Positions 1-64,000 of a stretch of DNA of 64,000 nucleotides are shown one piece after another. Source of the DNA: Thermoanaerobaculia bacterium (lineage in GTDB: Bacteria; Acidobacteriota; Thermoanaerobaculia; Multivoradales; J023); assembly GCA_030431255.1 (NCBI GenBank), contig JAUIJL010000008.1, positions 248,001 to 312,000 on the forward strand. The letters are read 5' to 3'. A program made the position numbers and the translations under genes. The notes under the pieces are model-generated. The model was given only the letters and a program-made list of their open reading frames with translations, was not told the origin of the DNA and did no database searches. Position 1 is the stretch's first letter. Every line of letters begins with the position of its first letter.

Positions 1-667
1 GCAGGGCGATCAAAAACAGCACATGGTCGATGCCGATCCAAATGTGAAGAACCCCCTGCCAAATGAAGTCGCGGACTCTCAGCAGGCTTTCAATGCGGGT
101 GAAATCGAGGGTTTGCTCGGCGGTCTGCGGAGCGAAGACCAAGGCGGTAAATTCCTCGCCGTATTCCTTGCCCGTGCGTCGATCGTATTCGATGCACAAC
201 AGATTTCGGTGGAATCGGTCGGTCTCGAAAAGCACCGTGTTTCGGATGTCCACCTGATCCGGAATCTCGGAGTCTTCGGTGCGGAAATGGTATTTGGCGA
301 AGGTCCCGAGCCCTTCCACTTCCGCCACCTCGGTAGTGCCGAAGGCATAGGGAAGGATCTCTCCCGCCACCCGGATCTCGAAGCTCTGGCGCAGGTATTC
401 CTGAATTTTCGGCGCCGTGGCCAACACGGTTTCCTGCCGGGCATCTTCGGCCTCGGGCAGATCCAGGCCCAAGGGACCGTCGAGATCGTCGAGCCGGATT
501 TCGAATCGACCCTCCAGGTGGGTGGTCTCCACATTGAGCCAAACATAGCTCTCACCGGTCGCGTGGGCATGGGACGGGGTAACGTTCACACCCAAGCCGG
601 CGATCAAGACGGCGAATATCCAACTGCATAGGTGCAGACGGCTTCGGAGCCGGTGATGTCGGCCCAT
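1..667 (-). CDS. HupE/UreJ-type membrane protein (partial, C-terminus beyond window)
   Basis: Minus-strand frame starting at ATG 667 and still open at base 1, so only about 222 N-terminal residues are present. I see a basic start, a hydrophobic signal segment (about residues 14-30) ending near SHAHA, then about 165 residues of likely extracytoplasmic domain. The first membrane segment reads GVLHIWIGIDHVLFLIAL. The HIxxGxDHxLFL signature is typical of the HupE/UreJ group, proposed metal permeases linked to nickel/cobalt uptake. The long extracytoplasmic N-terminus fits the HupE/UreJ_2 variant. Metal specificity cannot be read from this fragment. The gene is divergent from the acyl-CoA dehydrogenase. 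The plus-strand frame opposite it is a shadow: it has none of these motifs. Confidence 0.75.
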   Translation of the reverse strand, partial: MGRHHRLRSRLHLCSWIFAVLIAGLGVNVTPSHAHATGESYVWLNVETTHLEGRFEIRLDDLDGPLGLDLPEAEDARQETVLATAPKIQEYLRQSFEIRVAGEILPYAFGTTEVAEVEGLGTFAKYHFRTEDSEIPDQVDIRNTVLFETDRFHRNLLCIEYDRRTGKEYGEEFTALVFAPQTAEQTLDFTRIESLLRVRDFIWQGVLHIWIGIDHVLFLIAL

Positions 668-892
668 GGCGATCGATGTGGCGGGGTGGGATGCGCGGGC
701 TCTGTGGCGGGCGATCAGCAACACAAACGAGATCCTCCGTCCGAAAGACGACGATGAAAGGCCCCTGGTCGGCGCGTGCTCGCGTCGACTCAGGCCCGGT
801 GGCGTGGCTCACATGTCTTCGTGTGGCGCCATCATATAGATGAGGTCGGCGTTTGGGAACGTGAGGCGAGATCGTCTTCGCCTTCGGCCGTG

Positions 893-919
893 GGGCGATC
901 CTTGTGATCGCCCTTTTTT
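893..919 (+). terminator. Intrinsic terminator in the leader of the acyl-CoA dehydrogenase gene
   Basis: Perfect 8-bp stem (GGGCGATC, loop CTTGT, GATCGCCC) followed at once by six T. It points rightwards but no plus-strand gene lies upstream; it is 138 bp before the start codon at 1057. It either ends a short transcript antisense to the hupE-like promoter or acts as an attenuator. The rest of the 668-1056 gap shows no coding sequence. Confidence 0.7.
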
Positions 920-947
920 GATCCCTCTGCAACGTCCGTCGTATGCT
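918..947 (+). promoter_or_regulatory. Possible sigma70-type promoter for the acyl-CoA dehydrogenase gene
   Basis: TTGATC (918-923), 18-bp spacer, TATGCT (942-947). It sits just after the terminator and about 110 bp before the start codon, so it would bypass the terminator. This is a pattern match only; GC-rich genomes give many of these. Confidence 0.3.
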
Positions 948-1056
948 GGACCGAATCTTGGGGCATCCGAAGCCCTTCTCAAAGAGCCGGCAGGCCGTCG
1001 GCCGGCCCACCGCGGGACCCGAACGTCCCGGCGAGCTACCCACGGAGACCGAAAGC

Positions 1057-2202
1057 ATGGATTTCAGCTGGACCGAGGAACAGGAGCGTCTCTATGGGGA
1101 AGCGGTCGATTTTGCCCGCCGGGAGCTCAACCACGAGTTGCCCCGTCGAGATGCCGAGGGTGAGCTGAACCTGGAGGGTTGGCGGAAGGCGGCGGATTAC
1201 GGGGTGCTCGGATGGTGCATGCCGGAGGCCTACGGTGGGGGCGGGCTCGACGTGGTGACGGCGATCCGCCTGCTCGAAGGCATCGGTTACGGCTGTAAGG
1301 ACAACGCCTTGACTCTAGGCCTGAACGGTCAGATCTGGAGCGTCCAGGCTCCTCTGCTGCATTTCGGCTCCGAGGCGCAGAAGAAGAAATACCTGCCTCG
1401 ACTGTGCTCGGGGGAGCTGATGGCCGCCCACGGCATGACCGAGCCGGAATCCGGCTCAGACGCTTTTTCTTTGCGCACCACCGCGGAGAAAGTGGACGGG
1501 GGATACCGGCTGAACGGCCACAAAACCTATGTCGGCCTGGCACCGGTGGCCGGCTTGAGCCTGGTCTTCGCCAACACCCGTCCGGAGGTGGGGCAGTGGG
1601 GCATTTCCGCCTTCCTGGTGGAGAAAGCATTCGACGGCTACGAGGCTCCGCCGCCGCGGCCGAAAATGGGTCTTCGCACCAACCCCCTGGGCGATATCGT
1701 CTTGAAAGATTGCTTTGTGCCCGAGGAAAATCGCCTCGGCCCCGAGGGCATCGGGGTGAGCATCTTCAACTACTCCATGGATTGGGAACGGGGCTTCATC
1801 TTTGCGAGCCACGTGGGCTCCATGGCCCGTCAGCTGGACGAATGCGTGGAATTCTCCCGTCGACGCAAGCAATTCGGCCAATCCATCGGCGAGTTCCAAA
1901 GCGTTTCCAATCGCATCGCCGACATGCGCCTGCGCCTCGAAACCTCCCGTCTGCTGCTCTACAAGCTGGCCTGGATGAAAGAAAACGACCAGCCCGCCAT
2001 GCTCGAAGCCGCCATGACCAAGCTGCACGTGGGCGAGGCCTTCGCCCAAAACAGCCTCGACGCCATGCGCATCCACGGCGCCAAGGGCTATTTGGCGGAA
2101 TTCGAGGTCGAGCGCGACGTGCGCGACGCCCTCGGCGGGGTGATCTACTCCGGCACCTCGGACATCCAACGCAACATCATCGCCAAGATCACCGGGGGTT
2201 GA
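1057..2202 (+). CDS. Acyl-CoA dehydrogenase family flavoprotein
   Basis: 381 residues, the usual size for FAD-dependent acyl-CoA dehydrogenases, which form an alpha,beta double bond in an acyl thioester. The start is the ATG at 1057 (MDFSWTEEQ), 9 nt after GGAG; the frame is open further upstream but without a site. Visible: the flavin/substrate motif MTEPESGSD (about 127-135) and the C-terminal YSGTSDIQRNIIAKI. The Glu found in medium-chain enzymes (YEGT) is Ser here. A Glu in MDWERGFIFA (about residue 244) instead matches the base position of isovaleryl- and long-chain enzymes and of prolyl-carrier-protein dehydrogenases. The RRKQFGQSIGEFQ and RLETSRLLLYKLAW segments also fit that branch. 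Substrate unknown; no beta-oxidation or NRPS genes are adjacent. The stop is 6 bp from that of the convergent neighbour. Confidence 0.9.
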   Translation: MDFSWTEEQERLYGEAVDFARRELNHELPRRDAEGELNLEGWRKAADYGVLGWCMPEAYGGGGLDVVTAIRLLEGIGYGCKDNALTLGLNGQIWSVQAPLLHFGSEAQKKKYLPRLCSGELMAAHGMTEPESGSDAFSLRTTAEKVDGGYRLNGHKTYVGLAPVAGLSLVFANTRPEVGQWGISAFLVEKAFDGYEAPPPRPKMGLRTNPLGDIVLKDCFVPEENRLGPEGIGVSIFNYSMDWERGFIFASHVGSMARQLDECVEFSRRRKQFGQSIGEFQSVSNRIADMRLRLETSRLLLYKLAWMKENDQPAMLEAAMTKLHVGEAFAQNSLDAMRIHGAKGYLAEFEVERDVRDALGGVIYSGTSDIQRNIIAKITGG

Positions 2203-2208
2203 TCCGGG

Positions 2209-3300
2209 TTACGGAGGCAGCACGCCGCGGAAGACCGTGTCCCGCAGATCGATGCTCCAGATCTCCCGCCCCTTGGTGAGATCCACGGCCACGAGCCTGA
2301 GGCCGTGGGTTTCGAATTCACCGGACGCTGAGCGCCGATGGAAGGGTGAGGACTCGTGGACGAGGGTCTCGCCGTCGACGAAAAACCGCGCGGTGGAGAC
2401 GGGGCGGTCGACTCGGCCTATTACCTTGCCCTCACCGCGGTGGAGCACGGTCCAGCGATAGACGTTCCACGGGTCGTTGTCGGTCTTTTCGCTCGCCAGC
2501 ACGTGCTGATCGTTGCCGGAGCGGAATTGACGACCTTCGACGCCGACTAGGCGCTCCTCGCTGCTGAGGTCGAATCGTCGGCTCTCGCTTCGGGGGGCTG
2601 CGGCGGCGTCGACCGGCTGGGCGGTGCGGGCCGCGGGGTCGAGGCGGAAGGCGCCTTCGAGCCGCTTCAGCGCTTGGCTCTCCTCGCCCGAAGCCACGGG
2701 CATGCCCCGCAGGGGTCGGCTGAAGAAGCTCCAGGTCAAAAACAGCTCACCGCCGACCCCTGTGGTGACCACGGTGGTGTCGGCTTGGAAGCTTTGGTGG
2801 GGACGATCCACCACCCAGCCTCCGGTGCCTTCGGGCAGGGCCGCGCTGATTTGGGACACCACGTCGCCGGTATGGATGTCGAGCATCACGATCTCCGCCG
2901 TGCCGAAGCCGTTCGGCTCGGCGAGGGCGACGAGGTACGGGCCGAAGAGACCGAGGGGACGGTCCGCCCCTTCGCTCTGCCAGATGGCTTTGCCGGCGGC
3001 CTCGGAGCCGGTGTCGTAGGCGGCGACGCCGTCCTTGACCATGGCGTACAGCCGGCCTCGCGCGGGATCGACCACCACGCCGGGTCGCATGACGAAGCTC
3101 TGGGACGAGAGATCGAGGGCTTCCGCCGTCGGCGGCTGGTAGGCGAAACCCGGCGCGGCGGTGGAGCCGAATGCGGCTAGACCGAAGCAAAGGATGGAGC
3201 CGAGAGATCGGCGGAGAGTGGGTGCCATGGAGGTGAAGCTTCCTTTTCTAAAATAAACCTTTGTTCTCGAAACCTTGGATTGGATTTTGCGATGAATCAT
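2209..3300 (-). CDS. Secreted beta-propeller-like protein of unknown function
   Basis: 363 residues from ATG 3300, which follows a strong AAGGAGG site; an internal ATG at 3228 has a poorer site. The N-terminus is a long basic stretch, then a hydrophobic signal segment (SLGSILCFGLAAFG) ending near GFAYQ. The remainder alternates short beta-strand-like units (GRLYAMVKDGVAAYD, GLRLVAVDLTKGREIWSIDL), as in YVTN/PQQ-type propellers that trace a value and a unit. No catalytic motif is visible. It starts 11 bp after the stop of the BNR-repeat gene, so the two probably form one transcript. It may bind a ligand or partner in the periplasm; that is inference. Confidence 0.7.
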   Translation of the reverse strand: MIHRKIQSKVSRTKVYFRKGSFTSMAPTLRRSLGSILCFGLAAFGSTAAPGFAYQPPTAEALDLSSQSFVMRPGVVVDPARGRLYAMVKDGVAAYDTGSEAAGKAIWQSEGADRPLGLFGPYLVALAEPNGFGTAEIVMLDIHTGDVVSQISAALPEGTGGWVVDRPHQSFQADTTVVTTGVGGELFLTWSFFSRPLRGMPVASGEESQALKRLEGAFRLDPAARTAQPVDAAAAPRSESRRFDLSSEERLVGVEGRQFRSGNDQHVLASEKTDNDPWNVYRWTVLHRGEGKVIGRVDRPVSTARFFVDGETLVHESSPFHRRSASGEFETHGLRLVAVDLTKGREIWSIDLRDTVFRGVLPP

Positions 3301-3311
3301 GGTGTCCTCCT

Positions 3312-5801
3312 TCACGGTACCGAGCTCGCCCAAGCCGAATCGTCACCGGACTCGAAGCCGTCGGTGAAGATATCGGCGCCCGGGGCGAGGGCTGGTTGTA
3401 GCTTGAAGGCACCTCGACCGAGCAAGCCCGCGATCAAGGCGTCGTCCGCGGCGTCGTAGTCGAGCTCCATGACGATGGCGTTGGGCAGGTCGGTGCCGAG
3501 GGCGTCCCAATCGGTGAAACCGGTGCTCTCGAAGGCCACATAGGCCCCGCGATTCGCGCCGACCACCAGGGCGTTGTCATCGCCGGGGATGAACACCATG
3601 GTGCGGAAGGTCCCCGGATCAAAGGACGACAGCAGATCGCCTGTGACGTCGCCCCAGGTCGAGCCTGCGTTGGTGGAGAAGAAGACCTGGTTCGAATCGA
3701 GGGCGAAGAGCCGGCTCGGGGCGTCCGGGTCGATGGCCAAGTCGTGGACCGTGCCCCCCGGCGGGGTGACCGCCACCAGCGGTGCCGGTGGTGCCGTGGT
3801 CCGACCGAAGATATCGCTGTTGTCGGCCACGTAGAGCAAGTCGGCATTGCCCGGCACGCCGTAGACGATGGGATCGCCTTGGGAGCTGTTGACCCGGATG
3901 CCGTCACCGATCGCCGACACGGTGGAGCCGTGGTCCGTGGATTCGTAAGTCCCGTTGCTCGCACCGATGATCAGGCGATTGCCGTCGAGCTCGTTGACCG
4001 CGATCGGGGTGTAGAACTGCGCCGTCAGCGGATCTCCACCACCGACCAGGGTGAGGCTGGGAAACGATTGGACCTGAAGCTCATTGGCGCTGTTATAGGT
4101 GCGTTTTCTGAAGCCGCTGAGGAATTGAAAGCTGGTGAACCGGGCCGAGGTGCCGGGTGTGGAATGGTCGTCCACCGCGGTATCGCCGCCGTCGGCGGTG
4201 GAGGTGCTGAAAAATTCGGGCATATCCGGCACCAATTGCTCGGTGGAGCCGGTGTCTTGTGCACCTCCGAAGACCACATTGGCGTTGGAGTCGTAGGCCA
4301 CCCCGTGGTATTCGGTGGTTTGTAGATCGCCGATCAACGAGAACCAATCCCCGGCGGCCGAGCCCGGTGAGGTGCGTTTGTAGATGCCGCCATCGTCGGT
4401 TTCGATCAAATTGCCGGCGGCGTCGAAGGTCATTTCTCGGGAATCGGCGTGGGGTGACGACGAGCTCGCCGTGCCCGAGTGGGTGATGGGCGTCCACTGG
4501 CTACCTGCCGCGGCCGAAGCGTCTCCGCGGAAAATCCGACCCGAGTAGTCCCTGGCGCCGATGGAGTTCGGGAAGAAAACGGGCGCGCCCGAGCCCTCGC
4601 CGGAGTAGGGCTGTCGATCTCCGGCCAGGTAGACGATGTTGACGTCGGAAGGATCGGCGACCACGGAAAGGTGGGTCCCGCCTTGGCCACCCGGATGGAT
4701 GCCGAGAGCGAAACCGCCGTTCTCGATGGTTTCGGGAATATCCATCTCCGTCCAAGTGCTGCCACCGTTGCCGGAGCGGAAGAAACCGGCGAGCCGGCCG
4801 AAGGTCACGATGGCGGCATAGACGTTGGTGCCCGAGGGCCCGACGGCGAATTCCACATTGTTCACGCTGCCGCTGAGCAGGGTCTCCATGGCGGCGCTCG
4901 ACACCTTGGTCCAAGTGGCGCCGGTGTCGGTGCTTTTGTAAACGCCGTTGACACCGCCGAAATCGTCGGCGTCGACCATGCTGGTGTAGAGGATGGTGTT
5001 GTCGCTGGGGTCGCCGACCAAGTCGTGGGATCTGCCCCCGGGTAGGCCGGTGGTGGAGCCGTCACCGTTGGAAATCGGGGTGAAGCTCGCGCCGGTATCC
5101 GTCGATCGGTAAATGCCGCGGTCACCGCTGCCGGTATTCACCGACACCACCAGGGTGGCGCCGCGCGGGGCGACTCCGGAGATATTCTTGCCCGCCAACG
5201 TGCCGCCTCCGTCGATGGAGGACCAGGAAGCACCTCCGTCGGTGGATCGCAGCAGGCCGATGCGGTCGCCGTTGCGGCCGTAGCTCGAATAGCTGCCGAT
5301 GCCCGCCAACAGGGTTTGATGGGTGCCGTCGGTGGGATCGAGGGCGAGAGCGCCGATCGACAGCGAGTCTTGGTCGTCGCTGAGGTGGGTCCAATTCGGG
5401 CTCGCCGCGGTGGCGTTGGTGGTCTTCCACAAACCGCCGTTGGTGGCGCCGATCCAGAGGGTGTCCGCGTCGCTGGGGTGGGCGACGACCACGTGCACCG
5501 CACCCACGATCTGATCGTCTTCGCCCACGTTCTCTACCTGGCCGTTGCTGGCCGGGCCGGGGCCTTGGTCCTGCCAAGCTCCGCCGAAAGCTCTTTGCGT
5601 TGAGGTCGGCGCAGGCGCGGCGGCAGGCGCGGCCGGCCCAGGCGCGGCCGGCCCAGGCGCGGCCGCGGACAAAGGTACGACGATCAAGAGACTGAGCACC
5701 GATCCGACAGCGGCCCGAGAGACTGAGCTTTGCCGATGCCGGCTCTGCCGATGTCTAGGTGCCATTCCAAGAGTGAATGGGTTTCGGATTCTCCGAGTCA
5801 T
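3312..5801 (-). CDS. Secreted BNR/sortilin-type propeller protein with DGFESG C-terminal tail
   Basis: 829 residues; ATG 5801 follows AAGGAGC. There is a signal segment (VGSVLSLLIVVPLSAAA), then a Pro/Ala linker of repeated PGPAA units encoded by short GC-rich direct repeats. Many Asp-box-like units follow (LLRSTDGGASWSSI, GIYRSTDTGASFTPIS, GVYKSTDTGATWTKV), as in sialidase/Vps10-type propellers. No sialidase active-site arginine set is recognisable, so an enzyme role is not supported. The protein ends in IFTDGFESGDDSAWASSVP, a tail shared with the gene at 18644-21082 and with two pseudogenes near 30 kb. It leads a two-gene unit with the propeller gene downstream. Confidence 0.8.
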   Translation of the reverse strand: MTRRIRNPFTLGMAPRHRQSRHRQSSVSRAAVGSVLSLLIVVPLSAAAPGPAAPGPAAPAAAPAPTSTQRAFGGAWQDQGPGPASNGQVENVGEDDQIVGAVHVVVAHPSDADTLWIGATNGGLWKTTNATAASPNWTHLSDDQDSLSIGALALDPTDGTHQTLLAGIGSYSSYGRNGDRIGLLRSTDGGASWSSIDGGGTLAGKNISGVAPRGATLVVSVNTGSGDRGIYRSTDTGASFTPISNGDGSTTGLPGGRSHDLVGDPSDNTILYTSMVDADDFGGVNGVYKSTDTGATWTKVSSAAMETLLSGSVNNVEFAVGPSGTNVYAAIVTFGRLAGFFRSGNGGSTWTEMDIPETIENGGFALGIHPGGQGGTHLSVVADPSDVNIVYLAGDRQPYSGEGSGAPVFFPNSIGARDYSGRIFRGDASAAAGSQWTPITHSGTASSSSPHADSREMTFDAAGNLIETDDGGIYKRTSPGSAAGDWFSLIGDLQTTEYHGVAYDSNANVVFGGAQDTGSTEQLVPDMPEFFSTSTADGGDTAVDDHSTPGTSARFTSFQFLSGFRKRTYNSANELQVQSFPSLTLVGGGDPLTAQFYTPIAVNELDGNRLIIGASNGTYESTDHGSTVSAIGDGIRVNSSQGDPIVYGVPGNADLLYVADNSDIFGRTTAPPAPLVAVTPPGGTVHDLAIDPDAPSRLFALDSNQVFFSTNAGSTWGDVTGDLLSSFDPGTFRTMVFIPGDDNALVVGANRGAYVAFESTGFTDWDALGTDLPNAIVMELDYDAADDALIAGLLGRGAFKLQPALAPGADIFTDGFESGDDSAWASSVP

Positions 5802-6118
5802 TTGGGCTCCTTCGTGGTTCGAGGTCGACGACGATCGGCCGAGGCCGAGGAGGGCGACGATCCATGCATCCGATAGAGGCTTTTTATACGAAGTCTATAG
5901 GGAAGTCAGTCGATGTGGGCTGGGTCGCAGGGAAGGCTATCCAGCCGGAGCTTCGGGTAGATCGAGCGAAAGGCGGGCAACATAGATCGCGAGATCGACC
6001 GGCGAAAACCGCATCGGGCGGACAGGCCAAGCAGAATAAAAATCTCTTGGGAGAAGTTGGGATAAGATGAAGGCACAGCCCCCCGATTGACGGCTCTGAG
6101 AGCCCTAGAGGACGTTTG
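5802..6118. other. Divergent intergenic region (317 bp), no gene seen
   Basis: It separates the BNR-protein gene (leftward) from the histidine kinase (rightward). It holds an AT-rich patch around 5880-5900 (TTTTTATACGAAG), read leftwards as GTATAAAAAG, which could be a -10 region for the BNR gene. I found no convincing palindrome or sigma54 site. Confidence 0.4.
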
Positions 6119-8335
6119 GTGGAATCGGATAGCGATTGGATCAAGGTGCGTGATGCGACGGGTGAGATCCTTCACCGGGTTCCCATCATCGTGTTGGTCG
6201 CCAACGCCGAAGCGTCGATCATCTACGCCAACCATGCTGTAGAGTCGGTGTTGGGCTATCGCCCGGACGAGGTGATGGGCGAAGGTTGGTGGGTCCTGAC
6301 CCGACCGAGCGCCGAAGACCGCGAGCGCGCCCGCAGCTTCATCAAGAAGAGCGTGCTCAGCGGCGAGCTGCCCAGCACCGACCCCTACGAAGAAAAAATT
6401 CTCACCCGTTTCGGTGAAACCCGCTATCTCCTCTGGCGAGACGTGCTGGGTCCCCACGGAACCCTGATCGGTGTCGGCGAAGACGTCACCGAGCGTCGAA
6501 AAGTCGATCGGGAGCTTCGCCGGGCCAAACGACAGGCCGAAAAAGCGGCGGTCCGGCAGGCGGATTTCTTGGCCAATATGAGCCATGAGATCCGCACACC
6601 CATGAACGCGGTGACCGGGGCGTCGAGCCTGCTGCTCGACACCTCCCTCGACCCGAAACAAAAAGAATTGGTGGAAGTGATCCGCTCGAGCGGTTTGAAC
6701 CTGCTCGGCTTGGTCAACGACATCCTGGATTTCTCTCGCATTCAATCCGGTGCGCTGAGCCTGGAACGGCGCGCTTTCCAGATGGAGGATTGCGTCGAGG
6801 AGGCGATCAGCTCCGTGGCCTACCAAGCGGCCAGCAAAGGAGTGGATCTCGGTTTCGAGATCGACCGGAGCCTGCCGGAGGAGTTGGTGGGGGACGACAC
6901 CCGGATTCGTCAGGTGATGGTGAATCTGCTGGCGAACGCGGTGAAGTTCACCCGCTCGGGTTGGGTCTTCATGGAGGTCAAGAAGGGAGCTGAGCTCGCC
7001 GGCGAGCGCACGGAAGTCCTGGTGACCGTCGAAGATACCGGCATCGGTATCGCTCCGGAGCAAGCGGAGCACCTCTTTGATCCATTCGCCCAGGCGGAAG
7101 CGTCCACCAGTCGACGATACGGAGGAACCGGCCTCGGCCTGACCATCAGCCGACGGTTGTGCGAGCTCATGGGCGGCACCATCGGCTTCGACTCAGAGAA
7201 GGGCAAAGGGTCCACCTTCCGTTTTTCCTTCATCTGCAACGCGCCCTTGCCCTCTGAAGACAACGGGCTTCAAATGTCGTCGGGCATCTTCGTGACCGCC
7301 GTCTTTGAACGCCGGGTCCTGGTGCATGGACTGCCCGAGGCCAGCCGCCGGGTGTTGATGAGCTGGCTCGAGCGCTGGCGGGTCAAGGTGGTGGAGTCGG
7401 CACCGGCGGACGAGATCGCTGATCTGAATCTCGATCTGGCGGTCGTGCGCATCAGCCGCGCCAATCGGCGCGGAGTCGCCCTTTTCCGGGCTTTGGAATC
7501 GGCCGGAGTTCCGATCCTGGGGGTGATGGGTTTGACGGAGGAGCTGGCTGCTCGCCGATCCAAGCGCCTCTCGGGTCAGCTGATCGTGCCGCTCCGCTCC
7601 GCCGAGATGGAACGGGCCGTGCGTGGGGCATTGGGATTGCCTTTGATCGAGACCAAGGTGGAAGAAGAGCCGTCGGAGCTGCCGGAGCTGGCGGATTTGA
7701 GGATTCTGCTGGGCGAAGACAACCCGGTGAATCAGATGATCGCCCTGATGATGTTGGAGAGCCTAGGGCTCCAAGCGGAAGTGGCGGGCAACGGCTTCGA
7801 GGTGCTCAAGGCCCTGCAAAGGGAACCCTTCGACGTCATTTTGATGGATGTTGAGATGCCTGAGCTCGATGGTCTGGAAACCACCCGTCGGATCCGCAAC
7901 CAGCTGCGCAGCCGGGTTCAAATCATCGCCGTGACCGCCAACGCCATGCAAGGAGACCGGCAGCGATGTCTCGAAGCCGGCATGGACGACTACATCTCCA
8001 AGCCGTTTCAAGTGGATGTCCTGCATCGGGTGCTCGGGGAGTGCCGCCGACTGTCGGACCTCAGTCCCGCGCGATCCGCCAAAACCCACAGCGAGGCTCC
8101 CGATTCCGGGGAGCTGTGTCCCTTCATCACCCGCTGCCCCATGTTTCCCCTCTTCGAGAACGAGCCCATCCGGCGGGTGTATCAGCTGACCTATTGCAAA
8201 GGGGACTACCTCGAATGCCACCGCTACAACTTGGCCAGCAACGGCACCATGCCCGACCCTCGCCTGCTGCCGGATGGTGGCATGTTGCCCTCCGCCCCTA
8301 CGGTCGGTAAGGAATCGGGGTCAAAACCCGAGTAG
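6119..8335 (+). CDS. Hybrid sensor histidine kinase (PAS-HisKA-HATPase-pseudoREC-REC) with Cys-rich tail
   Basis: About 738 residues. GTG at 6119 lies 6 nt after GAGGA and is preferred to the TTG at 6116. Order: PAS domain (20-125), HisKA with phospho-acceptor His in FLANMSHEIRTPMN (about 156), HATPase with NLLANAVKFT, DTGIGIAPE and GGTGLGLTI. A degenerate receiver-like segment (about 395-500) follows, lacking the acidic pocket. A full receiver comes next, with the acceptor Asp in VILMDVEMPELDG and the conserved Lys in DDYISKPF. It ends in a 4-Cys region (CPFITRC ... YCKGDYLEC ... LLPDGG). No transmembrane segment, so it is a cytoplasmic sensor. No separate output regulator lies beside it. 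Its stop is 8 bp from a convergent stop. Confidence 0.93.
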   Translation: MESDSDWIKVRDATGEILHRVPIIVLVANAEASIIYANHAVESVLGYRPDEVMGEGWWVLTRPSAEDRERARSFIKKSVLSGELPSTDPYEEKILTRFGETRYLLWRDVLGPHGTLIGVGEDVTERRKVDRELRRAKRQAEKAAVRQADFLANMSHEIRTPMNAVTGASSLLLDTSLDPKQKELVEVIRSSGLNLLGLVNDILDFSRIQSGALSLERRAFQMEDCVEEAISSVAYQAASKGVDLGFEIDRSLPEELVGDDTRIRQVMVNLLANAVKFTRSGWVFMEVKKGAELAGERTEVLVTVEDTGIGIAPEQAEHLFDPFAQAEASTSRRYGGTGLGLTISRRLCELMGGTIGFDSEKGKGSTFRFSFICNAPLPSEDNGLQMSSGIFVTAVFERRVLVHGLPEASRRVLMSWLERWRVKVVESAPADEIADLNLDLAVVRISRANRRGVALFRALESAGVPILGVMGLTEELAARRSKRLSGQLIVPLRSAEMERAVRGALGLPLIETKVEEEPSELPELADLRILLGEDNPVNQMIALMMLESLGLQAEVAGNGFEVLKALQREPFDVILMDVEMPELDGLETTRRIRNQLRSRVQIIAVTANAMQGDRQRCLEAGMDDYISKPFQVDVLHRVLGECRRLSDLSPARSAKTHSEAPDSGELCPFITRCPMFPLFENEPIRRVYQLTYCKGDYLECHRYNLASNGTMPDPRLLPDGGMLPSAPTVGKESGSKPE

Positions 8336-8343
8336 CCGGATAT

Positions 8344-8685
8344 CTAATCTGAAGACGTCGGTGCTCCACCGGGCTTAGCCCTTTCCCGGAAGGCCTGGGA
8401 GGCCACTCCCGGAGCATCCTCTCGGCCCGGATTGAGCTGCGAGCCGGGCCGCTTCCAGAATCCCTCCGGAGATTGACCGGAAACACCCCGACGAAAACGA
8501 GAGCGGTTGACCCGAAGCCGGAAGCCCACGTTGCGGCCTTCAAAGTCTTCCTCGCCGAACCAGGAACGACGCCATCGCTTTCGTGCCCCGCGAACCAAAT
8601 CGTCGATCAGGTCACCGAGCACGAAATACACGGCAACAAAAAGGATCAGGCCCCTGAGCAGGTCGTAGCTGTCGAAATGCGGCAC
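8344..8685 (-). CDS. Small membrane-anchored protein, unknown function
   Basis: 113 residues. The GTG start at 8685 is preceded by a near-perfect AAAGGAGG, 6 nt away, which supports it being real. One N-terminal membrane segment (LLRGLILFVAVYFVLGDLI, about residues 9-27) is followed by a very basic, Arg-rich cytoplasmic tail. No recognisable domain. Convergent with the histidine kinase (8-bp gap) and downstream of another small membrane protein on the same strand. Confidence 0.65.
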   Translation of the reverse strand: MPHFDSYDLLRGLILFVAVYFVLGDLIDDLVRGARKRWRRSWFGEEDFEGRNVGFRLRVNRSRFRRGVSGQSPEGFWKRPGSQLNPGREDAPGVASQAFRERAKPGGAPTSSD

Positions 8686-8764
8686 GGTCAGCCTCCTTTC
8701 CGTCTCGTGTGGATTTTAGCGCACGCCGCTATGAAGAGTTGTGGATCACGTGCAAGGGGTGGGC

Positions 8765-9070
8765 TCAGCTCACGGTTTCCTCTTCCCAAGGCTCCGGCGC
8801 AGCCACTCCTTGATACAACACCTCGCAGACGGCGGTGACCGCTAGGCAACCCACCATCGTCTTGCCGACCAGAACCTTGTGATGCTTCTCCATGAGGGAC
8901 TTTGCATACTGGTACTGCTGATGCTCACCGCTGATGCTGCCCTGGTTGGGCGGGAAGAAAGAACCGATCAGAAAAAGAAATGCCCACAAGCTGAGCCCTT
9001 GCACGGTCCGCAAGATATTTCGAAACCGCTCTTTGCGTTCCCAATTGTCCAGCGCTTCTTGGTAATTCAT
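8765..9070 (-). CDS. Small two-TM membrane protein, unknown function
   Basis: 101 residues from ATG 9070 (MNYQEALDNWERKER), preceded by GAGGG at 5 nt. The frame is open for a further 470 bp upstream, but that stretch is low-complexity and lacks start signals. Two hydrophobic segments: LSLWAFLFLIGSFFP (about 27-41) and VLVGKTMVGCLAVTAVCEVLY (about 66-86), with a charged loop between. It ends in an acidic tail (PEPWEEETVS). No known family recognised. It could be co-transcribed with the gene at 8344-8685, 79 bp downstream. Confidence 0.6.
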   Translation of the reverse strand: MNYQEALDNWERKERFRNILRTVQGLSLWAFLFLIGSFFPPNQGSISGEHQQYQYAKSLMEKHHKVLVGKTMVGCLAVTAVCEVLYQGVAAPEPWEEETVS

Positions 9071-9481
9071 GTTGCCCTCGTCGACTGAATCGCTGCCTTC
9101 ACCGATTCCATTCGGGATCCAGCGGAGGCGTTTCGAGGAATACGCCCCTAAAGCATAGGAAATTCGAGCTTCAGCTCTGATTCTGCGGCGGCAGGGCGGC
9201 AATTCCACCCTGGAGCTCTCCGGAGTCCAAAACCGCGCCGAGATGCCAGCTGCTATCAGCTGATCGCTGGCATTTAGTCCGATTAGATATCTTATGTAAA
9301 CTTTAAAGAAGACAGCCATATTCTGAGCAGCCAAACACTCAGGTGAAGGAAACCTCCCGGGAGGCCTGTGCTCAACGAAGCTCGGCCGAGGTGAGATGAC
9401 TGAAGTCCTGGTCCCACTATGCACCATGAACCTTACGGACCACACGACTTGAGAAAACTCACCAAACCTAAGGAGTCCGCC
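9071..9481. other. Divergent intergenic region (411 bp) with an inverted repeat
   Basis: An inverted repeat ATGCCAGC (9243-9250) / GCTGGCAT (9266-9273) lies beside an AT-rich stretch (9270-9320) that could carry promoters in either direction. A 12-bp palindrome CCTCCCGGGAGG is near 9356. No coding sequence is supported here. Confidence 0.4.
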
Positions 9482-9778
9482 ATGATCTTCACCAATACCT
9501 TGACTCGCCGACGCCCGGCCGCTCCCCCAGAGACCTCGCGCCACGCCCTCTTGATGCTCGCTATCTCCTTGGTGATGTGGGGCACGAGCCTGCAGAGCCA
9601 GGCGCAGCTCGACTGCAGCGAAAGCCCTTTCGGCGCGGTCGTCGTCACTAGAGGCGATCTTGAAGCGGCCGTCACGTTCAAGAACGCCGAGGATCAGCTC
9701 CAGAGTATCTGGTCACCGACAGGCTCGACCGTAGTGATGATCTCACCGACTGCCGGCAGCCGCAGACCCATGCTGTGA
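9482..9778 (+). CDS. Short secreted protein, probably the N-terminal part of a frameshifted gene
   Basis: 98 residues. ATG 9482 follows a strong AAGGAG at 7 nt. Signal peptide: basic start, then ALLMLAISLVMWG and SQAQLDCSE as likely cleavage region. About 55 residues follow before a TGA at 9776-9778. That stop overlaps the GTG that opens the next frame (GTGA at 9775-9778). Translating the second frame upstream of the GTG gives plausible exported-protein sequence (PEYLVTDRLDRSDDL), so a frameshift near 9690-9720 in one original gene is more likely than two coupled genes. Confidence 0.5.
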   Translation: MIFTNTLTRRRPAAPPETSRHALLMLAISLVMWGTSLQSQAQLDCSESPFGAVVVTRGDLEAAVTFKNAEDQLQSIWSPTGSTVVMISPTAGSRRPML

Positions 9779-10125
9779 CGAGCTCGCCGATGTCGGCCGA
9801 GAAGCAGCTGGGTCGCCCGCCGAGGCCGCCGGAGGTCACCAGCCCGAGCCATCCGTCCGATCGAGCCTCGAAGTCGAGCTCGCCGGTCTTCGAATGGCGC
9901 CAAGCCGATGGCGACACATCGGAGATCTCCGGCTATCGATGGCTCTTTGGTCGCTCACCAGACACCGTGCCGGACGAAAGAAACGACGGCATGCGATCCA
10001 TCTTGGAGATGTCAGAAGTCCCCGACGGCGGGTGGTACCTCCACGTGCGGGCCGTCGACAAGGACGGCCAATGGAGTGAGACGACCCACTACGGACCGGT
10101 CCGAATCGGCGCCTCGGACCTATAG
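9775..10125 (+). CDS. Fibronectin-like exported module lacking a signal peptide (C-terminal half of a split gene?)
   Basis: 116 residues if read from GTG 9775, which overlaps the previous stop by 4 nt. The C-terminal part (FEWRQADGDTSEISGYRW ... DGGWYLHVRAVDKDGQWS) has the pattern of extracellular fibronectin-like modules that describe interpreted sensor or repeat proteins: 'I-x-GYxW', then 'G-x-WYLHVRAVD-x-x-GxWS'. It has no export signal of its own and no separate Shine-Dalgarno site. It is therefore probably the 3' part of the gene beginning at 9482, now out of frame. If the overlap is real coupling, the product would remain in the cytoplasm, which does not fit the domain. Confidence 0.5.
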   Translation: MTSSPMSAEKQLGRPPRPPEVTSPSHPSDRASKSSSPVFEWRQADGDTSEISGYRWLFGRSPDTVPDERNDGMRSILEMSEVPDGGWYLHVRAVDKDGQWSETTHYGPVRIGASDL

Positions 10126-10134
10126 CCATCAAAC

Positions 10135-10161
10135 GGATCCGGCGGGTAATCCGCCGGATCC
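10135..10161 (+). terminator. Perfect 11-bp hairpin after the split gene
   Basis: GGATCCGGCGG, loop GTAAT, CCGCCGGATCC, starting 10 bp after the stop at 10125. There is no clear T-run after it, so it is either a weak terminator or a 3' stabilising hairpin. Confidence 0.5.
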
Positions 10162-10351
10162 GTTCCGATCTTGACCTCTGGTGGCGATCGTCAGATTCCC
10201 ATAAGCCTTGCTTCGGGATCTGCTAAGGTTTATTTGTCTGTACAATTGCTGTCTCATCACAATCCCGGACTCGAACGGACCGTCATCGACGGGCCCAAGA
10301 AGCGCTTCGCGAAGTCTCCAAGAGCGCCGGGCATGGCGGAACCCCAATCCC

Positions 10352-12835
10352 ATGAAATCGTCCCATCTGCTTCTTGCTCTTTTGCTCCTCGTGCCCACGG
10401 TGGCTCTTTGGGCCCAGTTGCCCCCTGCACAGGCCGACGATCCCTGGCCCGGCTTTCGGGGCCCCGACGGCAGCGGGCGGCTCGACGTCGAGCTCGGGGC
10501 AGGTCCTAAGACGCTACAGACCCGCTGGATTCGCTCGCTCGGTAGCGCCTATTCCGGCATTGCTGTGGGCGGAGGTCTGTTGGTCACTGCGGGGCGGGGC
10601 GAATCCGACGATTTCGTCATGGCCTTTGATCCGGAAGACGGCGAGGAGCGCTGGCGCTACCCCTTGGAACCGGCGTACGACGGCCATGACGGCTCCCACG
10701 ACGGTCCGATCGCCACACCGGCCATCGCCGATGGGCGGGTGTTCATGGTCGGTGCCGCCGGCCGGGTGGCAGCGCTACGGCTGAGCGACGGTACGGAGCT
10801 TTGGACGCGCCATTTGGTGGAGGATTTCGGCAGTGAGGAGCCTCGCTACGGTTTCGGTGGCTCCCCCGCCGTGGCGGGCTCGATGGTCGTCCTGTCGATC
10901 GGCGGGAACGACGACGGATCCTTGGCTGGTTTCGACGTAGAGAGCGGCGAGCTGCTTTGGCGCAGCCTGCCGGATTCGATCTACAGCGGCTCGCCGATTG
11001 TGGCCGAGGTCCACGGTGAGACCCAAGTGCTGATGCTGTCGCCGAATTACGTCACCGGCCTCGACCCCCAAAGCGGAAAGGTGCTTTGGCAGGACGAGCA
11101 CGGTGAGAAAAACGCCGCCATGGGCGCCCTCAGCCAGAGCGTGCTGCCCCTCGGCGGCGAGCGTTTCTTCGTCAAGCACGGCGAGGACCGGGTGATGGTG
11201 CTCGAGGTCCAAGCCGGGCCGGACGGATTCACCACCTCGCGATTGGTGGAAAGCCGCGGTCTGACCAAAAGTTACAGCCCGCCGTCCCTGGTCGACGGTG
11301 TGCTCTACGGCTACACGGGTCGGCTGCTGAGCGCCGTCGACACCGCGTCGGGCGCCCTGCTCTGGCGTTCACGGGCACCCGGAGACGGTTTCCTGGTGGC
11401 GCTCGGTGACCGATTGGCGGTGTTGACCAAAAAGGGCACCCTTCACCTCGGCGCGGCCGACCGCGGTGGCTGGGTGGAAGAGGATTACCTGGAGCTCTTT
11501 GCCGATCTCGCTTGGTCGCCGCCGAGCGCCTCGGGTCACAGCATCTACGTCCGCAGCCTTGGGCAAATCGCACGCGTGGATGTGGTCCACGACGGCACGG
11601 CCCGGGTCGCCCCTGAGGTCGAGCCACCGACCGCGCTTCGGGCCCTGGCCGACGAGATCGCCGCTGCCGATGGCGATCCGCAGACCGTCGCGGCAGCCGT
11701 CGACCGCTTTCTCGCCGGGCGCGAGCTGCCGTGGGTCGACGGCGAGGACGTGCTCTTCCTGTGGCGCGGGGAGGCCGAGGACGTGGCCATTGCCGGCGAC
11801 ATGATCGGCATTCGCCGCGAGGAGGTGATGCACCGGCTGACCGGCAGCGACCTCTGGTGGTGGCAGACCCGCCTCGATCGACGGTCGCGCGTTCACTACC
11901 TGTTCTTTGTCGACAAAGAACCCGCCGTCGACCCGAGCCACCTACGACGCACCCGTTCGACCATCCTCGGCCCGGATTTGGACTGGCAGCGGGACGTGCC
12001 CCTGGAGATGTCGTGGCTCGCCATGCCCGATTGGCCGGGTCGACGGCTGCCGGGACGGGGGCACCTCGAGGAAATCGAAATCCAGCTACCTGTACCCGAA
12101 GCTGAAGCCGAAGCCGCGGACGCTCAGCCGACGGAGCCCCAGACCAAGCCGGCTCGCTTCCCGGTGTGGCTACCGCCCGGCTACGACGCCGTCGACGAGC
12201 GCTATCCGGTGATCTACGTGCACCATCCGCAAGCGCGCGAACAAGGACGCTGGACGGAAACCCTCGACCGAGCAGTCGGCCGCACGGTCGCGCCGGTGAT
12301 CGTGGTCTTCTTGGAGACCGCGCCCGGCGAAGCGCTGGCCGAGGTGCTCGTGCCGGCGGTCGACGCCCGCTTCCGCACCCGCGCCGAAGCCGAAGCTAGG
12401 GCCAACGTCGGCATGGGCTTCCACACCTTGACGCCCCTCGACGCCACCTTCCAGCCGGCCGGTGTCTTCGGCCGTCTCGGCATCCAGAGCTACTTCGGCA
12501 TCGAGCAGGAGATGGCGGATCTCACCGCCCTCGTCGGCGAGCTGACCGCCGAGGACATGTCCCTGCTCGCCTACGTGGAATGGGGCAGCTGGGATATCCA
12601 CAGCGCCCACGAAGCCGCCGACGTGCGCGACTCCGGTCGTTGGTTGGAAGACTTCCTCACGCGGCGCGGATGGCGGGTGTTCGGCGGCGAAATGCCCGAC
12701 AGCACTGATTTTTTAAGTTGGAACAGCCGCACCGAGCTGCTGCTCCAAACCCTCTTCCCCATCGACGGCGCCGTGCCCGAAGACGAGCTCCGGCGATGGC
12801 TGGGAACGACTGCCCCTAAAACGACTGAGAAGTAA
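10352..12835 (+). CDS. Periplasmic PQQ-type beta-propeller fused to an inactive enterochelin-esterase-like domain
   Basis: 827 residues from ATG 10352 (MKSSHLLLALLLLVPTVALWAQ), a clear signal peptide; the longer frame upstream begins with a TTG in promoter-like DNA. Residues 30-420 are a PQQ/BamB-like propeller (DPWPGFRGPDGSG, then repeated D-x-x-G-x-x-LWR units). A linker follows, then a beta-sandwich (VHYLFFVDKEPAVDPSHLRRT). After it is an alpha/beta fold with FPVWLPPGYD and YPVIYVHHP, as in enterochelin esterase/esterase D proteins. The nucleophile motif expected as GxSMG reads NVGMG, so Ser is Gly, and the C-terminal catalytic His is also absent. The pair with the TonB receptor 35 bp downstream suggests a ligand-binding partner rather than an esterase. 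Confidence 0.8.
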   Translation: MKSSHLLLALLLLVPTVALWAQLPPAQADDPWPGFRGPDGSGRLDVELGAGPKTLQTRWIRSLGSAYSGIAVGGGLLVTAGRGESDDFVMAFDPEDGEERWRYPLEPAYDGHDGSHDGPIATPAIADGRVFMVGAAGRVAALRLSDGTELWTRHLVEDFGSEEPRYGFGGSPAVAGSMVVLSIGGNDDGSLAGFDVESGELLWRSLPDSIYSGSPIVAEVHGETQVLMLSPNYVTGLDPQSGKVLWQDEHGEKNAAMGALSQSVLPLGGERFFVKHGEDRVMVLEVQAGPDGFTTSRLVESRGLTKSYSPPSLVDGVLYGYTGRLLSAVDTASGALLWRSRAPGDGFLVALGDRLAVLTKKGTLHLGAADRGGWVEEDYLELFADLAWSPPSASGHSIYVRSLGQIARVDVVHDGTARVAPEVEPPTALRALADEIAAADGDPQTVAAAVDRFLAGRELPWVDGEDVLFLWRGEAEDVAIAGDMIGIRREEVMHRLTGSDLWWWQTRLDRRSRVHYLFFVDKEPAVDPSHLRRTRSTILGPDLDWQRDVPLEMSWLAMPDWPGRRLPGRGHLEEIEIQLPVPEAEAEAADAQPTEPQTKPARFPVWLPPGYDAVDERYPVIYVHHPQAREQGRWTETLDRAVGRTVAPVIVVFLETAPGEALAEVLVPAVDARFRTRAEAEARANVGMGFHTLTPLDATFQPAGVFGRLGIQSYFGIEQEMADLTALVGELTAEDMSLLAYVEWGSWDIHSAHEAADVRDSGRWLEDFLTRRGWRVFGGEMPDSTDFLSWNSRTELLLQTLFPIDGAVPEDELRRWLGTTAPKTTEK

Positions 12836-12870
12836 ATGGAAAGTCCATCGAAGGCGCATCGAGGTTCACC

Positions 12871-15225
12871 ATGTTGACGAATAAGACCCTTCGTTCCACC
12901 CGCCGACGTTTTCGCTCCCAGCCGATGGCTTTCGGCGTGCTCGGCCTCTTTCTTTCCACGTGCCTGCTCGCCCAAGCCCCAGAGGCTGCGCCCGAGACCG
13001 AGCCGGATGAGGTCGACAAAGAGGTCGTGCTGGAAGAGATCATGCTTGAAGAGATCACAGTCACCGCGCGTAAGCGGGCCGTCGAGATCCAGGAGGCGCC
13101 GGTGGCGATCTCCGCCGTCGACAGCACGCCCCTCGAGCGGGCCGCAATCACCAAGCTCGACGACTTCAACGGTTACGTGCCGGGTCTCACCATCTCCAAG
13201 AACGACGGTGCAGGTCGGGTGGTGGCGATCCGCGGCGTCGGCTGGGAGACGGCCCAAAATCTGGCCACTCAGCCCAGTGTGCTGGTCTATTGGGACGGCC
13301 TCTACCTGGCCAATCCCCTGGCCATGGGCCTCGACTTCGGCGAAATCGAACGCATCGAGGTGCTGCGCGGCCCCCAAGGAACCGAATTCGGCCAGAGCAC
13401 GACCGGCGGCACCATCAACCTGATCACCAAGAAGCCGCGCCACGGTCAATTCAGCGGCGCCCTCGACCTGCAGGCCGGCACCTACGGCTTGGTGCAAGGC
13501 CGGGCCAATCTCAATCTTTCGCCCGGCGATCGCTTCGCCCTCTTCGGCTCGGTGAGCCAACGGCAGCACGATGGTTTCGCCGAGATCCGAGCCGGCGCCC
13601 TGGACGGCTACGAGCTGGACGACGCGGATGCCCTCTCCGGCCATCTGGCCGCGTCCTGGCATGTCGGCGACAGCGTCAGCGCCCGCCTGAGCGGCTATTG
13701 GCACGATTCCGACCACAACGGTGCCGCCCAAAAACACATCGACGACCCCAACCCCGATCCCCGGGAGCTGACCCAGGACTACCCCAGCACCTTCGCACTC
13801 GACAACCAAAGCCTTTCGCTCACCTTCGAGTGGCAGACCCCCTGGGGTTTTACCGCTACGTCTCTAACCGGCTGGCAGAAGCTCGAAAAGGAGCAAACTC
13901 TCGACGGAGACCGGTTGACCAGCGATCTCGTGTCGACCAATCTCACCGGTTTTTTTCCGGCCAATTTCGACCTGTTGCTCTATTGGGATAACAACAGCGA
14001 AGCCTTCAGCCAGGAGATCAACCTGATCTCCGTCGGCGATCGGCTGGATTGGGTGGCGGGCGTTTATTACCTGGACCACGAGAATTTCAACGACTTCCTC
14101 GAGGCTGTCGGGCCGGGCACCTCTTCCGACTTCCAAGCCCAATTGGACAACCCCTCGCCTCAAACCCTGCCCCCCTTCCAGGCGCCGCTCGAATTCGTCG
14201 AAACCCGCACGCTCACCCGCGAGGACACCGCGGTTTACGGCCAGCTGACCTATCGTTTCAGCGATCGTGCAGCCTTCACCTTGGGCGGCCGATATCAGCG
14301 CGACGAATCCATCGATGAGGCCACCCAATTCTGGTTTTTCGACAGCGAGCAGGTGCTCAAAGACGACGTCTTCACCTGGAAGGTCGGCCTCGACTTGAAC
14401 CTGGGCGACGGGCGCCTGCTATACGGCCTGGTCTCCACCGGCTGGAAAAACGGTGGCAACAGCCCGGGTGCCCTGGCAGGAGCCCTCGACGTGCCGCCCA
14501 ACTTCGAGCCCGAAGAGGTGACGTCGCTGGAAATCGGCAGCAAAAATACCTTCGCCGGCGGCCGGGCCAGATTCAACGCCGTGGCCTATTACTACGACTA
14601 CGAGAACTATCAATTTATCCAAGAGGATCCCGTGCCCTTCGCCGGCGGCACGGGCAATGTCCCGTCCCTCGACATCTACGGCTTGGAAACGGAATTCAGC
14701 TGGCTGATCAACGACCGCTGGCGTCTCGACGGCCAAGCCTCCCTGGCCGATGGTGAGGTCACCGGCGATTTCTTCGTATTGGATACGGTCGACTTCTTGA
14801 ATTCGGGTTTCGGCCGATTCACCCCCACCGGCGTCGCCGATCGGGCCAGTCTTCGGCGAAACCTGAACGGCAACACCCCGCCCAAGCTGGTGGAGCAAAG
14901 CCTGAGGCTCGCCCTGGGCTACAACAAGCCCTTGAGCAACGGTAACCTCTTCAGCTCGGGCGTTGAATACATCCATCGCGGAGAATTCCAATACCGAGTG
15001 TTCAACAACCCCGCCGTCGACACCGTGCCCGCCTACGACGTCGCCAACCTCTTCTTTGAGCTGGATTTCGGCAAGCAACCCCTGTCCCTCGGGCTGAACG
15101 TCAGCAACCTTTTCGACGAAGACGGCGTGAACTCACGCTTCAGCAACCCTTATGGGCTCCACACCACCAGCGAAGAATACATTGCCCCGAGGCAAATCGT
15201 CGGTCGGGTGAGCTATCGGTTCTAA
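12871..15225 (+). CDS. TonB-dependent outer-membrane receptor
   Basis: 784 residues; ATG 12871 is 6 nt after GAGG. Signal peptide (GVLGLFLSTCLLAQA), then the TonB-box-like EEITVTARKR (about residues 58-67). A plug domain follows with IRGVG, RIEVLRGPQGTEFGQST and GGTINLITKKP, then a beta-barrel ending in aromatic GRVSYRF, as BamA recognition requires. It belongs to the broad TonB-receptor group that imports iron complexes, sugars or cofactors; the substrate is not evident. It starts 35 bp after the propeller/pseudo-esterase gene and probably shares its transcript. The pair may bind and import one ligand, which the esterase relic suggests could be a siderophore or conjugate. Confidence 0.92.
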   Translation: MLTNKTLRSTRRRFRSQPMAFGVLGLFLSTCLLAQAPEAAPETEPDEVDKEVVLEEIMLEEITVTARKRAVEIQEAPVAISAVDSTPLERAAITKLDDFNGYVPGLTISKNDGAGRVVAIRGVGWETAQNLATQPSVLVYWDGLYLANPLAMGLDFGEIERIEVLRGPQGTEFGQSTTGGTINLITKKPRHGQFSGALDLQAGTYGLVQGRANLNLSPGDRFALFGSVSQRQHDGFAEIRAGALDGYELDDADALSGHLAASWHVGDSVSARLSGYWHDSDHNGAAQKHIDDPNPDPRELTQDYPSTFALDNQSLSLTFEWQTPWGFTATSLTGWQKLEKEQTLDGDRLTSDLVSTNLTGFFPANFDLLLYWDNNSEAFSQEINLISVGDRLDWVAGVYYLDHENFNDFLEAVGPGTSSDFQAQLDNPSPQTLPPFQAPLEFVETRTLTREDTAVYGQLTYRFSDRAAFTLGGRYQRDESIDEATQFWFFDSEQVLKDDVFTWKVGLDLNLGDGRLLYGLVSTGWKNGGNSPGALAGALDVPPNFEPEEVTSLEIGSKNTFAGGRARFNAVAYYYDYENYQFIQEDPVPFAGGTGNVPSLDIYGLETEFSWLINDRWRLDGQASLADGEVTGDFFVLDTVDFLNSGFGRFTPTGVADRASLRRNLNGNTPPKLVEQSLRLALGYNKPLSNGNLFSSGVEYIHRGEFQYRVFNNPAVDTVPAYDVANLFFELDFGKQPLSLGLNVSNLFDEDGVNSRFSNPYGLHTTSEEYIAPRQIVGRVSYRF

Positions 15226-15290
15226 CGGCCTGTGGTGGAAATGGCCTTAGTTGCTTGAGGCCACGGCGAGCGCGAGCTCCCGCAATTGAA

Positions 15291-15317
15291 GGCCGCCCGG
15301 CGACGGGCGGCCCTTTT
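15291..15317 (+). terminator. Intrinsic terminator of the TonB-receptor gene
   Basis: GGCCGCCCG, GNRA-type loop GCGA, CGGGCGGCC: a perfect 9-bp stem followed by CTTTTG, 65 bp after the receptor stop. Confidence 0.8.
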
Positions 15318-15751
15318 GTCTGCGGCCTTGTTATCTTCAGTGGCTGGTCTGTCGGATAACTCGGAGCGCTGCATCCGGCAAGGCCTTGCTCTCGACGCTC
15401 AACTCGCCGGCCAATAGCCGCCGGCGACCGTCGCGCGCTTTCGCCACGGGCGCTAAGCCCGCCCACCCGTCCAACACAGCATCGCAGCCCAAGAACCGAG
15501 CATCGTAAGCCATTGCCCACCCGGGAAAGGGATTGGGTAATTGCATGCCCACTTCAGAAGGGTTTTTTCGAAAAGGCGCCCTTTTTTGGTGGTGAGGTGG
15601 CCGGCACAGATCGTGCTCTTCTGTATACAAGTCGGTATACAGGTCGGTGCACCATTTCGGTCTTTTCGACGACTCAAACGGTTTTTAAGGATTGGGCTCC
15701 GCTCCGCAGGGTGGTCGCTCATTTCGACCTCATTCTTCTTTGGAGTAAATC
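15318..15751. other. Intergenic region (434 bp), no supported gene
   Basis: It lies between the receptor terminator and the protease gene. A leftward frame (about 15337-15630) is open but has no start signal or recognisable motif. The right part holds the paired 12-bp repeats at 15623-15646 and presumably the protease promoter. Confidence 0.5.
15623..15646 (+). repeat. Two adjacent 12-bp direct repeats upstream of the protease gene
   Basis: GTATACAAGTCG followed directly by GTATACAGGTCG, each starting with the palindrome GTATAC, about 105 bp before the protease start codon. Spacing of about one helical turn is compatible with a regulator binding site. Confidence 0.55.
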
Positions 15752-18070
15752 ATGCTGCTTGAAGCTTCCTTGCGTCGTGTTCGGAATTCCTTGAGATGGA
15801 CCTCAACCCTTCTCGTCCTCGGGTTCGTCCATCTCTTCACACCCTCGGGCGTGCAGGCCCAGCCTGTTTCTCCGGAGATCAACAAGATCGACAAGGCCTT
15901 CATGCCCCCTGAGCCCCTGCAAGTGGGCGAGGTCAAACCGATCGAGCTTTCCTTCGACCGGGAATACGGCACCGTTCAGCGCCACGAGATTCACCATCCC
16001 GAGGCCTCTTACATCAAGATCCACTTCCGTGAGCTGAGCTTGCAAGAAGGAGAGACCCTGACCCTCTCCAATGCCGATCGCACCGAGGTGTATACCTATC
16101 CGAAACCCGCACCCGCCGGTCCCAGCCCGGACCTTCCGCCGATGTCCGATCCGGGTGAGCCGGACGAACCGAATTCAGAGTCCAAATTCCCGAGAAAAAA
16201 CAACATCCAACGGGATGTCTGGGGCATATCCGTGGACGGAGACACGGTGATTCTCGAGGCACACCTAAAGGACGGCCGGGGCACCGCCGTGGCTCTCGAC
16301 AGCTACGCCCACGGTTATCCCTGGCTGAACGATGATTTCGAAGAGACTTACGAAAAGAGCATTTGCGGCAGCAAAGACCATCGCCGCGTGGCGTGTTACG
16401 ACTCCTCTCACCCCACGGAATACGCTCGGTCCCGGGCTGTTGGCGTGCTCCTCTTGAACGGTACCCGCATCTGTACGACTTGGAGAATCGGTCCCAGCAA
16501 TCACATGCTCACCAACGAGCATTGCATCACCAGCCAGGCAGACGTGAACAACACCGAGGTTTGGTTCAACTATCAACACAACAATTGCGTCGGTCTTTTC
16601 GGCGCGGGCAAAACCAAGGTCGATGGCGACACCCTTTTGGCGGACGATGTGGCGCTGGATTTCGCCCTTTTCACCATCGAGAATCTCGCCTCGGTGAATC
16701 ATTTCGGCTTCCTCCTGCCCGATCTGGATCCGGTGGCACAAGATCAGGAGATCTATATTCCGCAACATCCGGGTGGCAAGCGTAAGCGCATGTCGATCGA
16801 AAGCGACCAGAACACCGGAAACGTGTGCCGGGTAGATGTCCCCGTGACCGACGGTCCGGCCTTTGCCGGCAGCCCGGCCGATACGGATATGGGTTATCTC
16901 TGCGACACTGAGCCGGGAAGCTCGGGCTCGCCGGTTTTGGCTCGGGACTCCCACGGTGTCGTCGCTCTGCACCATGCTGGAGGTTGTGAAAACCAAGGGG
17001 TTCTGATGACCGAGATCTGGCCCGAAATCGAAGCCTTCATCCCCCTCGACGAAGAGCTGACCGTGGCCAATTTCGGCGGCAGCATGTGGTTCGAAGGATC
17101 CGACTACACCAACACCCCAGTGGTCGGTGATTTCAACAACGATGGTTTGGACGACATCGTCTACCGAGGCAAATGCGGCTCCGGCACCGAGTGCTGGCGG
17201 GCCCACCTGAACACCGGTAGCCAAAGCTTCAGCACCACGAGCTTCGGCGGCAGCATCTGGTTCGAGGGCTCCGACGCCAACAACACGCCGGTTTCCGGTG
17301 ATTTCGACAACGATGGTTGGATCGATGATCTTGCGTACTACGGCAAATGCGGGGGTGGAAGCGATTGCTGGCGCGTCCATCTGAGCAACGGCAGCAGCTT
17401 CTCCACCGCCGGCTTTGGTGGCGGAATGTGGTTCCACAGCAATAACCCCACGAGCCGGCCGGTATCCGGCGACTTCGACAACGACGGATTTCATGACGAT
17501 ATCGCCTACCGAGGGAAGTGCGGCTCCGGCACCCAATGCTGGCGCGTTCACAAGAGCAACGGCAGCAGCTTCTCCACCGCCGGATTCGGCAACGGCATGT
17601 GGTTCGAAGGGTCCGACGCCACCAACACCCCCGTCGCCGGTGATTTCGACAACGACGGCTTCGCGGACGACATCGCCTACCGAGGAAAATGCGGCTCCGG
17701 CACCCAGTGCTGGCGCGTCCACCGCAGCAACGGCAGCAGCTTCTCCCCGGCCGGCTTCGGCGGCAATATGTGGTTCGAAGGTTCCGACGCCACCAACACT
17801 CCCGTGGCAGCCGACTTCGACGGCAACGGCATCGACGATGTGGGTTATTTCGGGTACTGCGGCCCAGGCATGCTTTGCTGGCGCATGCATCTCAGCAACG
17901 GCACCAGCTTCAGTGCCACCAACTACGGCGGCAGCCACTGGTTCGGCGGCAACAATCCCACCCATGCACCGGTGGCCGGACGCTTCAACAACGGTCTGGT
18001 CGCGGCCGACGTGGGCTATCGAGGAGCCTGCGGCAGCGGCACCGAATGCTGGCGAATCCACTGGCATTGA
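15752..18070 (+). CDS. Secreted S1-family serine endopeptidase with C-terminal FG-GAP/VCBS-like repeats
   Basis: 772 residues; ATG 15752 follows GGAG. Signal segment TLLVLGFVHLFT, a pro-region to about 200, then a trypsin-fold protease similar in layout to lysyl endopeptidases. The triad is His257 (MLTNEHCIT), Asp303 (ALDFALF) and Ser391 (EPGSSGSPV). The pre-triad Cys residues suggest disulfides. From about 430 there are six repeats of roughly 53 residues with the pattern FGGxMWFEGSD, TPVxGDFDNDGxxDD and YRGKCGSGTxCWRxH. The DxDNDGxxD loops look calcium-binding and each unit has a paired Cys. The gene stands alone, with its own upstream repeats and a hairpin after it. Likely an exported degradative enzyme with an adhesion tail. 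Confidence 0.88.
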   Translation: MLLEASLRRVRNSLRWTSTLLVLGFVHLFTPSGVQAQPVSPEINKIDKAFMPPEPLQVGEVKPIELSFDREYGTVQRHEIHHPEASYIKIHFRELSLQEGETLTLSNADRTEVYTYPKPAPAGPSPDLPPMSDPGEPDEPNSESKFPRKNNIQRDVWGISVDGDTVILEAHLKDGRGTAVALDSYAHGYPWLNDDFEETYEKSICGSKDHRRVACYDSSHPTEYARSRAVGVLLLNGTRICTTWRIGPSNHMLTNEHCITSQADVNNTEVWFNYQHNNCVGLFGAGKTKVDGDTLLADDVALDFALFTIENLASVNHFGFLLPDLDPVAQDQEIYIPQHPGGKRKRMSIESDQNTGNVCRVDVPVTDGPAFAGSPADTDMGYLCDTEPGSSGSPVLARDSHGVVALHHAGGCENQGVLMTEIWPEIEAFIPLDEELTVANFGGSMWFEGSDYTNTPVVGDFNNDGLDDIVYRGKCGSGTECWRAHLNTGSQSFSTTSFGGSIWFEGSDANNTPVSGDFDNDGWIDDLAYYGKCGGGSDCWRVHLSNGSSFSTAGFGGGMWFHSNNPTSRPVSGDFDNDGFHDDIAYRGKCGSGTQCWRVHKSNGSSFSTAGFGNGMWFEGSDATNTPVAGDFDNDGFADDIAYRGKCGSGTQCWRVHRSNGSSFSPAGFGGNMWFEGSDATNTPVAADFDGNGIDDVGYFGYCGPGMLCWRMHLSNGTSFSATNYGGSHWFGGNNPTHAPVAGRFNNGLVAADVGYRGACGSGTECWRIHWH

Positions 18071-18132
18071 ACCTGAGCGTTTGATCTTGGTTGCTCGCCG
18101 AGGTCGGGTTGTCGGCCTCGGCGAGCGGCTGT

Positions 18133-18273
18133 CTGGGCAAAGAAGCAGCCTGGGCAAAGAGGCAGTCTGGGCAAAGAAGCAGCCTGGGCAAAGAAGCAGC
18201 CTGGGCAAAGAAGCAGTCTGGGCAGAGAAGCAGCCTAGGCAATGAAGCAGCCTGGGCAATGAAGCAGCCTGGG
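18133..18273 (+). repeat. 17-bp tandem repeat (8 full units)
   Basis: Units start at 18133, 18150, 18167, 18184, 18201, 18218, 18235 and 18252, with consensus CTGGGCAAAGAAGCAGC and a ninth truncated unit. The period is not a multiple of three and no gene spans it. It lies 60 bp after the protease stop. Confidence 0.9.
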
Positions 18274-18274
18274 A

Positions 18275-18490
18275 AAAAAATAGGCCGGCTCTCGAATTGG
18301 GGTTGGAGAGCCGGCCTTACCAGGATTTGTCAACGGTTACGCCTTGAAGCTTGCCCGTTGTCTCATCTAGCGATTTTTCGGGGCGAGGTGTAGCAAAAAA
18401 AGTACGAATTTTTCAGGAATCGATGCCTCCCCCCCTTCCCTACCACTGAGAAATCCATGGCCTCGGCGCCCAAACGCGTCGAGGTCATGC
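18275..18490 (-). pseudogene. Scar of a deleted leftward paralogue of the 21217-23352 gene (flanks only)
   Basis: Two blocks here match the flanks of the gene at 21217-23352, in order and orientation. Block A (18275-18326: A-run, hairpin, CCTTACCAGGAT) matches 21150-21202, the 3' terminator. Block B (about 18350-18490: CCCGTTGTC, TTTTTCAGGAAT, CCCTTCCCTACC, CTCGGCGC hairpin) matches about 23425-23590, the 5' side. Between blocks A and B here there are only about 25 bp instead of a 2.1-kb gene. The simplest reading is loss of a paralogue with its borders kept; insertion of the gene into such a site is the alternative. Confidence 0.6.
18283..18316. terminator. 11-bp perfect hairpin, repeat A copy 1
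   Basis: GGCCGGCTCTC, 12-nt loop GAATTGGGGTTG, GAGAGCCGGCC. Read leftwards it is followed by TATTTTTTT, an intrinsic terminator, although no leftward gene now precedes it. A close copy, including the loop, lies at 21157-21193. Confidence 0.75.
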
Positions 18491-18522
18491 TCTCTAACGT
18501 CTCTCTAACGTCTCTCCAACGT
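18490..18522 (+). repeat. Three 11-bp direct repeats upstream of the YVTN propeller gene
   Basis: CTCTCTAACGT, CTCTCTAACGT, CTCTCCAACGT in perfect tandem, one helical turn apart, ending 31 bp before a candidate -35. A plausible operator for a regulator binding on one face of DNA. Confidence 0.6.
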
Positions 18523-18553
18523 GCGAATTCATGCCCAAGGCATTAAAATGCTA

Positions 18554-18582
18554 TTGCGGCATATTTGTTTGTCCTGTAGAGT
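18554..18582 (+). promoter_or_regulatory. Candidate sigma70-type promoter of the YVTN propeller gene
   Basis: TTGCGG (18554-18559), 17-bp spacer, TAGAGT (18577-18582), inside the most AT-rich part of the gap and 62 bp before the start codon. Confidence 0.45.
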
Positions 18583-18643
18583 CTGCTGTGAACAATGACA
18601 ACGACGTGACGGCGACGTGACAGCTCTAGCTGGGAGGTTCTCG

Positions 18644-21082
18644 ATGGCAAGGATCCGAATCTGCGTGAAGGTGTATCGGACGGCAGTCTTATGCGCTGCC
18701 CTGCTTCTTTTGATGGGCGGTACGGCCTGGGCGCAATCCGACCTGAAGCCCTACTCGATGGCACCTCAGCTGGACGCCTCGCCGGATATGGACGAAGCCG
18801 AAGAGCGATCGGTCACCCGGGTTTCGAGGGTCATCAGGGCGTCACCCCCCGCATCTCCTGCGAATGAGGCCGATCTGGAAGGCGGAGAGGTTCTTTTGGA
18901 TCTCGATTTCATTTCGGTCAATATGCCGCCGGAGGGCGATGCCCCAACGGATATGGCGTTCAGCGCCGATGGATCTACCTTCATCATTTCCCATCGAGAC
19001 AGTCGAAACCTGGTGGTTTTCGACGCCGAAACCCGCAACGTGCTGGCAGCGATCCCTTTGAGTGGCTCTCCAAACTCTCTAGCGCTCACTTCGGACGGCG
19101 GTTATGCGGTGACGGCAAATCTCTTCGAGGATACGGTCTCGATCGTCGATCTCAGGTTGGGGGCGGAAGTGGCCGTGGTCCCGGTGGGGGCTCAACCCGG
19201 AATCGTCCGCATTGCTCCCGACGATTCCAAAGCGGTGGTCGGCAATACCCTCGACGGTGACCTTTCGATCATCGAGCTCTCCTCGATGCAAGAGATCGAT
19301 CGCTTGCCGGCAGCTGATTTCAGTCAGGCCTACTCGTTCGGTCCCTTTGGATTCGATTTGGATTTTACGCCGTTTGAAATCAACTCCAAGAATACGTTGA
19401 TTTTCCCCGCTTTCTTCGACGATCAAATCCTCTTCATCGACTTGGAGACCGGTACGACGACGGCGGTGGCTTCCCAGCCAAAACCTGCATTTGTCGATCT
19501 GAGCCGCGACGGTAAAACAGCGGTGGTTTCCCACGGCTCCGATTCCCGTGTAACTGTGGTCGACATGTCGACCGAGACCCTCACCAAGAGCATCTTCGTC
19601 GGCGGCACTCCCAACATCTTTCCTATCGTCGCGATCAATCCGGAGAAAACGAAGGCCGTGGTCAGTGTGCTCAACGCCGTGCGGATCGTGGATCTCGAGA
19701 CCGAGGCCGTGTCAGGAGATTTGAGCACGGGTACGGTCAATGGGTTGCTGACCAGCTTCGACGGCAGCTACTGCGTGATGGGCAATTTCCAAGGCAGCCT
19801 AGTGGATTGGCAGGCAGATACCTTGATCAGCGGGCTCATCTCGAGCTGGACGCCGGATGAGCTGGCGGTTTCTCCGGCCGGCCCACGAGCGGCTACCGCC
19901 CATTCCCTGCGCAAGGAGCACACGGAGGTCATCCACATCGACGGCAAATTCGGCTTCCTGGAAGGCGAGGTGCCGACCGGACCCCAGCCGGAAGGCGACA
20001 GGGCGCGCGATGTCGCGGTTTCTTTGGACGGCTCGCAGGCCGTGGTGATCAATAATCACAGCCAAAACGCGACGATGATGGATCTCGAGAAGCGTGTCGT
20101 CACCGGTGTCGTTCCTGTGGGACAGCGCCCGGGCGCCGTGGCGATCACCCCTGACGGCACGACCGCGGTGGTCGCCAATTTGGATTCGCCCTTCGCCTCG
20201 GTGATCGATTTGGCGAGCGGCACGGTCGAAGAGGTGGCGATCTCTCGGCGGGGCAGCCGGGTCGCCATTGCACCCAACGGCAAGTACGCTTACATTCCCG
20301 TGGTCGCCGACGGTGACGGCGTTTGGAGAATCAACCTGCAAACCCTGAGCCCGGAGGGACCTCGAATCTTCACCGGCAATATGGGGGGAATCGGATTGGG
20401 TTTCGACCAAGCGAGCGGCATGACCCTGAGCCCTGACGGCTCCACTCTCGTGACCTGCGGCAGCTATAGCGACGACATATCGATTATCGACACCGCGACT
20501 TGGACGGAAATTTCCCGAGTCCCGGTTGGGGATTTCCCGGTTCGAGCCGTATTTTCGCGGGATTCCGAAACGATTTACGTCAGCAATCGAAACGAAAGCA
20601 CCGTCTCGGTGGTGTCACGGATCGGCGATCAATGGAGCCAGGTGGATAGGGCTTGGGTCGGGGCCTATCCCCTCGAGCTCGCCTTGGATCCCGCAGGAGA
20701 ATATCTCTATGTGGGTAATTACCAGGATCGATTGATTTCGGTGGTGGACACCGCGAGCCGGGACGTGGTCGACAGCATACTTTTGCCGCAACCCGGCGGC
20801 GCCGGTCAACCCGTCGGGCTCCACGTGTCCAGAAACGGAAAGCAGCTCTACGTGGCCGCAAACGGCGGCGACTTCCACGTGATCGACACGTCCACCCGCA
20901 GCTATGCCGCCACAGTCAACACCGGTCTCGCCCCAGCGGCAATGGTTTTCAGCGAAGCCACCGGCTGCGCGCACATAGCCGCCCCGCTGGGGGAAGACGG
21001 TTTGTTCGTCATTTGCGTTTCCGCCGCCGGCCAAATCTTTGTCGACGGCTTTGAATCGGGTAGCTTGTCGGCCTGGCAGTGA
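18644..21082 (+). CDS. Secreted YVTN-type beta-propeller protein with DGFESG C-terminal tail
   Basis: 812 residues; ATG 18644 is 6 nt after GGGAGG, better than the GTG at 18617. The signal peptide (VLCAALLLLMGGTAWAQ) is followed by about 750 residues of repeated propeller blades with the pattern (A/S)xxPDG/DGxxxVVxNxxxxxVSVID, for example SPDGSTLVTCGSYSDDISI and DPAGEYLYVGNYQDRLISV. It probably folds as two seven-bladed propellers. The end IFVDGFESGSLSAWQ is the shared tail motif. YVTN proteins are often surface-layer or cell-surface components; no enzyme motif is seen. Transcribed alone, with its own repeats and promoter upstream. Confidence 0.85.
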   Translation: MARIRICVKVYRTAVLCAALLLLMGGTAWAQSDLKPYSMAPQLDASPDMDEAEERSVTRVSRVIRASPPASPANEADLEGGEVLLDLDFISVNMPPEGDAPTDMAFSADGSTFIISHRDSRNLVVFDAETRNVLAAIPLSGSPNSLALTSDGGYAVTANLFEDTVSIVDLRLGAEVAVVPVGAQPGIVRIAPDDSKAVVGNTLDGDLSIIELSSMQEIDRLPAADFSQAYSFGPFGFDLDFTPFEINSKNTLIFPAFFDDQILFIDLETGTTTAVASQPKPAFVDLSRDGKTAVVSHGSDSRVTVVDMSTETLTKSIFVGGTPNIFPIVAINPEKTKAVVSVLNAVRIVDLETEAVSGDLSTGTVNGLLTSFDGSYCVMGNFQGSLVDWQADTLISGLISSWTPDELAVSPAGPRAATAHSLRKEHTEVIHIDGKFGFLEGEVPTGPQPEGDRARDVAVSLDGSQAVVINNHSQNATMMDLEKRVVTGVVPVGQRPGAVAITPDGTTAVVANLDSPFASVIDLASGTVEEVAISRRGSRVAIAPNGKYAYIPVVADGDGVWRINLQTLSPEGPRIFTGNMGGIGLGFDQASGMTLSPDGSTLVTCGSYSDDISIIDTATWTEISRVPVGDFPVRAVFSRDSETIYVSNRNESTVSVVSRIGDQWSQVDRAWVGAYPLELALDPAGEYLYVGNYQDRLISVVDTASRDVVDSILLPQPGGAGQPVGLHVSRNGKQLYVAANGGDFHVIDTSTRSYAATVNTGLAPAAMVFSEATGCAHIAAPLGEDGLFVICVSAAGQIFVDGFESGSLSAWQ

Positions 21083-21149
21083 TCGGCTGAGCTTGATGAA
21101 ATCTGAGCGAGCCGTTCACCATCTGGGATCCCAGGCCGGCTTTTGACAC

Positions 21150-21193
21150 AAAAAAGAAGGCGGGCTGCCCGAATTGGGGTCGGGAGCCGGCCT
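21150..21193 (-). terminator. Terminator of the 21217-23352 gene, repeat A copy 2
   Basis: Read leftwards: hairpin 21193-21157 (one bulge and one mismatch, loop sequence shared with 18294-18305), then CTTCTTTTTTGTG. It sits between the convergent stops at 21082 and 21217. Confidence 0.75.
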
Positions 21194-21216
21194 TACCAGG
21201 ATCATTTGAGTTGTTC

Positions 21217-23352
21217 TTAGCCGTTGCAGGTGGGCAGCTCGAAGCTGCCGTCGTGGGTGCCTTGCAGACCGAAGGTGGTGCTCTGGCCGGGGGCCAAGGT
21301 GCCGTTGGTGGTGAAGCTCGATGCATCGAGCACCGTGCCGTCGGCGGACAAGCTCATGGTCGCGTTCCAGCTGTTGGTCAAAGCCGTGGGCTCGGAAAAT
21401 TGCAGGGTCACGGCCCAGGTGTTGATCGACTCGCTGCCGGTGTTGGTGACCACCACCTCTTGCAGCACGTAGCCGTCTGCCCACACGTCCGAGACGGTGA
21501 TCTCGCAGCTGATGCCGGAGGTCGGCGGAGCGGTGACGGTGATTTGCTTGGCGTCGGAGGCGGACAGCTCGTTGCCGGCGGAATCGATGGCTTCCAGGCG
21601 CAGCTCTTGGCTGCCCGCGGTGCCGGGGGCGGTGACGGTGATCGGACCGGAGCCCATGTGATCGAGCTGGGCGACGCCGCCGACGTAGGCCCGGACACCG
21701 GAGGCGCCCAACAAGATGTAGTCGACGCTGAAGCTTTGACCGGTTTGGATCGAGAAGCCGTCTGCCGGCGAGGTGATGGCCACCGCGCTGACCGTGGGTG
21801 AGACCCGGGCGATCCAATCGATGGCCATCAGGTCCGCCAAGTCGCCGCCGGCGGTCAGGGTGAAACCGTTCTCGTCCTTGGCGATCACGTTCGGGATCAG
21901 GGATTGAGCCGGGTTCTTGCTGAAAGCGGTGAGCTGCACGACGTACGAGGTACCGGCCGGATACGGGGTGTCGAAGGTCACGGTGGCGGTAGCCGGGCTG
22001 CCGGGGTTGCCGGCGAAGGCGGTGGCGAGCACCATGCCGACCTGGGTGGGATCGTCCTCGATGCCCAGGTTGGCTCGCGCCGTGGCCGCGTCGGTGGCGC
22101 CGGTGCCGCCCTCGGCGATGGACAGCGGACCGGTGGAGCTCGGGCCTTGATGGAAAGCTTGCTCATGGGCGGCGATGGCGGCGGCGGCAGTGCCGGTGGG
22201 CTCCGCGCCGACCTGGGCCGCGGTGACCTGATGGGGGTTGGCGGAATCGGCCACGTGGGCGTCGAGCTGTGCGCCGTCGGCGGCCACGTCCCGACCGTCG
22301 ACCGTGCCGTTGACGGCGATGTTGCCGTTGACGTCCAGCTTCTCGCTCGGATTCGACTTGCCCAAGCCGACCTCACCCTGGCTGTCGATCACCAACGAGT
22401 TGGTCGCGGCGTTTTTCAAGATGCGGAAAGGCAGCTTGCCGGAGCCGGTGACGTCGCGGACGAAGAAATTCGACTCGTTGGCGGCTACGTCCCAGGTGTA
22501 AGGCTGGAATTGCGAGCTGTCCTGATCCAGACGCAGGGCCGGGGTATTGCCGGAGCGCATGTGCACGTCCGCTTGCGGCACGTTGGTGCCCAGGCCCAAG
22601 TCACCGTCGGCGTCGACGAAGAGCGCGTGCTCTGGGGCTCCACCTTCCAGGGTCAGGGGCGCCGGCCGATTAGAGGAGGAGCAACCGGAAATCAGATCGT
22701 CGCAGTCGATGACTTTGAACGCATCTGCCCCACCATTGGCCCGTTCGTTGGCCTCGATCATCCAATTCCGGCGCGGAAACTCGGCGCTGTCGCTGGTGTC
22801 GTGAAAGAGGATGACCGGGTTGTTCTCTTTGATTTTCAGCACCTCGTTGTTGTACGACTCGTCGTTCTCACAGTCCCAGCCGATGCAGGCGTTGCCGACG
22901 ACGCTCATGTCGTCGTTGACTTGGTAGTCCTTGGTCAACAAGGTGTCTTCCGTGCCTTCGGGTGAGACCAGCTCACCGCCGACAATGGAAAAGCTGCCGG
23001 ATGAAAGGCGCTTGGAGTCACCCAAGAGCTCGTAGGCGTAGCGACCGTCCGCCAAGGGGTTGCCCTTCTCGTCTCGGAGGTCGAAGGAGATGCCGTTGGA
23101 GGCTTCTTCATCGAGTTGGATCAACAGGCTGCCCTGGCCACCGATGTTGAGGGTCAAGAGGTCGTAGGTGCCGTCGGCTTCGAAATAGGCGGCGCCGTAC
23201 AACGCTTGGAAACCGGCGGGTTGGGAGGGCGACGACTCGGCAGCGGCCGACAAGCTACATAGGACACACGCGAGCACGAGCAAGGCGATGAGGAGGCGTT
23301 GGGAAAAACATTTCGTTTCGGAAAAGGTATCGATGAGGCTTTGGCGTTTCAT
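21217..23352 (-). CDS. Secreted chimera: phage tail-fibre-like stalk with C-terminal cellulose-binding (CBM2-like) domain
   Basis: 711 residues from ATG 23352 after AGGAA; the signal peptide is LLIALLVLACVLCSLSAAA. Residues 40-270 are unknown, beta-rich and end in DGDLGLGTNVPQADVHM, a motif typical of trimeric fibre heads and stalks. Then come NPSEKLDVNGNIAVNG, SANPHQVTAAQVGAEPTG and SIAEGGTGATDAATARANL, the GGTGA-type repeats of phage tail fibres. A PKD/Ig-like segment (ITSPADGFSIQTGQ) follows. The last 100 residues (CEITVSDVWADGYVLQEVV ... NTWAVTLQFSEP ... PGQSTTFGLQGTHDG) match the CBM2 pattern. The likely role is binding a polysaccharide at the surface. No phage genes surround it. It is the third leftward gene after the putative glycoside hydrolase. 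Confidence 0.8.
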   Translation of the reverse strand: MKRQSLIDTFSETKCFSQRLLIALLVLACVLCSLSAAAESSPSQPAGFQALYGAAYFEADGTYDLLTLNIGGQGSLLIQLDEEASNGISFDLRDEKGNPLADGRYAYELLGDSKRLSSGSFSIVGGELVSPEGTEDTLLTKDYQVNDDMSVVGNACIGWDCENDESYNNEVLKIKENNPVILFHDTSDSAEFPRRNWMIEANERANGGADAFKVIDCDDLISGCSSSNRPAPLTLEGGAPEHALFVDADGDLGLGTNVPQADVHMRSGNTPALRLDQDSSQFQPYTWDVAANESNFFVRDVTGSGKLPFRILKNAATNSLVIDSQGEVGLGKSNPSEKLDVNGNIAVNGTVDGRDVAADGAQLDAHVADSANPHQVTAAQVGAEPTGTAAAAIAAHEQAFHQGPSSTGPLSIAEGGTGATDAATARANLGIEDDPTQVGMVLATAFAGNPGSPATATVTFDTPYPAGTSYVVQLTAFSKNPAQSLIPNVIAKDENGFTLTAGGDLADLMAIDWIARVSPTVSAVAITSPADGFSIQTGQSFSVDYILLGASGVRAYVGGVAQLDHMGSGPITVTAPGTAGSQELRLEAIDSAGNELSASDAKQITVTAPPTSGISCEITVSDVWADGYVLQEVVVTNTGSESINTWAVTLQFSEPTALTNSWNATMSLSADGTVLDASSFTTNGTLAPGQSTTFGLQGTHDGSFELPTCNG

Positions 23353-23539
23353 GGCGGGTATTCCTATGTAAGTCGTTAGTTTTTCAGGTAGTTGCCCGGT
23401 GGCTCGTGGCCCGGGTGTCGGACGATGTCTTGTCGCCCGTTGTCCCCTCTGGCGAAATTTCGGGATGAGTTGTCGCATGAAAAAACGACTTTTTCAGGAA
23501 TTGATGGCTTCCCCTTCCCTACCGCTGAAAAGACCACGG

Positions 23540-23579
23540 AAAAACCAACGGCCTCGGCGCGTCTAAACGCACCGAGGCC
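23540..23579 (-). terminator. Terminator of the FG-GAP/PKD gene, repeat B copy 2
   Basis: Read leftwards: GGCCTCGG-T-GCGT, loop TTAG, ACGC-G-CCGAGGCC (23579-23550), then GTTGGTTTTTCC. It is 42 bp after the stop at 23621. A diverged copy of this hairpin and its surroundings lies at 18430-18485. Confidence 0.75.
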
Positions 23580-23620
23580 AGGCTCATCGAGTCCACGGAT
23601 CTGCCGTGGGCTGGTGGCTG

Positions 23621-26600
23621 TTAAGGCACCGAAATCTCCAAGAAATCGATCACCAAACCTGGGAAGCCGCCCCCGGTCTGTTCGATCTCGAGCAAATGGG
23701 AACCGGCCCCGGGAGTGATGTCCGCTTGGAAGATATGGAACGGCAGGCTGAAGCTGCCCGCGGCCTCCCTGGGCGGCACGGCGACATTGAGCAAGGTCTG
23801 CCCGCCGAGCCTGACGACCATTTGCGGCGTGGGATATCCCGCGCGTCCGTTGACGTGGAAGGTCAGGCGATAGGTGACTCCCGCCTGGAATCCGGACACG
23901 GTTTGGGAGATGGTGGCGTCCTTGAGGAAGGCGGCGACCTGCCCGTCGGGTCCGATGCCGTTGTTGTAGTAGGGCCATCCGTCGTCGGTGTTGCGTCCGG
24001 CCTTGGCGGGATCACTGACCTGCCAAACCGCAATGGGATTGCCTTGATCGACCCTGCCGGAGTATCCGTGAATGGTGGTGCCGTTGGCTTCGAAGCTGGG
24101 ATTTTGGATCACCGGTATTGGTGGGGTTTCCTCGATCTCCACAAAGTCGATGACCAACCCGGGTTGACCACCGGCGGTTTGCTCGATCTCGAGCAAATGG
24201 GAACCGGCCCCTGGAGTGATGTCCGCTTGGAAGATATGGAACGGCAGGCTGAAGCTGCCCGCGGCCTCCCTGGGCGGCACGGCGACATTGAGCAAGGTCT
24301 GCCCGCCGAGCCGGGCGACCATTTGCGGCGTGGGGTATCCCGCGCGTCCGTTGACGTGGAAGGTCAGTCGGTAGGAGGTCCCCGCCTGGAATCCGGACAC
24401 GGTCTGAGAGATGGTGGCGTCCTTGAGGAAGGCGGCGACCTGCCCGTCGGGTCCGATGCCGTTGTTGTAGTAGGGCCATCCGTCGTCGGTGTTGCGTCCG
24501 GCCTTGGCGGGATCGCTGACCTGCCAAACCGCAATGGGATTGCCTTGATCGACTCTGCCGGAGAACCCGTGGATGGCGGTGCCGTTGGCTTCGAAGCTGG
24601 GATTTTGGATGACCGGCAAGGGCGGAGCCGGTGGGGTTTCCTCGATCTCCACAAAGTCGATGACCAACCCGGGTTGAGCACCGGCAGTTTGCTCGATCTC
24701 GAGCAAATGGGAACCGGCCCCTGGAGTGATGTCCGCTTGGAAGATGTGGAACGGCAGGTTGAAGCTGCCCGCGGCCTCCCTGGGCGGCACGGCAACATTG
24801 AGCAAGGTCTGCCCGCCGAGCCTGACGACCATTTGCGGCGTGGGATAGCCGGCCCGCCCGTTGACGTGGAAGGTCAGTCGGTAGGAGGTTCCCGCCTGGA
24901 ATCCGGACACGGTTTGGGAGATGGTGGCGTCCTTGAGGAAGGCGGCGACCTGTCCGTCGGGTCCGATGCCGTTGTTGTAGTAGGGCCATCCGTCGTCGGT
25001 GTTGCGTCCGGCCTTGGCGGGATCACTGACCTGCCAAACGGCGATGGGATTGCCTTGATCGACTCTGCCGGAGAATCCGTAGATGGCGGTGCCGTTGGCT
25101 TCGAAGCTGGGATTTTGGATCACCGGCCCGGACGGCGCGGTGACTTGGACATAGCCCGCACGCTCGCGGATATCGGAGCCGCACTCGCCGATCACCTCGA
25201 GCTTGGGGGAATAAGTGCCGGAGGTAGTGAAAGTGTGTTGAGCCTGGGTCAGATTGCCGGCCACGTCGATCACACCATCGCCGTCGAAGTCCCATCGCCG
25301 TTCCGTGATATCTCCGCTGCTCAAATCCGTGAAAGCAACTTGCAGCGGCGCCTCGCCGGTGATCGGCTCAGCAGAGAAGTCGGCGCTCGGAGTGCCGATC
25401 GCAACATGGATCTCATGGGTTTCGACGTCACTATCGGACGGACCGACCACCGTCAGGGTCGCGTTGTAGGTGCCGGGCGCTGTGTAGGTGTGCTGAAGCG
25501 TCGGACCCGGATTGCTGTAGTCGGTGATGCCGTCCCCGTCTACGTCCCAGGATCGAGTGACGATGTTACCGATACTGGAATCGGTGAAGGTCACCTGCAA
25601 TGGAGCGCAACCCCGGGCGGGTGATGCGGAGAATCGAGCGACCTGCTCGAGCCGATAGATGGAGACGCGACCATCGCCGCTTTCGAGATGGGGATAACCC
25701 GGGGCTCCGATGGCGATCAGGTTGCCGTCGATCGCCACGGCGCTACCGAACCGCTGATCGGCAATGGCGCCGCCGCTCAAGCTGAGAGCCTCCTGCCAGT
25801 CTCCGGTCGGGCTTCGATCGAACAAAAAGGCGGCTCCGGCGTCGGATTGGCCGCCGCTCGAGCTGCCGGGTGCGCCGATCACCGCGAGATGCCCGTCGAT
25901 CGCCACGGCGGCTCCGAAACGGTCGCCCAAGGCCGTGCTCGCCGAGTCAGTGATTTCCTCCAATTGCCATGTGCCGCCGTCGAGATGGAAGAAATGGGCT
26001 CCGCCAGTCTGAGCTGTGTCGTCACCGGGCGCACCGACGACCACGCGCGCTGCCGTGCCCGCTGCGCCCCCTGCGCCGATGCCGTCGGCGAAGGTGGCGG
26101 TGTTGCCGAAAGTGCGCCCGGCTTCCGTCCAGGTCCCTCCGTTTCGCCCGTAGACCCGCCAGGATCCACCGCCCCGCTCACCGACGATCAACGTGTCGCC
26201 ATCGAGCTCGATCGAGGATCCGAAGCGGCCGTCAGGGTCATCACCTTCGAGGCGCACGGTCGGTATCCAACTGCCGCCGCTCAGCTCGAAAAGCTGCACG
26301 GCACCGAATTCGTTGCCCGGCGCACCGATCGCCAGGGTTGCGCCGTCGAGGGTGACGGAGCTGCCGAAGAACGCGAAACCTTGCTCGTGATTGCCCGCGT
26401 CGAGGCGAGCTACTTGACTCCAAACGCCGTTGTCGAGCTCGAAGACATAGGCAGCGCCCCGGAACAATTTGCCGTTCTGCGCGTCACTTTCGGCCGGTGC
26501 ACCGACCAGCAAACGATCGCCGTCGAGGGCGAGGGACCGTCCGAAGAAATCCTCGTTGTCGCCGTCTCCAGCCGTCAGCTCGGCCGCCAGGTTCCATTGA

Positions 26601-26860
26601 CCGTTGAGGTTGTCGAAGATGTAGACCGAGCCGCTGTGCAGCCGCTCCAAATCCGGCCGGCTGTGCCAAGGCGCGGCTACGGCCAGACGGCTACCGTCCA
26701 ATGACAGGGCCGATCCGAAGCCTGAGAAAGGGGTGGCTGCGGGCGAGGTCAAGGTCGCTTCCGGCGTGATGGTTGCGAACCCGGTGCCCGTAAGGATCAA
26801 CATCGACCAGACGACTAGAAGTCCGGCGATCGAGGATGGATGAGTTGCAAGAAAGCGCAT
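23621..26860 (-). CDS. Secreted FG-GAP/PKD protein with three near-identical ligand-binding-like modules
   Basis: 1079 residues from ATG 26860 (GGAG at 7 nt); signal segment IAGLLVVWSMLILTGTGFA. Residues 35-400 are FG-GAP units (FFGRSLALDGDRLLVGAP, RFGSAVAIDGNLIAIGAP). Two PKD domains follow (CAPLQVTFTDSS ... WDVDGDGITDY and EAPLQVAFTDLS ... WDFDGDGVIDV). Then come three modules of about 160 residues, starting VIQNPSFEANGT and ending GLVIDFVEIEE, differing by only a few residues. They resemble galactose-binding-like/DUF642 or HpiC1-type lectin modules (NPSFE start, SQTVSGF, YRLTFHVNGRAGYP). The gene follows the putative glycoside hydrolase by 83 bp, consistent with a shared role in polysaccharide binding. 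Confidence 0.82.
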   Translation of the reverse strand: MRFLATHPSSIAGLLVVWSMLILTGTGFATITPEATLTSPAATPFSGFGSALSLDGSRLAVAAPWHSRPDLERLHSGSVYIFDNLNGQWNLAAELTAGDGDNEDFFGRSLALDGDRLLVGAPAESDAQNGKLFRGAAYVFELDNGVWSQVARLDAGNHEQGFAFFGSSVTLDGATLAIGAPGNEFGAVQLFELSGGSWIPTVRLEGDDPDGRFGSSIELDGDTLIVGERGGGSWRVYGRNGGTWTEAGRTFGNTATFADGIGAGGAAGTAARVVVGAPGDDTAQTGGAHFFHLDGGTWQLEEITDSASTALGDRFGAAVAIDGHLAVIGAPGSSSGGQSDAGAAFLFDRSPTGDWQEALSLSGGAIADQRFGSAVAIDGNLIAIGAPGYPHLESGDGRVSIYRLEQVARFSASPARGCAPLQVTFTDSSIGNIVTRSWDVDGDGITDYSNPGPTLQHTYTAPGTYNATLTVVGPSDSDVETHEIHVAIGTPSADFSAEPITGEAPLQVAFTDLSSGDITERRWDFDGDGVIDVAGNLTQAQHTFTTSGTYSPKLEVIGECGSDIRERAGYVQVTAPSGPVIQNPSFEANGTAIYGFSGRVDQGNPIAVWQVSDPAKAGRNTDDGWPYYNNGIGPDGQVAAFLKDATISQTVSGFQAGTSYRLTFHVNGRAGYPTPQMVVRLGGQTLLNVAVPPREAAGSFNLPFHIFQADITPGAGSHLLEIEQTAGAQPGLVIDFVEIEETPPAPPLPVIQNPSFEANGTAIHGFSGRVDQGNPIAVWQVSDPAKAGRNTDDGWPYYNNGIGPDGQVAAFLKDATISQTVSGFQAGTSYRLTFHVNGRAGYPTPQMVARLGGQTLLNVAVPPREAAGSFSLPFHIFQADITPGAGSHLLEIEQTAGGQPGLVIDFVEIEETPPIPVIQNPSFEANGTTIHGYSGRVDQGNPIAVWQVSDPAKAGRNTDDGWPYYNNGIGPDGQVAAFLKDATISQTVSGFQAGVTYRLTFHVNGRAGYPTPQMVVRLGGQTLLNVAVPPREAAGSFSLPFHIFQADITPGAGSHLLEIEQTGGGFPGLVIDFLEISVP
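23630..25123 (-). repeat. Three direct repeats of about 480 bp within the FG-GAP/PKD gene
   Basis: Copies at about 24643-25123, 24131-24612 and 23630-24110, nearly identical at the DNA level including silent positions, separated by short linkers encoding EETPPAPPLP-like sequence. This indicates recent duplication or gene conversion, and these copies are prone to recombination and to assembly collapse. Confidence 0.9.
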
Positions 26861-26943
26861 GCTGCGGCTCCATGAAGAAATAGCTGAAGGAGAAAGGTGT
26901 CGCGGATATCGGTGGGAGATGGAGACGAAAAGCGTTGGACGGC

Positions 26944-29568
26944 TCATTGCGCGGGCACCCAACGCACGGCTCCGAGGGTCACTTGCACCGGCGGCGCGGG
27001 CAAGTTCGCTTTCGCCGGGTCGATTCGCAAGCCGGTGATGGTTTCGCCATCCCATGCGGAGTGGTTGCCGACGGGAATCGACAGGGTTTGCCAACCACCG
27101 GTGATGCCGGCGTCAACCTCGACTTTTCGACTGCCGTAGTAGGCCACGTCCTGCTCTCTTTGGAATAGCACAGCGAGGCGGGTGGTGCCGCTGGTGGGTA
27201 GAGTGAAGCGGACGTCCACTTCCAAGGTGTCGCCGGCGGAGCCTGACAACGCGAGTCGTGGGCTGTGGAGAAAGCCTGCTCGTGCCGTCAGATCCAGCTC
27301 TAATCCCTCGGTCGTGATGGTCGCCTCCCTGGCCCCACGAATCGTGCGCCAACCTTGCAATCCCTGACTGAAATCGACGTTGAGGGCGCTCGCGGCCGCC
27401 CGTCGTGAGGGCGCTAGGGGAATTGCTTGCCCTTCCAACATGACCAAAGGCCGGTTGCCTTCGAGGGCAGCCTCCAGACGTCTACGCCAATCGCCGTTTT
27501 TCCAAACCCATTGGGTCGGTTTATCGACACCGAAGTGAGTCGCGCCCCGAGGGTCGACGTACCTCACACCGCGGCCCTGGTCTTGCAAGAAGTCGATGCG
27601 ATGGCTGGTTCCCGGAGCGAAGGCGGAATAGGCCAAGACCGTATTGCCGGCCGGGGCGTCCCAAGCGGCCCAGCCGCCGGCGGGGAGGGTCAGAGCTTGG
27701 CCGGCGGCGGAGATCGCGAAGCTCGAGCTGCCGCGATTGACGACGATCGTCAAGCCGTTGGCATAGGTGACGCGGATGCGGTCGAATTCCGGGGATTGAT
27801 CTTTGGGTGTCCAAGGATCCTGAGGTAGTCGTCCAGTGTTGGTCTTCATCACGAATCCGTGATCCTCCACCAAGGATTCGAGGGTCGACCAGGTTCCGGG
27901 AGCTTGGCCGGAAGTCTCGTATTCGATCGTGGTCACCGGTTGCAGAGCGAAATACTGCTGCAAAGGGGCCACTATCAACACCTCGCTCAAATAGTGAGCC
28001 CAGGGAGCCTCTTCCAATTGATTTTCTAAATAGAGATAACCGCCGTTACCGAAGAGAATTTGGGTGGCGCGATAATCGTCCAGTAGAGCCTGATCTCGCC
28101 AACCATTGCGGTTGTATTCGGAAGCCTGCCAACGCTCGGAGATGTCCGTGAAACGATAGTTTTGGCCCATGCCGTGGAAGACACTCAATCCGTGAAGACG
28201 ACGAAGCTTGTACTCCGGAGTCATTCGTCGACCGCGGCCGTTGTGCATGTCGAATTGACCGGTAGCGACCCACGGACCGAGCAACACCTCGTTGCTGACG
28301 GCTTCTCCGGTCACCGGTCCACCGTGGATCTGCTCGAGGTAGTCGGCCATGGTCCGCTCCAACTGCACGACCCATTCGGTGGACAAGCCGTTTGCAACCG
28401 CCGCATCGTAGTCCCGATGAGAAGACGGATAGCCGGTGCTCAGGCTGTCGGTAAAGCTGCCACTGGAGCCGAGGTGAGCTTTGATCTCGGGCTCTTGCCG
28501 CTGGTAGATCGGCGGTAGCTCGTTGAGCTTGGAAAAGGGACCAACGCTTCCGTCGGCATTGAGGGTGTTGTGAACCAAGCCGTCCAGATAGCTCGGACCC
28601 TCGGTGCTGACTTGGCTGTAATAGGTTCGAAACGTCATCCAGCCTGCCGCATCACCGACGTCCGCCAATGAGCGCATGCTCGAAAGACTGCCGAAGCCGG
28701 TGTGGTTGGGTGGGTAGGATGGGTTGTGATTCAACCAGATGGAGTCCGGAGTGTAGGCATCATGGCCTCCCGCACCCCACGCCGCCCAGATGGTAAAAAA
28801 CTGGGTGTCGCGACCGGCGATACGTTGCAGGGTTTGGAGGAAGTGGGTCAGGTCGGCGGCCGAATCGTGGGACCAGCTGTCGATCAGCACCGTGTTCACC
28901 AGCTCCTCGGCCCACTGGCTCTTGCGGGAAGCCGGGAACGTCGGAACCGCTTGCCAGAGCTCGTCGTCGACCCGGATTTCGATTTCTTCGTGAAGAGGCT
29001 GTCTCGCCCCCGCGGTGTTGGCGTGGTATCGCATCTGCGGTGCCAAAAAGGGATTGCCGCTGCCGCTGTTGGCGTTGTAGACGGCCTGCTGGAACGACCA
29101 TAGGGTTCCTTTGCCGACTTCCGGTCGCCAGAATGCCCACGCCCACAAATCCTGTTGGGTCAAATAGGTTCCCTTTTGGTTGAAGTCGTGTCCTTTGTGC
29201 ATGCCGTATTGGCTCAGGTCGACCCGGCGCCAGATGCCGCTGGTCACGGCTCTGGGTCCCCGAATCAGATTCCAAGCGCTGTTCCCAGATGTCGAATCGA
29301 TGGTCACGATCAACGACTCACCGTCAATCTGGAGAGCGAGCCGATATTGTCCGCCGGTGGTGTTGTAGAGGTATTTGCCACCGCTGGTTCCGGCGTAGGA
29401 TCCTGGGTTGGTCCCGGGATAAGGCATTTGGACCGTCAGTGAGCGACCGGCAGCCGTAGCAACGATGGAACGGGTGGACGGGTTGTAGGTACCCCATGTG
29501 CCGGCCGCGGCCGGCAGCGCTTCGAATAATGTGACGAGGACAAGGAGCAGCAGAGGAATGTGTCGCAT
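26944..29568 (-). CDS. Secreted protein, putative glycoside hydrolase with C-terminal carbohydrate-binding-like domain
   Basis: 874 residues from ATG 29568 (MRHIPLLLLVLVTLFEALPAAA, signal peptide). Residues 25-150 are beta-rich (TWGTYNPSTRSIVATAAGRS). The middle has many Trp and Asp/Glu motifs suggestive of a TIM barrel (FFTIWAAWGAGGHDAYTPDS, GYPSSHRDYDAAV, RYHANTAGARQ). A beta-rich domain follows and then a C-terminal jelly-roll (LNVDFSQGLQGWRTIRGAR ... LEVDVRF ... VQVTLGAVRWVP) typical of galactose-binding-like modules. I could not assign a GH family; this call rests on architecture and on the downstream binding-module genes. It heads a probable leftward operon with the next two genes. Confidence 0.6.
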   Translation of the reverse strand: MRHIPLLLLVLVTLFEALPAAAGTWGTYNPSTRSIVATAAGRSLTVQMPYPGTNPGSYAGTSGGKYLYNTTGGQYRLALQIDGESLIVTIDSTSGNSAWNLIRGPRAVTSGIWRRVDLSQYGMHKGHDFNQKGTYLTQQDLWAWAFWRPEVGKGTLWSFQQAVYNANSGSGNPFLAPQMRYHANTAGARQPLHEEIEIRVDDELWQAVPTFPASRKSQWAEELVNTVLIDSWSHDSAADLTHFLQTLQRIAGRDTQFFTIWAAWGAGGHDAYTPDSIWLNHNPSYPPNHTGFGSLSSMRSLADVGDAAGWMTFRTYYSQVSTEGPSYLDGLVHNTLNADGSVGPFSKLNELPPIYQRQEPEIKAHLGSSGSFTDSLSTGYPSSHRDYDAAVANGLSTEWVVQLERTMADYLEQIHGGPVTGEAVSNEVLLGPWVATGQFDMHNGRGRRMTPEYKLRRLHGLSVFHGMGQNYRFTDISERWQASEYNRNGWRDQALLDDYRATQILFGNGGYLYLENQLEEAPWAHYLSEVLIVAPLQQYFALQPVTTIEYETSGQAPGTWSTLESLVEDHGFVMKTNTGRLPQDPWTPKDQSPEFDRIRVTYANGLTIVVNRGSSSFAISAAGQALTLPAGGWAAWDAPAGNTVLAYSAFAPGTSHRIDFLQDQGRGVRYVDPRGATHFGVDKPTQWVWKNGDWRRRLEAALEGNRPLVMLEGQAIPLAPSRRAAASALNVDFSQGLQGWRTIRGAREATITTEGLELDLTARAGFLHSPRLALSGSAGDTLEVDVRFTLPTSGTTRLAVLFQREQDVAYYGSRKVEVDAGITGGWQTLSIPVGNHSAWDGETITGLRIDPAKANLPAPPVQVTLGAVRWVPAQ

Positions 29569-29765
29569 GTAATTCTCCGAAAGGTGTGGAACATACGAGC
29601 ACTATACGAGCGGCCGGCCGGAGCCTGGAGTTTGCATCTCTGAGTAACGATTATTAAGAATATGGTTTCCTTTTCAGACACCTCAGTGGGCGCTGCGCCA
29701 AGAGTTGGCCACCATTCAACCGGTCCGGCCTCCTCAAATCCACGGCGATACGCGGACGTGTGGTC

Positions 29766-29990
29766 TTTAGGCACCGAGGACGACCAGGCGCTCAACTCAC
29801 CGCTGTCGAAGCCGTCGAAGAAGATGCCTTCCGCCCCCACTCCTTCCCGGTCAAGACCACGTCGACGATGCTCGCGTCCGAGTTGGAGGTGATCCGCAAT
29901 CGCTAGGGACGTGCGTCGGCGGCGCTCGGGGTGAAGATCAGGGTTACGGTGTGGCTTTCGCCGCCGTCGAGCATGGGTGGAATGCTCGGC
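29766..29990 (-). pseudogene. Decayed 3' end of a choice-of-anchor-D protein with DGFESG tail
   Basis: Read leftwards: IPPMLDGGESHTVTLIFTP, then SAADARP, an in-frame TAG, then RLRITSNSDASIVDVVLTG: an ASPM/SPD-2/Hydin-like (choice-of-anchor D) domain broken by a stop. The continuation GIFFDGFDSGELSAWSSSVP lies in a different frame, so there is also a frameshift. No start is present. It begins directly after the stop of the neighbouring fragment at 29993. Confidence 0.65.
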
Positions 29991-29992
29991 GA

Positions 29993-30325
29993 TCAGCGCT
30001 CGGGCACGACCACCGACCAGAGGGAGAGGTCTCCGGACTCGAAATCGTCGGTGAAGACGGTGTGACTCTGGCTTTCGTCCGCATCGATGGCGGTGTTGTT
30101 GCCGGGTTGCAGCTCGGTCACGCTGCTGGACGTGGCAACCGACGCCTGGTTGATCAGGGGCTCGTCGGAGATCTGTTCTTGGACCACACACGCCGACGTG
30201 AAGGTCACGGTGCCGCCCACCGGCAGGTCGACGAGCTGGTCGGTGATCTCCAGGGCAGGTGGGTCGCTGATTTCCGCGGACTGCGATCCGCGTCTCCAGT
30301 CCTGGCGTGGAAACGGCTCGGGTTG
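29993..30325 (-). pseudogene. 5'-truncated DUF11-type exported protein with DGFESG-like tail
   Basis: Open frame from a TGA at 30326-30328 to the TGA at 29993, with no plausible start and no signal peptide. It encodes DPPALEITDQLVDLPVGG, TVTFTSACVVQEQ and NQASVATSSSVTELQPGNN, which is DUF11 repeat sequence, and ends VFTDDFESGDLSLWSVVVPER. DUF11 proteins are large and exported, so only the last domain and tail survive. Confidence 0.65.
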
Positions 30326-30390
30326 TCACATCGAATCGTGGGGCACGGCCGGCTCGGGCCGTAGGTGGCCGGCGTTGTGACGGGCTGATC

Positions 30391-31413
30391 TCAGGGAGTC
30401 AGGCGCAGCTCGAAGATGAAGCGGGGCGTGTCCGGGTCCGAGGGATCAAAGAGCTCGAGTCGGTAGTCACCGGGTTTCAAGGGCTCCGTGGGCAGCAAGA
30501 GGAAGACTTCGGCCGTGCCGGTGCGTCGGGCTCGGCCGCTCCAAACGGCGGTTTCGGATCCTTCGAAGAAGAGCTCCAATCGGTATTCGAGCTTCGAGCC
30601 GACCCCTACGTCCAAGAAGACGGCCACATATCGGGCGTCGCCGAGCTTCAGGGCTCGAGGCGGCTCAGAGGTCTCACCCTGCCTGGTGGCAGCTCGCGGG
30701 CTGAGCCATTCGAACGGCAGATTCGCCAAGGGCTCGACTCGCGGCCGGGAAATTCGGGCCGCCGCGTGATCGTCTAGCTGCGAGCCGCGCCCCAGCCACC
30801 CCGCGGCCAGACCGACGGCCAGTAGAGCCGAAGCGGCGAGGGCTAGGGTTGCGTTGCGGGGCCACCCCAGAGAGCCGTTGGACGGCGCCTGTGCTCGATC
30901 CTTCGCGGCACCGGGATCGGAATCGGCGAGGTCCAAGAGTCGACGCCGAGCGGCTGTCAGCTCTGCCACCAAATCGCGGTGCTCGAGCTCGGCTCGGGTG
31001 TCTTGATCGAGCCCGTTGGCCGGTTTCACGACGTCCTGGTCCGCGAGTTGGTGGAGCACCGCCTGGAGATCGGCCTCGCTCAGCTTGCCGACGATTTTTA
31101 GCGGTGGTAGTCGATCGGCGTCGATCCAAAAGGCGAGCTCACAGCGGGCCGTCAACGGACCGAGCTCGCTGCCGACTGCCACGTCTGCGGCGGTGACCAG
31201 GGGGTCGAGGTCCGCGGGCACCCACCGCCAAGCTGGAGTCGGTAGATCTCTCCGCTCCACCACCAGCCAGAAGTCGGGACGGCTCGACGTCGGCTCGACG
31301 AGCGCCAAAATCTCTCCGGGCGCGGCAATCTCGGAGCGGGCCGGACCCGGGGATCGGCTCGAAGCTCGGCCGGTTCGAAGGCGGAGGGCGTTTTTGACGT
31401 CGGAATTCTTCAT
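30391..31413 (-). CDS. Single-pass membrane protein, candidate anti-sigma-like partner in the CHAT operon
   Basis: 340 residues. ATG 31413 overlaps the upstream stop (ATGA), with GGAG at 5 nt. The N-terminal 220 residues are soluble (GEILALVEPTSSRPDFWLV, WRWVPADLDPLVTAADVAVG, LGPLTARCELAFWI) with a charged helical part (about 165-205). One membrane helix follows (NATLALAASALLAVGLAAGWLG, about 215-236). A beta-rich outer domain of about 100 residues comes last (YRLELFFEG ... LKPGDYRLELFDPSD ... RFIFELRLTP). No zinc-finger HxxxCxxC is present, so a standard ZAS anti-sigma domain is not supported. The topology and position right after a sigma-like gene suggest an anti-sigma role; this is inference. 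Confidence 0.65.
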   Translation of the reverse strand: MKNSDVKNALRLRTGRASSRSPGPARSEIAAPGEILALVEPTSSRPDFWLVVERRDLPTPAWRWVPADLDPLVTAADVAVGSELGPLTARCELAFWIDADRLPPLKIVGKLSEADLQAVLHQLADQDVVKPANGLDQDTRAELEHRDLVAELTAARRRLLDLADSDPGAAKDRAQAPSNGSLGWPRNATLALAASALLAVGLAAGWLGRGSQLDDHAAARISRPRVEPLANLPFEWLSPRAATRQGETSEPPRALKLGDARYVAVFLDVGVGSKLEYRLELFFEGSETAVWSGRARRTGTAEVFLLLPTEPLKPGDYRLELFDPSDPDTPRFIFELRLTP

Positions 31414-32516
31414 GGCAGCTCCACCGACTGGCAGTCGCGAAGCAAACGCCCGAGCGTGCTGTACAGGCTTTGCAAGCTGTCTCGCGGGATGTCTAGGAGA
31501 TTGGAGACCCGTCGTCTGGAAGCCGGCCGGGTCGGATCGCCCTCGGTGACCTGGTGGCGCACGAGCGTCCACAGTCGGCGCAGGCGATCATGGGTTTTGG
31601 GGGCTTCGGAAAGCTCTTCGATGCGCGAGCTGACGCAGTGGGTGAGGCTTTCGAAAGCCTGCCGTTGCTCGAGCCGGGTGTCCGGTTCCACTTGCCGGAC
31701 CAAGCCGCCGAGCTCGTCACCCTGGTTCGCCGGCCAAGAGTCCTCGGAGTATGCCCAAATCGCGTTCCACCGTCGCCGGGCATCCTCCTTGAGCGGCTCC
31801 AAGAGCTGAGCGAAGGTGAACGCCTTGAGCTCGAGATCGCGCAGGGAATCCACGTGTTGGGCGAGTCGACGGACCAAACGGTCGCGCTTCTTGCCCCGGG
31901 CGTTGACCATTTCAGGCAACAGGTCGTTATTCCACGCGGCGACCCGTGGATCCAGGGAGACCGGATCGTGCTCGGCGGTTTGTTTCGGGTCCGCTCGTGC
32001 ATCAAAGCCGAGCACCGTGTCGTTGCGGATCCGCTCGTCGCCGGCCAGGATGTGGAGCCGGCCGTCGTCACAGCAGCATCGAATCGCCGTTTGGAGGGTG
32101 GTGAAGACCCGGAAACCCAGCGGGTCGTGTTTCTTTTGGAGGTCGTAGAGATAGTTGTGAATCGAGCGGAACACCAATCCGTCGACGTTGTCCTTGGCTG
32201 TGAGGTGCGCCCGCAGACCGCCGAGTCGGCTGAGGAAGACGAATTTGTAGCAGTCGGCCACCAGCTCGTCGAGGGCTTCGGGGTCTTGCCAGCTGGCGGG
32301 GCCGAAGATGCCGAGGCATCGAGGTTTCATCCACCAAAGGGAGCGCCGCTTCAGCTCCAACACCAAGACACCGCGAAGCCGCGCCCAAAGCAGCTCGAAA
32401 GTGTCGGGATCCGGGGCCTCACCGGGCTCCAGGCCTCGGATGTAGCCCGTGAAGGTGAAGCCGGTGGCGGTGAGGTCTGTGACGGTGGAAGTCGGCTCAC
32501 CCGAATCGACCTTCAT
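31410..32516 (-). CDS. Divergent sigma-70-like regulator in the CHAT operon
   Basis: 368 residues; ATG 32516 overlaps the stop of the CHAT gene (ATGA). Residues about 80-130 (LDELVADCYKFVFLSRLGGL, then GLVFRSIHNYLYDLQKKH) match the pattern of sigma region 2 in ECF-type factors (helix, then WLxxIxxNxxxDxxRR). The C-terminal RRRVSNLLDIPRDSLQSLY (about 332-350) is a possible helix-turn-helix in the place of region 4. The middle (150-320) is longer than in ordinary ECF factors and holds several His/Trp/Cys residues (AIRCCCDDGRLHI). It could instead be another DNA-binding protein. Translationally coupled to both neighbours. Confidence 0.55.
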   Translation of the reverse strand: MKVDSGEPTSTVTDLTATGFTFTGYIRGLEPGEAPDPDTFELLWARLRGVLVLELKRRSLWWMKPRCLGIFGPASWQDPEALDELVADCYKFVFLSRLGGLRAHLTAKDNVDGLVFRSIHNYLYDLQKKHDPLGFRVFTTLQTAIRCCCDDGRLHILAGDERIRNDTVLGFDARADPKQTAEHDPVSLDPRVAAWNNDLLPEMVNARGKKRDRLVRRLAQHVDSLRDLELKAFTFAQLLEPLKEDARRRWNAIWAYSEDSWPANQGDELGGLVRQVEPDTRLEQRQAFESLTHCVSSRIEELSEAPKTHDRLRRLWTLVRHQVTEGDPTRPASRRRVSNLLDIPRDSLQSLYSTLGRLLRDCQSVELP

Positions 32517-35500
32517 CGGCGATCTCCGTGCAGCTGGAAGGCCGCCCAGTAATAAGGAGCCGCCGCCTTGGCGTTGGATCCGTCGGCGCGGCCGATCAAC
32601 GACAGCTGGGCCGAGCGCAGGGCGTCGTCCTTGGCCATGCCCCGGCGCAGCTCGCGATAGAAGTGCACCATCAGCTCGGCGGTCGTCGGGTCCTCGACGT
32701 TCCACAGGCCGGCCACTACCGACGCGGCGCCGGCGTATTGGAAGGCTCGGGTGAGGCCGATCAGCCCCTCGCCGTCCACGTACCCGCCGGCGGCGGTCCT
32801 GCACGCGGAGAGCACCACGAGATCCGCGTCGACCCGCACTCGCTCGAAGATCTCCCAAACCTGGAGCAGACCGTTCTCCGGTCCACCCTGACCGAGGCTG
32901 AGCACGATTGCCGAGTCGAGAGGAAACCGCTCGTTCAACAGGCCGTGGGTGGCGAAGTGGACGTAGCTCACCCCGGGGCTCAACGACTTGGCCCGTTGCT
33001 CGGTCGCATCGGCCCCCAGCCACAATCGCCCGCGGTCGGCGAAGAGCTTCGCGATCTCTTGGGCTTCACGTCGGCTGCCGGGCAAGGGTCGGAGCTCGAA
33101 GTAGCGAGACATGGAACGGACCTGTGGCTCCAGCGATGCCGATTCGGGAGCCGCCGTGACGGCATGTTCGGAAGCGAAAAGCGGATCCCCGAAAGCGACC
33201 AGCTCGCCTCCAGGACCCGTCTTAGGTCGCCGATTGCGAAGTTGGGTGTAGAGCGTGGCCGAAACGATCGTATGGACGGGCATTTGCTCGATCCAATATC
33301 GCCGATCCGCCTGATTCGCCTGCTCGGCCGGGGATTCCGCGACCAGGGCGGAGAACGGCAGTTGGAAGAGGGGGCCGTCCGGCACCACCAAGGCTCGGCG
33401 ACCCTGATCGAGGATCCCTTGGACCGGCGCCAGTAGCCTCCGATACAGCTCGGCGCCGGCGGCGAGCAGCGGCTCGAAGGACCTGGACGAGGGATTTCGT
33501 CGTTCCTCGATCAAGGTCGAGAATCCCCGCACCAAATCCCTCAGCTCGACCTCGCCGAGATCGAGCTCGAAGACGCTCAGAGCCTTCTCGGCGTCGACGA
33601 CAAAAAGGTGGCTCGACTCGGCGCCGACGCTGAAGGACAGCAGCACGGTTCCCGGGTCGAGAGCCCCTCGGATCTGGTCGAGGCTCGCCGGCCGGGGGTC
33701 CTCGAGCTCCGCCAAACGCGGCGACGCTTCACGGATACGCCCTCGCAAAGCCCGACGCTCGCTGTGCAGCTGCTCGAGCTTTGCGCGCAGCTCCCGGCGC
33801 TGGTCGGAGCTCGTCTCCGGCCGGGTCAGCTGCTCCAGGATTTGGTCGTGGCGCGCGGCCAAGCGGCGACGCTGCCGCTCCAGCTCCTCGGGCACGTCGG
33901 CGAAGACCAAATCCCGCTCGGCGAGCATCGCGAGCAGGCTGCGGGCGCGTCGGCCTTCGAGCACCTGGAACGCCTCCGCGGGGCGCCCGAGCTCGAGCAA
34001 GACCTCGATGGCGGACCGGTAGACGTAACCGTAACGGGCCCTGAAGCTGCCCTGAAGCTCCCGCGCGCCGCCCAATTTGCCGATTTGCGCTTCGAGGATC
34101 TCGATCGCCCGGCTCAGATGAGCCCAAGCCTCCTGCGGCTGGTTCTTCCGGCGTGCGATGCGGGCCAGTCGCTCGAAGCATTCCACTTGGTGGTAACTCT
34201 CCAATCCTTGCTGCTCGAATAGCTCCAGGGCGCTCGACAAATATCGTGTTGCCGCCGGCAGCTCGCCGGTCCGGAGCTTCACCTCACCCAAGGTGCTGTA
34301 GGCCACCGCCGTGGCGTGGCTTTCAGGCGCCAAGGGCTCCAAGATCCGCACGGCCTCTTGTAAGTGCCGCTCCGCGGTGGCGAGATCACCTTGCTCCAGG
34401 GCCAGGGTACCGAGGTTGATCCTCGACGAGGTGCTCTCCAACTCGCCCGACTCCGAAGCTAGTTGGATGGCCAGGGCGCGACCCAGGAGCTCGGCGGCCT
34501 CCGCCGGTCGGCGCCGGCGCTGAGCCAAGACGCCGAGATCGTTCCAGCCGGACGCGACCGGCAAGCCGCCCGGCGCTCGCTCCTGCTTGAGCTCGAGGGC
34601 GCGTTTCAGGTGCTTCTCCGCGGCGGCAAATTCTCCCCTCTCCATCAGCAGCGCGCCCAGACCGGCTTCAAGGGTCGACCTCTTCTCTCCCTCGGGCGCC
34701 ACCCGCAGCTGAAGCTCAAGAGCTTCGCGATACCAAGTCTCGGCGCGGGCGAAGTCGCCTCGTCGGCGGGCGATCGAGCCGAGGTTCATACGCAAAAGAG
34801 CCATCCCAAGGCTTTCCGGAGAGGTCTGCTCGTGGATCTCCAAGGACTGCAGGTAAAGGCTTTCGGCCTGAGCGAGATCTCCGTAGAGAGCCGTCAGATT
34901 GCCGAGATTGATCAGGGTGCCGGCGACCGCTGGGCTGTTCGGGGCTAAGCGCTGTTGGATGTCCAAGGCACGGTGATAGTGATCCAGGGCTCGCTTCAGG
35001 TCGCCACGGTTTTTGGCCACCACCCCTAGGCTCACCAGGTTGTTGGCCACGTGCATGCTGTCGTCGGGGGCGTGGTGGCGTCGGATCTTCAGGGCGCGTT
35101 GCAGGTAGCTTTCCGCGGCCTCGTAGTCTCCGCGGCTGAAACTCAAGGCGCCGAGGTTGTTCAGGCAGGCCGCGGTATTCAACGACAGCGGATCTAAGCG
35201 CTCGAAGATGTCCAAAGCCTTCTCATGGAAGCGCAGCGCGGCGGAGGGATCTCCGTGAGATGCCGGCACGATCCCCAGATTCATCCAGCCCACGGCCATT
35301 TCGACCGAGTCCGGGGCGATCTCTTGCAGAAGCTCCACCGCCCGCTGGTAGGCCGCGCGAGCGTCGTCGTAAAGCCCACGGACGACGGCTAAGCGTCCCT
35401 GAGCGGTCCAAATCCGGACTCTCATCAAGCTGCGCGGTGCCAGCTGATCGACCCGTTGCGAGGCGGAGCCCAGCCACTTCCCGGTGGCCTCCACGTCTCC

Positions 35501-36304
35501 GCGGGTTTCGGCCACCTCGGCCAGGTAGCTCCACAGGTCCGCTTGGCCCAGCCCTCCGCTCCACTCGGATTTCCAGGTCTCGAGGGCTTTGCGCAGCGCG
35601 TTTTCGCTTTCTTCCAGCCGGCTGAGCGGCAGGGTGGCAAGCCCCCATGCTCGCCAAACCTCGGCCCGCTCTCGGGGGGTCTCGGCAAGCTCGATCGCTT
35701 CGCGCATGAACGGCTCGGCGATCTCCTGCTCTCCTGCCCGGCTCAGCCGCTCCCCCGCGCGCAACAACAGCCAGCAGCGGTCGGATCGGGACGGGGTCGA
35801 GCCCGCCGTCCGACGCCAGATTTCAGCGGCGGCCCGCGCATCACCTTCGCTGAGCCGATCCACCCCTGAGGCATAGGCCGCCGAAATGCCCACGGGTAGC
35901 TCCGGCCGGGCCCAGGCCTTCCATTTTCCCGCTCCGACCACCACATCTAACGATTCCCCCAACGCGCCAGGCCCGGACCGGCGCTCGCCCAGCAACCGAA
36001 CCGAGCCCCGGGGCGCATGTTGCATTTGAAGCCAACGCCAATCGAAGGGCGATGCCAGGGTACCGGAGGAGCCGTCCGGCCTTTGCCAAGAGTCCAAGCG
36101 ATCCCCGACCTCAATACCGGCCTTGCTCAGGGCGGAGCCGGCCGGCAGCTCCTCCACGACCACACGGGCAGCGATCGAGGTTGCGCCGGTCAGAATCCAC
36201 AGAAAGGTCGTTCCTAAGACGGCTCTACATCCGCACCGAAGCGCCGTGGACGAGAAAGGAATCTCTTCGTGGGTGGTCGCAACCGATCTAAAGAATCCAG
36301 CCAA
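32513..36304 (-). CDS. PDZ-TPR-CHAT caspase-like protease, membrane-anchored or exported
   Basis: 1263 residues. TTG 36304 follows AAAGG at 6 nt; no ATG suits the N-terminus. A hydrophobic segment (VLGTTFLWILTGATSIAA, about 29-46) is followed by a PDZ-like domain (VVVEELPAGSALSKAGIEVGD, residues about 48-120). Then come about a dozen TPR units of the kinesin-light-chain type (150-760), a charged coiled coil (800-860) and a CHAT domain. The CHAT dyad is intact: His about 1120 in YVHFATHG and Cys about 1168 in VVLSACRTAAG. CHAT proteases are caspase-like and include Csx29 of type III-E CRISPR systems; no CRISPR parts are here. It leads a three-gene unit with ATGA overlaps, so its substrate is probably a product of that unit. 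Confidence 0.88.
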   Translation of the reverse strand: MAGFFRSVATTHEEIPFSSTALRCGCRAVLGTTFLWILTGATSIAARVVVEELPAGSALSKAGIEVGDRLDSWQRPDGSSGTLASPFDWRWLQMQHAPRGSVRLLGERRSGPGALGESLDVVVGAGKWKAWARPELPVGISAAYASGVDRLSEGDARAAAEIWRRTAGSTPSRSDRCWLLLRAGERLSRAGEQEIAEPFMREAIELAETPRERAEVWRAWGLATLPLSRLEESENALRKALETWKSEWSGGLGQADLWSYLAEVAETRGDVEATGKWLGSASQRVDQLAPRSLMRVRIWTAQGRLAVVRGLYDDARAAYQRAVELLQEIAPDSVEMAVGWMNLGIVPASHGDPSAALRFHEKALDIFERLDPLSLNTAACLNNLGALSFSRGDYEAAESYLQRALKIRRHHAPDDSMHVANNLVSLGVVAKNRGDLKRALDHYHRALDIQQRLAPNSPAVAGTLINLGNLTALYGDLAQAESLYLQSLEIHEQTSPESLGMALLRMNLGSIARRRGDFARAETWYREALELQLRVAPEGEKRSTLEAGLGALLMERGEFAAAEKHLKRALELKQERAPGGLPVASGWNDLGVLAQRRRRPAEAAELLGRALAIQLASESGELESTSSRINLGTLALEQGDLATAERHLQEAVRILEPLAPESHATAVAYSTLGEVKLRTGELPAATRYLSSALELFEQQGLESYHQVECFERLARIARRKNQPQEAWAHLSRAIEILEAQIGKLGGARELQGSFRARYGYVYRSAIEVLLELGRPAEAFQVLEGRRARSLLAMLAERDLVFADVPEELERQRRRLAARHDQILEQLTRPETSSDQRRELRAKLEQLHSERRALRGRIREASPRLAELEDPRPASLDQIRGALDPGTVLLSFSVGAESSHLFVVDAEKALSVFELDLGEVELRDLVRGFSTLIEERRNPSSRSFEPLLAAGAELYRRLLAPVQGILDQGRRALVVPDGPLFQLPFSALVAESPAEQANQADRRYWIEQMPVHTIVSATLYTQLRNRRPKTGPGGELVAFGDPLFASEHAVTAAPESASLEPQVRSMSRYFELRPLPGSRREAQEIAKLFADRGRLWLGADATEQRAKSLSPGVSYVHFATHGLLNERFPLDSAIVLSLGQGGPENGLLQVWEIFERVRVDADLVVLSACRTAAGGYVDGEGLIGLTRAFQYAGAASVVAGLWNVEDPTTAELMVHFYRELRRGMAKDDALRSAQLSLIGRADGSNAKAAAPYYWAAFQLHGDRR

Positions 36305-36341
36305 ACCTTACCTTTCCAAAAACCTTGTCATCCACAACTGA

Positions 36342-36370
36342 GCCCGGCACCGGGAATCTCGATGCCGGGC
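36342..36370 (-). terminator. Possible terminator after the IPTL-CTERM gene
   Basis: GCCCGGCA / TGCCGGGC inverted repeat, 8 bp, 13-nt loop, in the gap between the IPTL-CTERM stop (36499) and the CHAT start. It has no clear T-run on either side. Confidence 0.35.
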
Positions 36371-36498
36371 GGTATCTGGCCGCCTGTGTACAGACAGATT
36401 AGCTCAGATTCCGCCAGAAAAGCCTCCCGAGGCAAGAACCTTCGCCTCAAACCGACGAGATCTGACTCATCTGTGAAGAAAGAGGCTTTGGCAGATGT

Positions 36499-39279
36499 CT
36501 AGTCGCTTAACCGCGCCGAAGCCTGCAGGCGCCACACGCCGACGAGCATCAGGAAACCCATCAACACACCGAGGCTGAGCTCCGAAAGGGTGGGAATTTC
36601 CACCGGCACGTTGTCGGACACGGTCCAGCTGAAAGTCGCCGGGGTCGGGTCGACGTTGCCGGCGGAATCGAAGGCCCTCACCTCGAAGAAATAACCCGCT
36701 TCCGGGAGATTCACGAACGGTAGCGGCGGAGCGCAGAGGGCGAAGGGCTCGCCCGAGAAGCTGCACTCATAACCGGCGATATCGACCGCGTCGAGGCCGA
36801 TGAACTCGAAGATCACCGAGTGGGACCGGGTCACACCTCCGTCGGGTATTTGCAAACCACCTTCCCCGGCGGCAGAGGTGATCAAGGTGTCGGGTGGCGT
36901 GGTGTCGACGACTTGGATTTCGACGTTGTCTTGGTCGAAGGCATCGTCGGGATCTCGTACGGTCAGGGTGACCAAGTGCGAGCCCAGGCCGAGCATGACC
37001 TCTTCGGTCGCCTGGGTCGAGAGGGGCGTGCCGTCCTCTTCCCACTCGAAGGTCAAAGGGTCACCATCGGGATCGGACGAGCCGCTGCCGTCGAGGGTCG
37101 CCGAAGCACCTTTTGGCGACGTCGCCTCGACGACTTGCGCCGGTCCGGCCTCCGCGATGGGCACTTGATTGATGAATTGCAAGACCACCAAAAGCGTGTC
37201 GTCGTCGTCCAGGGTCAAACCCGAGACCAGCTCCGAGGCGAAGCCGCTGTCGTCCGGCGGCGTCACCCTCAAGCTGAAAGTGCCTTCGTGGGGCAGCAGA
37301 ATGATCCTGGCAAAACCGTTCGTGTCGGTGGTCTCCTCACCCGTATTCGATCCCGAGACTTCCATTCCGGGGGCGATCTCGAATCGTGTAGTCAGGTTGT
37401 TGCTGTTGTTCTGTGCCGAACGCACCCGGATCGAGGTGTCGGGTATCGGGGTTCCGTTGGGGTCGACCACGGTGATGTCGAGGATCCGACCCGGCAATTG
37501 GAGATCGAGGCTCAGGTTCGTGCTCAAGTCCAAGGCCATGACGGTTTGAACCACGAAGGTATCGGGAATCAACGAGGCCCCCGGGTCGGCTCCGGACGAG
37601 CGAACCTGCAGGCTGTAGGTGTCGGGCACCAAATCGGTCGAGAAGGTGCTGTCCGTGGCCATGGAACCATCGAAGATCAGAATGTCTTCCGGCTCGAGAA
37701 AGACACGGTATCGCTGCTCGGGCACCGGGGTGTCGAGTCGATCCCGCAGGCTGCCGCTGAGGACCGAAGGGGTATCGATCACGGCGGTGAACGACCCATC
37801 GCTCAATAGCTCGATGCCCTCGAAAATCTGGCGGGGCAAACCCGTCGCCTCCGGGGGCGTGACCGTCAATCGCACGTTGTGGCAAATGAGATGGCGGATT
37901 TGGGCCTGTCCGAGGGCATCCGTCGTGCGTCCGTCGGAGATCGCGCTCCGAAGCAGGTCGATCGGCAAGCCGGGCAATAGATCGAAGGCCGCCCGTTGCA
38001 GGCATTGCGCCGCTACCTCGGCGTCGGGCACCGCGTTTGCGGAGCTGTCCGTGACCGTCAGGTCGAGAAAGACGTTGGGAAGGGTGATGTCCTGATCAAC
38101 ATGGGTGAGCAGGTCGAGGTTGCCGAGGGTTCGGAGGTTGAGCCCGGGCAGCTCGGCCACCTCGTCGGCGGTCTCATTTCCGTTTTGAACCCTCACTTGG
38201 TAGGCACCGGGCTGCATGGGCAGGCTGAAGTCACCGGTGTCGACATCGGTTCGTCGGGCCGTCGAGAGTGGGCCGAGCGTCAGCTGGACCCGGTCGTCGA
38301 GGGCGGGATTGGCGTCGCGATCCTGCAAGACGCCGGTGAAAAACACGGGCGGTGGGATCTCTAGGGTAAAAGCGCTGTCTTCGAAGACGTCGAATCCCTC
38401 TGGCGCGATTTGCGGCAGATTTGTTTCGGCGGGTGGAGTCACCCGGAACGGTGTTTGGCAGGGAAAGAGCGTCAGGGTGGTCCGGCCCTCGGCGTCGGTG
38501 ATGCCTGCGGCGCTACGAACACCGATCGCGGTAACCGTCAGCCCAGGGGAGAGCTCGAAGCTACTGTCGCATCCGAGATTGTCGACCGACGCGCCGGGAA
38601 CCGGCTGGTCGAGTGAATCCACCACCGTGACGTCGGCGAAAACGTTGGGCAGGGTCAATACCTGATTCAAGTCATCGGTGATCTCCAGAGTGCCGTCTAA
38701 TCGATAGGTGCGCGGGATCTGCGCGGCTCCCGCGTTGAGGCTGGGCCGCGTGACACGGACAGCGTAGGTGCCGACTCGGAGCACCAACGAAATGGCACCC
38801 GCATCGTCGGTACGTTGCACCACCGCCACGTTGGTCTCGCTGTGGGTGAAGCGAATGTCCTGGTTCGCTGCCGGCACACCATCGCGATCCTGCAACACGA
38901 AGTCGATCTCAGCGAGCTCGAGGGGCACCAGCACCACGTCCTGCTCCAGGTCGGCGAGCACCTCGACGTCGGGCAGCCTCACCTCGCGAAAGCCGCTGTT
39001 GGGCACCGGCGTGTAGAGAAGATCGTAAGTCCCGGCCGGAACCTCGATCGAGTAATTGCCTCCGGCATCGGTGGTGGCCGAAGCGACCAGGTTTTCGGTT
39101 CCGGGCAAGAAGACCTCCACCGTCACCCCTTCGAGCGGTGTCAGCTCGTTGTCGCTCACCACGCCGAAGAGGACGGGATCCCCCGCCCCTGACCACAAGA
39201 TGGTCGGCACCGCCAACATCCAGACGACGAGAATCCAGCACCTTGAGCCGAATTTCCGGCTCCAACACAAAATCTCCAT
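36499..39279 (-). CDS. Exported carboxypeptidase-regulatory-like repeat protein with IPTL-CTERM sorting signal
   Basis: 926 residues from ATG 39279 after GGGGA; signal segment CWILVVWMLAVPTILWSG. It contains at least five CarboxypepD_reg/SdrD B-like units (PLEGVTVEVFLPGTENLV, TTDAGGNYSIEVPAGTYDL, DALGQAQIRH), then a PKD-like domain (GSGSSDPDGDPLTFEWEED). A region with a Cys pair follows (IAGYECSFSGEPFALC). The end PVEIPTLSELSLGVLMGF, then a hydrophobic run and Arg residues, is an IPTL-CTERM tripartite sorting signal. Such signals imply processing by a dedicated sortase-like membrane enzyme, none of which is in this window. Likely a surface or secreted structural protein. Confidence 0.85.
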   Translation of the reverse strand: MEILCWSRKFGSRCWILVVWMLAVPTILWSGAGDPVLFGVVSDNELTPLEGVTVEVFLPGTENLVASATTDAGGNYSIEVPAGTYDLLYTPVPNSGFREVRLPDVEVLADLEQDVVLVPLELAEIDFVLQDRDGVPAANQDIRFTHSETNVAVVQRTDDAGAISLVLRVGTYAVRVTRPSLNAGAAQIPRTYRLDGTLEITDDLNQVLTLPNVFADVTVVDSLDQPVPGASVDNLGCDSSFELSPGLTVTAIGVRSAAGITDAEGRTTLTLFPCQTPFRVTPPAETNLPQIAPEGFDVFEDSAFTLEIPPPVFFTGVLQDRDANPALDDRVQLTLGPLSTARRTDVDTGDFSLPMQPGAYQVRVQNGNETADEVAELPGLNLRTLGNLDLLTHVDQDITLPNVFLDLTVTDSSANAVPDAEVAAQCLQRAAFDLLPGLPIDLLRSAISDGRTTDALGQAQIRHLICHNVRLTVTPPEATGLPRQIFEGIELLSDGSFTAVIDTPSVLSGSLRDRLDTPVPEQRYRVFLEPEDILIFDGSMATDSTFSTDLVPDTYSLQVRSSGADPGASLIPDTFVVQTVMALDLSTNLSLDLQLPGRILDITVVDPNGTPIPDTSIRVRSAQNNSNNLTTRFEIAPGMEVSGSNTGEETTDTNGFARIILLPHEGTFSLRVTPPDDSGFASELVSGLTLDDDDTLLVVLQFINQVPIAEAGPAQVVEATSPKGASATLDGSGSSDPDGDPLTFEWEEDGTPLSTQATEEVMLGLGSHLVTLTVRDPDDAFDQDNVEIQVVDTTPPDTLITSAAGEGGLQIPDGGVTRSHSVIFEFIGLDAVDIAGYECSFSGEPFALCAPPLPFVNLPEAGYFFEVRAFDSAGNVDPTPATFSWTVSDNVPVEIPTLSELSLGVLMGFLMLVGVWRLQASARLSD

Positions 39280-39505
39280 AGCGAATCCCCTCGAAGCATG
39301 GCTCAAACCTCAGTGAGAGCCGTCCATGGGTAGCGCCTCGGGGCGAAAGGAAGGCAGCCCGAAGCCTGCAATCGGTTATGGAGCTTTTAACTGTCGGTTT
39401 TTCCAAATGGTGGATTTCCAAATCCGCCGCCGTCTCTTCCCCGCCGACCATCCAGATGTCCAGGCGCTGCCGGAAGCAGATGCCCCAGGGTAGCGCTTCG
39501 CGCAA

Positions 39506-39624
39506 CCCTGGGCTGGGGAAACAACCGCTTCGTGGTAGCAGATGATCAACGGATCACCCACTGCAAGAGTGGTACGCCGAAGGCGTTCCTATCATTAGCC
39601 TGGGGTTGCGCAGCTACCCCAGGG
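39506..39624 (-). repeat. Three-hairpin 3'-end element, copy 1
   Basis: In gene sense (leftwards from 39624, 5 nt after the stop at 39630): hairpin 1 CCTGGGGT-agctgcgca-ACCCCAGG, CTAA, hairpin 2 GGAACGCC-TTC-GGCGTACC, spacer with GGGTGATCC, then hairpin 3 with AAGCGG, TTGTTTCC, ending CCCAGCCCAGGG. It matches 53008-53127 and 63869-63985 along its whole length. Extra matching sequence continues to about 39482. The rest of the 39280-39629 gap shows no gene. Confidence 0.85.
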
Positions 39625-39629
39625 CGCCG

Positions 39630-41207
39630 CTAGGGCTGACATTGACTCGCCGCGGCTCGGACTTCCGAGGCGGCAAGGGCACGGGCGTAGACCTTGAGCT
39701 CGTCGATGGCGCCGCTGAAGAATTGATCGGCGGTGGACGATCCGCCGGGGATTCGGGCGCCGATTCCCCAGTCGGTATACCAGGTGCCTTGGGCGGCTTC
39801 GAAGGGCACGTCTTCTTCGCCTCGCAGCTCGCCATTGACGTAGATCTTCAGCTTGCCGGCGTTGAACACACCGGCGAGGTGATACCACTCGCCGATCGGC
39901 GGGGTGGGCGCGGCGGTGGTGTTCTCCCAGCCGGTGCCTTCCGTGTAATTCGAAACCCCATAACGATCGCTGTGAAGGGCCAGGGGTTGGCGGCTTCGGA
40001 AGATGTTCATTTGGCTGTGATGCTCCACTTTCACCCACGCTTCCACCGTCAAGCGCTTTTGGTCGGTGAGGTTGGTGCCGAGGCTGGGTACGGAGAGATA
40101 TCCGGTGCCGTCGAGATGCAGGGCGTCGCCGCTGCCGGTAGCGCCGCCGAAAACGGTGCCGTGTCGGTCGTAGCCGGAGAGATCTTTGCCCAGGTTTTGG
40201 GGGTCGTCGAAGCTCCAATAACCGAGCAGGTCGGCGGCGGCCGGGGGAATACAGCGGTAGGTCCGGACGACGAGGTCGTCGAGGCGCATGGTGCCGCCGG
40301 AGCCCGCCGGGAATTGGCTGCGGGAGATGCCGAAGACCGGAGTCGTCCAGACCGCGCTTTGATTGGTCAAACCGTTCATTTCCAGCAGACCGAGCTCGGT
40401 GCTGTGGTGGGGATCCAGCACCCGCAACCGGGCACCGCCACCGTCGGGATCCTCGGGGAAGGCTTTCCAGGGCTGGACCTCCACCCGGAAGAAGAGTGTC
40501 GCGAGATCCATCCACTGCTCGTGCAGGCCATCGCTGTCGGCGGCCACCAGGCCGATTTGCGTCTGGCCCTGGTGGCGGCGGATCCGCGCTTCCGTGATCA
40601 CGGCGTCGGAATCGGGGTCGTCCATCCAGAAGAAGGTCAGCATGCTGCCTTCCGCGAGGGTCGCGTCGCTCAGGTCGATGAGACCCTCGTAAAGGGTGCT
40701 GTCCAAAAGAGGCGTGGTCTTTTGAGGCGGATCCTTGGGGATGTGGGACGGCGGCACGCAGCTGTCGTTGGTGGCCGGCGAGATGATGTTGGTGACCCAT
40801 TCGAATTGACCGTTGATGGCGTCGGCGGATTGCACCACGGCGTTGGGATCGTAGGTCCAACCCTCCGGCGGCTGGGTTTCGAAGTCTTGGAAAAGGGCGA
40901 CATGGCCCGCTTCCACCACGCCGACCGAATAAGTCTGCTCGCTGCCCTCGACGGTTACGGTGGCCTTGGCCACATATCGTCCTGGATAGTCGTAAGTGTG
41001 GGTGGGATTTTCGAGGGTGGAGACTTGGCCGTCGCCGAAATCCCACACCACGGGGTAGCCCTGTGAGTCGGTGGGCGAGGTGAATTTGAAGTCCATGGGA
41101 TCGTTGGTGGTCTCGATGAGACCGGCTTGGGCGAAGCTCAAGGAAGCGGTGAGGAAGATCGAGAGCCCGCAGAAGATGAGAGGTTTCGAAGAGTGAATGC
41201 AGCGCAT
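39630..41207 (-). CDS. Secreted PKD/LamG-domain protein
   Basis: 525 residues from ATG 41207 (AAAGGA at 6 nt); signal peptide LIFCGLSIFLTASLSFAQ. A PKD-like N-terminal domain (GYPVVWDFGDGQVSTLENP ... HTYDYPGRYVAKATVTV) is followed by a jelly-roll of about 200 residues (FQDFETQPPEGWTYDP). The C-terminal concanavalin-like LamG domain (GYWSFDDPQNLGKDLSGYDR, LTVEAWVKVE, GEWYHLAGVFNAGKLKIYV) ends in a Cys. LamG domains bind glycans or proteins. It is similar in LamG sequence to the N-terminus of the 46395-49889 protein. Three 12-bp repeats lie just upstream. Confidence 0.85.
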   Translation of the reverse strand: MRCIHSSKPLIFCGLSIFLTASLSFAQAGLIETTNDPMDFKFTSPTDSQGYPVVWDFGDGQVSTLENPTHTYDYPGRYVAKATVTVEGSEQTYSVGVVEAGHVALFQDFETQPPEGWTYDPNAVVQSADAINGQFEWVTNIISPATNDSCVPPSHIPKDPPQKTTPLLDSTLYEGLIDLSDATLAEGSMLTFFWMDDPDSDAVITEARIRRHQGQTQIGLVAADSDGLHEQWMDLATLFFRVEVQPWKAFPEDPDGGGARLRVLDPHHSTELGLLEMNGLTNQSAVWTTPVFGISRSQFPAGSGGTMRLDDLVVRTYRCIPPAAADLLGYWSFDDPQNLGKDLSGYDRHGTVFGGATGSGDALHLDGTGYLSVPSLGTNLTDQKRLTVEAWVKVEHHSQMNIFRSRQPLALHSDRYGVSNYTEGTGWENTTAAPTPPIGEWYHLAGVFNAGKLKIYVNGELRGEEDVPFEAAQGTWYTDWGIGARIPGGSSTADQFFSGAIDELKVYARALAASEVRAAASQCQP

Positions 41208-41265
41208 GATGGTTCCTTTCGGTTCGTGCGCCCGTCGATAGGAGGGGTGCAATCAGACCCCCTTT

Positions 41266-41301
41266 CAAGAACTAGGCCAAGAACCGGGCCAAGAACTGGG
41301 A
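41266..41301 (-). repeat. Three 12-bp tandem repeats upstream of the PKD/LamG gene
   Basis: On the plus strand CAAGAACTAGGC, CAAGAACCGGGC, CAAGAACTGGGA, ending 59 bp before the start codon at 41207. A possible regulator binding site. Confidence 0.6.
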
Positions 41302-41386
41302 CGGCGTCGGACTCTGGAAATCCCCGTGCATCGGACGACCTCCGGCCCAAGGGCGCGCGCATTTTCGCGCGCTGGCTCCCGTTGCC

Positions 41387-41414
41387 TTCAAAAGCGCGCG
41401 CGTTTTCGCGCGCT
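41387..41414 (-). terminator. Terminator of the kinase/activator operon
   Basis: Read leftwards: GCGCGCG, loop AAAA, CGCGCGCGC, then TTTTG, about 20 bp after the stop at 41435. A second GC-alternating hairpin (41350-41372) follows. The many CG alternations allow other pairings, so the exact stem is uncertain. Confidence 0.6.
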
Positions 41415-41434
41415 CAACCTCGCGTTTTTCCGCG

Positions 41435-43348
41435 TCAGCCTTCGGGGTCGCGCAGGCCGTGACGGATCAATCGACGTCGCAGGGCGTCCCGCGAGATGCC
41501 CAGGATGCGCGCCGCCTCGGTCAACACACCGTCGGTTCGGGCCATGGCTTCTTCGATTGCCATCTTTTCTAAGCCGGCGAGCTCCAAGGTAGGAAGGTTC
41601 AAGGAGGTAGAAGGGTCCGACGACGGGCCAGCGCTCTCCTTCTGCTTAGCGTCCGGGGACGGCGGCCGCCGGCGCTCGCGAATCTCGGGAGAGAGACAAA
41701 CCGAGTCGATCGCCGATCCCGGATCCGCCACGTAAGCCAAGCCGCGCACAGTGTGCTCCAGCTCCCGCACGTTGCCCGGCCAATGGTAGTCGGAAAGGGC
41801 CTGCATGGCTTTGACGGTGACCCCTTGGATCGGTTTGCCGATCTCCCGGCTGAAGCGCCGTAGGAAGAGCTCCACCAGCAACGGGATGTCTTCGCGACGC
41901 TCCGCCAGGGTCGGAAGACGCAACACATATCCCGCCAAGCGATAGTAGAGATCTCGCCGGAATCCGCCGTCGTCCATGGCCCGCGACAGCTCGTTGTGGG
42001 TCGCCGACACCACCCGGACGTCCACCGGCGTCGCCCGTCCGCCCACGGGTTGGACCTCTTTCTCTTGCAGCACCCTCAGCAGCTTGGCCTGGAGCTGGGC
42101 GGGCATATCGCCGATTTCGTCCAGAAAGAGCGTGCCGCCGTCGGCTTGTTGAATACGACCGACCCGCGCGGACACGCCCGTGGCGACGCCCTTGGCAATG
42201 CCGAAAAGCTCCGCCTCCAGCAGCTCCGACGGAATGGCCGCGCAGTTGATGGCCACCAGCGGACCGTCGGCGCGGCTGGAAGACAAATGCAGGGTGCGAG
42301 CCAGGAGCTCCTTGCCCACGCCCGTGTCGCCGATGATCAGCACGGGCACGTCTCCCTGGGTGAGGTAGCTCATTTGGGAGTAGACGGCGGTGATGGCCGG
42401 GCTGTCACCCGGCAGATAGCCCTGGGGAAAAACCAGCTCCCTGTGGTTCCCCCGATGGCCGGAGTCGACGTAGGACGGGCCGGAGGACGCCCGCTCGGGA
42501 CGGGCCCGACAAAGGGCCAGCCACTGAGCCACCGCCGCCGTCAGCCGGTCGGCCCAAGGGGCGTCCCGGGCGCCGGCCGTCCACAGCCTGAGCTGCTCCC
42601 CGGCTTCCGTGGACGACCAAGTCACGAGGGTGTCCGGTTGCTCGACACCCCGCTCCTGGCCTGAGTCGGACGGCAAGTCGAGCCGCTCCAGACGGCTCAG
42701 CTGCTCCGGGTCGATGTCTCCGAGGCAGGCGAGCATCACGGAATTCGAGGATCGACGCGCGACCAACGCGGCGGCCCGCGCACCCAACGCTTCCAGCAGG
42801 TGGCGTAAGGCTCCCGCGGTGTCCGGCGGCGAAGGGACGAGCAGGGCGGCCATGAGCCGGTCCAGCACCGCCACCAGGGCTTCGGCGGACGGCGGGCCGG
42901 AGGACGGCACCGCTTTGGCTTGGGTGGTACGGGAAGGCACGGCGGAGGGCCCGGACGACGACAAGGCCACGGCCAAGTCGGCGTCTGCGGGGTCCAAACG
43001 GTCCACCTTGAGAGCGACGCCGCAAATGCCGATGACATCGCCCAGGCGTAGGACCGCGGATTGCACGGCGGCTCCGTTGATCGAGGTGCCGTTCTTGCTC
43101 CCGAGGTCCTTGAGCACCAGGTTCGAGCCCTGGCTGATGATCTCGGCATGGCGCCGAGAGATGCCCGGTGCCTGGATCGAGACGTCGTTGTCGGCCCGGC
43201 TGCCGATGCCGTTGATGCCCGCGTAGAGCGGGAAGGAGCGGCGTCGCTGATCGATCAACGAGATCAAACGATAGGGCGACACGGGCCGTCGACCCACGGC
43301 GGGATCGGGGTCTTGGGAGCGGCTCGGGTGAATATTCGATTCAGTCAT
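41435..43348 (-). CDS. FHA-domain AAA+ activator of the sigma54-activator family with degenerate GAFTGA loop
   Basis: 637 residues; ATG 43348 overlaps the kinase stop by 8 nt. FHA domain (about 30-110: GIGSRADNDVSIQAPGISRRHAEI, LGSKNGTSINGA), which binds phosphothreonine peptides. A GAF-like middle (150-290) follows, then AAA+ with Walker A GDTGVGKE, Walker [12 protein letters not shown] and the arginine-finger region FRRDLYYRL. The C-terminus has a Fis-type helix-turn-helix (LTEAARILGISRDALRRRL). The sigma54-contact loop, normally GAFTGA, reads GVATGV. That makes canonical sigma54 remodelling doubtful. It is coupled to the upstream Ser/Thr kinase, which may phosphorylate its partner or ligand. 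Confidence 0.9.
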   Translation of the reverse strand: MTESNIHPSRSQDPDPAVGRRPVSPYRLISLIDQRRRSFPLYAGINGIGSRADNDVSIQAPGISRRHAEIISQGSNLVLKDLGSKNGTSINGAAVQSAVLRLGDVIGICGVALKVDRLDPADADLAVALSSSGPSAVPSRTTQAKAVPSSGPPSAEALVAVLDRLMAALLVPSPPDTAGALRHLLEALGARAAALVARRSSNSVMLACLGDIDPEQLSRLERLDLPSDSGQERGVEQPDTLVTWSSTEAGEQLRLWTAGARDAPWADRLTAAVAQWLALCRARPERASSGPSYVDSGHRGNHRELVFPQGYLPGDSPAITAVYSQMSYLTQGDVPVLIIGDTGVGKELLARTLHLSSSRADGPLVAINCAAIPSELLEAELFGIAKGVATGVSARVGRIQQADGGTLFLDEIGDMPAQLQAKLLRVLQEKEVQPVGGRATPVDVRVVSATHNELSRAMDDGGFRRDLYYRLAGYVLRLPTLAERREDIPLLVELFLRRFSREIGKPIQGVTVKAMQALSDYHWPGNVRELEHTVRGLAYVADPGSAIDSVCLSPEIRERRRPPSPDAKQKESAGPSSDPSTSLNLPTLELAGLEKMAIEEAMARTDGVLTEAARILGISRDALRRRLIRHGLRDPEG

Positions 43349-46190
43349 GGGAAGGCTTCTCCGATGGCAATGGGCTCTGGGGCGACCCTCCATGGGCCGC
43401 CAGCCAATCTTCGACAGCCTTCTTGCCCCGGGAGCCGGCGGTTCCCTGGGCCCCGTAGAGCTCCAGAGCACGTTCCGCACGGCGGCGGGCCTGGGCCGGA
43501 TCCGACACCGTAAGAGCCTCCGCCAAACGCCGATGCACCATGGCGAGATCGAGGGGGCTGGCCTGATCCGAAGACTGCCAAACCCCCAAGACATGCTCGA
43601 ATCGTGCCACCGCTTCGGCGGATCTTCCCGAAGCGGCGAGGTGCTCCCCCTCCGCCAGGTCCACCCAAACGGAGAAATAGTGCCCCGGGGTCATACTCGA
43701 GCGCAATCGATGCATCAGCTGGGACGCCTCTTGGAGCCGGTCGGCACCCACCAGGGCCCGTGCCAGGTTGATGCGCGGCACCAGGCTGCTCTGTCCGAGG
43801 TGGCCGTAGACCTCCGTCGCCCGACGCAGGCTCTGGACCGCTGCCTCTGTGTCACCGATTTCCAGAAGGGAGTCGCCCAGGTAGTTCAACACCTCGGCGA
43901 CTTTGCCGCTTTGCTCTCCCCGCAGCTCGCGCCACAGCTCCAGGCTCTGCTCCATATGCTCGATGCCTGCACGATCTCGGCCCAGGCGCACCTCGGCGTA
44001 TCCCAGGTCCGCGAGCACCCTGGCGCGGTGAGAGGTTTTCTGGTCTCCGGCGATGCGCAGGCTGCCCGAAAGGTAGTCGGCGGCCTGCTCGTATTGCCCG
44101 AGCTGTAAAAGGATGTTGGCCAGCTGCTGCTGCACGGAGCCGATGTCGGGGTGATCGGCTCGGAGATGGGCTCGACGAGCTTCCAGGGCCCGTCTGAAAG
44201 AAGCGATTGCGCCTTGAAACTCCCCTTTCTGGGCTTGGATGGTGCCGAGGGTAGCGATCATGCTGGCGGTGTCGGGGTGGTCGGGCCCATAGAGCTGCTC
44301 GCTCAGCTCGATGGCCGACGCCACCGCCGCGGCCGCTTCTTCGAGGCGCCCCCGCGAGCGCAACAATCGTGCGTTGGCTTGCTGCCAGCGGATCAGTAGA
44401 CGGGGGTCGTCGTCGAGGCGTTGGATCACCGCCCGGGCTTCCCGTTGCCATGGGTCGGCCGCTTCACCGGAGGTGTGACCATCGCCTGCCAACCACATGA
44501 GCCCGTGCAACGCTTCGGCTCGGACGGTATCGTGGCGGCCGGCGTCGGCGTGGTGTCGGGCCTCTAGGTAGGCGGCCTGGGCGGCCTCTGAGCGCGACGC
44601 CCGATAGTGGGCCGCCCCCAGCTCGAGGGCGACCTCTGCGATGAGCGGCGAATAGCCGGATGCCCGGGCGTCGGTATCGGCTCGCTCGGTCGCCGCCAGA
44701 TGGCGGTCGTAGCGCCCGGCGGCGCGAAAAGCCCGAGCTTCCGCCATGCGTCCACGGATCTCGGCGACCTCTTGCTTGAGCTCCGGCTCAATGCCCACCG
44801 GCAGGGTCAAGCGGCGGACGTCCGAGCAAGCGTCCAAGCTGCTCAGGTGCGAGCTGGCGTGCTCGGCCCGGGCGGCCAGGGTGTCGTCCGCTTCCGTGAA
44901 CAGCTCCGCCAAGGCTCCCAGCTCCAATCGACGCTCTTCCAGGCAGGCCATGCGAAGGTCCAGCAGCTCGCTGGACTGCTCGTGGCGCACGTGGGTGGCC
45001 TCACAGACCTCTGAGTAGAGCCCTTGCCATCGCGCGGCGAATCGGTCCAGGTTGGCGGCGGAGGCTTGCCACACGGCGTCGTGCTGCGGGCCGAGATCGT
45101 CAAAGGCCCGTTGACCCGCCGCCCGTACGCGGTCGTCCCACACGCCGACCAATTTGCCGGCGCCGGACGCGCAGGCGGGTTCTTGGAGCAGCCCGTAGGT
45201 CAGCAGAGCCGCCGCGACACCGACCCCCAGGGTCGGCCACAACCACCTGCGTCGCGACTCGGTGTGACGGGAAAGGGTGTCCAAAAGCTCGGATAAGGAA
45301 GGGTGTCGGTCTTCGGGCTCGGCTTTCAAACCCTTGACCAACGCCTGTTGCACGCCGGCGGGAATGCGTTGCTCCGTGCCCGTGGGTGGATTCGGCCCCC
45401 GGCGGATGAGCGCCATCAGGTCGGCCCGCTGCTCGGAGGCGAAGGGGTGCGCACCGTAGAGCGCTTCCCACAGGGCGACGCAGAAGGCGAATTGATCGCT
45501 GCGGGCGTCGGCCCGTTTTCCCTGGTGCTGCTCCGGCGCCATATATCTCGGGGTGCCGAAGACCCGCCCTTCCCGGGTCAGCCGGCGATGGAGCAACGAA
45601 GGCTCGGCCGCGGGGTCGGAGCGTTCCGGCTGCTCGTTCTTTTCCGCCGCGGCCCCTTGGGCGAGACCGAAGTCCAGCACCCGGACCCGGCCGTCCTCCC
45701 CCACCCGCACGTTGGACGGCTTGAAATCCCGATGGGCTAGGCCGGCGCGATGCACCGCCGCCAGACCCCGTCCGGCCTCGATGAAGTGAACCACCACCTC
45801 GCGCCAGGTCCGCGGCTCGTCCACCAACCAGGCGGCCAAGTCCACGCCCTTCACCAGCTCCATGGCCAGGAAGACCTGGCGGTCCACGGACCCCACGTCG
45901 TGCACCGCCACGACATTGGGATGCACCACCTTGGCCAGGGCCTGGGCCTCGCGGATCAACCGCAGACGGGCCTCCTCACCGTCCTGGCGGGTGGAGGCCG
46001 GCAGCACCTTCAGCGCCACCTGACGGTCGAGCTCGGGATCGTAGGCGGCGTAGACCACGCCCATGCCGCCGGCGCCGATTTCTTCCAGCACCACATAGCG
46101 GCCGAGGTCGTCGCCGCGGCTCAGGATGCCCAGGAGGTCCGGTGCCGGACCGCCGTAGGTCGCCGTTTGGGTGGAGTCGTCGATGGTCAT
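43341..46190 (-). CDS. Transmembrane Ser/Thr protein kinase with TPR tail
   Basis: 949 residues from ATG 46190. Hanks-type kinase domain (30-300): glycine loop EEIGAGGMGVVYAA, VALKVL lysine, catalytic HRDFKPSNV, DFG in RVLDFGLA, and GTPRYMAPEQ. One membrane helix (LWPTLGVGVAAALLTYGLL, about 316-334) is followed by an outer region of about 600 residues with TPR units (SMIATLGTIQAQKGEFQGAI and others). It is the first gene of a two-gene leftward operon with the FHA activator. It is divergent from a secreted LamG/Ig protein whose upstream region has a sigma54-type promoter. Likely a sensor controlling that operon's partner genes. Confidence 0.93.
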   Translation of the reverse strand: MTIDDSTQTATYGGPAPDLLGILSRGDDLGRYVVLEEIGAGGMGVVYAAYDPELDRQVALKVLPASTRQDGEEARLRLIREAQALAKVVHPNVVAVHDVGSVDRQVFLAMELVKGVDLAAWLVDEPRTWREVVVHFIEAGRGLAAVHRAGLAHRDFKPSNVRVGEDGRVRVLDFGLAQGAAAEKNEQPERSDPAAEPSLLHRRLTREGRVFGTPRYMAPEQHQGKRADARSDQFAFCVALWEALYGAHPFASEQRADLMALIRRGPNPPTGTEQRIPAGVQQALVKGLKAEPEDRHPSLSELLDTLSRHTESRRRWLWPTLGVGVAAALLTYGLLQEPACASGAGKLVGVWDDRVRAAGQRAFDDLGPQHDAVWQASAANLDRFAARWQGLYSEVCEATHVRHEQSSELLDLRMACLEERRLELGALAELFTEADDTLAARAEHASSHLSSLDACSDVRRLTLPVGIEPELKQEVAEIRGRMAEARAFRAAGRYDRHLAATERADTDARASGYSPLIAEVALELGAAHYRASRSEAAQAAYLEARHHADAGRHDTVRAEALHGLMWLAGDGHTSGEAADPWQREARAVIQRLDDDPRLLIRWQQANARLLRSRGRLEEAAAAVASAIELSEQLYGPDHPDTASMIATLGTIQAQKGEFQGAIASFRRALEARRAHLRADHPDIGSVQQQLANILLQLGQYEQAADYLSGSLRIAGDQKTSHRARVLADLGYAEVRLGRDRAGIEHMEQSLELWRELRGEQSGKVAEVLNYLGDSLLEIGDTEAAVQSLRRATEVYGHLGQSSLVPRINLARALVGADRLQEASQLMHRLRSSMTPGHYFSVWVDLAEGEHLAASGRSAEAVARFEHVLGVWQSSDQASPLDLAMVHRRLAEALTVSDPAQARRRAERALELYGAQGTAGSRGKKAVEDWLAAHGGSPQSPLPSEKPSHD

Positions 46191-46290
46191 GGCATCAGGG
46201 CCGCGCGCATTTCCGTGGGCGAGCGCGCGGATCCGCGCGGCGAATCGTGCGACCGATCCACAAAAGTCTTTGAAATCAAGCGTTTGGCCG

Positions 46291-46307
46291 TTGGCACCGG
46301 CATTGCT
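46291..46307 (+). promoter_or_regulatory. Sigma54-type -24/-12 promoter
   Basis: TTGGCACCGGCATTGCT: GG at 46293-46294 and GC at 46305-46306 are separated by the required 10 nt, and TGGCAC and TTGCT match the consensus almost fully. It lies 88 bp before the start codon of the LamG/Ig gene. The 46191-46394 gap holds no other gene. Confidence 0.8.
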
Positions 46308-46394
46308 CTTGGGTCAGGGCGACGACGATCGAAACATCGAGCGTCAGCAGAGCGGCAAACCTTTCAACTCCCTCACAACAAAGGAAATACGAAC

Positions 46395-49300
46395 ATGTCT
46401 AAGGAACGCAGGATAACACGCCCGAATTCACTCACCTCCTTACCCGATCGTCGGCTCGCGACGCTTCCGGCACGCTTCGGTCTGCTCATCTTGCTTTGTT
46501 TCATGCCCCTGAGCGCGTGGGCTCAGCCCGCAGGCCAGGCGATCGATCCCGCGGGGCATTGGGATTTTGAGGACGGCGAACGATTGGGTCACGACTCGAC
46601 CGCTCAAGGCCGCGACGGCGAGGCCTTCGGCGGCGCCGAGCAAACCGCCGGTCGACATCCCGAAGAAAAGGCGCTGGCCCTGGACGGCACGGGGTATATC
46701 GCGATCGACCACCTGGGGGCCGATCTGAACCTGGTGTCGGAATTCACGGTGGAAGCCTGGGTCAAGGTCGACGCCCACAACGACAATATCTTCCGCCTGC
46801 GCCAACCCGTGGGTTTGGGCAGCCATCGTCTCCAGGTCGCCAACTATGCCGATGGCGACGGCTGGGAAACCTTGGTGGCCGATCCCCTGCCGCCCCTGGG
46901 TCGTTGGTACCACTTGGTGGGCGTCTTCGATCACGGTGAGGCGCGCATCTACATCGACGGCGAGCTCAACACCTCCACCACCCTGCCGTTCCAACAAACC
47001 AGCGGCACTTCCTACGCCAATTGGGCCCTCGGCGCTCGGGTGCCCGGCGGTGGCGGCAATGCCGCGGATCAATTCTTCGTCGGTTCCATCGACGACGTGA
47101 AGGTGTATTTCAAAGCCCTCGACGAAGCGGCGGTCAAGCTGGCCTCCAACCGTCGGCCGATGGCCGCGGACGACTCCAACCTCACCGAGATCGGCGAGTG
47201 TGTGGACATCGACGTCTTGAGCAACGACTCCGATCCCGACGGCGATTCGCTGGCCCTGGCGTCCCCGGCGATCGTCGAGCCGCCGACCATGGGCACGGCC
47301 ACCGCCATGGACGAGCGCACGATCAAATATTGCCCCTGGAGCGAGACCCTGGGCTCCGACACCTTCCGCTACGAGGTGGTCGACGGCCGCGGCGGCAGCG
47401 CCACCGCCCTAGTGACCATCGACGTCGGCGTGGACTCCTTTGCCGACCAAGAGCGCACCCTGCAGATCATGGAGGTGGGCTCCGGCTGGCAACGCCTGCG
47501 GGTCCGGGATCCGGAGACCGAGAACATGGTGCAAGACGAGCTGCTCGCTGTGTGGCGTCACGGTATCGACAGCGCGCCGCTCACCGCCGCTCAAAAAGCC
47601 GAGCTGCTGGAAGATTTCGGCGCCGTCGATCCCCAGGGACCGTCCGACAATGCGGATCTCTTGGACAACGACGTGATCCTGATCGATCTCACCGCCGAGG
47701 CTCAGGCCCAGCAAGCCCTGGCGGCGGGCCTCCTGCCGGACAAGGCGGCCAAGGGCTGCTTCGGCTGGAACGACAAGGAGAAAACCAAGAGCTACGGCTT
47801 CAACGAGTGGGGTTACAGCAAGGATTTCACCCTGACGGACCACATCAACGGCAATTTCTCCGTGACCCTACCCTTCCACGGCCAAGCGACGATCGAATTT
47901 CGCTATCGCATCAAAAAGGCCGCTTGTATTCCGTATAAATTCAAGTTTAAGGATTTCCGCACCTACGGCAATGTGACCGTCGACGGCGATTCCGGTCTCG
48001 GCGCCCAGGTGACCCTGAACGGCCATTGGGCCAAGGAATGGCACCTGGCGGAGCCCAAGCTCGGGGACGTGACCTTCTACATCGGCCCGGTGCCCGTGCG
48101 GGTGAAATTCACCCTGCCCATCGACGTCGGTGTGGAGCTCAACGCCCGCGTCACCGGCTCGATCGGTGTGACCTCGGACTTCTCCGCCGAAGGCACCTTC
48201 GACTACACCTGCACCAAGAGCAATTGCACGGGCTCCAGCCAGCTGACCCGGAATTTCAGCTCCGACCAGCTCACCGGAAGCTTGGAAGCGGAGATCGACG
48301 CCAAGGCCTACGCCAAGGTCCAGGTGAAAGCGGCGGTCTACGACGACAGCATCCTCTACGCCCAGGCCGGCTTGAAGCCCTACGTGGAAGCGGAGCTGTG
48401 GGGCTACTACGGCAACCATTGCGGTGACGGTGACGGCGACAGCCACAACGAGACCGTCCGCGCCCTGGTGGTGGGCGTCGACGCCGGCTTCGACTACGTC
48501 TACGGCTACGGCGGTTGGATTCCCGATCGCTCCTTCACCTCCACCGGTCCGCGGTTCTATCTCGGCTGGTGGGACCTCTTGGGCGAAGGCGGCTCCGACG
48601 CTCTGTCGCCCATGTTGCTCGGCCCCGACACCCTGGATCGCCATGAGGTCGGCGAGTACACGGTCAAGATGCGGCCCTGTTATCCCTACAGTGAGCCAGT
48701 GAATTTCGCCATGCTGCCGGGCACCTGGAACGGCGAGATGTCGATCGCCGCACCCCAAAGCACGGATCCGCTGGAGAGCCAGAGCGTGGTCAGCCGCTCG
48801 TTCCCCACGGCCCAGCCCTACGATTTGCGGGTGACCGCCTGGAGCGACGGCAAGGGTCGGCAGCTGCGCATGCCCTTCAACCGTCGAATTCGGGTCCAGG
48901 TGCCGCAATCGGCGCCGGTGCTGACCCAACAGCCCGTCGCGCTGACGGTGATCGAAGGTCAGGACGCCTCGTTCTCGGCGGCGGCCACCGGTGGCGGCTT
49001 GTCCTACCGCTGGCAGAAGAACGGCACCAACCTGAGTGACGGCGGGGGCATCTCCGGCGCCACCACCGACACCTTGACCTTGACCAGCGTCTCGATGGCC
49101 GACGCTGGGGACTACCGCGTGCGGGTCAGCAATAGCGTCGGCACGGTCACCAGTAACCCTGCTCACTTGACCGTCGACGCACCGGCGCCCGACATCCACG
49201 TGCGTCAAGCCTGGGACCTACTCCCTGTGCCCGATGCCGGCTCGTTCACCTTCCCCGATCCGGTGGTGCGCTTGGTGCCGACCTCCCGACGGTTTGAGAT

Positions 49301-49889
49301 CCAGAATCTGGGCACCCAACCGTTGAATCTGTCGAGCATCCAGCTGGTCAGCGGCCAGTGTTTCCACCAAATCGAGGATCCGGACGCCACGATCGAGGCC
49401 GGTGCATCGACCTTCTTCCGGGTGCGTCTGCATTGCGCATCGGTGGGCACCTTCCAAGGGGCGGTGACCATCGGGAGCAACGACCCCGATGAGAATCCCT
49501 ACACCTTCGGTCTTCAAGGCACGGTGATCCCCGAGGACGCCGACATCGAGATCGCTCAGGCTTGGGACGGCACGGTGATCCCGAGCGGCGGTTCCTTCAC
49601 CTTCCCGGAAACCACGCCCGTGGGCACGCCCATTTCCCGCGCGTTCGAGATCTTCAACCGCGGTGTTGGGGACTTGGTGCTCACCAACCCGAGCTCGGGC
49701 GTCAGCGGTCAGTGCATGCTGCAAATCGTGGATCCCGATCAGACCATCCCGGCCGGTAGCTCGACGCTGTTCCGAGTCCGCTTGCATTGTGCCCAAGCCG
49801 GCACCTTCACGGGCGCGGTCAGCTTCGGCTCCAATGATCCCGACGAGGATCCGTACACCTTCTCGGTGACCGGCACGGTCACGCCTTAG
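46395..49889 (+). CDS. Large secreted LamG/VCBS/Ig/choice-of-anchor-D protein
   Basis: 1164 residues from ATG 46395 (AAGGAAA upstream); signal peptide FGLLILLCFMPLSAWAQ. LamG domain (40-240: GHWDFEDGERLGHDSTAQGR, FTVEAWVKVD). A VCBS/cadherin-like unit follows (ADDSNLTEIGECVDIDVLS). A unique beta-rich region (330-830) has Cys-containing motifs (CFGWNDKEKTKSYGFNEWG). Then an Ig-like domain (LTQQPVALTVIEGQDASF, YRWQKNGTNL) and two choice-of-anchor-D repeats (GSFTFPDPVV, TFFRVRLHCASVGTF, VTIGSNDPDENPYTFGLQG). The protein is exported and probably a surface or extracellular scaffold. It lies downstream of a sigma54-type promoter, divergent from the kinase/FHA operon. Confidence 0.88.
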   Translation: MSKERRITRPNSLTSLPDRRLATLPARFGLLILLCFMPLSAWAQPAGQAIDPAGHWDFEDGERLGHDSTAQGRDGEAFGGAEQTAGRHPEEKALALDGTGYIAIDHLGADLNLVSEFTVEAWVKVDAHNDNIFRLRQPVGLGSHRLQVANYADGDGWETLVADPLPPLGRWYHLVGVFDHGEARIYIDGELNTSTTLPFQQTSGTSYANWALGARVPGGGGNAADQFFVGSIDDVKVYFKALDEAAVKLASNRRPMAADDSNLTEIGECVDIDVLSNDSDPDGDSLALASPAIVEPPTMGTATAMDERTIKYCPWSETLGSDTFRYEVVDGRGGSATALVTIDVGVDSFADQERTLQIMEVGSGWQRLRVRDPETENMVQDELLAVWRHGIDSAPLTAAQKAELLEDFGAVDPQGPSDNADLLDNDVILIDLTAEAQAQQALAAGLLPDKAAKGCFGWNDKEKTKSYGFNEWGYSKDFTLTDHINGNFSVTLPFHGQATIEFRYRIKKAACIPYKFKFKDFRTYGNVTVDGDSGLGAQVTLNGHWAKEWHLAEPKLGDVTFYIGPVPVRVKFTLPIDVGVELNARVTGSIGVTSDFSAEGTFDYTCTKSNCTGSSQLTRNFSSDQLTGSLEAEIDAKAYAKVQVKAAVYDDSILYAQAGLKPYVEAELWGYYGNHCGDGDGDSHNETVRALVVGVDAGFDYVYGYGGWIPDRSFTSTGPRFYLGWWDLLGEGGSDALSPMLLGPDTLDRHEVGEYTVKMRPCYPYSEPVNFAMLPGTWNGEMSIAAPQSTDPLESQSVVSRSFPTAQPYDLRVTAWSDGKGRQLRMPFNRRIRVQVPQSAPVLTQQPVALTVIEGQDASFSAAATGGGLSYRWQKNGTNLSDGGGISGATTDTLTLTSVSMADAGDYRVRVSNSVGTVTSNPAHLTVDAPAPDIHVRQAWDLLPVPDAGSFTFPDPVVRLVPTSRRFEIQNLGTQPLNLSSIQLVSGQCFHQIEDPDATIEAGASTFFRVRLHCASVGTFQGAVTIGSNDPDENPYTFGLQGTVIPEDADIEIAQAWDGTVIPSGGSFTFPETTPVGTPISRAFEIFNRGVGDLVLTNPSSGVSGQCMLQIVDPDQTIPAGSSTLFRVRLHCAQAGTFTGAVSFGSNDPDEDPYTFSVTGTVTP

Positions 49890-49895
49890 TTGTTG

Positions 49896-50091
49896 GAGCC
49901 CTCACCCCCCAGCCCCCTCTCCCGCACACGGTAGAGGGGGAGCCAGAGTGCCCGCCCAAGCTTCTTGGGCATATCAGAAAATGCTCTACGCCCGATCGGT
50001 TTAAAACTACCTTCAATCGCGCGCGCGGAGCGCAAGCAATCATTCCCCCCTCTCCCGCTTCGGGAGAGGGGGGTTAGGGGGGTGAGGGCTC
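49896..50091. repeat. MITE/REP-like inverted-repeat element between convergent genes
   Basis: Outer inverted repeats of about 29-31 bp (49896-49924 and 50061-50091, starting GAGCCCTCACCCCCC and ending GGGGGGTGAGGGCTC) enclose about 136 bp. The right arm forms its own perfect 13-bp hairpin (CCCCCCTCTCCCG, CTT, CGGGAGAGGGGGG; 50045-50073). No transposase is encoded. The element fills nearly all the gap between the stops at 49889 and 50097, so it may also end transcription in both directions. Confidence 0.8.
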
Positions 50092-50096
50092 TCCTC

Positions 50097-50924
50097 TCAT
50101 CGGCCTCCCGCGGTCACCGGTTCCTCGGGCCCGAAGCTCTGTCGTAAGAATTTGGCCCTTAGCGAATGCACGCTATTCGACGATTTCTTTGATCGGTGGC
50201 TGAAGAATAACCGGCCGCTGATCATCTCCACCTCGACTTCCGGCAGGTCAGGATCCGGGTGCAGGATCTTCAAATACGGTGTGCAGACCACGAAACCATC
50301 AGAGCATTGGACCGACTCGGCAAAGAGGGGACTGACCACCGACCGCTTGTCGACCTCGTCTCGCCAAGCCTGCACCTTGCCGAGGGGCGCGAAGGGCTCG
50401 AAACCCGCCGGCGCGTCGGCGTCGGTGAAGGCGGTCTCTTTCCATCCCTCCGGCAGATAGTAGGCCGAGAAAATCCTGGTGAGGCGGCCGTCCTTGCGCC
50501 GTTGGGAGATCAGCTTCACCACTGGATCCGGCAGCTCTTGATCGGCGGCGCTCCACAGCGATCGATCGATGTTTTTGGTTTCCAAAGGGTCCAAGGTGCT
50601 CCACCGCTGGATCAACCGGCCGTCGTGAGCCCGTTGATCACAGACGCCGGCGACCACCACCTCCCGGGTTTCGGCCCTTGAGCTGCTACCCCGATATCGT
50701 TTGATCCACAGATGCCGAAAGGCCCGACATTGAACCGTGAAGTCCGGAGCGGTCACCGTGACCCCGTGGATCAGACCATTGTTGGCCCGCTCACAGCTGA
50801 CGTGCCCGGGAATGTCCATGCAGGGGTTGCGGGGCGGTGAGCTCGGATTTTCTTGGGCTTTCGACGAGGTCGCCGGGATCAGCAGGCTGATCAGCAGGGG
50901 CAAGATGCATTTGATGGATGACAT
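50097..50924 (-). CDS. Exported protein of unknown function
   Basis: 275 residues; ATG 50924 follows AGAGGAG at 5 nt. Signal peptide CILPLLISLLIPATSSKAQ. The mature part has six or more Cys (NPCMDIPGHVSCERAN, FTVQCRAFRHLWIKRY, VVAGVCDQRAHDG, SVQCSDGFVVCTPYLKI), suggesting disulfides. No known domain. It starts 17 bp after the stop of the 51862 gene, so these two are one unit. It is the only one of the unknown proteins between 50 and 57 kb with an export signal. Confidence 0.7.
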   Translation of the reverse strand: MSSIKCILPLLISLLIPATSSKAQENPSSPPRNPCMDIPGHVSCERANNGLIHGVTVTAPDFTVQCRAFRHLWIKRYRGSSSRAETREVVVAGVCDQRAHDGRLIQRWSTLDPLETKNIDRSLWSAADQELPDPVVKLISQRRKDGRLTRIFSAYYLPEGWKETAFTDADAPAGFEPFAPLGKVQAWRDEVDKRSVVSPLFAESVQCSDGFVVCTPYLKILHPDPDLPEVEVEMISGRLFFSHRSKKSSNSVHSLRAKFLRQSFGPEEPVTAGGR

Positions 50925-50941
50925 GGCGGCTCCTCTAAGGT

Positions 50942-51862
50942 TCAAGTGCTGGTCCAAGTAAAGGTATTGATTCTCAGCTCGTCGCGCACGATCGTCAGCT
51001 TTTGTTTGCTACGGAAAAAACCACTACTTTTCTTTTTCCGATAGATGACGATGATTTCTTTGATCACGTTTTGGGCACAACGATCCCCGAAGAGCCGTTG
51101 GACCTTTTCACCGTTCTCCACCACGAAATAGTCATGGGTGGCCAAGGCCGGAATTCCCTGTTGGAAGGAGGTTTCGATGACGATGCCGTTCTCGGGTCGC
51201 TCGGCTCGGGTCGCGGCGGCGAAGACCTCGCCGTCGGCGACCTCGAAATCCCCGTCGTCGAGCTCGGTGACGGTCGGGAAATGGACTCCGAGATCCAGGG
51301 AGACCAAAGGACCGACCGCCGGACCGGACTGGCCCTGTGGAGCTGCCGGAGTTACTAGAGAACGGATCAGATCGGAGATCTCCTGATCGCCGGGCAGATC
51401 CGGCCACAGGGAGTCGTCGATTTCCACCGGAGGACCGACTGGACGGTTCTCGGCGTCGAAGTCCTGAACCAACCCTTGGGCCACGAAGAGGTGTTGACGA
51501 ATCTCCAGATAAAACTTGCGGGTTTTGCTCTTGCTGAGATTCACAAAGCCGAAATTCAGACTTTCCGACTCATAGGTTTCGAGGCTGTGGATTTTCTGGA
51601 CATCACGGGTGTGCACCCGATTGGAGAATCGTCGCCAACCGCCGTTCTCGAGCGGCACGATGTGGCTGATCAACGCGCTGCCTTCCAGCTGCTGGCGGAT
51701 CAACATCATCAGGAAATCCCAGGTCGCGTTGGGATCTGGGTTGCGGATTTTGACGCACCTTAGGTCCTCGTTCGAGGAGGGCTCCGGGCAAAGGAAGGTG
51801 CGTCGTGGGTCGGCGGTGCTCACGACATCTAAACAGGGGGCGAACGATGCAATTTCAGTCAT
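50942..51862 (-). CDS. Protein of unknown function, first gene of a pair
   Basis: 306 residues; ATG 51862 follows GAAGGAG at 5 nt. No signal peptide and no membrane helix. The sequence is mixed alpha/beta with a basic, aromatic C-terminus (EIIVIYRKKKSSGFFRSKQK). I recognise no family. It is followed after 17 bp by the exported Cys-rich protein at 50097-50924. It shares an overall style (mid-size, no export signal, beta-rich end) with the products of 51997-52956 and 53132-53761. Confidence 0.7.
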   Translation of the reverse strand: MTEIASFAPCLDVVSTADPRRTFLCPEPSSNEDLRCVKIRNPDPNATWDFLMMLIRQQLEGSALISHIVPLENGGWRRFSNRVHTRDVQKIHSLETYESESLNFGFVNLSKSKTRKFYLEIRQHLFVAQGLVQDFDAENRPVGPPVEIDDSLWPDLPGDQEISDLIRSLVTPAAPQGQSGPAVGPLVSLDLGVHFPTVTELDDGDFEVADGEVFAAATRAERPENGIVIETSFQQGIPALATHDYFVVENGEKVQRLFGDRCAQNVIKEIIVIYRKKKSSGFFRSKQKLTIVRDELRINTFTWTST

Positions 51863-51952
51863 AGCAGCTCCTTCTCCGCTGGAAATCCAATACTCTGGAG
51901 CCCAGTGGCCAGGTAGTTGTGGAGGCCTGGAAGTGATGAGGCTGGGAAAGGT

Positions 51953-51972
51953 GGGCGCCCCTTTGGACGCCC
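51953..51972 (-). terminator. Possible terminator after the 51997 gene
   Basis: Short stem GGGCG-CC / GG-CGCCC (leftwards GGGCGTCC, AAA, GGGGCGCCC), 25 bp after the stop at 51997, followed by ACCTTTCCC. The T-run is weak. Confidence 0.35.
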
Positions 51973-51996
51973 TGGGTATCCGACCCGCAGGTGCCG

Positions 51997-52956
51997 TCAG
52001 CCTCCGGCCGGCGGTACGCGGTGGATACTGGTGATGAGCTTGCCGATCTTCTCCTGGACCCGGAGCTCCGCTTCGATGCGTAAGCGGGCATAGCTTTTGG
52101 TGAAACCGGCATTGAAGCCGAAGCTCGAGCCATTGGAGCCGGTGAGCACCTGGCCCTTGCTGTGGACCTTGTCCCCCGGCGCCGGTCCGCTGGAGACCTG
52201 GCCCGTGGGCGAGTCCAAACCGAGGGTCAAGCCGGCGGCAAAAGATGACGATTTCAAGGTCTGCTCCACGGTCACCTTGCGAAAGAACTCGAGCTCGATC
52301 AATTCCGCCGTGCGGGAGATGACCAAGGACGGGAGCTGGTCTTTGTCGTAAAAGACGTTGAAGTACGACTGCAAAATCGGCCGACCCTCACGGTTGACCA
52401 CGAAGATGGTTTCTCGCAGCGGGCGAGCCTTCTGCTCGTCTAAATAGGTGCCGTCGATCAGCGATCCCGGTTTGATCTTGACCCCGTTGTCACCGAAAAT
52501 GTTTTTCAAGGTTTCCTGCACCAATTTTTCGGAATTCATGCGTTTGAAAACATCTGATTCCGTCGGTGATTGGATCGCCTCCGGGTCGGTTTCATCGGGT
52601 CGTTCTTCTTTCGGGTCCTTAGCCACCTCTTCTTGCACCGCCTTGAGAACATCCTCGGGGCCGGCCAGGGTGCCCGGCCCTTCCTCGCCCGCCGCGAAGC
52701 CGGGTTTCAAATGGTTCAGGGGCAGGCCCTCAACGGCCAGCTCTCGAATGCGGTCCGGGGTCAGCAGCAGCGAGCCGATCACCGGCCCTTCCGGATGCTC
52801 ATAGAAGAACGTGTGGGCGAAGCTCAGGTCCGGGCCGAAGGGCAAGATGCTCATATATCCGTCGCGACGGCAACGCAGCTGGGTTCGGCTGCCCGCCGGC
52901 AAGGAGCTGAGGGTGGCGAAGGTTTCGAGGCTGTCTTGAATCATGGTCGTGGTCAT
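51997..52956 (-). CDS. Protein of unknown function in the FHA/sigma54-linked cluster
   Basis: 319 residues from ATG 52956 (AAAGGA at 6 nt); the longer frame begins inside the three-hairpin repeat and is not credible. No signal peptide. The N-terminal half is followed by an acidic linker (EEVAKDPKEERPDETDPEAI) and a C-terminal beta-rich half with Ser/Gly stretches (SSSFAAGLTLGLDSPTGQ, GSNGSSFGFNAGFTKSYAR). The alternating pattern could suit an outer-membrane or pore-like beta structure, but nothing supports this further. It lies downstream of the 53132 gene, separated by the repeat element with its terminator-like hairpin. Confidence 0.7.
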   Translation of the reverse strand: MTTTMIQDSLETFATLSSLPAGSRTQLRCRRDGYMSILPFGPDLSFAHTFFYEHPEGPVIGSLLLTPDRIRELAVEGLPLNHLKPGFAAGEEGPGTLAGPEDVLKAVQEEVAKDPKEERPDETDPEAIQSPTESDVFKRMNSEKLVQETLKNIFGDNGVKIKPGSLIDGTYLDEQKARPLRETIFVVNREGRPILQSYFNVFYDKDQLPSLVISRTAELIELEFFRKVTVEQTLKSSSFAAGLTLGLDSPTGQVSSGPAPGDKVHSKGQVLTGSNGSSFGFNAGFTKSYARLRIEAELRVQEKIGKLITSIHRVPPAGG

Positions 52957-53007
52957 GGGAAATCCTTTGAAATTCGATAATTTGGTGGACGATCGGTAGA
53001 TGGCTGA

Positions 53008-53127
53008 CCCCGGGCTGGGGAAAACAACCGCTTCGCGGTAGCGGATGACCAGCGGATCACCCATTGGAGGAGCGGTACGCCGAAGGCGTTCCTGCCGTTA
53101 GCCTGGGGTTGCGGAGCTACCCCAGGG
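53008..53127 (-). repeat. Three-hairpin 3'-end element, copy 2
   Basis: Leftwards from 53127, 5 nt after the stop at 53132: CCTGGGGT-agctccgca-ACCCCAGG, CTAA, GGAACGCC-TTC-GGCGTACC, TCCAATGGGTGATCCGC, then ACCGC-GAA-GCGGT-TGTTTTCC, which is a plausible intrinsic terminator, ending CCCAGCCCGGGG. Confidence 0.88.
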
Positions 53128-53131
53128 TCCT

Positions 53132-53761
53132 TCAGTCGGCTTGGCCGTCTTTCGGGCGCATGGAGCAGATCAGACCCTCGGCCGAGCCTTTGCCCAAGAC
53201 GTTGCGCAAGCCGGCCACCCCCATCTCCTTGGCTTCCTCGCGGGAGAAGAAGGCGTTATTTGCGGTACCGGGCTCGATGGTCTCGCGCGGAATGCCGGCT
53301 GTCTGCCACTCCACCACCAGAGTCGACTTTGGATGGCTGACCAAGGCGAAGGTGTCCGGACCCTTGAACGAGAGGTCGTCCCGGGCTCCGATCGACGGCA
53401 CGTTCCAACCGCTGTCGAGGTCGTGTTGCACCACGAAACCCTCGGCGATGCCACCTTCGGGGGCCTCGAATACGAGGGTTTGACGGCGGGTCGGGTCCAG
53501 TCTCAGGGTCAGCATGTCGCGGGCTTTGAGATCCGCTTGCAAGCGATCCAAACGCACGATCATGGGAGTGTCGGTCCTATTGGTGAGGGTGACTTTCTCC
53601 GAGCCGCCGACGGTCAGGCCTTGTTGCCGGGGAAAGCTCCAAGTGGTGATGGCGGGCGCGGCGGCGGCTTGAACGTCGATTTGGGTATCGTCTTGAGCGT
53701 CGCTCTGGGCGTCGACTGCGGAGGCGTAGGACTGCTGGGATTGAGCTTGGGTTTGGGGCAT
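53132..53761 (-). CDS. Protein of unknown function behind a sigma54-type promoter
   Basis: 209 residues; ATG 53761 follows GAGGAA at 7 nt. The first 40 residues are rich in Gln, Ala, Ser and Asp (MPQTQAQSQQSYASAVDAQ, AQDDTQIDVQAAAA), likely disordered. The rest looks beta-rich (TVGGSEKVTLTNRTDTPMIV, RRQTLVFEAPEGGIAEGFVV). No export signal or known domain. It begins 120 bp after a near-perfect -24/-12 promoter, next to the FHA/sigma54 activator gene, so it is the prime candidate for control by that activator. It ends at the three-hairpin element. Confidence 0.72.
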   Translation of the reverse strand: MPQTQAQSQQSYASAVDAQSDAQDDTQIDVQAAAAPAITTWSFPRQQGLTVGGSEKVTLTNRTDTPMIVRLDRLQADLKARDMLTLRLDPTRRQTLVFEAPEGGIAEGFVVQHDLDSGWNVPSIGARDDLSFKGPDTFALVSHPKSTLVVEWQTAGIPRETIEPGTANNAFFSREEAKEMGVAGLRNVLGKGSAEGLICSMRPKDGQAD

Positions 53762-53880
53762 GACTGTATTCCTCATGTTGTGTTGGAGGCCCACTAGACG
53801 TGCTGCGTCCGCGGACGTTGTAGGGCGCGCTGGAGCGGCTCGGGCTGAGCCGTCCAGGATTGACATGGGGAGTCCTAATC

Positions 53881-53896
53881 GCAGGAAGCGTGCCAA
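53881..53896 (-). promoter_or_regulatory. Sigma54-type -24/-12 promoter
   Basis: Leftwards TTGGCACGCTTCCTGC: the -24 element TTGGCACG is a full match and GG to GC spacing is the required 10 nt; the -12 element is CTGC instead of TTGC. It lies 116 bp after the stop of the FHA activator and reads into the 53132-53761 gene. Confidence 0.82.
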
Positions 53897-54011
53897 GCCT
53901 AAATCGGGTCCAAGCTCGGGGAAAAGGCGGAGAAATCTGCGACGGCCGATGTTTCGGCCGTATCCGAAAGGGGTGGGTCTATCCAAAAGGATAGGATTTC
54001 AGAGAGGGGGA

Positions 54012-55445
54012 TCAGCTTCTGCGGGAGTCGTCCAGGCGATCTCGCAGACCGAGGTTGGTGATCAATCGATGCAGGTAGTTCGGCGATAGGTCCAGGGCGC
54101 GGGCGGCGCTGGACACATTGCCATGGGCGTCGGCCAGGGCCTGGGCCACGATCTTTCGCTTCGCCTCGTTGATGGTGCCGTGATAATCCCCGTCCGTCGG
54201 CGGGTCCGGGCGGCATTCCAGAATACCTTCGGGCAGATCCTCGGGTTGAAGGATATTGCCCTGGGCCAAGACCACCGCCCGTTCCACCGCATTCGACAGC
54301 TCGCGCACATTGCCGGGCCAATCGTAGGCGCTGAGGGCGGAGCGGGCCTCCGGGGAAAAGGCCATGGGGGGACGCTGCAGATTTCTGGCGTGAAAATGCA
54401 GGAAATGACCCGCCAAGAGCGGAATGTCCGCCCGCCGTTGACGCAGGGGCGGCACGGTCAAGCGGATGACGTCCAAGCGGTAGTAGAGGTCGTCGCGGAA
54501 ACGCCGTGCCGCGACCTCTTTGGCCAGATCCCGATTGGTGGCCGCCAGCACCCGGACGTCGACTTTGACCGTCTTGCGGCCGCCGAGCCGCTCGATTTCC
54601 CGCTCTTGGAGCGCCCGCAGGAGCTTGGCCTGCAAAGCCAGCGGGATCTCCCCCACCTCGTCGAGAAAGAGGGTGCCGCCGTGGGCGCGCTCGAATTGCC
54701 CGATCCGCTGCTGAAGAGCACCGGTAAAGGCCCCCTTCTCGTGGCCGAAGAGCTCGCTTTCCAAGAGATTCTCCGACAGGGTCGCACAATTCACAGCCAC
54801 GAACGACTGGTCGGACCGCGGTCCCGCGGCGTGGATCACCCGGGCCACCAACTCCTTGCCGCATCCGCTTTCGCCGTCGATCAACACCGTCGAGCTCACC
54901 GGTGCCACCCGTTCCACCATGGAACGGAGCTCTTGCATGGCCTGGGTCTCCCCCACCAATCTTTCCACCGCCGTGCCGACCGGCATGGAGCTTGCTTTGG
55001 AATCGAGAGCATCGGCCGACGCTCGGGTATCCGGATCCGGACCCTGGTCGTCGGCGGGACGAGCCGTGACCGGCAGCACGGGCCTGGGTTTGCCGTAGGC
55101 GGTGCTGGCCTCTTCGAGGTCGAGGGACGAGCTCACCCGCCGGCTTTCGGGGGTTAGATTCGGATCCTGATAAAGAAAGAGACTCTCGCCGACGTTGATC
55201 AAATCCCCGTGCCGCAAGAGCCGAGATTTGACCGCCTGCTCGTTGACGAACGTGCCGAAGAGGGATCCCACGTCTTGCAGACGGAATCCGTTGGGCTCGG
55301 AGCTCAACGTGCAATGGTGTCGGGAGACGGAAAGCTGTGAGATGGCCAGCCCGTTGGAAGGATGGCGCCCCACGGAGAGGGAATCCTTCAAATCGAAGGT
55401 CTGCCCCTGGAGGGGACCGGCGAGGCAAATCAACTGGTAACCCAT
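54012..55445 (-). CDS. FHA-domain sigma54-dependent transcription activator
   Basis: 477 residues; ATG 55445 with GAAGG upstream. N-terminal FHA domain (1-95: [38 protein letters not shown]). A short linker leads to AAA+ with Walker A GESGCGKE, an intact sigma54-contact loop GAFTGA, Walker [12 protein letters not shown] and [13 protein letters not shown] Fis-type helix-turn-helix ends it ([20 protein letters not shown]). FHA-type activators respond to threonine phosphorylation, commonly by nearby Hanks-type kinases; one lies at 56528-59320. Sigma54-like promoters lie on both sides (53896 leftwards, 55508 rightwards), the likely targets. Confidence 0.95.
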
Positions 55446-55507
55446 GGGCAGCCTTCTCCCGCTCTGTGACTCCTAGGCAGTGACTTCTCCCGCTCGTGGC
55501 GGTACCC

Positions 55508-55523
55508 GGGAACGTGTTTTGCG
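55508..55523 (+). promoter_or_regulatory. Possible sigma54-type promoter of the 55569 gene
   Basis: GGGAACGTGTTTTGCG: GG (55509-55510) to GC (55521-55522) with 10 nt between, TTGC intact; the -24 element matches less well (GGGAACG against TGGCACG). It is about 46 bp before the start codon, divergent from the activator gene. Confidence 0.5.
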
Positions 55524-55568
55524 ATCAGCTTACTCACCTATATTCTGCCATGCAGAAAGGAATCCACC

Positions 55569-56579
55569 ATGTCTTTGGAAGAAACCCAGTCTTTGGAAAA
55601 AACTCAGGCGCTAGACAAGACTCAGGCACCGACGAACATCCCGCGGCCGAGCGATCAGGTGCAGCCCACGGTCGAGGACCAGGCGGCGGGCTGGATCGAT
55701 ATCTGGGTGCTCCTACATGCGGAGACTTGCTCCCTGGAGGCCTCCGTGCCGGAGCTGCCCATCCCGGCGGGGCGGCCGATCCGATGGCGTTTCCGGCAGG
55801 TGCTCGCCGACGGATCCTTCGGTCCGTTGCCCAAGGGATGGACCCCCATGGTCGGGTTCACCAAGTCGTCGAAGAATCAGGCGGATTCTCCCTTCGGCCC
55901 GTTCGGCGGTTTGCTGCACGTGGCCGCGGATGGGAAAGGCACGGATGGGAAAGATGGAGTGTCGGTCGACATCGTCGGCGAATGGTCGCCGGGAGCGCTC
56001 GCCGACGATGCGCCCCGGCAATTTCATGGTTTCGCCATGATCCACCGCGGCATGGGCATGGAGAGCGACCGGGCCTTTTCGTGTTTAACGACTCCCCGCC
56101 TGACCCTCACCCTGGGGCCACCGGACGGCCTCCGATACCGGGCTTCACCGACCCCCGAGCAATTCCTGGTGGAGCTGTCGGTGAAGAGAGATCCCAAGGA
56201 CCCCCACCGCTTGAGCATCTCCCCCGAGACTCCGATCAAGGCGTTCACCAACACCATCGTTCGGTGGCAATTCGCCCCAGAGATCCGCAGCGGTTTTCCG
56301 TTGATCCTCTTCTACCATTCCGTGGAGCTGCCCAAAGGAGCTGCGGTCGTGTTGGGGGACAGAAACGAGCACTTCGAGCCCTGCCGAAAGGCACGCTTCA
56401 GCCCCAAAGGTGTGGAGATGTGGGATTTCAAGACCGAGCCGCGGAGCTGTTTTTACGAGGGGGCCATGTTGGGCCTGCGGGCTCTATCCCTGGAGCTGCT
56501 CTCCACCGGAGATCCCCAGCTGGACAATCAGGGCATTCCGTTCCCGCTGGCATCGGGCGACGGTGAGGAGGCCTGCTGA
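55569..56579 (+). CDS. Protein of unknown function with TQ-repeat N-terminus
   Basis: 336 residues; ATG 55569 with AAAGGA upstream. The N-terminus repeats a Thr-Gln motif (LEETQS, LEKTQA, LDKTQAPT), a pattern suited to phosphothreonine-FHA recognition, then is Pro-rich. Residues 40-330 have no known domain but contain many Pro/Gly-rich beta segments (PIPAGRPIRWRFRQVLADGS, PTPEQFLVELSVKRDPKDP). No signal peptide. It is divergent from the FHA activator, with a candidate sigma54 promoter, and overlaps the convergent kinase gene by 52 bp at the 3' end. I infer it may be a target or partner of the kinase/FHA pair. Confidence 0.7.
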   Translation: MSLEETQSLEKTQALDKTQAPTNIPRPSDQVQPTVEDQAAGWIDIWVLLHAETCSLEASVPELPIPAGRPIRWRFRQVLADGSFGPLPKGWTPMVGFTKSSKNQADSPFGPFGGLLHVAADGKGTDGKDGVSVDIVGEWSPGALADDAPRQFHGFAMIHRGMGMESDRAFSCLTTPRLTLTLGPPDGLRYRASPTPEQFLVELSVKRDPKDPHRLSISPETPIKAFTNTIVRWQFAPEIRSGFPLILFYHSVELPKGAAVVLGDRNEHFEPCRKARFSPKGVEMWDFKTEPRSCFYEGAMLGLRALSLELLSTGDPQLDNQGIPFPLASGDGEEAC

Positions 56580-59320
56580 GCCTCACCGTTCGCCTCGCCG
56601 AGAAGCGCTGGCCGTAGATCGTCGAAGGCCGGGATATGGAACCAACGGGCATCCATGCCCGAGCTGAGGGCATGTCTCGCCTTGATCAGCGCGCTCTTTC
56701 GCTCCCCCGCCAGGGCAAAGACCAATGCCGCTTGATAAGCCAGCTCACTGTCTTCGTCGGCGAATTCGAGGGTCGCTAGGGTTTCCTCGATAGCCCTTTC
56801 GAAGTCGCCCAAATGGGCCGAGCATTGGGCTCGGTTGAGGCGTTCCTGGGGGTTTAGGGCCTCGATGTTTTGCCGGTCGTCGAGGAGATCCAAGGCACGG
56901 CGAAAAGCCCGCTCGGCTTCTTCCTTGCGCCCCAGGGCTTGGAGGGAATCCCCCAAATTGAGCAAGGTCGTGGGATGGTCCGGCGACAGCTCGGCGGCTT
57001 GCTCATAGGCTTGAATGGCCTGCTCATAGTCACCGAGCAAGAAACGCACGATGCCGAGATTGTTCCAAAAGCTGCGATGGGGTTTCAGCTCCAACAGCCT
57101 CAAGGCGAGGCTCTCGGCTTCGCGCAGATTGCCGTGCAGGGTCTCCAGCTGCAGCAGCCCATTCAAACCCCAGGTGTTGTCCGGGCTACGTTCCAACAGC
57201 TGCCGAAAATGGTCTCGGGCCGAATCCACTTGTCCCGTGCGGGATTCGAGGCTGGCCAGCTGGTGCAAGTAGCGCCAGGAGGGACGCTGGGCCACCAAGC
57301 GACGCAGGATGGTGATCGCCTCCTCCGTGCGTCCGCGGGCTTGGGCCAGCAGCGCGCCGCTGAAGAGGGCCTCGGGCTCTCCAGGCGCGATTTGGTGGAC
57401 GGTCTCCAGCAGCGTTTCCGCCTCGTCCAGCCGCCCGGCGAGCAACGCCAGACGCAGACCGTGAATGGCGGGCCGAGGATCCCAATCGTAGCCCTCCCCC
57501 GCCAGACGGATATGGCGTCGGGCCGTTTCCAGATGTTGGGCTTGCCGGGTGTCGGAGAACAACGATTCCGACAGGTCCGCCACCAGCCAATGGGCGGAGC
57601 TGAGCCGGGGCGAGGTCGCCAACACCTCCTCCAGCTGTCGAATGGCTTCGGGAAACGGCAGATGTTGATGCCGCGCTCGGTGTTGAATCTCGAGAAATCG
57701 GCGATAGTCGTCGGCCGTGGCTTGGAGACGGGATCCTCCTCGATCGTCGTTGAGCCAAGACAAACCTCGGCCTTTTCGAAAACCGCGTTTCACCTCCGCG
57801 GCCACCACATGGGCGGTCTGCAGGGCGTCCTCCAATTGGGAGGAAATCGGAAGATTGCGGCTCCACAGCACGATTCCGTCGGGGATGCTCAATCGGCGAA
57901 GCTCGATGTGGGTGACCGCGCCCAGCTCGAAGAGCTTGGTCACCAGCACCTCGTCGGCGGCATGGGCCGAGGCGATTTCCAGCGGCGAGCCGCCGACTTC
58001 CCCCAGCTGGTCCGGTCCCAACGGTCCGGTCTGCTCAAGATCCACCAAAGCGCCGATGGCGGCGTCGAGGGCACCGGCCCCGAGGATCGCCAGCCGCCCC
58101 GCCGGATCCGGGGACACCACCTGCGGCGCCAACACCGCCACCCGACGGACGGTCGGGCTCGGTGCGGAAATCAACACCAGGACCGCGGCGGTCACCGCCA
58201 GGGTCAGGGCCAAAGCGACGAATCTGAAGCTGGTCTTGCCGGTCTTGCCGGCAGGTGGGTGGACCGCGCGACCGGCTTTCGTCGTGGAGGGGGTGGGCTG
58301 TGGAGCTTCCGGCAAGGTCGGTGTCGCGGAGCCCGTCGGCTCGGCGTATCCCGTGGGCAGATTTCCAAACCCAGTTTCGGTAGCGACGTCGGTAGGTACC
58401 GTCCGACCGAGCTCCGGGGAGGGCGTGTCGTCGCCGGCGACGAGACCGCTTTTCGAGTCGCTTTCAAGCAAGGCAAGCCGACGGCCGACGGATCCGGCGT
58501 CCGCGGGCCGCGAATCGGGATCCTTGGACGTCAGCTGATGGATCAGCTCGACCAGGGCCGCGGGCAGCGCGGGCCGCAGCGCGTCCACCGGCTCGGGCTC
58601 GACGGTGAGCAAGTTCGACAGGGTTTCGAGCGGGGTTTGACCGCGGAACGGAGACCGACCGCTGGCCATTTCGTAGAGCAGCACCCCCAAAGAGAAAAGA
58701 TCCGAGCGCGCGTCCAAGGCCTCACCCCGGGCCTGCTCAGGTGCCATCGAGCGTCCCGTGCCCAAGATCCAACCCGTGTGGGTCAAGGACTCCTCGGGCA
58801 CGAGGGGTGAAAGACCCGTGTCCGGCGAGCCCGGGGAGGCCCAGACCTTGGCCAGGCCGAAATCCAAGATCTTGGCGTGACCGTGGGCGGTGATCATGAC
58901 GTTCTCAGACTTGAGATCGCGGTGCAGGATCCCCTTCCGATGGGCTTCGGCAAGCGCCTCCGCCACCTCTCGCCCCAAAGAAAGCAACAAGTCGAGGGGC
59001 AGGGGGCCGTTCTGAAGCCGCTGAAAAACCGTTTCGCCCCGCACATATTCCAACACCAGGTGCACGCCGTCGTCCGTATCCAGCGCTTCGAAGATCCGCA
59101 CCACCGCGGGGTGGCTCAGCTGGGCCGTGGCAAGAGCTTCCCGCTCCAATCGAGCGTAGAGATCCCTCGACAACCCGGCGCGCAGGCGTTTGATCGCCAC
59201 CGGTCGATGGAGGCGCTCGTCCCGGGCCAGCAGCACATCCCCCATGCCCCCGCGACCGATTTGCTCCAAGATGCGATACCGGCCGATGTGCTCGGGCAGC
59301 AGCTGAGGGGTTGAGTCCAT
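56528..59320 (-). CDS. Transmembrane Ser/Thr protein kinase with TPR tail
   Basis: 930 residues from ATG 59320. Hanks kinase domain (12-285): EQIGRGGMGDVLLA, VAIKRL, HRDLKSENV, ILDFGLA and MAPEQARG. A Pro/Thr-rich linker (300-365) is followed by one membrane helix (FVALALTLAVTAAVLVLIS, about 370-388). An outer domain comes next (RRVAVLAPQVVSPDPAG), then TPR units (NNLGIVRFLLGDYEQAIQAY, LLNLGDSLQALGRKEEAER). It lacks PASTA repeats. The context with an FHA activator and the unknown genes to the left suggests it signals through phosphothreonine to that activator. Its last 52 bp overlap the convergent 55569 gene. Confidence 0.93.
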   Translation of the reverse strand: MDSTPQLLPEHIGRYRILEQIGRGGMGDVLLARDERLHRPVAIKRLRAGLSRDLYARLEREALATAQLSHPAVVRIFEALDTDDGVHLVLEYVRGETVFQRLQNGPLPLDLLLSLGREVAEALAEAHRKGILHRDLKSENVMITAHGHAKILDFGLAKVWASPGSPDTGLSPLVPEESLTHTGWILGTGRSMAPEQARGEALDARSDLFSLGVLLYEMASGRSPFRGQTPLETLSNLLTVEPEPVDALRPALPAALVELIHQLTSKDPDSRPADAGSVGRRLALLESDSKSGLVAGDDTPSPELGRTVPTDVATETGFGNLPTGYAEPTGSATPTLPEAPQPTPSTTKAGRAVHPPAGKTGKTSFRFVALALTLAVTAAVLVLISAPSPTVRRVAVLAPQVVSPDPAGRLAILGAGALDAAIGALVDLEQTGPLGPDQLGEVGGSPLEIASAHAADEVLVTKLFELGAVTHIELRRLSIPDGIVLWSRNLPISSQLEDALQTAHVVAAEVKRGFRKGRGLSWLNDDRGGSRLQATADDYRRFLEIQHRARHQHLPFPEAIRQLEEVLATSPRLSSAHWLVADLSESLFSDTRQAQHLETARRHIRLAGEGYDWDPRPAIHGLRLALLAGRLDEAETLLETVHQIAPGEPEALFSGALLAQARGRTEEAITILRRLVAQRPSWRYLHQLASLESRTGQVDSARDHFRQLLERSPDNTWGLNGLLQLETLHGNLREAESLALRLLELKPHRSFWNNLGIVRFLLGDYEQAIQAYEQAAELSPDHPTTLLNLGDSLQALGRKEEAERAFRRALDLLDDRQNIEALNPQERLNRAQCSAHLGDFERAIEETLATLEFADEDSELAYQAALVFALAGERKSALIKARHALSSGMDARWFHIPAFDDLRPALLGEANGEAQQASSPSPDASGNGMP

Positions 59321-59345
59321 CCAGGAATCTTAGCGGAGGCGGACG

Positions 59346-60839
59346 CTACTTGCGGTCGCGGCGCAGGTGGTTCACCGGTGCGAATTGATCCTCGAAAACG
59401 GTCGCGTTGCTCAAGTCCAAATCGATGGGGCTGAAGCTATCGGCCATGTCCCGGCCGGAGACCGACAGGCCCGGAAAGCGCTCGTCCAACTGCTCACCCG
59501 CAGCCGACACGTCCTCTCGGCTCAGCCTCGGCCCCTTGGAGGTGGCGATCAACAAATAGTTGCTGCTTCGGTCGATAGGCACGATGTAGATGAATCGGAA
59601 GACCTCGTTCATGGTCTTGAGCATGCCGCTGCCGAATGGGCTGTCCAAGGCGCCGATGAAGTTCATGCCGACCGCGCCACCCGGTGCCAGGCGAGATTTG
59701 ACGAGCCGGAAAAACTCTAGGGTCGACAGGTGAAAGGGAATCGAATGGCCGATGTAGGTGTCGAGATAGATCAGATCCCAGCGCTCGCTTTCCCGCTCGG
59801 CGAGGAAGCGTCGACCGTCGGCGACGTGAAAACGGTTGTGGTCGCTGGGTTGGGCCTGAAAATACTCGATGGCGAGATCGATGACCGCTTGATCGACGTC
59901 GATCTGGTCGATGTGCAGGTCGGGATCGGTGTTGAGCAGGTAGCTGCCGACGCTGGCGGAGCCGACGCCGATCAGGGCCGCCCGTCGAATCTCGGGCTGG
60001 ATCAGGTACGTCGCCGGCACCCACCGGGCGTAGGGAATGGCGGGTTGGCCGGTGGTGACGTCCACGGCGCCGTGCAGCTCCCCGTCGCTGTGGAGGTAGC
60101 GAATATTCTCGATTTCAACCACCGACAGGGTTTGATACGCCGACATACGTTTAACCAGAACCTTGAGATCCGAGCTGTGGAGGAGATGTTCCGGCAGAAC
60201 CGATAGGAGCAGCAGGCTCGAAGCGAGCAAGAGGCTGAGACGCGGTCGCGGACGGGCGGTGACCAAGAGGATCAGGGCCGAGACGGTGGTGGTCGCTAAG
60301 AGCAAGCCCAGGATGGGCCGTAACGAGAGGTTTGGGATGAGCACGAAGGTTGCGCCGAGGGTGCCGGCCAGGCTGCCGGCCGTCGAGAGAGCGTAGAGAT
60401 GGCCGGCGGTGGTGCCAAGCGCCTTGAGATCCAACGCCGCGATGCGGATCAAATAGGGCGACACCATGGCCAGGGGCACGGTGGGGGGCGCGAAAATCAC
60501 CACAACGGTGACCAACGTGCCGAGGGCGCCGTTGCCCAGCAGATGGGCGAGGGATGAGACCGCGGCTTCCCCCAGCACCAACAACAGGGCCTGGAAGAGT
60601 GCCGCCACCAGGAGCACGTGGCCCAGACCCGACAGCTCCGGGCGACGATCCGCCAGCCGTCCGCCCCAAAAATAGCCGATCGACATGGCGGCTAGAAAGA
60701 TGCTGATGATCGATCCCCAAACGTGGACGCTGCTGCCGAATTCCGGCGCCAACAATCGACTGGAGACCATTTCGAGGGCCATGAGCACGGCCGCCGGCAC
60801 GATGACGATGAAATAGAAACGAACGTTAGACCAAGTCAT
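59346..60839 (-). CDS. Membrane-bound spermidine-synthase-like protein (MFS-like N-terminus)
   Basis: 497 residues from ATG 60839; the frame opens earlier at a TTG, but MTWSNVRFYFIVIVPAAVLM is a typical start for this family. About six to seven membrane helices (residues 10-215, for example VSSRLLAPEFGSSVHVWG and GYFWGGRLADRRP) are followed by a methyltransferase-fold domain of the spermidine-synthase type. It has IGVGSASVGSYLL, then IDQIDVDQAVIDLA and VADGRRFLAE. The usual GGG-x-G reads GVGSAS, so polyamine synthesis is uncertain; many such fused proteins have unknown substrates. It starts 42 bp after the M28 peptidase stop, so the two may be co-transcribed. Confidence 0.85.
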   Translation of the reverse strand: MTWSNVRFYFIVIVPAAVLMALEMVSSRLLAPEFGSSVHVWGSIISIFLAAMSIGYFWGGRLADRRPELSGLGHVLLVAALFQALLLVLGEAAVSSLAHLLGNGALGTLVTVVVIFAPPTVPLAMVSPYLIRIAALDLKALGTTAGHLYALSTAGSLAGTLGATFVLIPNLSLRPILGLLLATTTVSALILLVTARPRPRLSLLLASSLLLLSVLPEHLLHSSDLKVLVKRMSAYQTLSVVEIENIRYLHSDGELHGAVDVTTGQPAIPYARWVPATYLIQPEIRRAALIGVGSASVGSYLLNTDPDLHIDQIDVDQAVIDLAIEYFQAQPSDHNRFHVADGRRFLAERESERWDLIYLDTYIGHSIPFHLSTLEFFRLVKSRLAPGGAVGMNFIGALDSPFGSGMLKTMNEVFRFIYIVPIDRSSNYLLIATSKGPRLSREDVSAAGEQLDERFPGLSVSGRDMADSFSPIDLDLSNATVFEDQFAPVNHLRRDRK

Positions 60840-60881
60840 GGGCCGGATTGTACGGCACTTCAACCCCAATGCCGACGCGAC

Positions 60882-61937
60882 TTAGGGGCAAAGCCGGCGA
60901 TGGAGAGATAAGAGCAATTCCGTGATTCGGCGAACCGAGGAGATGTCGATGCGTTCCGGGGTGTCCCCGAGCTCGTGGTAGTCGTCGTGTAGCCCGGTGG
61001 AAAGCAGGATCGTGGGCCACTCTCGCCCGAGGATCTCGGCGTCGGTGCGTCCCGGCTCGTGCTCACCGAGCTCCGACATCGGCTTGAGCTCGAAACCGCT
61101 TTCCGCGGCTGCTGCTGCGAGCGGACCGCTGGAGAGATATCCGAAGGCTTCGGCCCCGGCGGATCGATAACCCAAGACCGGCGCGGCCTCGACTCCGGCC
61201 TCGGCTCCGGCCTCGACTCCGGCCTCGACTCCGGCCTCGACTCCGGCCCTGGGGCGGCCGACCATGTCGAGCACGATGGTCAGCTCGATCGATGCGATCG
61301 GAAAGGGAGGTCGATCCAAGAGATCCTGAGCCCCTAGGCGACCGACCTCCTCCGCGCCGGAAGCGATGACCGCAAACGGCGGACGGCACTCGGTGGTCGC
61401 CGAGCCGGCTGTGGCGAGGCGGGCGAATTCGAGCATGGCCGCGACTCCCGACGCGTTGTCGTCGGCCCCTGGAAAAGGCCCACGGGTGGGATGCAATCCC
61501 TGCCCGTCGTAATGGGCTACCACCACCAGGCGAGGGGCGGCGGCCCCCGGTGATCGGCCGATGACGTTGAAGTCGGTCTTGTCGAAGGCCGGAAATCCGC
61601 GGCAAAACCCGGAACCGTCCGTCGGCTCCAGCCCCAAGGACCCGAAATAGCGACCGATCACCTCAGCTACCGGCAAAGCGTCTCCCGCATCCGCCCGACG
61701 TCCCCGGGTCCGGGGCGACGACAGTAGCTCGATCCAACCTCGGAGATGCTCGTCTCGGGCGCCCGCGGCCGGACCCCGCAGCGCTTCCGGGATCTCAAGG
61801 GCGTACGGCAGGGGCAGATCTGAGCAGTCGAGCGGGGTCGGAGGGGAGACCGCATCTCCGCATCCCGCCAAAAGCAGGAGCCCCACCGAGAGAATAGGGA
61901 TCACCCGCTGCCTTGAGATTTCACGCGCACCCACCAT
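60882..61937 (-). CDS. M28-family zinc aminopeptidase-like lipoprotein
   Basis: 351 residues from ATG 61937; N-terminus VIPILSVGLLLLAGCGD contains a lipobox (LLAGC), so the mature protein is probably lipid-anchored. M28 zinc-site residues are visible: His in VVAHYDGQG, bridging Asp in PGADDNASG, Glu pair in SGAEEVG, Asp in IVLDMVG and His in LHDDYHELGD. The family removes N-terminal residues from peptides. An unusual insert of VEAG/AEAG repeats (about residues 233-252), encoded by 12-bp tandem repeats, lies between the fourth and fifth ligands. The upstream Shine-Dalgarno site is weak, so the start is less sure. Confidence 0.88.
   Translation of the reverse strand: MVGAREISRQRVIPILSVGLLLLAGCGDAVSPPTPLDCSDLPLPYALEIPEALRGPAAGARDEHLRGWIELLSSPRTRGRRADAGDALPVAEVIGRYFGSLGLEPTDGSGFCRGFPAFDKTDFNVIGRSPGAAAPRLVVVAHYDGQGLHPTRGPFPGADDNASGVAAMLEFARLATAGSATTECRPPFAVIASGAEEVGRLGAQDLLDRPPFPIASIELTIVLDMVGRPRAGVEAGVEAGVEAGAEAGVEAAPVLGYRSAGAEAFGYLSSGPLAAAAAESGFELKPMSELGEHEPGRTDAEILGREWPTILLSTGLHDDYHELGDTPERIDISSVRRITELLLSLHRRLCP
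61185..61244. repeat. Five 12-bp tandem repeats inside the M28 peptidase gene
   Basis: Plus-strand unit GGCCTCGACTCC (second unit GGCCTCGGCTCC), in frame, encoding repeats of four residues. Copy number changes would keep the frame. Confidence 0.9.
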
Positions 61938-62033
61938 GACCGCATCTTCGCCCGTCGCTGCGATCGATTCAACCGTAGGAGCCCTGGATCCCAACGCCCT
62001 TTTTGTGCGGATTTCAAACCGAGGTCGTGAAAT

Positions 62034-62993
62034 TCAAGAGCCCACCAGCCAATTCAACATGGCTTGGGTGGTTTCTTCCGGTTTCTCTTGCTGAATCCAA
62101 TGACCACAATCCAGACGGACCACCTCCACATTGGGCACGAAATCGGAAAGGGTTTCAGACTGTGCAACCGGATCCCGGTCGCCATAGATCATGAGCGTGG
62201 GCTGCTGGACAATCGGGTCCACGTCCGCCAACACGTGCCAGTTGCGGTCGAGGTTCCGGTACCAATTGATGCTGCCTGTGAAACCTGTCGACTCGAAAGC
62301 GGAGACGAAAACGGCCAGCTCGTGGTCGCTCATGATGGGCTCGCCGAGTGGTGTTTCTGCCCTGGCGAGCTGGATCATCGCCATACCTGGCTGCGGCTCT
62401 TTGGGGGGCTCGTTCTTCCGGTACAGATTGCGAAGGAATTGAGATGTATTTTCGTCTAAGACCGCATCGGCGACGCCCGGCCGGCGATTGAAGTGGACAA
62501 AGTAGTGGTCGTCGCCGAATAGCTCTTGCAGGAGCTCGATCCAGGGCTTTTCGCCGCGCTCGAGGTAAGGCAAGCTCAAATTGATCACCTTCTTGACGCG
62601 GGTCGGATGCAAAAGGGTCAATCCCCAAACGACCATGGCTCCCCAATCATGTCCGACAAAGGTGGCGTCTTTGTATCCGTAGTGATCGAGCAGCGCGACG
62701 AGATCGCCGGTCAAACATTCAATATCGTAGTCGGTGACCTCGCTCGGGCAGGAGGAGCCTCCATAACCCCGCTGGTTCGGGACGATGACATGGTAGCCAG
62801 CCGCTGCAAGGGCAGGCACCTGATGACGCCAGGAATAGGCATGCTCCGGCCAGCCGTGACAGAGCACGATCGGATTTCCTGCATGTTCTCGGCCTGCTTC
62901 AAAGACTTCGAGCTCCACACCGTTGACTGGAATCCGTGTGGCCGTCGGAAAATCGGTTGGAAAGACAGTCGGAAAGACGGTTGGATGAGACAT
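62034..62993 (-). CDS. Epoxide hydrolase-like alpha/beta hydrolase
   Basis: 319 residues from ATG 62993 (AAGGGGA upstream); a longer frame runs through the 17-bp repeats and is not credible. Motifs: oxyanion-hole HGWPE (46-50), nucleophile Asp116 in VGHDWGAM, lid Tyr in SINWYRNL, acid Asp274 in GDRDPV and His298 in DCGHW. This Asp-Asp-His set with HGWPE and lid Tyr is typical of soluble epoxide hydrolases. The N-terminus has a repeated FPTVFPTDFPT segment. Divergent from the WYL regulator at 63131; the repeats and palindrome between them suggest control by it. Confidence 0.9.
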   Translation of the reverse strand: MSHPTVFPTVFPTDFPTATRIPVNGVELEVFEAGREHAGNPIVLCHGWPEHAYSWRHQVPALAAAGYHVIVPNQRGYGGSSCPSEVTDYDIECLTGDLVALLDHYGYKDATFVGHDWGAMVVWGLTLLHPTRVKKVINLSLPYLERGEKPWIELLQELFGDDHYFVHFNRRPGVADAVLDENTSQFLRNLYRKNEPPKEPQPGMAMIQLARAETPLGEPIMSDHELAVFVSAFESTGFTGSINWYRNLDRNWHVLADVDPIVQQPTLMIYGDRDPVAQSETLSDFVPNVEVVRLDCGHWIQQEKPEETTQAMLNWLVGS

Positions 62994-63014
62994 GGGTTCC
63001 CCTTTTATGTTCGT

Positions 63015-63065
63015 GGGTATCTTTGTGGGCCGGGTATCTTTGTGGGCCGGGTATCTTTGTGGGCC
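63015..63065. repeat. Three perfect 17-bp tandem repeats
   Basis: GGGTATCTTTGTGGGCC at 63015, 63032 and 63049, between the hydrolase and regulator genes, 22 bp upstream of the hydrolase start codon. They lie where the hydrolase leader or promoter must be. Confidence 0.9.
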
Positions 63066-63104
63066 GGCTTCCTTGCCGGCGAGGACAGCCACAGCCTAAG
63101 ATCT

Positions 63105-63129
63105 AATGGTGCCAAATCCTGGCACCATT
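63105..63129. promoter_or_regulatory. Perfect palindromic operator at the regulator start
   Basis: AATGGTGCCA, 5-bp spacer AATCC, TGGCACCATT: a 10-bp perfect inverted repeat ending 1 bp before the ATG at 63131. It is well placed for autoregulation by the encoded HTH protein. Confidence 0.75.
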
Positions 63130-63130
63130 T

Positions 63131-63904
63131 ATGGAAACCCAAGAGATGATGCATGCCCGTCTCCGACAAGACGCCATCGTGCGCAGCCTTCGCCGCAAAG
63201 GTGCTTCGACAGTCGCCGACCTGGCGGCGGAAGTCGGCGCATCCCGGCGCACGGTCTTGCGCGACCTCCGCGCGCTGCGGGACGAAGGTTTTGTTATCCA
63301 TTCCGAACCCGGGCGCGGGGGCGGACTTCAGCTCGATCCACAATCGATTCAGACCACAGCACGGCTCTCGGTCGCCGAGGTCTTTGCGCTGCTGATCAGC
63401 GTTGCGTCCATGCGGGCGGCTGGAAGACTGCCCTTTTCAGGTCTCGCGGATGCCGGGCTCGCCAAAATCGAGAAAGCCCTGCCGTCGGACAAAGTCCGGG
63501 ATTTGCGCCGATTTTTGGATTGCTTGTACGTCGGACGGCTTTCTCCGCGGGTAGACATCTCCAATATGGGAGAGATGGAACCCGCGTTGTTGCCCGCATT
63601 CGAGACCGCTTTTCTGCAACGGTTACACCTGCGATTCCAATACCGTGACGCAAAAGGGGTCGTCACCAACCGTCAGGTCGAGCCGCAAGCCATGCTGATC
63701 TTGCCGCCGCTTTGGTATTTGGTGGCCTGGGATCCCGCGCGCGAAGACTTCAGGCACTTTCGAATGGATCGGATCAGCGGGCCAGAATACGTGGAAGGCT
63801 CGACCTTTCGGCGACGACATGTGCCGTTCGAGGATGACGTCCGCCCGGCGACGAGCTCGACGATTGAGCCCTGGGGTAGCTCCGCAACCCCAGGCTCTTG
63901 TTAG
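63131..63904 (+). CDS. HTH/WYL-domain transcription regulator with repeat-derived C-terminal tail
   Basis: 257 residues. ATG 63131 directly follows the palindrome; ATGs at 63146 and 63149 are alternatives, and none has a good Shine-Dalgarno site. N-terminal HTH_11 domain (RRKGASTVADLAAEVGASRR, TVLRDLRALRDEGFVI; about 20-60) is followed by a WYL domain (about 165-240: LRFQYRDAKGVVTNRQVEPQ, PPLWYLVAWDPARE, HFRMDRI). The family usually ends soon after a PFEDDV-like motif, seen at about residue 235. Here about 11 more residues (EPWGSSATPGSC) come from the three-hairpin element, whose TAG closes the frame. It probably controls the divergent epoxide hydrolase gene and itself. Confidence 0.85.
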   Translation: METQEMMHARLRQDAIVRSLRRKGASTVADLAAEVGASRRTVLRDLRALRDEGFVIHSEPGRGGGLQLDPQSIQTTARLSVAEVFALLISVASMRAAGRLPFSGLADAGLAKIEKALPSDKVRDLRRFLDCLYVGRLSPRVDISNMGEMEPALLPAFETAFLQRLHLRFQYRDAKGVVTNRQVEPQAMLILPPLWYLVAWDPAREDFRHFRMDRISGPEYVEGSTFRRRHVPFEDDVRPATSSTIEPWGSSATPGSC

Positions 63905-63985
63905 GAACGCCTTCGGCGTACCCTCCTGCAATGGGTGACACGCCGGCATCCGCTACCGCGAAGCGGTTGTTTTCCCTAGCCCGGT
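63869..63985 (+). repeat. Three-hairpin 3'-end element, copy 3
   Basis: CCCTGGGGTAGCTCCGCA, ACCCCAGG, CTCTTGTTAG, GGAACGCC-TTC-GGCGTACC, CAATGGGTGA, then CCGCTACCGC-GAA-GCGG-TTGTTTTCCC and TAGCCCGG. Same orientation relative to the upstream gene as the other two copies, but here the element begins inside the reading frame. Confidence 0.88.
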
Positions 63986-64000
63986 GATGCGCGACGCGCT

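Follow-up and report, generated by a model that had tools for sequence, protein, structure and literature searches.

A three-gene locus resembling a cell-surface alarm: a caspase-like protease, a brake-like membrane protein, and a sigma-like protein

Why a caspase-like protease should be encoded together with a sigma-like protein and a membrane protein is the question raised by three genes on the minus strand of the window, the whole stretch of 64,000 nucleotides that was analyzed. The genes encode a PDZ-TPR-CHAT protein (positions 32513 to 36304), a sigma-like protein (31410 to 32516), and a membrane protein (30391 to 31413), and they are joined by two ATGA overlaps. Re-reading of the sequence confirmed these coordinates, the strand, and both overlaps, all of which had been given in an earlier reading made from the DNA alone (the sequence-only reading). 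In all three ORFs, GC content is highest at the third codon position and lowest at the second, a pattern that is typical of real genes. The trio looks like a cell-surface alarm composed of a caspase-like protease, a brake-like membrane protein, and a very unusual sigma-like switch.

The sigma-like protein and its relationship to sigma-70

The sigma-like gene, which starts in the ATGA overlap with the CHAT gene and is present in five copies in the genome, encodes a protein of 368 aa with no Pfam, NCBIfam, PHROG, or PADLOC match up to an E value of 1. The profile of its family (31 rows, some of which are one gene trimmed twice; hhalign retained 26) matches a profile of 16 ECF sigma factors with a probability of 70.7 and an E value of 3.8e-5. 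None of 100 column shuffles matched as well, and the reversed profile gave an E value of 0.31. Residues 15 to 140 (positions 32097 to 32474, minus strand) align with ECF region 2 (hhalign probability, 81.8; E value, 1.1e-5), and the C-terminal helix-turn-helix (HTH), residues 320 to 368 (positions 31413 to 31559, minus strand), aligns with ECF region 4 (E value, 3.4e-4); for each segment, 0 of 40 shuffles were as good. Profile comparison thus backs the region 2-like and HTH-like segments that had been noticed by the sequence-only reading. The diverse set of 16 ECF factors gave this match; five TIGR02999-type ECF proteins by themselves did not (E values of 0.11 and 0.12), and comparisons with anti-sigma, kinase, and CHAT profiles gave E values of 0.19 to 0.69. 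When 306 neighbor proteins were ranked against the sigma-like profile, the 25 ECF proteins were shifted upward (p 1.5e-4), with ECF proteins at ranks 1, 2, 7, 13, and 19 and many low in the ranking, the last at 260; the second-best match covers just 17 columns.

An acidic residue is found at position 84 in 24 of 24 sigma-like proteins and at position 88 in 19 of 24, and the alignment suggests that these are region 2.2 positions. Pfam Sigma70_r2 is not reached by the sigma-like proteins, no Pfam sigma domain is found in the window protein, and a PDB search with the profile returned 13 chains up to an E value of 10, with no sigma factor among them. Sigma70_r4 matches one of the 24 members (E value, 0.012). 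Because the other C-terminal matches are mostly to generic HTH families, including GntR and HTH_11 types, region 4 is not separated from other HTH types. The comparisons with ECF profiles support a relationship of the sigma-like protein to sigma-70. Upstream of five operons, a comparison for a common promoter motif found no exact dyad of 5 + 5 bases with a spacing of 13 to 19 in three or more.

ECF sigma factors (group 4 of the sigma-70 family) have only regions 2 and 4, joined by a short linker, and are about 200 aa long. The sigma-like protein departs from this short architecture, with its 368 aa and a conserved central insert of about 150 residues that has no ECF match and in which Trp195 and Arg247 are present in 24 of 24 proteins. 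This middle, the strong divergence of the family, and the HTH matches of GntR and HTH_11 type are what would be expected if the protein were a sigma-derived regulator that binds DNA or RNA polymerase and is no longer a sigma subunit, having been given another role by the insert and by GDL, the N-terminal domain of the membrane protein described below. We consider this improbable, given that the region 2 match is retained, that acidic residues are kept at the suggested region 2.2 positions, and that the gene sits where an ECF sigma gene otherwise stands in operons.

The membrane protein and the CHAT protein

The membrane protein has 340 aa (positions 30391 to 31413, minus strand), and plain family searches with it gave nothing useful. 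Its family profile matches ten membrane anti-sigma proteins with a probability of 98.6 and an E value of 1.4e-15 over the transmembrane segment and C-terminal half only; on this comparison, the transmembrane and outer half of the protein is homologous to membrane anti-sigma factors. The one-helix membrane protein of the sequence-only reading is upheld by a single transmembrane helix at residues 190 to 208 (positions 30790 to 30846; hydropathy, 1.93). The outer C-terminal domain (positions 30400 to 30726, borders approximate), common with zinc-finger anti-sigma proteins, is a beta domain as judged by eye only. The zf-HC2 sigma-binding domain is common but not universal among membrane anti-sigma factors, and it occurs in 9 of 16 proteins of the set that includes the ten compared here. 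It is absent from the membrane partner, which instead has a new N-terminal domain, GDL (positions 30922 to 31338); none of its 24 members gives an appreciable Pfam match. The alignment of 24 loci (A11) defines a motif, PGDLxxL...EWLVVE...VPADxxPxxGxxD, in which G8, D43, D52, and R65 are invariant. Searches with the GDL domain gave no useful Pfam or PDB match, and a MazF/PemK-like fold considered for it found no support in either. The predicted orientation of the membrane protein is weakly backed; of 18 proteins with a transmembrane segment, the N-terminal flank of the helix carries more lysine and arginine residues in 10, fewer in 5 (the window's protein included), and an equal number in 3. 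Among 23 tested GDL partners, no transmembrane segment was found in 5 (L038, L041, L059, L060, and L061).

The CHAT gene (positions 32513 to 36304, minus strand) starts with TTG downstream of an AAGG-type ribosome site and encodes a protein of 1263 aa. Its TPR array (about residues 297 to 740; positions 34085 to 35416) was delimited with Pfam TPR families, TPR_12 matching in seven stretches (E value, 2.5e-63), and its C-terminal caspase-like domain (residues 949 to 1261; positions 32522 to 33460) matches Pfam CHAT with an E value of 3.9e-67. His1120 (codon at positions 32945 to 32947) and Cys1168 (codon at positions 32801 to 32803), identified by reading the sequence and by CHAT alignment, are unchanged in all 10 of the partner CHAT domains aligned, that of the window protein included. 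The dyad that the sequence-only reading called intact is therefore confirmed, and the window protein has the CHAT domain with a His/Cys pair by which a CHAT protease is defined. A profile of the ten partner CHAT domains matches the solved CHAT protein 8rot_B (E value, 4.8e-5) and Csx29 (7y9x_B; E value, 0.0041); searched by itself against PDB sequences, the CHAT domain returned no useful match.

Two further features claimed for this protein are a PDZ domain and export or anchoring. A PDZ-like domain at about residues 46 to 128 (positions 35921 to 36169) rests on the alignment of the N-terminal region with six partners (A13), in which PDZ_6 matches 5 of 7 members (best E value, 7.7e-4). The window member is not among these, no PDZ family is found among the best 25 of its 38 Pfam families, and the same region gives an EACC1 match below the cut-off (19.3 bits versus 23.6). 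The N-terminus of the window protein has a hydrophobic stretch by eye that falls below the threshold used (19 residues, hydropathy of 1.6), while 6 of 11 partner CHAT proteins (the window's counted) have a passing segment within residues 10 to 120, in reading frames with uncertain true starts; two nonpassing members (L038 and L057) are cut at the 5' end. These segments suggest that the CHAT protein is probably exported.

Recurrence of the set and its layout

The GDL partner is kept by 25 of 26 sigma-like genes (3 of these 25 loci, L040, L042, and L046, are cut by contig ends) and is fused in one frame with the sigma-like protein in 4; the adjacency to a sigma gene that is expected of a membrane anti-sigma is thus seen in 25 of 26 loci. 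Of the 26 sigma-like genes, 12 have a CHAT gene within 3 kb and 5 have a kinase gene in the same range, and L044, L060, and L061 have neither by the profiles used. The set recurs in other genomes, which is the conservation that the sequence-only reading had named as a check. In a tree of 30 CHAT domains, 9 of 10 labeled partners fall in one branch (93/90), and 0 of 500 shuffles were as clustered. The sigma-like set spans Acidobacteriota, Zavarzinella, Thiomargarita, and Marithrix. Zavarzinella is a planctomycete, and Thiomargarita and Marithrix are large sulfur bacteria. Among 25 records, a search for the Thiomargarita sigma-like relative on plasmids gave chance matches only, those listed having E values of 2 and above. 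A Lon-like protease in a 649-aa Zavarzinella neighbor and a CHAT start in a Thiomargarita fragment, both suspected by eye, had no Pfam match.

That the system recurs and that a TPR kinase can replace the CHAT protease are observations absent from the sequence-only reading. The TPR part is common to both kinds of third gene and is probably outside in both. This exchange, together with the loci that have neither a CHAT nor a kinase gene, lends something to the view that the sigma-like and membrane proteins are the switch, that the TPR-CHAT protein or TPR kinase is a sensor that alters the membrane protein mainly by binding, and that the protease cuts other envelope substrates. A pure scaffold would not need a His/Cys pair, so its invariance in 10 of 10 partner domains counts against this view, which we regard as unlikely.

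The same layout is found with ordinary ECF sigma factors. Of the 45 CHAT entries in this genome, 17 have both an ECF sigma gene and an anti-sigma relative no more than 5 kb away. Of 63 Pfam region 2 matches, 17 have CHAT within the same distance, where 2.9 would be expected (p 2.5e-9). In other genomes, CHAT is present at 18 of 20 sampled anti-sigma loci (19 genomes). The recurring layout carries ECF sigma and zinc-finger anti-sigma genes, and the sigma-like gene occupies the operon place where the ECF sigma gene otherwise stands.

These 17 CHAT entries with sigma/anti-sigma pairs resemble signaling families, and this, along with the probable export of the CHAT protein, argues against defence or programmed death, in which a CHAT protease activated by phage or damage would kill the cell and the sigma-like factor would serve regulation. 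PMC8195603 places caspase proteins, some of them accompanied by ECF sigma genes, in conflict systems, and a distant Zavarzinella relative lies among what look by eye like restriction genes. The PADLOC scan, made of the trio alone, gave no match below an E value of 0.02 except TPR. We consider such a role very unlikely, and the defence part of the sequence-only reading is unsupported.

A proposed transmembrane switch and related systems

The interpretation to which we give an even chance is that the trio is an envelope-sensing transmembrane transcription switch, in which an exported PDZ-TPR-CHAT protease cleaves a membrane anti-sigma in its outer part, thereby freeing a sigma-like factor. The sigma-like protein, with region 2, the insert of about 150 residues, and the region 4-like HTH, would be bound in the cytoplasm, and kept inactive there, by the GDL domain of a membrane protein that would span the inner membrane once and display its C-terminal domain outside. 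The PDZ-TPR-CHAT protein would be exported and would sense an envelope or extracellular cue through its PDZ and TPR parts, whereupon its caspase-like site would cleave the membrane protein in its outer part. After this cut, and probably with the help of additional host proteases, the sigma-like factor would be released and a regulon would be transcribed. At sister loci a TPR kinase, probably outside, takes the place of CHAT, and the message there would therefore be phosphorylation. The cascade of the sequence-only reading, in which a CHAT protease cuts a membrane anti-sigma, gains from the sigma-70 relationship, the anti-sigma-like partner, the conservation of the trio, the clustering of its CHAT domains, and the recurring layout; it loses its defence role.

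More broadly, and at slightly less than an even chance in our estimate, the set may represent an unrecognized sigma-70-related family that has an anti-sigma domain of its own (GDL), ranges from Acidobacteriota to Zavarzinella, Thiomargarita, and Marithrix, and reads out envelope caspase-like proteases or kinases, that is, a cell-surface caspase-to-transcription pathway with many parallel copies per genome. If so, the inhibitor-cutting CHAT protease of one CRISPR type would be one particular instance of a broader chromosomal signaling design in which exported TPR-CHAT proteins are wired to sigma factors via membrane anti-sigmas. Many unassigned CHAT proteins in Acidobacteriota would acquire a testable job, with the neighboring membrane protein as the likely substrate of each. 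A family of sigma-like proteins would be added, together with an anti-sigma-like domain, neither of which is in the family libraries searched.

A close parallel in layout is type III-E Craspase, in which, according to PMC10028731, a TPR-CHAT protease (Csx29), an inhibitor (Csx30), and a sigma factor (CASP-sigma) are encoded together and the protease cuts the inhibitor; that protease acts in a complex that contains Cas7-11 and RNA, and CASP-sigma is similar to ordinary ECF factors. In contrast, the trio has a PDZ-like domain and probable export, its putative inhibitor is a membrane protein that carries a new domain, and its sigma-like protein is divergent. Pfam scans that covered the trio and four window neighbors, and a PADLOC scan of the trio, found no CRISPR family. 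DegS is a trypsin-like serine protease, whereas the trio has a caspase-like CHAT protein with TPRs. By layout, the trio can nevertheless be likened to DegS/RseA/RpoE, which the same text (PMC10028731) presents as an envelope protease, a membrane anti-sigma, and a sigma factor.

For ECF54, the part of PMC8999054 that treats these factors reports CHAT in the gene context and proposes control by proteolysis for ECF factors without an anti-sigma; the trio likewise has a sigma-like gene near a CHAT gene, but it includes an anti-sigma-like protein, and its sigma-like protein is far from ECF. EACC2-caspase loci, as outlined in PMC8195603, combine a caspase domain, an ECF sigma factor, and DUF1822 as a further constant component. 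The trio has a comparable composition, although neither EACC2 nor DUF1822 is among the Pfam matches listed for it. In the EACC1 two-gene system, as far as PMC7159879 sets it out, the EACC1 domain is in a separate 5' membrane gene, whereas the only EACC1 match of the trio, below the cut-off, lies inside the PDZ region of the CHAT protein. The kinase version of the set resembles EcfP/PknT, in which a kinase is encoded beside a sigma factor; EcfP, in the portion of PMC8999054 devoted to it, has neither the acidic region 2.2 motif nor an anti-sigma, whereas the trio family keeps the acidic residues and has an anti-sigma-like protein.

The trio and the nature of the sigma-like protein

The three genes lie on the minus strand of the window at 32513-36304 (CHAT protein, 1263 aa), 31410-32516 (sigma-like protein, 368 aa), and 30391-31413 (membrane protein, 340 aa), and both neighboring gene pairs share an ATGA overlap, as the sequence-only reading had described. 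Pfam identifies the CHAT domain beyond doubt (E value, 3.9e-67), and the His/Cys dyad reported as intact is present as His1120 and Cys1168; all 10 aligned partner CHAT domains, i.e., those encoded near a sigma-like gene, carry both residues. The proposed PDZ domain has support in the family: the region N-terminal to the TPRs is PDZ-like in an alignment with six partners, and PDZ_6 matches five of the seven aligned members, but the window's own protein has no such match. Against Pfam, NCBIfam, PHROGs, and PADLOC, the sigma-like protein has no match up to an E value of 1, and the best match of the membrane protein is a weak NCBIfam anti-sigma entry (E value, 0.032).

We compared the sigma-like family (31 rows, some of them one gene trimmed twice; 26 were kept) with 16 ECF sigma factors by hhalign, for which all E values are single-comparison values. 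The match has a probability of 70.7 and an E value of 3.8e-5; column shuffling of the ECF profile did not reach the real score in any of 100 trials (best shuffle, 23.1; real profile, 42.15), the reversed-profile control gave an E value of 0.31, and anti-sigma, kinase, and CHAT profiles gave 0.19 to 0.69. Residues 15 to 140 match sigma-70 region 2 (E value, 1.1e-5), which backs the region 2-like segment first seen by eye, and residues 320 to 368 align, less specifically, with region 4 (E value, 3.4e-4), in the correct order, while the middle of the protein aligns to ECF factors no better than shuffles. When 306 CHAT-neighborhood proteins were ranked, five of the top 19 places, including the first two, went to ECF proteins (p 1.5e-4), although individual matches are weak (best E value, 0.0018) and many of the 25 ECF proteins rank low. 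Other results speak against a sigma factor: the sigma-like profile showed no similarity to a set made up solely of five TIGR02999-type ECF proteins, a PDB search with this profile found no sigma factor, and Sigma70_r4 is matched, weakly, by one of 24 members. An acidic residue is found at position 84 in 24/24 members and at position 88 in 19/24, and these are probably region 2.2 positions; the phosphorylation-dependent ECF43 factors are described, in excerpts of PMC8999054, as lacking the acidic motif there. Based on the profile matches, the counter-signals, and the acidic residues weighed together, we call this protein a putative divergent sigma-70 relative rather than an ECF member.

Relatives and the GDL domain of the membrane partner

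The genome that holds the window (10.19 Mb, 54 contigs) has five sigma-like gene copies, all with the membrane partner; a CHAT gene directly adjoins three of them and a Ser/Thr kinase gene adjoins two, including L022, in which the sigma-like and membrane proteins are fused in a single 898-aa frame. When 396 genomes of the phylum (210 genera) were searched with a profile of these five copies, four candidates being scored per genome, the gene turned up in six genomes from five genera; the window's genome is one of the six. A scan of a named genome collection gave 17 loci, of which 13 are titled Acidobacteria, Acidobacteriota, Thermoanaerobaculia, or Thermoanaerobaculum and two come from a MAG labeled Deltaproteobacteria; distant loci were found in Thiomargarita, Candidatus Marithrix, and Zavarzinella formosa. 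With duplicates counted once (L036=L054, L037=L058, L040=L050, L041=L055, L042=L053, and L043=L051), the total is 26 genes, including the window's and a second copy in L048.

The trio is conserved in related genomes: the partner accompanies 25 of the 26 genes (truncated where the contig stops in L040, L042, and L046), and a CHAT gene lies within 3 kb of 12 (the window, L019, L020, L036, L037, L038, L039, L043, the second L048 copy, L052, L056, and L057). The exception is the other L048 copy, which retains only the partner's end and looks like a deletion remnant; it was excluded from the CHAT count, although the CHAT gene counted for the second copy is 2.9 kb away from it. Natural fusions of sigma-like protein and partner number four (L022, L036, L039, and L040). 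A kinase gene is within 3 kb of five sigma-like genes (L021, L022, L036, L047, and L049) and 4.5 kb away in L038, and L041 has a kinase fragment. Contigs end too near to judge CHAT or kinase in L040, L042, L045, L046, and L059; no CHAT or kinase was found in L044, L060, and L061 with profiles built from acidobacterial proteins, which may miss distant forms.

The transmembrane segment (TM) and outer half of the membrane protein align with the corresponding parts of ten membrane proteins whose genes adjoin ECF genes (probability, 98.6; E value, 1.4e-15), and zf-HC2, the zinc-finger anti-sigma domain, occurs in 9/16 of a set including those ten. In contrast, its N-terminal domain, which we named GDL, is unlike that of the compared anti-sigma proteins. 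GDL is conserved in 24 loci with invariant G8, D43, D52, and R65, and Pfam and PDB gave no match of weight. A TM was seen in 18 of 23 partners and in none of L038, L041, L059, L060, and L061; therefore, the feature that the partners have in common is GDL and not the membrane anchor.

Several of these loci carry other genes. Small frames of 113 to 149 aa lie between the CHAT and sigma-like genes (L037:7881-8330, L037:9260-9694, L038:7775-8161, L038:8770-9207, and L056:9318-9659); by eye they have signal-like N termini, some are cysteine-rich, and they may be substrates or belong to the regulon. In Thiomargarita (L059:763-1164, 133 aa) and Zavarzinella (L060:9485-9958, 157 aa), the gene immediately upstream of the sigma-like gene encodes a small protein; the two proteins resemble each other by eye, and Pfam gave no family of weight for them. 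A transposase-like sequence interrupts the sigma-like gene of Zavarzinella (L060:9962-11488), and next to this locus are genes that by eye resemble type I restriction genes and one for a 1913-aa protein that has an AAA domain. A further ECF sigma gene, which we take to be TIGR02999-like, is found in eight sigma-like loci (L021, L022, L036, L038, L041, L047, L048, and L049), immediately after the membrane gene in L047 and L049.

CHAT proteins beside ECF sigma and anti-sigma genes

CHAT matches in the window's genome number 45 at an E value of 0.001, 44 of them above the Pfam cutoff, and many have sigma/anti-sigma pairs nearby. With a custom profile, an ECF gene is within 5 kb of 24 of the 45, and 17 of the 45 also have an anti-sigma relative, counting a weak one (L090) and two pairs transcribed in the opposite direction to CHAT (L062 and L078). 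In an independent search, 17 of 63 Pfam Sigma70_r2 matches are ≤5 kb from a CHAT domain, versus 2.9 expected (p 2.5e-9). Typical gene orders are sigma, anti-sigma, CHAT (L072, L073, L074, and L082) and CHAT, sigma, anti-sigma (L066); in L063, CHAT is followed by sigma, anti-sigma, and kinase. In L079, the ECF sigma grouped with anti-sigma and CHAT (9356-10408) has an N-terminal extension of ~160 residues, TIR-like by eye.

A profile of the CHAT-linked anti-sigma proteins matches 265 of 297 phylum genomes, many via the zinc-finger part only. We sampled 20 loci from 19 other genomes among its best matches (eight similarly ranked were skipped), a sample biased toward CHAT because CHAT-linked proteins had gone into the profile. 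An ECF gene adjoins the anti-sigma match in 20/20, and a CHAT gene is present in 18/20 (in L131 a piece at a contig end, in L130 4.5 kb off); L146 has a kinase, and in L132 the contig ends.

In a tree of the 30 CHAT domains that passed an E value of 1e-10 and 200 aa, which leaves out partners L039 and L043, the ten labeled partners require three label changes versus a shuffled mean of 8.6 (0/500 shuffles as low), a clustering to which near-copies such as L056 and L057 contribute. Nine of the ten fall in one branch (support 93/90, below the program's star), whose sole nonpartner is a CHAT fragment in L037, also a sigma-like locus; the L052 partner lies outside it.

Excerpts of a review mention CHAT genes near ECF54 factors without an anti-sigma (PMC8999054), and passages of PMC8195603 note EACC2-caspase loci with ECF sigma. 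The parts consulted of PMC7159879 contain a single sigma mention, for sigma-54 regulators, and those of PMC10907252 contain none. Among the matches listed for CHAT with sigma/anti-sigma, we came across neither the sigma-like family nor GDL; the ECF/anti-sigma/CHAT module has possibly been noticed in print already, e.g., in ECF classification work.

A proposed signaling design

By hydropathy, a TM follows the kinase domain in 5/6 kinases tested (one of the six, L063, being of the ECF kind), and the kinase TPRs are therefore probably outside. An N-terminal segment that passes as a signal or anchor is present in 6/11 partner CHAT proteins. The K/R flanks of the partner TM favor an inside N terminus in 10/18, are reversed in 5/18 (the window included), and are equal in 3/18. 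The kinase TM position, CHAT N-terminal segments, and K/R flanks suggest that CHAT and kinase loci share one design, all mechanistic steps of which we infer: sensor TPRs would lie outside the cell membrane, a single-pass anti-sigma would link outside to inside, the sigma would be held inside, and the message would be proteolysis or phosphorylation. Experiments have shown a TPR-CHAT protease cutting an inhibitor in the case of Csx29 and Csx30, a pair likened by its own authors, in the excerpts consulted, to DegS/RseA (PMC10028731). The cascade first proposed, in which the CHAT protease would cut a membrane anti-sigma and free the sigma-like factor, is plausible and has more support than the sequence-only reading could know, with its key step putative.

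The window contains two further kinase genes, one at 43341-46190 (kinase and TPRs by Pfam) and one at 56528-59320 (custom kinase profile), and, at 23621-27094, a gene whose protein has three near-identical repeats of ~140 to 150 aa each in its C-terminal part.
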